DNA from: Bacillota bacterium
GTDB lineage: Bacteria; Bacillota; Sulfobacillia; Sulfobacillales; Sulfobacillaceae
Length of the DNA stretch: 32,692 nucleotides
Direction of reading: 5' to 3'
Assembly (NCBI GenBank): GCA_021784595.1
Contig: JAJYHT010000093.1
Coordinates: 1-32,692 of the forward strand
Shown here: one piece after another, positions 1 to 32,692 of the stretch
Position numbering within the stretch: the first letter of the stretch is position 1
Layout of the letters: every line of letters starts with the position of its first letter
Notes under the pieces: model-generated
What the model was told of the DNA's origin: nothing
Databases searched by the model: none
The model's input: the letters and a program-made list of their open reading frames with translations, nothing else
Position numbers and translations under genes: made by a program

Positions 1-124
1 CAGCCCCACCTGAGATGGCCGATTGTTCTAACACGACTACCTTCCATCCGGCACGCGCCAAATACATCGCCGACGCCAACCCATTGTGACCAGAACCAAT
101 GACTATGACGTCGGCATCATGCAT
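1..124 (-). CDS. FAD-dependent oxidoreductase, N-terminal fragment cut by window edge
   Basis: The minus strand from 124 reads MHDADVIVIGSGHNGLASAM and continues through a dinucleotide-binding beta-alpha-beta fold to VVVLEQSAISGGA at the window edge. The GSGHNG loop followed by an acidic residue at the end of beta-2 (VLEQ) and the GG pair is the FAD-binding start of phytoene-desaturase-like or PYROXD2-like NAD(P)/FAD oxidoreductases. The ATG overlaps the stop of the upstream gene by 8 bases, so the two are probably translationally coupled and this is the next gene of the same operon. Only about 41 residues are visible, so the substrate cannot be inferred. Confidence 0.8.
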   Translation of the reverse strand, partial: MHDADVIVIGSGHNGLASAMYLARAGWKVVVLEQSAISGGA

Positions 125-932
125 CGTCCCGCTCCTCCCCGACATTGGACCACCATCGAATCATTTCTTGTAATAAAGGGCGATAGTCGTCTAGAGCCCA
201 TAATTCATCGGAAAAGATCTCCAGATCATACCATCCCGAGTAGCCAGTCGACTCCACCTGTGCTATGAGATCTGCCAGCGGCGCGACACCGCGGCCCGGC
301 ACGGTGCGATCCGTAAACGAACGCGTAGGATTTCTCCAGTCGGCCAACTGAACACACAAAATGCGGCCCCGCGATCTTTCAATCGCCTCCGGCAATTTGG
401 GATCCCACCAGGTGTTATAAAAGTCCAACATTAAACCCACACTGTCATGGTGAATCTTATCAATAAGATCCAAAGCCTTGTCTACGGTAGGAATAATGCT
501 CCACTGCGTCATATCCATCGGGTGCAAGGCTTCTAAAGCCAGTTTGATGTGGCGCTTATGGGCTTCTACAGCCAACTCCTGCAAGCCATCGACCACTCGC
601 TGGTCCGCCTCTTTCATCGTCAGATCCCCTATCGGTCCACTGATCACCAAGACAATGTCAGATCCCACGTGTTCGGCGGTCTGTAAGGCCTGCATCCCAT
701 CTTGGATTGCAGCATCAACCCCTAAGGTAAACTGGCCCGTAAAACAAAGGTTGGTGACGGTCATTGCCCGCGACATCAATTGTCGACGATATTCCAACAG
801 ATCGATGTCTTGGAGTTTGCTGCGCCAGAGACCGATGCCTTGGATACCCATCTGGGCATACTCTTGGAGATCTTTCCCAGCCGACCACTGGGCGGAAGTA
901 ATGGCACTGATGCCGAGACGTTTGAGGTCCAT
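117..932 (-). CDS. Sugar phosphate isomerase/epimerase-like TIM-barrel protein
   Basis: A 271-residue protein that reads as a member of the xylose-isomerase-like/AP endonuclease 2 TIM-barrel family (hydroxypyruvate isomerase, IolE and related proteins). Typical segments are the early KRLGISAITSAQW strand, LALEALHPMDMT in the middle (a metal-ligand glutamate is usual here), VGLMLDFYNTWWDP with the conserved metal-binding Asp, and WYDLEIFSDELW near the end with the last conserved Glu. These usually bind a divalent metal and isomerise or epimerise keto-sugars or small hydroxy-acids. An AGGAGG lies about 15 bases before the ATG, slightly far, but an in-frame stop just upstream excludes an earlier start. 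Its place near the end of a catabolic operon suggests a late step on a ring-derived product; the reaction is unknown. Confidence 0.8.
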   Translation of the reverse strand: MDLKRLGISAITSAQWSAGKDLQEYAQMGIQGIGLWRSKLQDIDLLEYRRQLMSRAMTVTNLCFTGQFTLGVDAAIQDGMQALQTAEHVGSDIVLVISGPIGDLTMKEADQRVVDGLQELAVEAHKRHIKLALEALHPMDMTQWSIIPTVDKALDLIDKIHHDSVGLMLDFYNTWWDPKLPEAIERSRGRILCVQLADWRNPTRSFTDRTVPGRGVAPLADLIAQVESTGYSGWYDLEIFSDELWALDDYRPLLQEMIRWWSNVGEERDDA

Positions 933-955
933 GGTTCAGGAACATCTCCTCCTAT

Positions 956-1411
956 TTAATGGCTGTATAGAGCCTCAATAGCCGCTTGAATGGCAGCCAC
1001 AATCGCATCAAAATTTCGTTTGGCTAAGGGGCGTAAAAGACCCGATCCCACGCTAGCCAACACTCCGCTAATCATCGCGTCGCTCGACCACATCACAAGC
1101 GTGCCCTCGGCTTGCCGCTGCAGCTCAAACGCCAAGGTCATGTCCACACGACTTCCCAAGCCCTGAGCAGCAACCCGCACATTCAAATGATCTGCATCCT
1201 CTTGAGGTAGGATGGTGAGCGTGGTGGGCATGGTCCCCTTAATATGGGAGACGCCAATCAACATATCCACCACCGCAGACTCCGGGCCCGTCACCCGATA
1301 GCCCTTAGAATCAGACCAAGTTTTGCCCATGAACTCGGGACTAGTTACCAACGCCAAAACTTCTTCCTGGCTAGACCGCACTGCAAACGAACCGCTCTCC
1401 GTCATTTTCAT
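956..1411 (-). CDS. CoxG/SRPBCC-family protein (CO dehydrogenase subunit G-like)
   Basis: A 151-residue protein of the SRPBCC (START-like) fold, CoxG subfamily. The opening ESGSFAVRSSQEEVLALVTSP matches the family start (a beta strand, then a helix in which substrate or membrane contacts form), and the C-terminal helix is LAKRNFDAIVAAIQAAIEAL. CoxG proteins accompany CoxLMS-type molybdenum hydroxylases and have been linked to membrane anchoring or maturation of the enzyme. Here it sits three genes downstream of the Mo subunit, in the same operon. The ribosome binding site AGGAGG is 8 bases before the ATG. Its presence does not make the hydroxylase a CO dehydrogenase, since CoxG accompanies many related enzymes. 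Confidence 0.82.
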   Translation of the reverse strand: MKMTESGSFAVRSSQEEVLALVTSPEFMGKTWSDSKGYRVTGPESAVVDMLIGVSHIKGTMPTTLTILPQEDADHLNVRVAAQGLGSRVDMTLAFELQRQAEGTLVMWSSDAMISGVLASVGSGLLRPLAKRNFDAIVAAIQAAIEALYSH

Positions 1412-1423
1412 TGAATATTCCTC

Positions 1424-3085
1424 CTATAAGGTGGCTGTCATGGGATGGACGCTGTCCGGCTCCGGACAGCCCGCGTTGTTTAAGAGTTGTTGTCGATAAA
1501 TGGCAGGAAGCTTCGTGGCATCTTTCTCCGCAATAATCGCTGCCACATGCCCATCAGGGCGTATCAAGTAAATCGAACCCGGCTGAGCGGCTATCCGCTT
1601 GGCTAGCCGACCGCCTTTGTCATACAGTGCGTGACTGCGCAAATGGGTGTCAAAGGCCGCATCGAACCGCGTTAAGAGCCACTTATGCACTCCTTCGATG
1701 CGCTGCCCCAAATCGGGACGGGTCCGAACATCCTGCACATAAAGCGCTAAGAAACCGTCGTCAAAAAAGTCATGGAGCCTGGCTGTCACACCCTGGGGAT
1801 CCAAAACCTCACCATCAGGAATACGATCTCCCACCTCAACCGGGGGACGCACAAAGTGACGGGCCGTTTTCCATTGCATGAACACAGACTGTTTTTGAGG
1901 TTTGGGTTTATACGTGGTGCCCAACAGAGAGCGCACATGCGCAGCCTGCCATTGCAAGCCCTCGGCTTTGTCCATCCATCCCAACACGATGTTGCGCACA
2001 GTTCGTTTGATAGGGCTTTTCATGCGCATCACATCCCGATTGCGATCCGCCTGGTTCCGCGCGTTGAAACGTGCAATGGGGGCACGCTCCTGTTCATACG
2101 TGTGCAATAACTCTGGACCTGCCCAGCCTTGCAGAACCCACGCCAGCTTCCACACCAAATTATTAGCATCTTGAATCCCCGTGTTCAGGCCTAAGCCACC
2201 TACCGGAGTAATGAGATGAGCCGCATCTCCTAGCAGAAAGATCCGGCCATCTTGCCATTTTGTCGCTGTCCGGTGATGGACATTGTAAATTCCCATGTCA
2301 ATCAGCTCAATGGGCAGCGAGGGGTTCTTAACCACACGACGAATCTTGTCTATCACTACCGAAGCGACCGGTTCGTCAGCATCCGGCAAAATGGGGATGA
2401 GAAATCGCCAAAACCAGGGCTGTCGTACGAAGATAACCCATTCATCGGGATCAAATACATAAGACAAGTAGGTTAACTGACGGCCCGCACGCCGATCCAA
2501 ATCGACCTTGAAATCTGCCACCAAAAATCGTTCCGGATGCGTCACTCCCTCCATCTCGATGCCCAGTTGATGGCGAATTACACTTCGTCCCCCGTCACAT
2601 GCCAGCACATATTGTGCCTCAATACTTTGATGTCCCAGAGCAGTTTCAAATTTCAACACACATTTGTCGCCCGTTTGTTCCACCGATTGCAACCGGTGAT
2701 TAAAGTTTAGTTCCCCAATCTTGCTCTGCGTGATCTTTTCCGCCATGATGGCTTCGAGGTCGCTCTGAGGCAAATTCAAAATGAAGGGGTAAAGGCTTTC
2801 GTCAGACATCGGATGCATCAGCATCCTCATCAAAACCCGATCACTTACCCGATCAATGAAATGCACTTCGTCAAATCGCAAGCCTTCGCGTAAGACGCCC
2901 TGAATCACACCTTGTTGTTTCAATATTTCTAAAGATCGGGGCAAGATAGTGCCAGCCTTTGGCTTGGACGACAACGTCGGATCTTCCTCAAATATCTTAT
3001 AGGGAATTCCAAATCGTTCAAATTCCAGTCCAGCGGCCAATCCTATAGGCCCCCCACCAACTATGGCCACAGGAATCCGTTCCAT
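1424..3085 (-). CDS. FAD-dependent aromatic monooxygenase (PheA/TfdB/MhpA-type)
   Basis: A 553-residue class A flavoprotein hydroxylase. It has the N-terminal FAD motif IVGGGPIGLAAGLEFERFG (residues 8-26), an acidic residue at the end of beta-2 (FEEDP), the DG motif VLACDGGRSVIRH around 164-165 that contacts both FAD and NAD(P)H, and the GD motif RIFLLGDAAHLITPVGG around 286-287. The length and the thioredoxin-like C-terminal region after about residue 400 match phenol, dichlorophenol and 3-(3-hydroxyphenyl)propionate hydroxylases. Such enzymes use NAD(P)H and O2 to hydroxylate an already hydroxylated ring. Downstream of a molybdenum hydroxylase it would plausibly act on the lactam or hydroxyl product. 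It follows the SDR gene by 18 bases. Confidence 0.88.
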   Translation of the reverse strand: MERIPVAIVGGGPIGLAAGLEFERFGIPYKIFEEDPTLSSKPKAGTILPRSLEILKQQGVIQGVLREGLRFDEVHFIDRVSDRVLMRMLMHPMSDESLYPFILNLPQSDLEAIMAEKITQSKIGELNFNHRLQSVEQTGDKCVLKFETALGHQSIEAQYVLACDGGRSVIRHQLGIEMEGVTHPERFLVADFKVDLDRRAGRQLTYLSYVFDPDEWVIFVRQPWFWRFLIPILPDADEPVASVVIDKIRRVVKNPSLPIELIDMGIYNVHHRTATKWQDGRIFLLGDAAHLITPVGGLGLNTGIQDANNLVWKLAWVLQGWAGPELLHTYEQERAPIARFNARNQADRNRDVMRMKSPIKRTVRNIVLGWMDKAEGLQWQAAHVRSLLGTTYKPKPQKQSVFMQWKTARHFVRPPVEVGDRIPDGEVLDPQGVTARLHDFFDDGFLALYVQDVRTRPDLGQRIEGVHKWLLTRFDAAFDTHLRSHALYDKGGRLAKRIAAQPGSIYLIRPDGHVAAIIAEKDATKLPAIYRQQLLNNAGCPEPDSVHPMTATL

Positions 3086-3103
3086 GATGTGTCGCCTCCT
3101 GAT

Positions 3104-3844
3104 TCATGCTTGTTGCGGATGAATAATCAAATCCCGGCTTAAGAGAGCTCCTGTAAGGGATTGCGAAGCGTCGGAAATGAGGAACATTAAGAGGGGCACC
3201 ACTTCGTCGACGGTTCCTACCCCTCCGCCTCTCACACGAAAGAACTCTTGCTCATCTTCGGAGTTGGGACCGGTGAACAAATCCGTGTCCGTAATCCCAG
3301 GAGCGATAATGTTGGCGCGGACTCCAAAAGGCAGGGTTTCCTTGGCAATGGATTTAATCAATGCCACCAACGCGGCTTTGGTCGTAGCATATGCCGAAGC
3401 CTTGGCCCATCCCGTGGTGGCCAGTCCCGAAGAAAAGGTGACGATGGACCCGTACCGGCGTTCGGTCATATGGGGAATCAGGACTTGCGCGGCATAAAAC
3501 AAACTGTTGAGATTAACATCCATGACCCGCAGCCATGTCTCAGCGCTCATTTCTTGGATCAAGAGCCGCGGTTGCATAGCGGCTGCTTGAACAAAACTAT
3601 CAATGTGCCCATGTTCTGCGATAATCCTTTGTAAAAAATCTTGCAATCCAGGACCATCGCCGACATCCAATCTTTCCACTTGAATACGGTCAGTGTGGGC
3701 AGCCAACGTGGGGTTGGGGGCGATATCCGCAGATATCGCCCGCCCCCCTGCCTGGGCCACCTCTTGACAGAGTCCCGCGCCAATGCCATGCCCGCCGCCG
3801 GCCACGACCACCACTCGATCTCGAAAATCGTATTGCACCTTCAC
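3104..3844 (-). CDS. SDR-family NAD(P)-dependent oxidoreductase
   Basis: A 246-residue classical short-chain dehydrogenase. The cofactor loop is VAGGGHGIG (residues 14-22), the adenine-binding LDVGD is around 60, the structural Asn is in VNLNSLFY (about 111), and the catalytic set is Ser139 in FSSG with Tyr152 and Lys156 in AYATTKAALV. The C-terminal IIAPGITDTDLF is also typical. SDRs oxidise or reduce alcohols and ketones and, in aromatic pathways, dehydrogenate cis-dihydrodiols. The substrate here is unknown. It lies 12 bases downstream of the Mo-subunit gene and upstream of the flavin monooxygenase, with a GGAGGGG-like ribosome binding site just before the ATG. Confidence 0.9.
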   Translation of the reverse strand: MKVQYDFRDRVVVVAGGGHGIGAGLCQEVAQAGGRAISADIAPNPTLAAHTDRIQVERLDVGDGPGLQDFLQRIIAEHGHIDSFVQAAAMQPRLLIQEMSAETWLRVMDVNLNSLFYAAQVLIPHMTERRYGSIVTFSSGLATTGWAKASAYATTKAALVALIKSIAKETLPFGVRANIIAPGITDTDLFTGPNSEDEQEFFRVRGGGVGTVDEVVPLLMFLISDASQSLTGALLSRDLIIHPQQA

Positions 3845-3856
3845 GCTAGCCCCTCC

Positions 3857-6325
3857 TTACAGACCGTGTCCCGACTCTTCCACACTAACCCCTTGGCGGC
3901 TCTTTTCGGCATTTTGCAAAAGCCAATAGACGCGCTCCGATGGATTGTAGGAATCCTTGATAATGGCGCCACTTTTTTGCCGCATCACATCTTGCAGCGC
4001 GCTGCAAATGGCATGGAGCGGCGCGCCACCCCCCTCTCCCATTCCTTTGGCGCCGTTAGGACTAAAAGGCGAAGGAGATTCGATGGCAGCGGTCTTCATC
4101 ATCGGAACATCGATCGCTGTGACCGCCTTATACCCGTAGAAGTTGCTGGTCAGAAGCTGCCCTTCTTCGTCATATTCCAGGGCTTCGTATAACGCGGCCC
4201 CGATGCCCAGCCCAGCCGCACCATGCACCTGTCCTTCAACGATCTGGGGATGAATCAAACGGCCTGAATCATCGACCGCTGCGTAGTCCAAAATGGTTGT
4301 CTGTCCGGTTTCTTCATCCACTTCGACCACCGAGGCGTGAATTTGAGTGGAATACGTCAGGGTAAGGTTTCCGAATTTCTTCTCCACATCCGGCACTTTA
4401 AACGGAGGCCGGTACGTATAGGTGCAATTCAGCGAGACGTCTAATCCGGGCGGCATCGTCGCGTTATTGGCAAATACGATATTGGCCAGCCCAATAAAGG
4501 GAATGGCACGCTCCTCCTGACCCTGCACGAAGGCCGAGCCGTCACGCAACGCAATTTCGGATTCATCTGCTTGCAGCACTCCAGCTGCCAACTGGACAAT
4601 TTCCCGGCGCAATTTTTCGGCCGCTCCTTGCACCGCGCCTAATCCGGTGACGGCGAATTGACTGGCATAAGTTCCTGAGAATCCCGTATATACGTTGCGT
4701 GCATTATCATGACCAATCAACACGCGAACCTGGTCGGGGTGAAGGCCTAAAATATCTGAAACCACTTGGGCTGCCGTAGTCTCGTGTCCCTGGCCTTGCG
4801 GTGTGGTGCCTATGGTGACCACCACCTCACCATACAAGTCGAGCTTCACATTAGAGACCTCGCCGTTGCCGGAAAAGGGTAACTGGGGATTAATGATGCG
4901 AGCTTGGCCAAAGTTGTTCGTCCCCGAATCCAATGTAGAGCCGATGCCAATACCTATAATTTTGCCGGTTCCGCGTGCCGTTTGTTGCCGTTCCCGCCAT
5001 TTTGGATAGTCAATTAATTCCAAGGCCATATCCAAACATCTTGGGTAATCACCGGAATCGTACACACACCCATTAGGTGTCTCATAGGGCATTTGTTCAG
5101 GTAAAATGTAATTTTGCTTGCGCACGGCGACAGGGTCTAAATGTAATTCTTGGGCCACAATATCTACCACCCGCTCTACCATCCACATGTGCTGCAAACG
5201 CGAATAGCCGCGGTTGGGACCGACCGGGCATTTGTTGGTCACTACCTGCGTAAAATCAATCCGCACATCGCGAAAACGGTAAACATTGGGCACGACTTGT
5301 GACCAAATCACTGACCCTAACGGCTCATAGCGCGGAAATGCTCCGGCATCATCAATCGCCGCGGCAGATATTCCCAATATGGTGCCATCTGCCATCACCG
5401 GTACGACGATATCCGAAAAGGTTCTTTCGTTCCCATGTGACCCGCCCAAAATGTGATCGGTCCGATATTCAGTCCATTTGACGGGTCGCCCTGATTTTTT
5501 GGCCAGGATGGCGCAAATGGTGAGATAGACATAGGTTGTAATCTTATTCCCAAATGACCCCCCAATGTCTTGGGTTACAAAGTGAAGGCGGTCAGTTGGA
5601 ATGCCTAAGGCCGGTCCCATAAACATGGCGGCGAACTGGGGCATCGTGTTGTTGCACCAAAAGGTGTACTCTCCTGATCCCGGGTAATATTCGACTACGG
5701 CAGCATTACACTCGATAGGGGTGCTGGTAAATCGATGAAAATGAAGACGGTCAATTTTCACGACTTTGTCAGCCTTTGCAATAGACCCTTCAATGTCACC
5801 CCAATCGTAGACACCGTGCCACACCACATTGGTGCCCGCCTCTTCATGAACCAGCGGAGCACCAGCCTGCAAAGCAGCTTGGCCATCTACCACGGCAGGC
5901 AACGGTTCGTAATCTATTTCAATAAGGTCAGCGGCATCACGCCCCAACTCTTCCGTTTCCGCCAAAATTGCTACGACTGGCTCTCCCATGAAATGCACCT
6001 TGCCGACCGCCAGACAATAGTCTTCCATCAAACCGCCGGGGGGTGGGGCAATTTCCATGAAAGGTTTTTGCAAAACGGCCACTTCTTCTCCAGTCAAAAT
6101 GTAGATGACTCCAGGCGCCTCATTAGCAACGCTTACATCAATGGAACGGATGCGGGCATGGCCATAGGGAGACCGCAATAAGTAGACATGGGCTTCGTTA
6201 TGCCGGCGGATGTCATCAGCAAACCGCCCTTGACCCTTTAAGAGCCTATCGTCTTCTTTACGGGGTATGCTTTTGCCGGTCCAACGGATGGTATCCGTCT
6301 TGTTGTCGGTGAACACCGTGCTCAT
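3857..6325 (-). CDS. Molybdenum hydroxylase large (Mo-cofactor-binding) subunit, xanthine/CO dehydrogenase family
   Basis: An 822-residue large subunit of the xanthine oxidase family, covering both Ald_Xan_dh_C domains. Visible motifs are the Mo-cofactor loop [10 protein letters not shown] (252-261), the loop [11 protein letters not shown] (366-376), GQGHET with its conserved glutamine, and the catalytic-glutamate motif KGMGEGGG (Glu764). The subunit would hydroxylate a carbon with water-derived oxygen, passing electrons through the 2Fe-2S and FAD subunits encoded just upstream. The loop at 366-376 is neither AYRCSFR (form I CO dehydrogenase) nor AYRGAGR (form II), which argues against CO as substrate. 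The ATG overlaps the stop of the small-subunit gene (ATGA), and AAGGAG lies 10 bases upstream. Together with the catabolic neighbours, an N-heterocycle hydroxylase role is inferred. Confidence 0.9.
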
Positions 6326-6831
6326 TTTACCAAGTCTCCTTTCTCAGCTGAGTCCGCCGCGATATTTTGGATGGCGCGAACGATATTGACATACCCAGTG
6401 CAACGGCACAAATTGCCTTTAATTCCACGCCGGATTTCTTCCTCGGTGGGGTTGGGATTGTGCTCGAGAAGATATTTTGAAGCCAACATCAGGCCCGGCG
6501 TGCAAAATCCGCATTGGAGCGCATGAGCATCCGAAAACGCTTGCTGAAGGGGACTGAGCGAACCGTCAGGCTCCGCTAGTCCTTCGACGGTCTCTATTTG
6601 CGCCCCATCGGCCTGCACTGCAAGCATCATGCATGACTTAATCAGCTTGCCATTGGCTATCACCGTACACGATCCGCAATGGCCAGTGTCGCAACCAAAG
6701 TGAGTGCCGGTTAGGTTCAAATTTTCCCGAAGAAAATGGACCAACAGAGTCCGCGCAGCCACGTCACGCTGGTAGGTGGTTCCATTGACGGTCACCGCAA
6801 CAGAACGACTGACGCTAGGTGTATTACTCAC
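6322..6831 (-). CDS. Molybdenum hydroxylase small subunit, (2Fe-2S)-binding (CoxS/CutS-like)
   Basis: A 169-residue iron-sulfur subunit with two 2Fe-2S domains. The plant-ferredoxin-type cluster is ligated by Cys47, Cys52, Cys55 and Cys67 ([10 protein letters not shown], then SC). The helical domain carries Cys107, Cys110, Cys142 and Cys144 (CGFCTPG and CRCTGY). This is the standard electron-transfer subunit of CoxLMS-type hydroxylases, linking the Mo centre to FAD. The chosen start is a GTG with AGGAGGGG just upstream; it overlaps the end of the FAD-subunit gene by 8 bases, and the stop overlaps the next start (ATGA), so the three subunits are tightly coupled. All eight ligands are present, so the subunit looks functional. 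Confidence 0.95.
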
Positions 6832-7708
6832 GATATCCCCTCCTTACTTGTTCTAGTGCCATTTTAAGAGCACGTCGGGCTAAAACCGGAACCATCCGCC
6901 GCCGGTATAAACCAGAGGCATGCACATCGCTGGGAGGCTCCAAAGAACTCATATCAAACGTTGCCACCGCACCTGCCAAATCAGAAAACTGCCCCGTTTG
7001 GCCGTGCACAAAGTCTTCCACCGAAGTCATGCGAAGCGGTTGCGGAGCCACTCCGGTTGCCACAACACGCACCGCTGTCAGTGTACCTGGCTCGTCTAAT
7101 TCCACATGAGCCGTAACCGTCACTGCGTTCAACACATCAGTGCCCCCCACCGACAGGGGAACAAACGCGTCGCCATAAGGGCGTTTGGGCTTGGGTATAC
7201 GGATCCCCGCCAATATCTGTCCTGATGCCAATGCCGTTTGGTAATAGCCCACGAAAAACTCTTCAGCACTCATTTCGCGCATTCCATCGGATCCATAGAC
7301 CTGCATTGTGGCCCCCATGGCGGTCAAAAGCGGAGGGAAATGACATGTCGGATCGTTATAGCAGCAATTGCCTCCGATGGTGCCACGATTGCGCACTTGT
7401 TGATCTGCAATCCTAAAAGCGGTCTCGGCCAATATGGGCCGACTGACCATGACAACGGGGGAATGAATGATATCATCATAGGTCGTTGCAGCCCCAATGC
7501 TTATAAATTCAGCGCTATCCCGGATTTGCTTCAGCTCTTCCAAGGCCGAAATGTCCACCAGCGTTGAATACGCACCGATACGCATTTTCAGTACGTTAAT
7601 CAGGCTTTGTCCGCCAGCCAGTATGCCTGCCTCGGGGTAGCTGTTCAAAAGAGCAACGGCTTCATCTATGGAGTGTGGTCGCACATAGGAAATTTCCTTC
7701 AGCAACAT
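6824..7708 (-). CDS. Molybdenum hydroxylase FAD-binding subunit (CoxM/CutM-like)
   Basis: A 294-residue FAD subunit of the CoxM type. The two FAD loops are present: [13 protein letters not shown] near residue 33 and [12 protein letters not shown] around 114. The CO-dehydrogenase C-terminal domain follows. I place the start at the ATG at 7708, because GAGGTGA lies 7 bases before it; a TTG six bases upstream is too close to that site. The gap to the upstream hydrolase stop is only 6 bases. The second loop has an unusual Cys-Cys after GGN, where homologues usually have small residues. It passes electrons from the Fe-S centres to NAD or another acceptor. Confidence 0.92.
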
Positions 7709-7714
7709 CCTCAA

Positions 7715-8617
7715 TCACCTCATTTCTTTTTGATCAGAGCCGACTACGTTAACCAGTTGTCCTAATTTATCGCTGGCTACCACCATGGTGTCGCCTGGTT
7801 GTAGGTAAACCGGTGGTGTGCGCCCAAACCCCACACCATCGGGTGTCCCAGTCAAAAGAATATCGCCCGGCAATAGCGTCATGGCTTGGGACAAATCGTG
7901 AATCAAACGGGGTATGCTAAAGATTAGTTGCGTCAGCCGGGCTTCTTGCCGTATTTCCCCATTGATGTTGCATCGGATGGTCAGGTCTTGTACGGCCGAA
8001 ATCTCATCTTTGGTCACAATGGCCGGTCCTAACGGGCAGGATCCATCCATCGACTTGCCCTTAAGCCATTGACCACCATGTCTGCGTTGCACATCGCGGG
8101 CTGATACGTCATTAGCCAAGGTGTAGCCAAATACATAGGACATGGCGTCCTGTTCCGTGATGTTAATGCCACTGCGGCCGATAATAACGGCTACTTCTGC
8201 CTCATAATCCCAGAGCTCACTGAATCCCGAGTCATAGGGAATTGGCACATGGGGTCCGATGACAGCGCGTGTACTCTTGGTAAAGAACGTCGGATATTGA
8301 GGCAGTTCGACCTCTTGACTGCCGCGGCGTCCAACGCCTTCTTTGAAGTGCTTCAGATAATTCCATCCGACACAGTAGACACTGCGGATGGGGTCGGGAA
8401 TCGGCGCCATGATAGAGACCTCGTCGAGATTTAGATCGGCCGAGTTTTCCTCAATGTGCCTTGCAATAATCTCCAGTGCCGGGTCCCCGCCGCGAATCAC
8501 GTCCAGTACGCTGGCAAATAAGGGCGTGATGTCCCATGCTTTTGAATCGCCTATTTCCGCATTAGACGCCGCAACGCGGACAGAACCTGTAGTAGTGCTA
8601 ATCGTATAGAGTTTCAC
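7715..8617 (-). CDS. Fumarylacetoacetate hydrolase (FAH) family protein
   Basis: A protein of about 301 residues with the FAH fold. Conserved segments are YCVGWNYLKH, FTKSTRAVIGP, the metal-ligand glutamates in ELWDYEAEVAVIIG, YTLANDVSARDVQ, and KGKSMDGSCPLGPAI. Family members hydrolyse C-C bonds of acylpyruvates or decarboxylate/hydrate oxo-acids such as fumarylpyruvate or 2-oxohept-3-enedioate, using Mg or Mn. I prefer the GTG at 8617, with AGAGG 8 bases upstream; an ATG at 8641 would add eight residues and lacks a good ribosome site. Either way the start overlaps the end of the amidohydrolase gene (20 or 44 bases). It is the likely cleavage enzyme of the pathway. Confidence 0.87.
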   Translation of the reverse strand: MKLYTISTTTGSVRVAASNAEIGDSKAWDITPLFASVLDVIRGGDPALEIIARHIEENSADLNLDEVSIMAPIPDPIRSVYCVGWNYLKHFKEGVGRRGSQEVELPQYPTFFTKSTRAVIGPHVPIPYDSGFSELWDYEAEVAVIIGRSGINITEQDAMSYVFGYTLANDVSARDVQRRHGGQWLKGKSMDGSCPLGPAIVTKDEISAVQDLTIRCNINGEIRQEARLTQLIFSIPRLIHDLSQAMTLLPGDILLTGTPDGVGFGRTPPVYLQPGDTMVVASDKLGQLVNVVGSDQKEMR

Positions 8618-9575
8618 TATGTGTGCCTCTTTTCGTATCATTCACCCGAAGCAATCGGTCCCCTGCGGGCATAACATCAGACAAGGGGGATCTGATCTGG
8701 CTAGGTGTCTCAAAGACTTCCGACATGCCCATGGGAAAAGGGTAATCAGATCCTGCCACCACATGATGCGGCGCCGCGTGCTCCAAGAGGAGGCGAAGAG
8801 CCCCCGCATCGTGGGTCAAACAGTCAAACCATAGTTTTTGAAATATTTCCCGAGGTGCAGGAAGACCTCGGTCAATACCTGGCCTTTGGGTTTCATATCC
8901 CCACTGCCAGCGACCCAATAATGCGGCAGCACCGCCGCCGCCATGGCTGATGCACCATCGAGTCTGCGCAAACCGAATAGGTAAGCCGGAGAACAACAGG
9001 CGTGCCACACACCAGGTGTCTTCATATGGATATCCCAACAAGTTCGACAAGTAATAGGGGCCGAGGCGGCTATCGGGCGCATCAACAGCATGGACAAAAC
9101 ACACTTGACGGTACTCTTCGAAAATTTCCCAGAAACCCAAAAACGGGGGTTCCTCTAGCCCGTGCCCGTTGATGCTCGTGCCGGCCACCACGCCCAACCA
9201 ATCTGGTCCGGCATGGCGTTTCCACTCCTGGGCAGCCAGGTCTGGATACTGCAAGGGCACTAGCAGAAATCCGCGGTAACGGCCCGCACTAGACCCAATT
9301 ATCTGTTGGATGCCCCCATTTACGAGACGGCTCCATTCCTTGGCATCCTCTCGAGACAACTGATAGCGGAAAAGACCTGGAGGCACCGACAGGACGAGAT
9401 TCAGTCCAGACCTAAGACTATAGTTCTTTAACGCATCCAAATCAGTCAATGTGCGATATGGCATTCGATGGCCATCAATGCTCAATTGCCCTTCGAAAAG
9501 GTTCATCCCCAATCGACCTTCCTGCGCCGCGTCTAATACGGCAGGCGGTATCACATGCGCATGAAGATCCCACAC
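8598..9575 (-). CDS. Amidohydrolase-2 (ACMSD-like) family metal-dependent hydrolase or decarboxylase
   Basis: A 325-residue TIM-barrel amidohydrolase. The N-terminal metal motif is DLHAHVIPP (His5 and His7), with further ligands expected at FVHAVDAPD (middle), SHGGGGAAALLGRW, and the Asp in GSDYPFPMG. This layout matches the ACMSD/4-oxalomesaconate hydratase branch, which often decarboxylates aromatic or semialdehyde acids with Zn or Mn. In the operon it lies between RidA and the FAH-family enzyme, so a decarboxylation or ring-opening step is plausible. No substrate can be assigned. The N-terminus begins directly at the metal motif, as is common in this branch. Confidence 0.85.
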   Translation of the reverse strand: MWDLHAHVIPPAVLDAAQEGRLGMNLFEGQLSIDGHRMPYRTLTDLDALKNYSLRSGLNLVLSVPPGLFRYQLSREDAKEWSRLVNGGIQQIIGSSAGRYRGFLLVPLQYPDLAAQEWKRHAGPDWLGVVAGTSINGHGLEEPPFLGFWEIFEEYRQVCFVHAVDAPDSRLGPYYLSNLLGYPYEDTWCVARLLFSGLPIRFAQTRWCISHGGGGAAALLGRWQWGYETQRPGIDRGLPAPREIFQKLWFDCLTHDAGALRLLLEHAAPHHVVAGSDYPFPMGMSEVFETPSQIRSPLSDVMPAGDRLLRVNDTKRGTHSETLYD

Positions 9576-9595
9576 AGGCCTCGCACCTCTTCCGT

Positions 9596-9991
9596 TTAGG
9601 GAATAACCGCTATGGCTTCGATTTCGATCAGCAATTTCTCATCCACCAACATACTCACTTCCACCATTGTCGAGGCGGGCAGCGGTGATTTGAAGTATCG
9701 TTGACGCACTTCATGGATGGCAGCAAAGTCCTTCATATTGCGGATGTACACGGTAACTTTGACGATGTCATCGATGCTGCCGCCGGCTTCTTGGAGAATG
9801 CTTTGCATATTGTTGAGAATCGTCTCGGTTTGGAGTTTGACATCTCCAACCCCCACCACACTGCCGTCCGGCGCCCTCGACGTAAGTCCCGAAACAAACA
9901 CCAACGTTCCTTGCGCCTCAATTTTGGTTGCCTGTGAGAAAACCCCTAATGGCCGATTCAGTTGTTTGCTTACCACTTGTTCTTTTGCCAT
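9596..9991 (-). CDS. RidA-family protein lacking the usual catalytic arginine
   Basis: A 131-residue Rid (YjgF/YER057c/UK114) protein: LVFVSGLTSRAPDGSVVG, the central VKVTVYIRNM strand, and the C-terminal LIEIEAIAVI. Trimeric RidA enzymes hydrolyse reactive enamine/imine intermediates with an arginine in the motif PAR. Here the motif reads PASTMVEV (residues 105-112), with Ser107 in that position, so classic 2-aminoacrylate deaminase activity is doubtful. It resembles the Arg-lacking Rid subgroups found in catabolic clusters. AGGAGG lies 7 bases before the ATG. Placed in a nitrogen-heterocycle type operon, it may handle an enamine or 2-aminomuconate-like intermediate. Confidence 0.9.
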   Translation of the reverse strand: MAKEQVVSKQLNRPLGVFSQATKIEAQGTLVFVSGLTSRAPDGSVVGVGDVKLQTETILNNMQSILQEAGGSIDDIVKVTVYIRNMKDFAAIHEVRQRYFKSPLPASTMVEVSMLVDEKLLIEIEAIAVIP

Positions 9992-10010
9992 CTAAAATCC
10001 TCCTAAATGA

Positions 10011-10715
10011 TTACTTCGCGTCGCGATCGTCTTTGTACCACGAGGGTTTCTCGGGATAATGCGGTCCATCGTAAATCTCTAGCAGAACCGAGTCCTGAAG
10101 AGCTTTAGTAGGACCGTGAACATTGCCCTTAGGGTTCCAGTAAAAATTCCCGGGCCGCAAGATCATCCCGCTTTGGGAATATTCATACTGCCCCGCAAGG
10201 CAATACATAAATTGATTGGACGCATGACGATGTTGGTCGGGAATCCCAGAACCCTTATCAAACTTCACCAAGCTAATCGAGGCGCCGGTCGCCTGATTCC
10301 CCCAAAGCCGCATTTCTGCAAGACCAGGAAGAGTTTTGGCACGCCATTCACCTTGGTTGGTATCAATCAAGAGCTCTTTGTGGTCTGAGTCTGGAATACC
10401 CATGGCATCCGGTGTCTTGAATTCAATCAACCGGCTCCAATATCGTTTGTTTCCCACGTTAGTTAAATCATGCACTGAACCCGCCTCACGGTAGATGAAA
10501 AACCCCGGGGGTTCATAGGAGGTCGTGAGCCGCCCATCTTCCCATTCCATCTTGTTTTGATCACCTTCCACCGCCAGCACTAGATATGGCAGCAAGTGGT
10601 GGTGGGTTGGATGGCGTTCGCCCGGTTCAAGTAGAATTTCCCAAATTCGGATACGTTCGTTTTCAAACAACATGGTTTGGCCTACTGGTGCATAACGTTC
10701 ATCGTAGTAATCCAT
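10011..10715 (-). CDS. Double-cupin domain protein
   Basis: A 234-residue protein with two cupin modules. Module 1 has GERHPTHHHLLPYLVLAVEG near residues 32-51, with a His cluster able to bind metal. Module 2 has DQHRHASNQFMYCLAGQYEY around 160-180, then MILRPGNFYWNPKGNVHGP with the last His. Cupins of this kind include ring-cleaving dioxygenases, isomerases and sugar-acid enzymes, so function is open; a dioxygenase or quercetinase-like role would fit the operon. It is separated from the GntR gene by 16 bases and from RidA by 19 bases, with GGGAGGGGAGG-like sequence before the ATG. Confidence 0.82.
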   Translation of the reverse strand: MDYYDERYAPVGQTMLFENERIRIWEILLEPGERHPTHHHLLPYLVLAVEGDQNKMEWEDGRLTTSYEPPGFFIYREAGSVHDLTNVGNKRYWSRLIEFKTPDAMGIPDSDHKELLIDTNQGEWRAKTLPGLAEMRLWGNQATGASISLVKFDKGSGIPDQHRHASNQFMYCLAGQYEYSQSGMILRPGNFYWNPKGNVHGPTKALQDSVLLEIYDGPHYPEKPSWYKDDRDAK

Positions 10716-10731
10716 AGTTCCTCCCCTCTCC

Positions 10732-11442
10732 CTATCTTTCTAAGGCGCTAGCAGCTGAGTGATATACCAACTCCGCAGTTTTGCGAAGGTGGCTTTCTAA
10801 TAATTTGGAGGCCTTGTCAGCATCTTTTCGGTGGCAGGCCTCCAAAACATCGGCATGCTCATTGCGCCGATCATGGATCGATCCCCGATGTTCCAGTGAA
10901 AGCCGGCGATAACGTTCTGAGTTGTCCCACAAGGTACTTATCATTCCCAAGAGCCATGGTGATGCTCCGACTTGATACATCCCAAAGTGAAAGCGTTTAT
11001 GCAAAACCCGGCCCGTCGCATCTTCATGTTGATCGTAGGCAAATTCATACTGCTCAAGAATCTTTAAGAGCCGACTGTAATCGTCTTCGGTGAAGAGCGC
11101 GGCAGACCGACGGATAGCACGCGTTTCCATAAGAATACGAGCCGCATAGGTATCATCAAGATCGGCCAGCGACAAAGGCGACACGCGCGCCTCCTTTTGA
11201 GGCGGCTGCTCCACCAAGCCCTCATATTGAAGCCTTTTTAAAGCTTCCCGGACGGGCATGATGCTGATATCTAGTTTCTTGGCCAAGTCGTTTAATAACA
11301 GCGTTTCGCCGGGGGCTAGGGCACCGCTGATGATAGCCTCCCTGAGTTGTTGCGTCGCATGTTCCGCCAGTGTGGGCGGCTTCCGTGATTCGCCTTGCCA
11401 TTGGAGATTATTGTATGAGCCTGGTGCTGTCTCTTCGACCAC
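10732..11442 (-). CDS. GntR-family (FCD) transcriptional regulator
   Basis: A regulator of about 236 residues. The GntR winged helix spans LAEHATQQLREAIISGALAPGE to DISIMPVREALKRLQYEGLVE, and an FCD effector domain follows, with helices from about residue 95 and likely metal or acid-binding His residues in HKRFHFGMYQ and HADVLEACHRKDADKA. I choose the GTG at 11442, with AGGAAGAAGG 9 bases upstream, over a GTG at 11493 with a poor ribosome site. It is the second gene of the operon, directly after the permease, so it probably controls the whole cluster and itself. FCD regulators usually bind an organic acid related to the pathway. A candidate operator lies over the promoter at 13011-13023. Confidence 0.9.
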   Translation of the reverse strand: MVEETAPGSYNNLQWQGESRKPPTLAEHATQQLREAIISGALAPGETLLLNDLAKKLDISIMPVREALKRLQYEGLVEQPPQKEARVSPLSLADLDDTYAARILMETRAIRRSAALFTEDDYSRLLKILEQYEFAYDQHEDATGRVLHKRFHFGMYQVGASPWLLGMISTLWDNSERYRRLSLEHRGSIHDRRNEHADVLEACHRKDADKASKLLESHLRKTAELVYHSAASALER

Positions 11443-11511
11443 TATACATAACCTTCTTCCTAAGCTGTGTTTGGCGTCTACGGAAAGCCGCACCCACCAA
11501 CATAAGAGATC

Positions 11512-12948
11512 TTAACCCTCAACGTCGCTCATAGCCAACTTGGCGTCAACGATAGTGGTCATCGATCCCGGTTTAAAGACATATTGGCGTAAAACCGGAT
11601 AGGCAACCAGCACGACCACCAATGCGGTTAAGAATCCCAGGGAGAATACGTGCGCGTTCTCCAGTAGCACTGCCACTACTACACTAATGATGATGCTTGT
11701 AACACCTGCCACATTGACTGCTTCCACTTTAGTGTGGTCAGCACACTCTTTTTTGCGAACAATGTAGTAATCGGCAATCATCACACCCGCAAAGGCTGTA
11801 GTAATCACTCCTAAGATATTGAGCCAACTGGCAATGAGCCCCAATATGCCTCCAGAAATCATCAACAGCGCGATGATATTGCCCAGAATCACCATCGCCA
11901 AGCGGCCCGGCCGCCAGTGGCCCAAGGCATCAAAGAAGTTTGTCAAGGCGAGAGAGCCCGAGTACGTGTTCAAGACTTGTGCCTTAACTTGGGCTGCATA
12001 CATCAGAATGAATCCAAAGACAGCCGAGAGCACGATGAAGAAAGCACCCGTATTGTTCGCGGCCAGTGAGTTGGCGGTGGCCAGTGCGGTACTGCTGGTA
12101 GCCATGTGATGCGCCAGTAAATAGTGAATGGCTGGCCCCATGCCGCCAAACACAATAATGGCTCCGGCAATCATCACCACAACGTCCATCATGAAGCTGC
12201 CTGCATACGCCATGATAATGACATCCCGTGGAGATTTTGCATACCGTGCGTAATCAGCATCTACCAAAGCGAGCGCCCCTGCCGAGCCGGCCAGTGTCAC
12301 GATGGCGGTGCTGACGCGCGCCCATAATCCTCCCAGACCCGGAATGAGGGATCCGTGTGTCATAATGCTAATAAAGGTAACCCCGGAGGCAAAACCTGAG
12401 CGGTAAAACATGTAGGCCAACAAGATCAAAAATGCGACCATCAGATAGGAGGAGACCTTCAAAATCAGATTAACCCCGAACGTCGTAAGCAGAATCCATC
12501 CTATTGTTAGGATTCCAAAGATCACAATCCGCAACGTCAGTGTGTTGTTCCATCCAAAAGCAAATAACGTCCCGTAGTATAACAAGGAGTTCTCAAGTGC
12601 CAGAAATCCCAGAATCATAAATCCGAAGATTGCGGACGCAATCACAGAACCTCGCGCACCGAATCCGTAAAAGCGAGACGTTACGGTGCTAGACAGCCCC
12701 TCCTGGCGGCTTATCATGGCCACCATCCAACCTAGAGTACCGCCAAAAAAGGCCACCAGAACATCAGCAAAAATAGCCCAGCCCATACCAGCCACAGCGG
12801 CCACGTAGCTCCCAATGAGCAATTGCACCAATGTGGTGACGATACCCATGGTCATCCAAGATAAGGCCCAACCAGATTTTCTATGATGATCAGGGACCCT
12901 ATTGAGCGCGTGATCTTCAATTTGTTCCGCCAACGAGTTCGTTGACAT
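11512..12948 (-). CDS. NCS1-family permease (purine-cytosine permease-like)
   Basis: A protein of about 478 residues with roughly twelve hydrophobic membrane segments, and an N-terminus (EDHALNRVPDHHRKSGW) typical of the NCS1 nucleobase:cation symporters. Typical segments include MGWAIFADVLVAFFGGTLGW and, near the C-terminal half, ITTAFAGVMIADYYIVRKKE. NCS1 carriers import cytosine, purines, hydantoin, allantoin, uracil or thiamin. As the first gene after the promoter it most likely imports the operon's substrate, which hints at a small N-heterocycle. I start at the ATG at 12948 because AGGAG lies 8 bases upstream; an upstream in-frame start would add eight residues. Confidence 0.9.
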   Translation of the reverse strand: MSTNSLAEQIEDHALNRVPDHHRKSGWALSWMTMGIVTTLVQLLIGSYVAAVAGMGWAIFADVLVAFFGGTLGWMVAMISRQEGLSSTVTSRFYGFGARGSVIASAIFGFMILGFLALENSLLYYGTLFAFGWNNTLTLRIVIFGILTIGWILLTTFGVNLILKVSSYLMVAFLILLAYMFYRSGFASGVTFISIMTHGSLIPGLGGLWARVSTAIVTLAGSAGALALVDADYARYAKSPRDVIIMAYAGSFMMDVVVMIAGAIIVFGGMGPAIHYLLAHHMATSSTALATANSLAANNTGAFFIVLSAVFGFILMYAAQVKAQVLNTYSGSLALTNFFDALGHWRPGRLAMVILGNIIALLMISGGILGLIASWLNILGVITTAFAGVMIADYYIVRKKECADHTKVEAVNVAGVTSIIISVVVAVLLENAHVFSLGFLTALVVVLVAYPVLRQYVFKPGSMTTIVDAKLAMSDVEG

Positions 12949-13010
12949 AGGGGTGTCTCCTCTCTTTCTCAATTATCGCACGACAGACATAGTTCATACT
13001 TAATACGCTA

Positions 13011-13023
13011 CACAATATATGTG
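13011..13023. promoter_or_regulatory. Candidate operator: inverted repeat CACA-N5-TGTG
   Basis: CACAATATATGTG is a perfect CACA/TGTG dyad with a 5-base AT centre. It overlaps the proposed -10 box, as expected for a repressor site. The operon encodes a GntR/FCD regulator, so that protein is the natural candidate to bind here. The assignment is inference from position only. Confidence 0.35.
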
Positions 13024-13049
13024 ATAAATGATAACTTTGGATTTGTCAA
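13021..13049 (-). promoter_or_regulatory. Putative sigma-A-type promoter of the catabolic operon
   Basis: On the minus strand TTGACA (13044-13049) is followed after 17 bases by TATCAC (13021-13026). The -35 matches consensus perfectly and the -10 in four of six positions. It sits about 75 bases before the permease ATG, and no other gene start lies between, so it would drive the whole operon. Confidence 0.55.
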
Positions 13050-13191
13050 TATATTCGCTAGAAATTCTGTATTCTCCCCCGAAAATGTTGTATCCCGATT
13101 ATCGCCATGCCCCTTTTCAGAGTGGAGCGGGCCTTGATTGCAGCGGCATTCGTTGAGTTGTGGGAGGGAAACGCAGCCATAGACCCCTAAA

Positions 13192-14164
13192 AAAACTCAG
13201 TGGATGGCAGAGCAAGGCATCCCCGAGGCCATCGCTTGCGATGGCAAGACCGTGCGCGGCTCATGTTCGGCGAGCACGAAACCGCGTCACCTGGTCTCCG
13301 CGGTCATTCATGGCACGACCCGGATGATTGCCCACACGGGGGTGGACGAGAAATCCAATGAAATGCCCGCCATTCATACGTTGTTAGATTCGCTCGACGT
13401 AATCGGCACATCGATTACTGCCGATGCCATGCATACGCAACGGCACCTATATGGTCGAGAAGAAACAGGCGGACTACCTCTTGATTGCAAAGGCAATCAG
13501 CCGACGTTGGAACAGGCCATTGGGACCCTCAGCTCCGAGGATTTTTCTCCCTCCGGTCGAAACGTGGGACAAAGGACACGGCCGTCTGAAACATCGTCGC
13601 CTCCGAGCCAGTACCGCCCTCAATAACTTCAAGATTTGGCTCTTGGCCACTTTTAGTGCAGCATAATCATGAAAAATTCCCCACCTAGATGGAGGGAACT
13701 TTTAAGAGCTCTTTAGAGTCAGGATAATCTTCGAAACCCTCAATGGCAAGAAATATTAGGGGACTCTTCCGGGGTAAATCGACCTGCACCAAAAGTGGCC
13801 AAGAGCCAAAATTTTCCTCATGTCGCGCAAGTGTTTTCTTGGAGCGCACGACCGCCATCCTCAAAACCGGTGAAGTCAAGCACGAAACGGCGTTCGGGCC
13901 GTGCAACCGTAGTCCCGCTGAACTGCCACCACAAGCCCTATTGGACGCAGTGCGTTTACATTGGACCATTGGATCCGAGATGTGAACTGGAGGAAAGATC
14001 AGTCACGGGTTCGGACCGGGGCGGCATCCGAGGTCCTCGCGAGCTTTCGCAATTTGGTGTTAAGTTGGCTCGGTCTGAAAAAGAAGCCTCGCATTGCCAA
14101 CCAGCTTCGCCAGTTCGCTTGGGACCGTAACGCGGCGGTCGCCCTGGTCACGGAACCCGTGTAG
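13192..14164 (+). pseudogene. ISAs1-family transposase, degraded and interrupted
   Basis: The plus strand carries pieces of an ISAs1-type (H-repeat-associated) DDE transposase in shifting frames. TQWMAEQGIPEAIACDGKTV (from about 13192) and HLVSAVIHGTTRMIAHT, VDEKSNEMPAIHTLLDSLD are in one frame. VEKKQADYLLIAKA follows in another, then KGNQPTLEQAIGTLSSED in the first, then ETWDKGHGRLKHRRLRASTA in the second. After a 170 bp insertion the protein resumes as LERTTAILKTGEVKHETAFG and ends with IRDVNWRKDQSRVRTG to AVALVTEPV at 14164. At least four frame changes are needed and the N-terminal third is missing, so it is inactive. It marks the left side of the island. Confidence 0.8.
13638..13807. mobile_element. 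MITE-like 170 bp insertion with 24 bp terminal inverted repeats
   Basis: The ends 13638-13661 and 13784-13807 are inverted repeats of 24 bases with one mismatch, starting GGCTCTTGGCCACTTTT. The element splits the ISAs1 transposase coding sequence just after ALNNF and before FPHVAQVF. Flanking 8-mers (CAAGATTT and AAAATTTT) are only partly alike, so any target duplication has decayed. GGCTCTT-type ends are reminiscent of ISL3-family elements. No coding capacity is evident inside, so it would have needed a transposase in trans. Confidence 0.6.
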
Positions 14165-14434
14165 CCCCAATGGACTACTCGCCATAGGCCCATACACCAA
14201 TTCAGCAACCGGGGCCTTGACATGCCACCCATAGAGCGATTCCCGCCACCGTCACCGTGCTGTCAAGACCGGCCTTACGGTGGTACGAAAGCCATGTTAT
14301 TAGCGTAATTATCGCAGTTATACTTTGTCGAAGACCTGAGAATTAGCCAAAGCAAAATTGTAGAACAGCCAGTGATCGATTACACTAAGAGATGAAGTTC
14401 TCTGTCAACGGTGTGCTAATAAGGGGGATATACA
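14165..14434. promoter_or_regulatory. Intergenic region upstream of the DprA-like gene, with weak promoter candidates
   Basis: No gene is seen in these 270 bases. Two plus-strand promoter-like pairs occur before the DprA-like gene: TTATTA, 16 bases, TATACT; and closer to the gene TTGTAG, 17 bases, TACACT. Neither has a good -35. The stretch close to the gene is visibly richer in A+T than the decayed IS next to it. Confidence 0.3.
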
Positions 14435-15361
14435 ATGGGGAACGTGAGTCAGGAGCGTGCCATTCGATATTTCACCCTGCTATCGTTAATGGGTAACACG
14501 CGTCAGTCGCGAGATCTCATTGATTGTCGTGAGGAGCATAAAAATTTTGTTCAAACAGGTATGATCAGCGATTTGCTGATCAAGGCAATAGGGTCGGATC
14601 ACACGCTGCGGTCCACGCTCACCAAAGTTATATCGGCTTTCAAACAGCTACAACATTGCTATGTTGTAGAATATGGATCGGCAGAATATCCACCTAAATT
14701 AGCGCAGATCCATAACTCTCCGCGATTCTTGTTTTTGCAGGGGGACGTTAGTCTTTTGACCAAACCGATTGTTTCCATTGTTGGAACCCGCAATCCTAGC
14801 GATCTTGGACGTTGGCGGGCAGGCAAACTTGCGGCTTTACTGAGTCGCCGTGGGGTCATCGTCGCATCCGGTTTGGCCAAGGGGATAGATGCCGCGGCGC
14901 ACCATGGTACAATTTTGGCGCAAGGTAAGACGGTTGCGGTTTTAGGCACACCTTTAAACCAAGTGTATCCTAAGGAACATGTTGCATTACAACACCAAAT
15001 AGCCATCGAGGGCTTATTAGTATCACAATTTGCACCTTCGATGGCCGTCAATCGTTATAATTTTCCCCAGCGTAATGCGACGATGAGTGGTATTAGTTTA
15101 GCTACCGTCGTGATTGAGGCTGGCGAGACGAGCGGCGCTTTAATCCAAGCTGATTATGCTATCAAGCAAGGCCGCATTGTCTTTATTCCGCAAAGTGCGG
15201 TTGATAACGGCAATCTGCAATGGCCCAAGAAATTCTTGTCACGGTCTCGGAATGCGTATAAATTTAGTACGATAGAAGAGGTTGAAGAGGTATTAGGAGA
15301 AGCTTTAGAGTATTTTAATCCGCTATCATCATCGGCTATTGTCAAACAGGTCGGCGAATAG
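14435..15361 (+). CDS. DprA/Smf-like Rossmann-fold protein (accessory paralogue)
   Basis: A 308-residue protein with the DprA/Smf core: VSIVGTRNPSDLG (113-125), VIVASGLAKGIDAAAHHGTI (141-160), AVLGTPLNQVYPKEH (168-182), NFPQRNATMSGIS (209-221) and VVIEAGETSGALIQADYAIKQGR (225-247). Chromosomal DprA binds single-stranded DNA and loads RecA during transformation; the fold belongs to the SLOG superfamily, which also serves in nucleotide-based conflict systems. The C-terminal winged helix of full DprA is not evident. It begins with AAGGGGG 8 bases before the ATG. The partner gene starts 5 bases after its stop, and there are no recombination neighbours; with decayed transposons on both sides, an acquired paralogue is more likely than the housekeeping copy. 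Confidence 0.85.
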   Translation: MGNVSQERAIRYFTLLSLMGNTRQSRDLIDCREEHKNFVQTGMISDLLIKAIGSDHTLRSTLTKVISAFKQLQHCYVVEYGSAEYPPKLAQIHNSPRFLFLQGDVSLLTKPIVSIVGTRNPSDLGRWRAGKLAALLSRRGVIVASGLAKGIDAAAHHGTILAQGKTVAVLGTPLNQVYPKEHVALQHQIAIEGLLVSQFAPSMAVNRYNFPQRNATMSGISLATVVIEAGETSGALIQADYAIKQGRIVFIPQSAVDNGNLQWPKKFLSRSRNAYKFSTIEEVEEVLGEALEYFNPLSSSAIVKQVGE

Positions 15362-15366
15362 CGACA

Positions 15367-16566
15367 ATGATTTTTAACCCGACAGTCCTATTTATCAATG
15401 TGTCGGATCCCACGCGAATTCCCGATAACCTTGCAGCACAATGCTGTCCGACAGTCCAGTGGGTTGGTTATTTTGGTGAAGTTTTAGGGCGTCGCGGGGC
15501 TTCTGTTTCTACAGACCGTATTCCTTTAAACCTAGAGCACCCCTTTCCATTAGCGCAAGCCATCAGTGAATTTCTTATGCAAAAACACGAGGTGCCAGGG
15601 CATGCGCTTCTTATTACAGATAAAGACAAGGATGTTATCGATGCGGGCCTGTGCCATGTTCGGGTTGTATTCGTAGGCACCTCTTACACCCAAGATGACT
15701 TGCCTGACGCATGGTGCTCTACCATGCAGGCATTGACCACATGGCAGGCCCATCAATTTTTGGGTGAGTTGAGATCTGGGGATCTTGATTCGACGGGTGG
15801 TTTATTAGTATTAGGGCTTCACCCGTCGAATTATGATGCGGCGGCTACTTTATGGGGAACCGGTCGGTATTTTGCTAAGAACGATCCGCGCTCGGAAGTG
15901 CATTTGTTTACGAAACGGCTTTTATCGCTGAAAAATTGGCAACAAGGGCCGGTAGACAATGCCTTAATTCGGATTATGAGGGCGAGTGTAGCGATCATGG
16001 AACACGATACGTCACATTTCACGATGATGACTTCAATTCCTCCTAAGCGTGGTTCTCCAGATCGTTTGGGCGCACTTCTGCGACAATCTTTTCCAGATGA
16101 TAAGCGGGTCAACCCGGCGTTAATTCGTATAGCCAAACCGATAGAAAAACAATCACGACTGGGAAGAACGGCGCGTAGGGATAACGTTAAAGACGCATAC
16201 GTCCCTACCTCAGCTTCGTTGGCAGATCACAATATTTTGGTGGTGGATGACGTCGTTACTTCGGGGGCTACTCTCTCTGAAGTGGCGATCCAATTGGCAC
16301 AACGGGGTGCGTCTGTGGCCTGTTTGGCATTAGGCGTGGACCAACACCTTGTCCCTGATAGTAAATTGCAATTGCCCTGCTTATGTGGTACTTGTGACGG
16401 GCACATGATAGTCAGACTTAGTAGAACGACCTTTAGGCCTTTTTGGGGTTGCACAAATTGGCATCAAGGATGTCGTGAAACCTTAGACTATGTGTCGGGC
16501 CTGAATGCATACTACCAGTTACAACCGCATTTCAGGATTATGAAGGATTGGGACCTACCGTTTTGA
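15367..16566 (+). CDS. Phosphoribosyltransferase with C-terminal topoisomerase-type zinc ribbon (ComF-like partner of DprA)
   Basis: A 399-residue protein. The C-terminal half holds a type I phosphoribosyltransferase with the PRPP loop ILVVDDVVTSGATL (290-303). It ends in a zinc ribbon, CLCGTCDGHMIVR then RPFWGCTNWHQGCRET, with Cys338, 340, 343, 362 and 369, of the kind found at the C-terminus of DNA topoisomerase I. The N-terminal 130 residues are unassigned; ITDKDKDVIDAGLCHVRVVF (83-102) faintly recalls a HAD-like motif, which is speculative. ComF, a competence protein, also joins a zinc finger to a PRTase but in the reverse order. The gene follows the DprA-like gene by 5 bases, so the two probably form one unit. 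A weak ribosome site suggests coupled translation. Confidence 0.82.
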   Translation: MIFNPTVLFINVSDPTRIPDNLAAQCCPTVQWVGYFGEVLGRRGASVSTDRIPLNLEHPFPLAQAISEFLMQKHEVPGHALLITDKDKDVIDAGLCHVRVVFVGTSYTQDDLPDAWCSTMQALTTWQAHQFLGELRSGDLDSTGGLLVLGLHPSNYDAAATLWGTGRYFAKNDPRSEVHLFTKRLLSLKNWQQGPVDNALIRIMRASVAIMEHDTSHFTMMTSIPPKRGSPDRLGALLRQSFPDDKRVNPALIRIAKPIEKQSRLGRTARRDNVKDAYVPTSASLADHNILVVDDVVTSGATLSEVAIQLAQRGASVACLALGVDQHLVPDSKLQLPCLCGTCDGHMIVRLSRTTFRPFWGCTNWHQGCRETLDYVSGLNAYYQLQPHFRIMKDWDLPF

Positions 16567-16923
16567 AATCCCATATATCCTCAATGACCGTGATGATCCA
16601 ATTATGTCGTGCAACTAACAATCCGCGCCCTCTCCACGGCTAGGCTTTCAGGAAAGGGCTGTCCCTATTTACATCACTTCATTGGACTTTAAGCCCCCTC
16701 ACTGGGCTCGGCTGATAGACCGCCATGGACCCAGCGCTGTTACCGGTCAATCTTAGTCGGGGTGACCCACACCACGTCCTGGTGCGCGTGAAGGCTATCA
16801 TTTGCATTGGGATCGCTAGGCGTACCGAGAAGGATCGTCGGTCTAATTTTCTCTTTTCTGCGCTAGTGCTGTTTCCCGACGCCGACAGGAGACCCCCCGT
16901 TCTAGATTGGAAGGTTTTCATGA
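16567..16923. other. Non-coding stretch after the PRTase gene
   Basis: I see no convincing gene here. Short open frames on both strands have no recognisable motif and no ribosome site. An AGCCC/GGGCT dyad around 16690-16710 lacks a T-run, so I do not call it a terminator. Confidence 0.4.
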
Positions 16924-17121
16924 TTATCGTCTAAATTAGGCTCTAATATCGGCGAATGGGCGGGAAGACGGCTGGCGTTGATTGGCTGGACCGTCGACCA
17001 ACGCTGCCGCTTACGCTTTGTGGCGAACAATACCCGGTTTCTCATTTTGCCCGATGCTAAAGCCAAGCATCGGGGTTCTCGGCTTGACGTTCTTCCGCCC
17101 GCCGATCCAGCGGCAAACTGA
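16924..17121 (+). pseudogene. DruA/DUF4338-like protein remnant
   Basis: An open frame without a start reads RRLALIGWTVDQRCRLRF and then VANNTRFLILPDAKAKH before diverging and stopping at 17121. The combination IGW..(E/D)QR...L..V.NN.RFLILP is the hallmark of DUF4338 proteins, which include DruA of the Druantia phage-defence system as well as stand-alone, transposon-like copies. Only about 35 residues match, and an 8-base perfect hairpin (CCCGATGC/GCATCGGG, 17050-17074) lies inside the 3' part. It is a decayed piece; no other Druantia gene is visible. Confidence 0.5.
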
Positions 17122-17133
17122 GTGGTTAATGCT

Positions 17134-17215
17134 ACTGCGGCGCAAGCAGCGCTACCGATAAAGCCAACGCATCAGTGGTACTCAGTACGTTGGCCTTTAA
17201 CTTCAATTCAGCCAT
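17134..17215 (-). pseudogene. Truncated APC-family amino-acid permease (N-terminal 27 codons)
   Basis: The minus strand reads MAELKLKANVLSTTDALALS then VALLAPQ and stops. KLKxNVLSTxDAxALSxALLAP is the characteristic N-terminus of APC-superfamily amino-acid transporters, leading into the first membrane helix. AAGGTG lies 8 bases before the ATG, and the gene would start 25 bases after the aminotransferase stop, so it was probably its operon partner. The sequence breaks off in the first helix where the DruA-like remnant region begins, and no later part of the permease is found in the window. Confidence 0.6.
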
Positions 17216-17240
17216 GAATGCACCTTCCCATCTTGATTTT

Positions 17241-18407
17241 TTAAGAATCTGGCCGCGTATTAGCAATCCGCCCAGGGAACAATCGTTGATATTCAACCAA
17301 TCCGGCCAATACCTGATCCAGGTCAGCTTTATTGTTGTAATAGTGAAGACTAATGCGAATGGCTTTGCCACGCGGGCTGACGAAAATTCTACGCTGCTCT
17401 AGGAACTCGGCCAAATGATCTGCATTGTCCGTTAAAACAGCCACTTGGGGCCCTCGCTGCTGCGGATCGGTAGGCGAATATAGTGCCATATCCGCGTCGA
17501 CCAAGTTATCCTGCAAAATCTGAGCCAATTGCGAAACATGACTAAAGACCTCATCCGTGTTCGTTTCGTTTATCAGAGAAAGACCTGCAGAAGCCGCAAA
17601 AGCCGCGGGTATTGCCGGCGTTCCAGTTTGAAACCGGCGGGCATTTTCCGCATAATCCAGCACCCGTGGGGTAAACGCAAACGGCTCTTTGCGGCCGAAC
17701 CATCCCGTTAAAACGGGATCGATGGGTTGTTCCAATTCAGGGCGCACCCACAAAAAAGCAATGCCTGGAGCTCCTAAAAGATATTTCAATGTACCCGCCA
17801 CCAAATAATCACAATCTAGATCCTCAACATCGATGGGAACGACTCCCGCGCCTTGATATGCATCGACAATAACGCGAGCGCCGTGTCGATGAGCCTTTTC
17901 GGCGATTTCCCTCACTGATAGCCGTAAACCATTCGCATAGGACACCAATGGCGTCGAAACCAACGCCACCTCGTCGTTAATTTGGTCGAGATATTGTTCA
18001 GTTTGGACCAACCCGCGCTTGTCCGAAATGAACTGCACCGAGGCTCCTCGGGATTCTGCTGCCAACCAGACATGCGCAACCGAAGGAAATTCCAGATCGT
18101 TGGTCAAGATAACCTTCTTAGATCCAATAAATGATTGGGCGGAAACAACTTGAAAAGCGCCTTCGGATGCGCACGATACCGTCGCGACATCTTTTGGATC
18201 AGCATGAATCAGTTGGGCAAACGCTAGACGTGCACGGTCTACTTCACTCATCCAATATTGCCATGGAGCCCCATGAATACGCCAACTCGTCATAAACTCA
18301 CTCATAGCCACCATGACTCGATCGGATAACGCCCCCTCGCTACAACTGCACAAGTGAACGCTGTCGGAAAAAACGGGAAAGTGATCACGAAACTCTGTTG
18401 CTTGCAC
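17241..18407 (-). CDS. PLP-dependent aminotransferase class V (cysteine desulfurase/kynureninase-like)
   Basis: A protein of about 389 residues with fold type I PLP features: CASEGAFQVVSAQ near the phosphate-binding loop, VIVDAYQGAGVVPIDVEDL with the PLP-contacting Asp, and the Schiff-base lysine in DYLVAGTLKYLLGAPG. The C-terminal FVSPRGKAIRISLHYYN is typical of the class V small domain. Members act as cysteine desulfurases, kynureninases, serine-pyruvate aminotransferases or racemase-like enzymes; no specific role can be assigned. The GTG start at 18407 is chosen because AGGGGG lies 7 bases upstream; a longer frame would begin inside the promoter. It diverges from the XRE-cupin gene, and a truncated permease follows it. 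Confidence 0.85.
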   Translation of the reverse strand: MQATEFRDHFPVFSDSVHLCSCSEGALSDRVMVAMSEFMTSWRIHGAPWQYWMSEVDRARLAFAQLIHADPKDVATVSCASEGAFQVVSAQSFIGSKKVILTNDLEFPSVAHVWLAAESRGASVQFISDKRGLVQTEQYLDQINDEVALVSTPLVSYANGLRLSVREIAEKAHRHGARVIVDAYQGAGVVPIDVEDLDCDYLVAGTLKYLLGAPGIAFLWVRPELEQPIDPVLTGWFGRKEPFAFTPRVLDYAENARRFQTGTPAIPAAFAASAGLSLINETNTDEVFSHVSQLAQILQDNLVDADMALYSPTDPQQRGPQVAVLTDNADHLAEFLEQRRIFVSPRGKAIRISLHYYNNKADLDQVLAGLVEYQRLFPGRIANTRPDS

Positions 18408-18444
18408 AAAACCGCCCCCTGTGACCAGGTGTAAAATTATTTTA

Positions 18445-18455
18445 GTAACACTAAC
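18445..18455. promoter_or_regulatory. Candidate operator motif GTAACACTAAC (copy 1)
   Basis: This 11-mer recurs with one change (GTAACAGTAAC) at 18923-18933, in front of the divergent XRE-cupin regulator. Shared motifs before a regulator and its divergent neighbour are typical operator sites. Only two copies exist, so chance cannot be excluded. Confidence 0.35.
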
Positions 18456-18459
18456 ACCG

Positions 18460-18488
18460 ACATTACGTAGTAAAACTGGTTTTGTCAA
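18460..18488 (-). promoter_or_regulatory. Putative promoter of the aminotransferase gene
   Basis: On the minus strand TTGACA (18483-18488), a 17-base spacer and TAATGT (18460-18465). The -35 is perfect, the -10 weak. It lies about 55 bases before the GTG start and upstream of the GTAACACTAAC motif, so a regulator bound there would sit at or just past the transcription start. Confidence 0.45.
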
Positions 18489-18900
18489 CAGAGTGTTGAG
18501 AGTGGCTCAAACATAGAATGCCTGCACTGACACCTTTGGGCTTGGTGCAGCAAGCATTTTTTCCTGCGAAAAGGTGTGCTGTCAAGGATTTTTCAATAAC
18601 CCCGAGACCCTTCGCGCAAGCTTACAAATCATGGACAATTGGCCGCATTATGTAGAACGGTTTGTCTTTATAGAATCCAGTCAACTCCATTCCCCTCCCG
18701 TCAGCATGCCCAAGGGTAAAGACGGTCTTAGTGCTTTGGCACCGGCAACGCTCGATGGGTCCAAGCCTCACCGCATGATAGCCATGGCACCGCATCTACC
18801 CCTTTGCCGGATAACTGGTCACCCCATCATGCTAATCCCATCCTATAAGTCCTCTACTGATAGCGTGCGATAATCACATTGATCGACTAAGGCGCGCGTT
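18489..18900. other. Spacer between divergent genes with a hairpin plus T-run and an unassigned frame
   Basis: A stem of CTGCAC/GTGCAG extended by AATGC/GCATT (18517-18558, with a 3-base bulge) is followed by a run of six T on the plus strand, so it looks like an intrinsic terminator although no plus-strand gene ends here. A 99-codon plus frame at 18574-18873 has a GTG start, no good ribosome site and no recognisable motif; I do not call it a gene. The region may be decayed DNA that separated an originally compact divergent promoter. Confidence 0.35.
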
Positions 18901-18922
18901 TTGTACGAGAAAACGCTACAAT

Positions 18923-18933
18923 GTAACAGTAAC
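18923..18933. promoter_or_regulatory. Candidate operator motif GTAACAGTAAC (copy 2)
   Basis: Partner of the motif at 18445-18455, here 28 bases before the XRE-cupin ATG and directly after a -10-like TACAAT (18917-18922). No good -35 is seen. Autoregulation by the XRE-cupin protein is inferred. Confidence 0.35.
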
Positions 18934-18961
18934 TTCTGGAGAAAGCGGAGGAATTTAAGGC

Positions 18962-19498
18962 ATGTTGGGACCACGTTTGCGAGACTTGCGGCACTCTCGT
19001 CGATTAAGCTTAAAATCATTGGCAAAGGACGCAGGCATTTCAATTGCACTGCTCAGTCAAGTAGAACGGGAGCGCCTTGATCCCAGTTTGGATACCTTGC
19101 GCAAGTTAGCCAAAGCCCTAGACGTACCAATTTTCAGCTTGTTTCAAGATTCTCGTGACATGGCCGCAGCAGTGGTTCCAGCAAATCGTCGACTATCCAT
19201 CAGCGCGTCCCCCGATTCGGTCACCTATAGCCGTATCTCCCCTGGCTTTGGCCAGCTAGAAGTGCTCGAAGGAATTTTGCAACCTGGGGCTGCCTCCTCG
19301 CCCGAGTTGTGGGCGCACAACTCGGAAGAATGTGCGGTGGTTCTCCAAGGCGTCCTAACAGTAGAGTTCTCCGAGGAATCATTTACTTTAGAACGCGGCG
19401 ACAGTATATACTTCGACTCCCGGCGAGCCCATCGATATGTAAACCGTGCGGACCAACGCTGCAACTATATCGTAACCGTAACTCCGCCTAGTTTTTAA
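18962..19498 (+). CDS. XRE-family regulator with C-terminal cupin domain
   Basis: A 178-residue regulator. An XRE helix-turn-helix fills residues 4-58 (LRDLRHSRRLSLKSLAKDAG, then ISIALLSQVERERLDPSLDTL). A cupin effector domain covers about 85-178, with LWAHNSEECAVVLQGVLTVE, then LERGDSIYFDSRRAHRYVN. Such proteins (SutR/PuuR-like) sense small amino-acid or amine ligands. GGAGG lies 11 bases before the ATG. The divergent aminotransferase and its former permease are the likely targets, which would make this an amino-acid-related local regulator. The next gene downstream converges on it, with 78 bases between and no clear terminator. Confidence 0.9.
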   Translation: MLGPRLRDLRHSRRLSLKSLAKDAGISIALLSQVERERLDPSLDTLRKLAKALDVPIFSLFQDSRDMAAAVVPANRRLSISASPDSVTYSRISPGFGQLEVLEGILQPGAASSPELWAHNSEECAVVLQGVLTVEFSEESFTLERGDSIYFDSRRAHRYVNRADQRCNYIVTVTPPSF

Positions 19499-19576
19499 TA
19501 CAAACTAAGAAAACTGCCTCTGGAATCGTTGCCATACCGTATCAGAGAGCCCGTGAGTCGATTATCAACGCCCTTG

Positions 19577-20470
19577 TCACATGTTCAGGTTTGAAGCGGA
19601 TACAGTGGAGAGAAAATCCAACAACGGTGGATAGTAGTGTTCAGGATCGTCCCACATGGCCATATGGCTGCCTAGTGGGCAAATTACCGCCTGGGCGTCA
19701 GGCATCCTACGCGCCATATGCAACACATCGTCCGGATTCATGGTGTCATGACGACTTCCTATCAGCAGTGACGGAGTGGCAATCTTGTCTAAATCCGCCC
19801 AACGGTCCCAGTCTTTAAAGGTCCCCGTCACAAAAAACTCGTTCGGTCCTTGCATGGTTTCATAGACTTCGGGGTTTAAGTGCTCAAAACTTCTGACCAC
19901 AGCCATGGGCCATGGATCTAGCCGGCAAAGGTGTTCCTTGTACAACCCATCCATTATGGCCAGATAACGGGGATGCGTGTATTCCTGCGTCGTTTCATAA
20001 AACGCCATTTCGTCTTGGGCAGATTGGGGCAGACAGGAGCGCAAGAGGTTCAAATGTGTAACGTAAGACTGAATGCTGGCCACCATATTGGAGATAACCA
20101 GGCCTTTTAGATGCGGCCCATACTTTAGCGCATATTCTATGGCCAGCATGCCTCCCCAAGACTGTCCAAACAAGATCATCTGCTCGATGCCCAGCGCCTG
20201 TCTGACCTCATCCACTTCATCGCAAAAACGTTGCACGGTCCAGAGCGTTTTATCGTCCGGTTGATCGGAAAAATACGAGCCTAATTGGTCGTAGAAATAT
20301 AGCCGGAAACGATCCAAAGGAATGTGATCTTTTAAACACTCAAGATATTCATGATTGGCGCCGGGTCCTCCGTGCAGCAAAAGGATGGGCATCTCTCCCG
20401 TGCCTACTTGGCGCGTCCACACTCGATACCCATTTTGTAACTCGATGAGCTTTGAGCGTCCTTCCATCAT
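19577..20470 (-). CDS. Proline iminopeptidase-like alpha/beta hydrolase (S33 family)
   Basis: A 297-residue alpha/beta hydrolase. It carries the oxyanion motif HGGPG (33-37), the nucleophile elbow GQSWGG with Ser104, a likely acid Asp in LLIGSRHDTMNPD and the His in PLGSHMAMWDDPEHYY. The HGGPG plus GQSWGG pair is characteristic of the proline-specific peptidase subfamily, which releases N-terminal proline or hydrolyses amino-acid amides. The DQLGSYFSDQP segment stands where homologues usually have DQRGSGRS. Two consecutive ATGs make the start ambiguous by one codon, with GGCGGGG just upstream. It follows the smaller hydrolase by about 50 bases and may be co-transcribed with it and the sigma factor. 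Confidence 0.87.
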   Translation of the reverse strand: MMEGRSKLIELQNGYRVWTRQVGTGEMPILLLHGGPGANHEYLECLKDHIPLDRFRLYFYDQLGSYFSDQPDDKTLWTVQRFCDEVDEVRQALGIEQMILFGQSWGGMLAIEYALKYGPHLKGLVISNMVASIQSYVTHLNLLRSCLPQSAQDEMAFYETTQEYTHPRYLAIMDGLYKEHLCRLDPWPMAVVRSFEHLNPEVYETMQGPNEFFVTGTFKDWDRWADLDKIATPSLLIGSRHDTMNPDDVLHMARRMPDAQAVICPLGSHMAMWDDPEHYYPPLLDFLSTVSASNLNM

Positions 20471-20519
20471 TTCCCCGCCTGTCTCTACTGATTTGCCAAC
20501 TACCCAACTTCAACAGCCA

Positions 20520-21125
20520 TCAGTCCGTTGACACCACCGCCAAGAACTCCCCCACCACATTTTCCAACAGCTGCCGATCGGGACCATTCCATATGTTTTG
20601 CGCATGCCGACTGCCAGCAATTTCTCGCAAAACCTTCGGTTCTGGCGCCCACTCAAACACCGAAAGAGTCTGGTCACGCATCATTTCTTGAGCACTGACC
20701 ACAAAGAGCTTTGGGATCTCCCCCAGACTGGCCGCAACTCCGGCATCCACCATGACGGTGGACCAAGTCATTACGGCCTTAAACTGTTGAGGATCTCTTG
20801 CCACTGCTCGCAGCACCCCGCCGCCGCCGCGTGAGGCTCCCAATGGCACCACATCGTGGCCTCTCTGCGTTAATTCGCCGGCGACTGCCAGAACATCCCA
20901 TTCGATGGCATCCGCGCCCAAACTTCCGATGGTGGATTTTCCATATCCCCGAAAATTGGGGATGGCTACGGTATAGCCCTGGCCTGCTAATGCATCGCCA
21001 TATTCAACAAAGCTATCACGGTCAAACGCTTTCCCATGGCACAAGATTACGGCGGTTTTCCCTTGCGCCGAATAATACGTTTCGATCACGGCGCCATCCA
21101 TGGTGGTAATCACTAAATCTTCCAT
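20520..21125 (-). CDS. Small alpha/beta hydrolase
   Basis: A 201-residue alpha/beta hydrolase of the dienelactone-hydrolase/BAAT-like kind: VILCHGKAFDRDSF (oxyanion region), VAIPNFRGYGKS, and the nucleophile elbow GASRGGGG. The His near SRHAQNIWNG is a candidate catalytic residue. The start at 21125 is chosen because GGAGG lies 7 bases upstream; an upstream in-frame start would add ten residues without a ribosome site. Its substrate is unknown. It follows the sigma factor gene by 58 bases on the same strand. Confidence 0.8.
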   Translation of the reverse strand: MEDLVITTMDGAVIETYYSAQGKTAVILCHGKAFDRDSFVEYGDALAGQGYTVAIPNFRGYGKSTIGSLGADAIEWDVLAVAGELTQRGHDVVPLGASRGGGGVLRAVARDPQQFKAVMTWSTVMVDAGVAASLGEIPKLFVVSAQEMMRDQTLSVFEWAPEPKVLREIAGSRHAQNIWNGPDRQLLENVVGEFLAVVSTD

Positions 21126-21183
21126 TAACACACCTCCAGGTCCCCATATTACCACGACCTAATAGGGTTCTGGACGATCAAGG

Positions 21184-21717
21184 CTATAGCGCTAAAAAAT
21201 CTTGTTGCAACCGCCTTCGGGCACGGAACAACCGCATCTTTACTGCAGCTGGGGTAACTTTTTCCCGGATTCCGATGTGAATTAGACTTTCGCCGCCCAC
21301 GTAATGCTGCCATAGCCATTGTCGTTCGCGGTAGGGCAGTATTTTTTCCAAAGTAAGTTGCCACTCAATGGTCAGCATTTTCTCATCCCACGAGCCCACA
21401 TATTTTGTGACGATATCCATCGCGACCATATCCTCAGGATGCGCCGCAGCTCGCCGATAGGCACTCACCAAATAGTTGTGGCAAATCACTCGCAATAAGG
21501 GAGCAGGTGGAGCTTCTCCATGGACCAAAGACCATTGCCATCCCCGACCTAAACTTTCTTGGACCACGTCTTCAATTTCCAGGCCTTGGGGCATCGACCG
21601 ATATCTTAGCCATTGTTCCAGCATGCGCCGCCCTTTTGGTACCCATTCTTCGGCCAGGCGAGCCAATTCAGGGCTGGCCGCCGGATCCGTCGCGTCTAAC
21701 AGTGCGGTACACCTCAT
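21184..21717 (-). CDS. ECF-like sigma-70 family sigma factor
   Basis: A 177-residue protein with two sigma regions. Region 2 includes QGLEIEDVVQESLGRGWQWS and the LRVICHNYLVSAYRRA helix; region 4 ends in LIHIGIREKVTPAAVKMRLF, then RARRRLQQDF, a clear sigma-4 helix-turn-helix. No region 1 or 3 is present, as in extracytoplasmic-function sigma factors. The start at 21717 has AAGGAG 7 bases upstream; a longer open frame upstream has no coding character. No anti-sigma gene is adjacent: the two following genes are alpha/beta hydrolases, which may be its regulon or only neighbours. Confidence 0.82.
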   Translation of the reverse strand: MRCTALLDATDPAASPELARLAEEWVPKGRRMLEQWLRYRSMPQGLEIEDVVQESLGRGWQWSLVHGEAPPAPLLRVICHNYLVSAYRRAAAHPEDMVAMDIVTKYVGSWDEKMLTIEWQLTLEKILPYRERQWLWQHYVGGESLIHIGIREKVTPAAVKMRLFRARRRLQQDFLAL

Positions 21718-22171
21718 GGCAATTCTCCTTTTTCTATTGCAAGAGATTTCCATTTTAGAGTACCGAAGAATGTTGGAGTTATCCTGAGAAAGGGCTGAAT
21801 AAATCCTTAACATCAGATAAATCCAGCCACAACTTTTAGATCCCAGCATCTCAATGAACAATTTGCATTCAATCAACGCAACTTTCGCGGGTAAATACAC
21901 CGGGAGTTTCCACTTCCTATGCGGGTTTGGGGATTTTCCCTGTGAGCTTGACTCATGGATGCGGTTACGCAGAGGTTGGAAGATTGCGCAAAAGTGCCCG
22001 ATAGAGGGCATCGACTGGATGGGTTGGGCGTTAAGCCCAGTGTTTCTTGCAATGCGGCCTGGCAGCCACCATGATCTGGGGAACCATTGCCCAGGTTACA
22101 TCGGACAGTTTATCGACCATGGGAAAAGGGATAGCGGCGACGGTCCGCAAATCGGCGCCAGATAGCGCTTC
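21718..22171. other. Spacer between the sigma gene and the IS4 remnant
   Basis: No gene could be supported. Open frames on both strands lack motifs and ribosome sites. The 22030-22170 part may be decayed sequence from the end of the IS4-type element, but no conserved motif is left. No clear sigma promoter was found upstream of 21717. Confidence 0.4.
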
Positions 22172-22293
22172 TTAGGCTAAAAAGAGGTACCGCCAGCAGA
22201 CCAACGTGGTGTGGGCGGTCAGAGCGTCATACGACCGGCTTTGAAACTCGGAGGCCAACCCAAGAAAGGACTTGCTGACCTTGAAGAAGGTTT
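22172..22293 (-). pseudogene. IS4-family transposase remnant, 3' exon
   Basis: The minus strand reads TFFKVSKSFLGLASEFQSRS, then YDALTAHTTLVCWRYLFLA and a stop. This is the segment just after the catalytic Glu of IS4-type transposases: FFK..K..L.LA.E.Q.RSYDAL.AHTT. It continues the reading of the fragment at 24120-24305. The two are separated by the group II intron. Confidence 0.75.
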
Positions 22294-22332
22294 GTCGGGT
22301 AAGAACTGGCGCGGTATCGTCGCGACCCGTCT

Positions 22333-22367
22333 CCAGCCCGCTCGCGAGGTTTTCCCTCAAGCCGCTC
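22333..22367 (-). ncRNA. Group II intron domain V-like hairpin
   Basis: On the minus strand, downstream of the reverse-transcriptase stop, the sequence folds as GAGC, GG, CUU, GAGG, a GAAAA loop, CCUC, a 2-base GC bulge, GAG, CGG, GCU. An AGC triad at the 5' base and a 2-base bulge opposite are domain V features. The lower stem is imperfect, so the RNA may no longer be active. Confidence 0.5.
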
Positions 22368-22391
22368 ACCCCATAATCTTCGTCAAAAGGG

Positions 22392-23632
22392 TTATGCGAC
22401 CCATTGAGGTGGCGGACACTTTCCTGGATATCCGTCGGCGCTTTTGAGGAGGTGGACTTGCCACTCCCAGTAGAGCCCCAATACGCCGTACAGATCTGCG
22501 TTACTCCATCTCCGCCATCCGATGCTACGCTTGTGTCTTCGCTTCCTTCGGCTCAGCAGCGTGCGGATTTTCATCTCGGTATAGCCACAGATTTCCCCGA
22601 ATGCGCGACTGGAGTTGCCGACCCGGAAGTAGTTCACCCATCGGGTCAATAGGGCATTGACTTGGTTCACGATGTCTTTTGCCGGTTTGCCTCCCCCATT
22701 TTGGATCACTTCCCGAATTCGCGCTTTAATGGCCTTCCGGGCCTTCTTCTTCGGGGTCATCAGGATAAAATATCCGGTTCTGCCGCGGTTCTAGACTCGT
22801 CTGACATCAAAGCCGCGAAAGGAGAAGGAGTCTCCTTTTAAGACGTCGACCATCCGAGTTTTCTTCCGGTTCAGTTCCACCCCCAAAGGTTCCACGTGTT
22901 CCTGCAGTCGCTGTAATGCCAACTCGGCCCACCCGCGTTAGCTGGAGTGTCCACTGACGGTGATGACCATATCATCGGCGAACCGATGATAGTTCACGGA
23001 TTCGTATGGGCCTTCCGCTGTTTTGCGGCGGATGGCCTCGAACGCCCAGTCCACCTCATTCAGGTAGATATTCGCAGCGAGTGGAGAGAACGGACCCTTG
23101 GGGAAACGCCGACTTTGCCCGCCACCTTAATCAGCTGTTTGACTACTTGGGGGATCTTGAACCCGTTTTGCAATTTTCTCCAGCAATCCGTGATGCCGTA
23201 TCCTATCGAAGAAGCGGGACAAATCCACGTCAATTACGGTCGGCATCCGTCGCAGGATACTGCGACGCAAAGATGGTTTCCAGTATCAGTTTCAACGCGC
23301 CTTATGCCACCCGATCCGGAATACTGAGAATTAGTGGGGTTTTCATTTGCCCGTTGGCCTTCGTAATGTCCTTTGCGATTGGGTTGTGGCTGGCAGGTTC
23401 CGGCCTGGAGCTCTGCGCGAATGCTTTCCAGGAACTCTCTGACGCCCGCTTGCTCCACATCCGCGAAACTTTGCCCGTCGATGCCTGGGGCTCCGCCATT
23501 TTTCTTCGCCTCGTAGAGGGTCGTCATATGGGTGATGTGGGTGAATAGTCCCCAGAATCGGTGCGTAGGTACAGACTTCGCCTTTTGATATATCCGCCGT
23601 CTTAGCTCCTGCAAGTTGTTGTGTTTTTGTCA
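22392..23632 (-). pseudogene. Group II intron reverse transcriptase/maturase, multiply frameshifted
   Basis: The N-terminal piece (23614 down to about 23300) reads RRRIYQKAKSVPTHRFWGLF and NGGAPGIDGQSFADVEQAGV, the standard start of bacterial intron RTs. The catalytic box is FADD (22971-22982), the usual YADD with Phe, in NYHRFADDMVITVSG. The C-terminal piece (22760 to 22392) reads KKKARKAIKARIREVIQNGG, then LLTRWVNYFRVGNSSRAFGE and RRKRRHKRSIGWRRW, the maturase/HNH-less C-terminus. The parts lie in different frames, so several frameshifts have destroyed the protein. Confidence 0.88.
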
Positions 23633-24119
23633 TGGCACCCTGGCCTCCTTCGATCGTACGGAATGTTTACAGGTTCGGACCCTTTCCTGCACGCGTATCC
23701 ACGGTACTCCGGTCCGTTCCGCCACCTGCCGCACTCATTTCCGGTTATAGAGGCAGCCTCCTCGATGAGGTTTCTTCATCGGGTGTCGAGGGCTTCTCCC
23801 GTTTCCACAGCATCTTTCCCTCCATGTCGCTGCTGATACCCCGCTGGGAAGAACTGCCTTTCAGACTTGTTTCGGTCAGTCCTTGTTGCTTTCGCGCGTT
23901 ATCGACCGTCTCAGCCACCAGAATTGCGTGTAACGAGGCTACATCTGCGTTCACTAGGCGTTACAACCTGGAGTTTTGCCCGTGCTCCTAATGAGCACGC
24001 TGTCAGAGGGCTCCACCGTCTCGTTTTACTTCACGGTGCCTCTCAGGCTACGGGAGAGTAGTCTTTTGCTCCCGGTCGGACTGGCACCGGCTAGATGTTG
24101 TGTCCTTAGCTGGACACGC

Positions 24120-24305
24120 CAATGTCCCACCGCTTGCCATAAAGCCGTATGGCTTCGTCGTCGACCAAGCTCACGTCGGTGCATAAAAGCGCGAGTCATT
24201 GGCGCGACTGGCCGCGCCGATTTCGAATGAATAGCAATTTTACGGGCAACGGCCCCGGAGGGGTCGGAAGTTGAACAACGCTAGAGTCTTTCACATCATG
24301 ACTGT
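24120..24305 (-). pseudogene. IS4-family transposase remnant, 5' exon
   Basis: The minus strand reads VKDSSVVQLPTPPGPLPVKL, then LFIRNRRGQSRQ, a stop, and LALLCTDVSLVDDEAIRLYG then KRWDI. This matches the IS4-family block before the catalytic glutamate (VKLVFVRNR...WLAILSTD..L...EIIR.YGKRWDIE). The stop (TGA) replaces an expected TGG codon. Further upstream, coding similarity cannot be followed. Together with 22172-22293 it gives Y-(2)-R-(3)-E-(6)-K. Confidence 0.72.
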
Positions 24306-24795
24306 CCCGCGGAGACCGCTTCATGACGTGTCAGCGATGGAATCTGGGGACAGCTCGCCGACGCGAACCAGCTCAGCACAGAGCGCCAGTTCCACAACAG
24401 GTTTTTGAAATACGACATCTTTGCCTAAGGAAATTTCTTACGCATTTCGTGTGTCGAGCCGGCGCCAAAAGTTCCGTCTCCCATACTCATGGGGCGTTTG
24501 ATCAGAACCTGCAATGAAGACCTAACACTGAGTTGAACAGTCGGTGCAGATAGGTATGCCGGGAGCCCTGAAATCCCTCGCCACCACCGCCCCATTGGAA
24601 GTGCCCCACAGTACATGTTTTTCTAACCTCCCCCCAAAGCGGGTGGCCAATGGTTAGACCACATGTAATGGTTCGGTCCATCAAGAGCCCTGGACGTAGA
24701 CGTTTAAAAACAAGTGTAGGGGGATGAGATCATTCGGCAAAAAGGGGAAGATTCGATAAAAAAGCAATTCTACTAAATAGTGCAGGAGATCCATT
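24306..24795. other. Spacer between the IS4 remnant and the TldD operon
   Basis: No gene is supported. Part of it may be decayed IS4-element DNA. An A+T-rich stretch near 24740-24780 precedes the short ORF and could hold the operon promoter, but I found no convincing -35/-10 pair. Confidence 0.4.
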
Positions 24796-24870
24796 ATGGG
24801 CGGAGAATCTCATGTCGATACCCAGTGTATAAAAATGCAGAACTTTAAACCAAGGGTATCCACAGAATAA
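24796..24870 (+). CDS. Short ORF of 24 codons upstream of tldD (leader or precursor peptide candidate)
   Basis: ATG at 24796 is preceded by GCAGGAG with a 7-base spacer, and the frame ends with TAA at 24870, 21 bases before the TldD-like start. The peptide begins MGGESHVDTQCIKM and ends PRVSTE, with one Cys, one His and several polar residues. TldD/TldE-type proteases trim modified peptides such as microcin B17 and other RiPPs, and some have their substrate encoded just upstream. It could equally be a translation-coupling or attenuation leader, or a chance frame. Only position and the ribosome site support it. Confidence 0.4.
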   Translation: MGGESHVDTQCIKMQNFKPRVSTE

Positions 24871-24891
24871 CTGCAGGAGGAGGCCCCAATC

Positions 24892-26298
24892 ATGTCTATC
24901 AGACATCCAGTTGATGACGGCATCCTTGCAACGCTAACCGCACTATCGGCGCGAGAGGAAGTAGAGGAAGTCGAGATTCGGCTTGAGTTCAATGAGACAA
25001 CCCAGATTGATACCTTGAATGACCGTGTGCTTCACCAGACACATGTAGTGGACGTAGGCGGCAACGTGAGGGTCTTTGTCAACGGAGTTGTCGGGTTCGT
25101 GCACTTTGACGGTTGGAACGACATTGGCCGTCATGTGGACGAAGCGATCTTACTAGCAAAAATGAGTTATGGTCAGACAAGCCCATTCCGTCTCGGAGAT
25201 GTGCGTCCTGTGCGCATGATTCAACGGCTACAAACCAAAGAAGATCCCTTGACAGTTTCCTTGGAGAATAAAGTAGCGCTGCTACTTCATTATTCTGAGG
25301 TGGCCCGAAGTGCACATCCCTTAATAAAGTCGGTTACTGGCCGGTATTTTGATCGATATCGCCATCTATGGTTTGTCAACAGCCATGGAACGGGAATAGA
25401 ACAGGAAAAACTCGATTTAGGCGGAAATATTTTGGTAGTGTCGCGTGACCGAAACGGGACTGCTCAACGCGGAGTTTCTTTTGGGTCCTCTAATGACTTT
25501 GGAGTGATCCGAGATTTGGACGATGAAGTTCACGAGGCGGCTATGACTGCGGTAGCATTGTTGGAGGCTCCGGAGATTGTTGGAGGCGAATACACGGTAG
25601 TGGTGGACCCACATCTCGCCGGGGTGTTTGCTCACGAAGCCTTTGGTCATCTCAGCGAAGCTGACGGACAAGTGGGAGACTCTGGACTCATGGCCGAAAT
25701 GCATATTGGACGACATTTCGGGCCAGCCAATCTCCACATCTATGATACTGGCCAAGACTTGGGAAGCCGGGGATATCTCCCGGTGGACGATGAGGGCGTC
25801 GCAGCTTCTGATATAGATCTTATCAAAGATGGTGTGTTAGTGGGGCGCTTGCACTCTCGAGAAACGGCATCGCGCATGGGAGAATTTCCGACTGGTAACG
25901 CCCGTGCCCTGCATTATCGCTTCCCGCCGATTGTCCGGATGCGCAACACCGTGATTGCTCCAGGAGAAACAGCTTTTGAGGATTTGTTCCAAGGGATTGA
26001 AAAAGGTATCTACGCCAAAGGTAGCCACGGCGGACAAACCAATGGGGAACTTTTCACTTTTTTGGCGGCCGAAGCCTATCTCATCGAAAATGGACAGGTG
26101 ACCCGTCCATTGCGAAACGCCGTGTTAACCGGCAATGTGTTCAGCACGCTAGAACAGATTACGGCAGTAGGTAGCGATTTTACGCGGTATGAAGGCGGCG
26201 GAGGATGTGGAAAAGCCGGACAGATGCCATTGCCAGTAAGCCATCATGCGCCATCCCTACGTATTGAACGATGTTTAGTGGGGGGACGTAACCAATGA
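24892..26298 (+). CDS. tldD: TldD-like metalloprotease subunit
   Basis: A 468-residue TldD/PmbA-family protein. It carries the metal motif HEAFGH (248-253), with the following E acting as base in the HExxxH arrangement, and the C-terminal GGGGCGKAGQ, where Cys439 corresponds to the third zinc ligand. TldD and TldE form a heterodimeric protease that digests unfolded or modified peptides; in E. coli it removes the microcin B17 leader and degrades CcdA. AGGAGG precedes the ATG, and the stop overlaps the next start (ATGA). It heads a run of peptide-related genes, so a role in peptide processing or utilisation is inferred. Confidence 0.9.
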   Translation: MSIRHPVDDGILATLTALSAREEVEEVEIRLEFNETTQIDTLNDRVLHQTHVVDVGGNVRVFVNGVVGFVHFDGWNDIGRHVDEAILLAKMSYGQTSPFRLGDVRPVRMIQRLQTKEDPLTVSLENKVALLLHYSEVARSAHPLIKSVTGRYFDRYRHLWFVNSHGTGIEQEKLDLGGNILVVSRDRNGTAQRGVSFGSSNDFGVIRDLDDEVHEAAMTAVALLEAPEIVGGEYTVVVDPHLAGVFAHEAFGHLSEADGQVGDSGLMAEMHIGRHFGPANLHIYDTGQDLGSRGYLPVDDEGVAASDIDLIKDGVLVGRLHSRETASRMGEFPTGNARALHYRFPPIVRMRNTVIAPGETAFEDLFQGIEKGIYAKGSHGGQTNGELFTFLAAEAYLIENGQVTRPLRNAVLTGNVFSTLEQITAVGSDFTRYEGGGGCGKAGQMPLPVSHHAPSLRIERCLVGGRNQ

Positions 26299-27635
26299 CA
26301 AACTTTACCGCAGAACCGGGGTCACTCGGCAAACTTAGTTGGGACAAAGGACAGAGTGGCGATGGGGCTGATATTCAACGCCAAGTGTGGTCGGTCGAAG
26401 TCAAAGGTGGGCAAGCGCCCATGGTGCGCCACGGTTCCGAGCAAGTACGAGCCGTGAGAATGGTACAGGATGGGAGGTTGGGATTTGCCGCTTCTCGTAC
26501 CAAATCATGGCTAGAACTTAAGCAGGAAGCGCTCCGATCTTGTGCCAACGGACCGGAGACTAAACTGGACGAACCAGTCATTGGCTCCACGGCAGGCTCG
26601 AATATCAAATCTCGGTGGACTTCGGCCATGATTCCACAAATGAACGGCGCCGCCCTCACCCTTTACCATACCTTGCAAAACCTGTCTAGTGATTTCCGCC
26701 CTTCAGTCACGATATCCTTTGTGCAGGTTACCACCCAGTTAACGACCTCTAATGGAGGTCAGGCTGTGTGGACACAGGGGTATTGGGACGTGTCAGCAGG
26801 GGGCCGTCGGGTTAATGGCACCGATTTTCACGGGATTGCTGAGACACGGTTAAAAGCTGATGATATACCCGATATCAATCAATTAGGTCTGGATCTCGCA
26901 CAACGATTTGGCTGGGGCCAAGACCTTCAGACTATTGATAGCGGTAAGTATCCTATCGTGTTTTTGCCGCCAGTAACGATGGGGCTGTTAACTTCGGTTT
27001 TGGCGCGATTGTCCGGTCCATCCCTGATATCTGGCAACTCACCTTGGGAAGACCAACGTGAACAACAGGTTCTATCCCCTTTATTAAGCATCTTTAGTGA
27101 CGCCACCATACCAGATGGCCCTCGAACAAGTCCATTTGACGATGAGGGTACATCGACCGGAAAGTGGGCATTGATTGAGAACGGGATTTTGAAAAATTTT
27201 GTTCTGAATCGAGATGCCGCACGGCACCTCGGACTTGAACCCCAAGGAATGGGATACCGCCCCGCACCTACTGCAATGCCCCTGTCGTTGCCAGCTAATT
27301 TGGTGATCCAGCCCAGTGCCTCATCATTTAGCGAACTTCTTAACCGTTTTCCCCGCATGTTGGTTTTAAATGGGTGGATTGGAGGGCGGCCGACTAACCC
27401 ACTGCGGGGAGACATTGCTGGTAATGCCAGTGACTTGTATTTTTCCGAACAAGGGGTCATTACTGGTCGCGTGAAAAACGCCGTAATTAGTGTCAACGTG
27501 TTTGACGCGCTATCCCATCAGTTAGTGGACGTGGGCCAAGATGCCAGTTGGGTGGCCCAAGGCATGATGCAGGCAGCTCCCGGTAAACTCCCACCATTGT
27601 TGATTGACCATGTGGACGTTACCGTTAGGCAATAG
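26295..27635 (+). CDS. TldE/PmbA-like protease subunit
   Basis: A 446-residue partner of the TldD-like protein. It has the family architecture and the closing block (WIGGRPTNPLRGDIAGNASD, VITGRVKNAVISVNVFDAL) but no HExxxH motif, as expected for the non-metal TldE/PmbA subunit. ATG overlaps the TldD stop by 4 bases, so production is coupled. TldE-type subunits help form the substrate channel. The gene ends 73 bases before the lipoprotein gene, and no terminator is seen, so it is likely in the same operon. Confidence 0.85.
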   Translation: MTNFTAEPGSLGKLSWDKGQSGDGADIQRQVWSVEVKGGQAPMVRHGSEQVRAVRMVQDGRLGFAASRTKSWLELKQEALRSCANGPETKLDEPVIGSTAGSNIKSRWTSAMIPQMNGAALTLYHTLQNLSSDFRPSVTISFVQVTTQLTTSNGGQAVWTQGYWDVSAGGRRVNGTDFHGIAETRLKADDIPDINQLGLDLAQRFGWGQDLQTIDSGKYPIVFLPPVTMGLLTSVLARLSGPSLISGNSPWEDQREQQVLSPLLSIFSDATIPDGPRTSPFDDEGTSTGKWALIENGILKNFVLNRDAARHLGLEPQGMGYRPAPTAMPLSLPANLVIQPSASSFSELLNRFPRMLVLNGWIGGRPTNPLRGDIAGNASDLYFSEQGVITGRVKNAVISVNVFDALSHQLVDVGQDASWVAQGMMQAAPGKLPPLLIDHVDVTVRQ

Positions 27636-27708
27636 CGAAGGAACTTTTTTAGGAGACAGTAAAAATTGGCGTTCCCTAAGATACTTAACTAGACGAGGAG
27701 GACTAATC

Positions 27709-29445
27709 ATGAAAACCATTCGCCACCGCACCCCTGCAATTGTCTTGGGGACTGCGCTCAGCATTGCACCCTTTGCTCTAGCAGGGTGCGGTACACCTAG
27801 TGCGACGACGCCATCTCCGACCAAGACGAGCGCATCGCAACCAGTTCATGGCGGTACCATTATTCAAGCACTAGGACCATTGGTTGCCATAAACTGGTAC
27901 CAGCCTCTACGTCCTGTGGCTTATAACAGTTTGTATGATGCATGGGCAGCAAGTCTGATGTATAAAGGTCTGTTCCATATCGCACCCAACGGGACCATTG
28001 ATTTTTCGCGAAGCATTGCTAGCGGAATTACATGGAACAAGGCCGGAACTATATATACAGTGAAAATGAACCCTAAGTGGCACTGGTCTGATGGTGCCCC
28101 GGTGACAGCCCAAGATGTCCAGTTCACCTGGAAGCTGATCCAAGCGGCTAGTTCTCCTAGTGCGCCAGCACCATGGCCGTACGCGGGAGCAGGTTCTGGA
28201 GGGGTTCCCCAATTGATTAAGAGCTTTCAGGTGATCAACACGCACGAATTCCAAATTACCTTAACAAACCCGGTCAACCAAGTGTGGTTCGAATACAATG
28301 GGTTGGGTGATTTTATTCCGCTTCCGGTTCAAGCATGGAATCAGTATCCCAATAACGTAAACCAGGAATTGACTTATTTGGCCAACAACGGAAATAACGT
28401 CAACTTCTTTAACGTAGTTGACGGGCCGTTCCGTCTCACTAATGCCGTACAAAACGTGTCCTGGACCTTCACGCCCAATTCCCATTACGATGGCCACAAA
28501 CCTTATATCAATAAGTTCGTGTTGGCGTATCAAACGTCGGAAACCTCAGAGGTTAACGGATTAAAGACCGGAACAGTGCAAGTCGGATATCTGCCGTTAT
28601 CGATGTATAATGTTCGGAGCCAGTTAACGAACGACACGCTCAATACATCATACAGCTATAGCATTGACCGCACCATTTTGAACTTTCGTAGTCCGACCGT
28701 TGGCAATATTCTGCGCCAGTTGCCAGTGCGACAGGCCATGCAGATGGGCATTGACCAACAAGCGATTATCCAAGCCCTATATAACGGAATGGGCGTTCCT
28801 GGAACCGGTCCAGTGCCCCTTCACCCCAAGACGTTTTTAGCCCCTCAGCTATCCCAGCCACTCTACTCCTATAATATAAAAGCCGGGATTCAGTTGCTTA
28901 ACAAAAACGGATGGCATTTGGTGAACAACGTCATGACCAACAGCAAAGGCCAGCAACTATCGTTTAATATGGAATATGATGCTGGCAGCAGTACGACCTT
29001 GGCAATGGTCCAAATCATGCAGCAAGATTGGGCCAAAGAGGGAATCAAAGTCTCACTAAGCCCCTTGCCGTTTGCCACCATGTTGCAATATCACCACCAA
29101 CCGACCAAGTGGGACATCCAAACTGGTCTAGGGTGGAGTTATGGTGGCAGTTACCCCACGGGAGGCGGTATGTACGAGACTAATGGTGGATACAACTTTT
29201 ACGGGTACTCCAACCAGACAATGGATAGTTTGATTACTGCCACCCATACACCGCAACCGTCTACCGCCGCCACCCAACAAGCCTTAGACAACTATCAATT
29301 ATTCGCAGCTCGTCACTTGCCCAACTTGTGGATGCCTGTCCCCGAAGGTCTTGGAGAAGTCGAAAATACCGTGCATGGCGTGCATTCTTCTGCTAATAGC
29401 TTTACCGAATCCATTTCCCCTCAGTATTGGTGGATCACTCACTAA
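27709..29445 (+). CDS. ABC transporter peptide-binding lipoprotein (SBP family 5)
   Basis: A 578-residue substrate-binding protein. The N-terminus is a lipoprotein signal, LALAGC-like (residues 22-27, Cys27 after ALAG), following a positively charged n-region MKTIRHR and a hydrophobic h-region. A Ser/Thr/Pro-rich linker follows. The mature part has family-5 features such as FSRSIASGITWNK and WHWSDGAPVTAQDVQFTWKL, as in DppA/OppA. It would hand peptides or related solutes to the two permeases downstream. GAGGAGG lies 8 bases before this ATG; an in-frame longer frame upstream has no such site, so I use 27709. Its gene follows TldE. Confidence 0.92.
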   Translation: MKTIRHRTPAIVLGTALSIAPFALAGCGTPSATTPSPTKTSASQPVHGGTIIQALGPLVAINWYQPLRPVAYNSLYDAWAASLMYKGLFHIAPNGTIDFSRSIASGITWNKAGTIYTVKMNPKWHWSDGAPVTAQDVQFTWKLIQAASSPSAPAPWPYAGAGSGGVPQLIKSFQVINTHEFQITLTNPVNQVWFEYNGLGDFIPLPVQAWNQYPNNVNQELTYLANNGNNVNFFNVVDGPFRLTNAVQNVSWTFTPNSHYDGHKPYINKFVLAYQTSETSEVNGLKTGTVQVGYLPLSMYNVRSQLTNDTLNTSYSYSIDRTILNFRSPTVGNILRQLPVRQAMQMGIDQQAIIQALYNGMGVPGTGPVPLHPKTFLAPQLSQPLYSYNIKAGIQLLNKNGWHLVNNVMTNSKGQQLSFNMEYDAGSSTTLAMVQIMQQDWAKEGIKVSLSPLPFATMLQYHHQPTKWDIQTGLGWSYGGSYPTGGGMYETNGGYNFYGYSNQTMDSLITATHTPQPSTAATQQALDNYQLFAARHLPNLWMPVPEGLGEVENTVHGVHSSANSFTESISPQYWWITH

Positions 29446-29489
29446 GGGAGGGTTGTGATAAAGGTACGTAAAGGAGTGAAAAGACGCCG

Positions 29490-30425
29490 ATGGTACATTC
29501 TGAAACAAGTGCGCTAGATGGCGAGATGCTAGAATCTGAGGGTCCAGAGGACAGAGACACGCGTTCGGGGTCTCGATTTCGCCGGATCTTCTGGCACCAT
29601 CCCTTAGCCTGGTTGGGAATAATGGGGCTTGTGGTGTTGACCGGGTTTTCATTCTTAGGCCCTATACTTTACCATGCCAATCCCTATACGCTACATCTCA
29701 CTGCCATTTTACAACCACCTTCGGCCCAGTATCCCTTGGGTACTAATAACTTAGGACGGAATATGTTAGCCCGTTTGATGCTTGGCGGGCAAACATCGCT
29801 TGAGGTGGGATTTGCAGCGGCTATATCGGCCATGGCTATCGGCATCGTCTACGGTCTAGTGGCCGGGTATGCTGGAGGGTGGATCGACGCATTGATGATG
29901 CGTCTGGTTGACTTGCTGCGGTCAATTCCCGGTCTCTTTTTGCTCATATTTCTTGATTCGTTAGTCACTCCAAGTCCCGACCTGCTCATACTTCTAATCG
30001 CCTTTACGTCGTGGCATGGGGTCAGTCGCTTAGTGCGGGCCGAAGTCCTCTCACTAAAGCGTCGACTCTTTGTTGAAGCCTCGCTTGCGGTAGGAGCCAG
30101 CGCCGGACACATTGCCTTTAAGCATTTGCTGCCGAACATTCTAGGCACAGTAATCGTGGCGACTACATTTATGGTGGCGGATGCCGTGCTTGTTATCGCA
30201 AGCCTCAGTTTTCTAGGAATGGGTTTACCGCCGCCGATTCCGAACTGGGGCGCCATGCTAGCGGATTCCATGGCGTATTTACCCCAACATGCCTGGTGGT
30301 TGGTGTATCCCCCAGGACTAGCGGTACTATGGACCATCCTGTCGATTAGCTTTATCGGAGACGCCTTCCGAGCAGCACTGGACACCCGCATGGATTCGAG
30401 TTTTCGGGGAGGAAAAGTGTCATGA
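29490..30425 (+). CDS. ABC transporter permease, DppC/OppC-like
   Basis: A 311-residue permease with a cytoplasmic N-terminus, about five to six membrane segments and the EAA loop EASLAVGASAGHIAFKHLLP near residues 190-210, typical of BPD_transp_1 permeases. The N-terminal OppC_N-like segment and the GTNNLGRNMLARLMLGGQTS block match DppC/OppC. The AAGGAG is about 13 bases before the ATG, slightly long; a downstream ATG is possible. The stop overlaps the next permease start. The gene order, C type before B type, is the reverse of the common dppBC arrangement. Confidence 0.9.
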   Translation: MVHSETSALDGEMLESEGPEDRDTRSGSRFRRIFWHHPLAWLGIMGLVVLTGFSFLGPILYHANPYTLHLTAILQPPSAQYPLGTNNLGRNMLARLMLGGQTSLEVGFAAAISAMAIGIVYGLVAGYAGGWIDALMMRLVDLLRSIPGLFLLIFLDSLVTPSPDLLILLIAFTSWHGVSRLVRAEVLSLKRRLFVEASLAVGASAGHIAFKHLLPNILGTVIVATTFMVADAVLVIASLSFLGMGLPPPIPNWGAMLADSMAYLPQHAWWLVYPPGLAVLWTILSISFIGDAFRAALDTRMDSSFRGGKVS

Positions 30426-31375
30426 TGAAATATAGTCTGGCTCGGCTTTTACAGGCTATTCCCACTCTGATTTTGCTATCGGTCATCAGCTTTTTGCTCA
30501 TTCATGTGGTGCCAGGAGGCCCTGCCGTGGTCATGCTGGGTGATAAGGCTACCCCGGCCCTTATTGCCCAAATCAATCGATCACTTGGATTAAACAAACC
30601 GCTTTGGATGCAATATGGCATTTGGTTAACACAGTTGCTCCAAGGCAACTTGGGGTATGCCTACTCTTATCATCAAAGCGTCGCCAGCTTAATAGCTATC
30701 AATTTGCCCCGCACTTTAATTTTGGTAGTGACGGCGATTGCTATCTCACACGTCATTGCAGTTATCGTGGGTATCTATCAGGCCGCACATCGTGATCAAC
30801 CGATCGATCACCTACTTACTGCTCTGTTGTATTTTCTCTACGCGATGCCGACATTTTGGCTTGGGGTCCTAATGGTTTCGATCTTTTCAATTACCTTGGG
30901 ATGGTTTCCTTCGGGGGGATTATATAATCCTCTTTTGACTCAACCCACCTTTGGTTCGTATATCGACCATTTGGTACTACCAGCTTCTGTGTTGATTATT
31001 GGGTCAGTCGCGGGCTGGGGTCGTTATATGCGCTCTTCAATGTCTGAGACTCTCGTGCAAGACTATATTCGCACAGCCCGGGCCAAAGGTCTGAATGAAC
31101 GGGCTATATTGGTCCGGCATGCTCTCAAAAACTCGCTATTGCCTTTGATAACACTAGTAGGAATGTCTCTCCCTGGGCTCTTCAGTGGGGCCCTTATCAT
31201 CGAAATCATTTTTGATTACCCAGGCATGGGTCTTCTGTTTTGGAATGCCGCCCAGCAGCGGGATTATCCGATTTTGTTGGGAATTGTGATTATGGTAGGT
31301 GTCCTAACTATATTGGGAAATTTGTTGGCAGACATTTTATACGCGGTAGTGGACCCACGTATCCAATATCAGTAA
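30422..31375 (+). CDS. ABC transporter permease, DppB/OppB-like
   Basis: A 317-residue permease with the DppB/OppB N-terminus (ARLLQAIPTLILLSVISFLL), the RSLGLNKPLWMQYGIWL block and the EAA-type loop YIRTARAKGLNERAILVRHA followed by LKNSLLPLITLVGM. It starts within the previous stop (ATGA), with GGGGAGG upstream. With the DppC-like partner it forms the transmembrane channel. No ATPase gene follows directly: a racemase-family gene comes next. Confidence 0.92.
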   Translation: MMKYSLARLLQAIPTLILLSVISFLLIHVVPGGPAVVMLGDKATPALIAQINRSLGLNKPLWMQYGIWLTQLLQGNLGYAYSYHQSVASLIAINLPRTLILVVTAIAISHVIAVIVGIYQAAHRDQPIDHLLTALLYFLYAMPTFWLGVLMVSIFSITLGWFPSGGLYNPLLTQPTFGSYIDHLVLPASVLIIGSVAGWGRYMRSSMSETLVQDYIRTARAKGLNERAILVRHALKNSLLPLITLVGMSLPGLFSGALIIEIIFDYPGMGLLFWNAAQQRDYPILLGIVIMVGVLTILGNLLADILYAVVDPRIQYQ

Positions 31376-31481
31376 CTAGGACAGTTGGCTTTCCTATAAA
31401 TGGGTGCAGGCGACCATTCTTCATCATGTTGTTTAGCCCAGCATTCCGGTAATGATTATCGAGGAGGCATCATCCCTATTC

Positions 31482-32180
31482 ATGAGTAAAACTTTAGGAA
31501 TCTTGGCAGGATTAGGCCCGCTGGCCGGAGCTCATTTTTACCGCAGGATTATTGAACTAACGCCGGCTCAAGACGACGCTGAACATCTATCGGTCGTATT
31601 GATATCGGATCGAAGTATTCCTAGTCGGTTAGCCCATTTGTCGGGCACAGGGCTTTCGCCCATTTCGGCTTTGCAGGGCGTGGCCCAACGTTTAGTAGCC
31701 GCTGGAGCAGAAGTGTTGGCTATCCCATCGACGACTACCCATGCCTACTATCAAGATATCGCCACTTGTGTCTCAGTGCCTGTACTCAATCTTATAGCAT
31801 TAGTAACGGATGAAATTGTCCGTCAGGGCTGTCATCGGGTTGGCATTGTAGCAACATCCCCCACTCGGGAGTACGGGTTGTACGATAAAGCATTCGCCGC
31901 CTATGGCATTGAAGCAGTATATCCTGACGCTGTCACGCAGCGGGAAATTATGACAATTATTCATGGGGTCAAAGCGTCCGGTAACCATAGGTCATGGGGA
32001 CTGAGATTGATTAAGGTAATGCAGGATCGGTGGGTAGAGCAGGCTGATAGCTTAGTATTAGCCTGCACCGAGACACCTGTGGTCTTTGCGGCTGACTCAT
32101 CGGTCCCTCCAGTCTTAGAACGTCCGCTCTTGGACGCCACGGACCTTTTAGCACGTGCTGCTATCGCGGCCTGCCACTAA
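31482..32180 (+). CDS. Aspartate/glutamate racemase-family protein with Ser in place of the first catalytic Cys
   Basis: A protein of about 232 residues of the Asp/Glu/hydantoin racemase family. It starts MSKTLGILAGLGPLAGAHFY, as in YgeA-like racemases. The second active-site motif LACTETP (canonical GCTE) keeps its Cys, but the first (canonical PCNTAH) reads IPSTTTHAYY, so the first Cys is Ser. E. coli YgeA (EcL-DER) is known to have Thr at this position and to prefer one direction of racemisation. The start at 31482 gives the typical N-terminus; GAGGAGG lies 14 bases upstream, and a longer frame begins at 31452. It lies between peptide permeases and an aminopeptidase, so it may handle D-residues or acidic amino acids released from peptides. 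Confidence 0.85.
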   Translation: MSKTLGILAGLGPLAGAHFYRRIIELTPAQDDAEHLSVVLISDRSIPSRLAHLSGTGLSPISALQGVAQRLVAAGAEVLAIPSTTTHAYYQDIATCVSVPVLNLIALVTDEIVRQGCHRVGIVATSPTREYGLYDKAFAAYGIEAVYPDAVTQREIMTIIHGVKASGNHRSWGLRLIKVMQDRWVEQADSLVLACTETPVVFAADSSVPPVLERPLLDATDLLARAAIAACH

Positions 32181-32232
32181 CCAATCCTAGAGGGTTCAAG
32201 TATTGGAATTGATAAAAAGAAGGATGAGAGCC

Positions 32233-32692
32233 ATGAGGAAATGGACCATTACGGATCGATTAACAGAAAACAGTCCAAAAGTATGGATTGTACCCCAAGA
32301 AACCTTTGTATCTTTTAGCCACGCCCTATGGGAAGAAGCGCGGGAGATCCCGAAAGTATCCGAAGGATCGTTTTCAACGATTGTGTCTCAGAAGTACCTG
32401 GTGATAGTAGTCAATGCTTTACCCGTACGCCAATTGCGACGACAAATTTTCTATGAAGCGGCACGGGCTGCCAATAAACTGGGATTTCCCGAGACAGGTC
32501 TTTGGCTCACGGGACTACCGAACGCAATCTTACCTTCAGTGATTTCTGGCGTGGAGCATGGCTTATATCGTTATCAAGAGAATGTTGCCACCTCTTATGT
32601 TCAAACAGTGACGGTGGTGGGGGATGCTCATATGCAACAAGGACTATTAGACCTCACCGTGATTGCCCAAGCCCAGTCATGGACAGATCGGA
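32233..32692 (+). CDS. M17-like leucyl aminopeptidase, N-terminal part cut by the window edge
   Basis: The frame from ATG at 32233 is open to the window end (153 codons). It has AAGGA 8 bases upstream. The visible part reads like the non-catalytic N-terminal domain of M17 aminopeptidases: YLVIVVNALPVRQLRRQIFY, EAARAANKLG, then VISGVEHGLYRYQENVATSY and IAQAQSWTDR, the point where the family continues into the catalytic domain (usually RDL.N.P). Without the metal-binding residues the call stays provisional. It continues the peptide-handling theme of the operon. Confidence 0.65.
   Translation, partial: MRKWTITDRLTENSPKVWIVPQETFVSFSHALWEEAREIPKVSEGSFSTIVSQKYLVIVVNALPVRQLRRQIFYEAARAANKLGFPETGLWLTGLPNAILPSVISGVEHGLYRYQENVATSYVQTVTVVGDAHMQQGLLDLTVIAQAQSWTDR

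Follow-up and report, generated by a model that had tools for sequence, protein, structure and literature searches.

Results

The window, by which we mean the whole stretch of 32,692 nucleotides that was analysed, carries two intact open reading frames on the forward strand, spaced by only 5 bases, as the original prediction had described. The first (14435..15361) encodes a DprA/SLOG protein of 308 amino acids, ShosA-like and a putative antitoxin or sensor, and the second (15367..16566) encodes a ShosT-like PRTase of 399 amino acids, a putative toxin. Direct reading of the sequence revealed a strong ribosome-binding site, AAGGGGGA, ahead of the DprA gene (14421..14428, forward strand), and none as clear ahead of the toxin gene. 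The pair recurs in two relatives, G001 and G025, whose toxins are 68% and 61% identical to that of the window. Comparison with these two gave dN/dS values of about 0.11 for the DprA gene and of 0.20-0.24 for the PRTase gene, at synonymous sites near saturation, and both genes are under purifying selection. Given the recurrence and the low dN/dS, the adjacency of the two genes is not due to chance.

The DNA homology common to the three pairs spans 14350..16566 of the window, at 73-75% identity, and beyond these limits no DNA match to the compared loci of G001 and G025 was found, which is the pattern expected for a moving cassette. The original prediction placed the pair between wrecked transposons; upstream this holds, with a degraded DDE transposase fragment at 13204-13626 (PF01609, E 0.026), but downstream of the pair no recognisable transposase was found. 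An imperfect inverted repeat of 34 nt (76%) flanks the pair, with its left arm at 13663..13696 and its right arm at 16894..16927. A pattern made from it occurs with fewer than 3 mismatches at these two sites of the genome only; we could tie the repeat to no element, and it may reflect chance or an element end. The checked neighbours (10732-12972 and 17241-32180) are metabolic and regulatory genes, among them a purine-type permease, an FCD regulator, a class V aminotransferase, a TldD/PmbA protein and an Asp/Glu racemase, and they form no defence island. This setting amid metabolic genes, with no other defence genes, counts against a role in defence.

The DprA protein belongs to a mostly mobile clade

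Residues 74-270 of the window DprA match PF02481 (207.6 bits, E 1.6e-61), and no winged-helix family was matched in the domain profile search, so that a DprA/SLOG protein lacking an obvious winged helix was correctly foreseen. PADLOC identifies it as ShosA (model PDLC03961, E 4.7e-71), and it scores below the cut-off of the housekeeping dprA family TIGR00732 (182.7 against 191.15 bits). In a tree built by a quick method, with support by SH-aLRT only, the window DprA falls in a clade of mostly PRTase-linked, mobile DprAs (support 97), which is nested in a larger, mostly phage DprA clade (support 98). It lies outside the housekeeping DprAs and apart from the reference ShosA group.

The PRTase carries an intact PRPP motif and a zinc ribbon

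The match of the putative toxin to the PRTase family PF00156 is barely above the cut-off (26.8 bits). Its PRPP-binding motif, ILVVDDVVTSGAT (16234..16272, forward strand, residues 290-302), is intact, and D294, D295, T298, G300 and T302 are invariant in alignment A1. Downstream of the motif lies a C4 zinc ribbon of the topoisomerase type (16378..16473, forward strand), formed by C338, C343, C362 and C369. In the window protein itself the ribbon matches PF01396 only below the threshold (E 0.2); the four cysteines are invariant in alignments A1 and A2, and several homologues give clearer matches (E 2e-12 to 4e-5), which together bear out the predicted fusion of a PRTase with a topoisomerase-type ribbon. 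As a side observation, the C-terminal DWDLPF of the toxin (16546-16563) resembles the DWDWP tail of P2-type ShosT, which is without a zinc ribbon.

PADLOC matched the toxin to PsyrT (E 7e-9) and to ShosT (E 1e-4), in both cases through the PRTase part only, which for PsyrT is its C-terminal PRTase. Domain and family profiles detected no helicase domain in the 399 amino acids, and the RecQ-PRTase (PsyrT) label was dropped for this reason. An AF2 model of the whole toxin has a mean pLDDT of 46 and is usable in the PRTase core alone. The solved structures closest to this core are those of ComF (7p0h), its top fold match with Z 10.8, and of ShosT (8zvc/8zvd), with a Foldseek value of 9e-5 against 8zvd and a VIA Z of 10.2 over 174 residues. 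The window PRTase scores 32.8 bits in the ComF family TIGR00201, below its cut-off of 233.55, a strict one that true ComFs in most control genomes miss too.

The toxin N-terminus is probably a degenerate HAD-like domain

Ahead of the PRTase lies an N-terminal domain (15367..15771, forward strand, about residues 1-135), which profile-profile comparison suggests is a degenerate HAD-like Rossmannoid domain lacking the DxD motif. An initial comparison of this kind gave an out-of-register alignment; with hhalign, the N-termini of the window clade matched the HAD-like N-termini of ShosT-type proteins with E 3e-5, in register at the region of HAD motif IV, against 0.083 for the best of 60 shuffles. 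The top PDB matches of the N-terminal profile were HADs (E 0.08). By plain HMM the link between the window N-terminus and HAD was not above shuffled controls. A model of the N-terminus by itself was weak (pLDDT 54), from an alignment that included ShosT N-termini and was thus open to bias; its Foldseek matches all had values above 0.001, with HADs prominent among the best matches and none significant, and in a second aligner HAD did no better than receiver and cobalamin-binding folds. Since neither the plain HMM nor the structure tests confirmed the assignment, we hold it as likely only: the window toxin probably begins with a HAD-like domain whose catalytic aspartates have been lost, as judged from sequence profiles.

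Such a domain has parallels among relatives. In P2-type ShosT the N-terminus is HAD-like and its DxD motif is degenerate, and the architecture of HAD-like domain, PRTase and Top1-type zinc ribbon, with a DprA gene adjacent, is found in the annotated ShosT of Pf phage PfAC02a and in ShosT-like proteins of rhizobial plasmids. These differ from the window toxin in that their HAD domain retains the DxD motif, and the PfAC02a pair has the toxin gene first. At another locus (L153:3169-4925) we observed a separate HAD-like ORF overlapping the start of a PRTase gene beside a DprA gene, so that the HAD part is perhaps encoded separately there, or the gene is frameshifted.

Related pairs are mobile and frequently phage-borne

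In G001 and G025 the pair lies between a serine recombinase and rlmH. In two other genomes, G026 and G030 (L189 and L195), a serine recombinase that is about 80% identical sits upstream of rlmH with a gap of only 0.7-0.8 kb, which leaves no space for the pair; this suggests that rlmH is an integration site with variable cargo. The window genome has its rlmH on a different contig from the pair. By eye, G025 also shows an ORF run resembling a Tn7-like tnsA-B-C-tniQ (L202:7409-15594), about 9 kb from its pair.

Further pairs of the same clade were found in G041, G049, G134 and G201, in the Geobacillus phage phiOH2 and in the viral contig L098, and the pair is sporadic among relatives. In a phylum search of 398 genomes, PRTase matches were mostly ComF-sized, and the full-length type was confined to the window genome, G134 and G201; the sole PRTase match of a genome-contig search (L026) proved to be an ordinary ComF. 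Every full-length PRTase of the window type that we found adjoins a DprA gene. Among 69 viral DprA-like loci, collected with the DprA profile of the window clade, 51 had a directly adjacent PRTase ORF (downstream in 49), and after de-duplication at 85% it was adjacent at 30 of 42. In the control list no housekeeping cellular DprA locus had an adjacent PRTase, and the 3 control pairs belong to this same family. Two further scans of viral contigs using other toxins yielded no finds. On NT-25 plasmid 4 (L170:3809-7581) two different DprA genes lie side by side and convergent, each with a partner gene, of which one is clearly a PRTase.

In three relatives the DprA gene is intact and the toxin gene is damaged, being frameshifted in G041, truncated in G057 (L019) and absent from G027. 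Decay of the toxin first fits a toxin that depends on its partner, on a sample of three cases only.

Carriage by phages could also point to a module for phage fitness, in which DprA would mediate the recombination of phage DNA while the PRTase would tune nucleotide supply, with no toxin involved. The pairs of phiOH2 and of the G049 prophage, which lie between replication or RusA-like genes and terminase, agree with this, as does the binding of ssDNA by DprA homologues (PMC9122126). We nevertheless regard it as unlikely, for purifying selection acts on the pair also at loci where no prophage was seen nearby, its distribution is patchy, and the characterised relatives are toxin-antitoxin or defence systems.

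A role in competence is very unlikely

The window DprA is the single PF02481 gene of its genome, and no comF was found there above the strict cut-off of TIGR00201. Together with the ComF-like fold of the PRTase, this could favour a pair equivalent to the DprA and ComF of competence, which belong to the same two superfamilies, and hence the DNA uptake that the original prediction offered as one option. Several observations speak against it. A search for comEC (PF03772) found it in 0 of the 36 genomes of the host's order, the window genome included, as opposed to 9 of 10 sampled genomes from other families of the class, so the host lineage appears to have lost this member of the competence set, and the pair indeed stands apart from competence genes; dprA itself is absent from most genomes of the host's family. 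Competence DprAs form the separate housekeeping clade, the pair misses the family cut-offs of both dprA and comF, and its relatives are phage-borne. The lack of comEC in the order, the distribution of dprA and the tree lead us to reject a competence role: DNA uptake by this pair is very unlikely, and its equivalence to DprA and ComF has hardly any probability left.

The original prediction also held that finding no other dprA and comF in the genome would undo a conflict role. The window DprA is the only one, and the PRTase is probably the only comF candidate, but where comEC has been lost and dprA is mostly missing, the status of sole dprA does not refute such a role.

Discussion

The best explanation that we can offer is that the pair is, quite probably, a mobile toxin-antitoxin or abortive-infection module of the DprA-PRTase kind represented by ShosTA, and that its toxin is a divergent one. 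Pairs of this kind, namely ShosTA, PsyrTA, RqlHI and the DprA-PRTase pair of the P2 hotspot, are already known as defence or toxin-antitoxin systems (PMC9122126, PMC4670107), and the proposal of a new system is therefore not supported. A role in nucleic-acid or nucleotide conflict, which the original prediction also put forward, is by contrast well supported, as far as homology to ShosTA and carriage by phages can indicate.

The closest likeness is to ShosTA of P2-like phage (PDB 8zvb-8zvd, 9vzo). The DprA of phage P2_4C9 matches the solved ShosA 9vzo (736 bits), its PRTase matches the solved ShosT 8zvb over all 424 residues (977 bits), and its DprA gene is followed by the PRTase gene after 1 base. 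The window pair has the identical order with the PRTase immediately after DprA, an intact PRPP motif, an N-terminal domain of about 140 residues ahead of the PRTase, and phage-borne relatives. It differs in that its toxin has the C4 zinc ribbon in addition and is only about 12-15% identical to ShosT-type proteins, and in that its DprA belongs to a clade separate from the reference ShosA. With PsyrTA and RqlHI it shares a PRTase toxin under the control of a DprA-like partner, whereas in their toxin the PRTase forms the C-terminal part of a RecQ-like helicase, and their gene order is the opposite.

The toxicity, neutralisation, trigger and phage defence that we would ascribe to the window pair are carried over from these relatives. 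RqlH has a genotoxic effect that depends on its PRPP pocket and that the DprA-like RqlI relieves (PMC4670107), and the DprA-PRTase pair of P2 confers protection from T7 and lambda (PMC9122126). A review describes ShosT as having PRTase and pyrophosphatase activity, perturbing purine metabolism and damaging DNA, and ShosA as binding DNA and likely promoting recombination (PMC12593503). By analogy, the window pair would most likely work as RqlHI, the P2 pair and ShosTA do. The PRTase toxin would use PRPP in a manner that disturbs nucleotide pools or nucleic acid, with damage to DNA and an arrest of growth as the result; the DprA-like partner would bind DNA and restrain the toxin; infection or damage would tip the balance between the two, so that the infected cell stops; and the zinc ribbon would presumably take the toxin to nucleic acid.

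A defence that works by signalling can also be envisaged, in which the PRTase would produce a messenger resembling a nucleotide, to be sensed by the SLOG/DprA protein. The SLOG domains of Thoeris sense nucleotide signals (PMC11204291), and PRTase and HAD proteins of the Ter system have been proposed as signal makers (PMC7824862). Against this, proteins of the DprA subfamily are known to bind DNA, and the characterised relatives are interacting toxins and antitoxins, or act in DNA repair, as described in PMC4670107 and in the review cited above (PMC12593503); we consider signalling quite improbable. Within the toxin-antitoxin reading, the remoteness of the toxin from ShosT and the separate clade of its DprA mean that function has possibly shifted. 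The window clade could be a biochemical branch of its own: its zinc ribbon would guide the PRTase to DNA or RNA, and the nucleic acid itself, not free bases, would be modified. To this proposal we give a low probability.

In kind the window pair is ordinary, and it is moderately interesting for its architecture and for its comEC-less host. With it, the ShosTA kind is now seen in a lineage that lacks comEC, in which DprA cannot serve standard transformation, and the survey of its relatives shows phage-borne DprA-PRTase pairs to be widespread. The zinc ribbon, together with the probable decayed HAD-like domain, makes this toxin a natural comparison for finding the true target of PRTase toxins.
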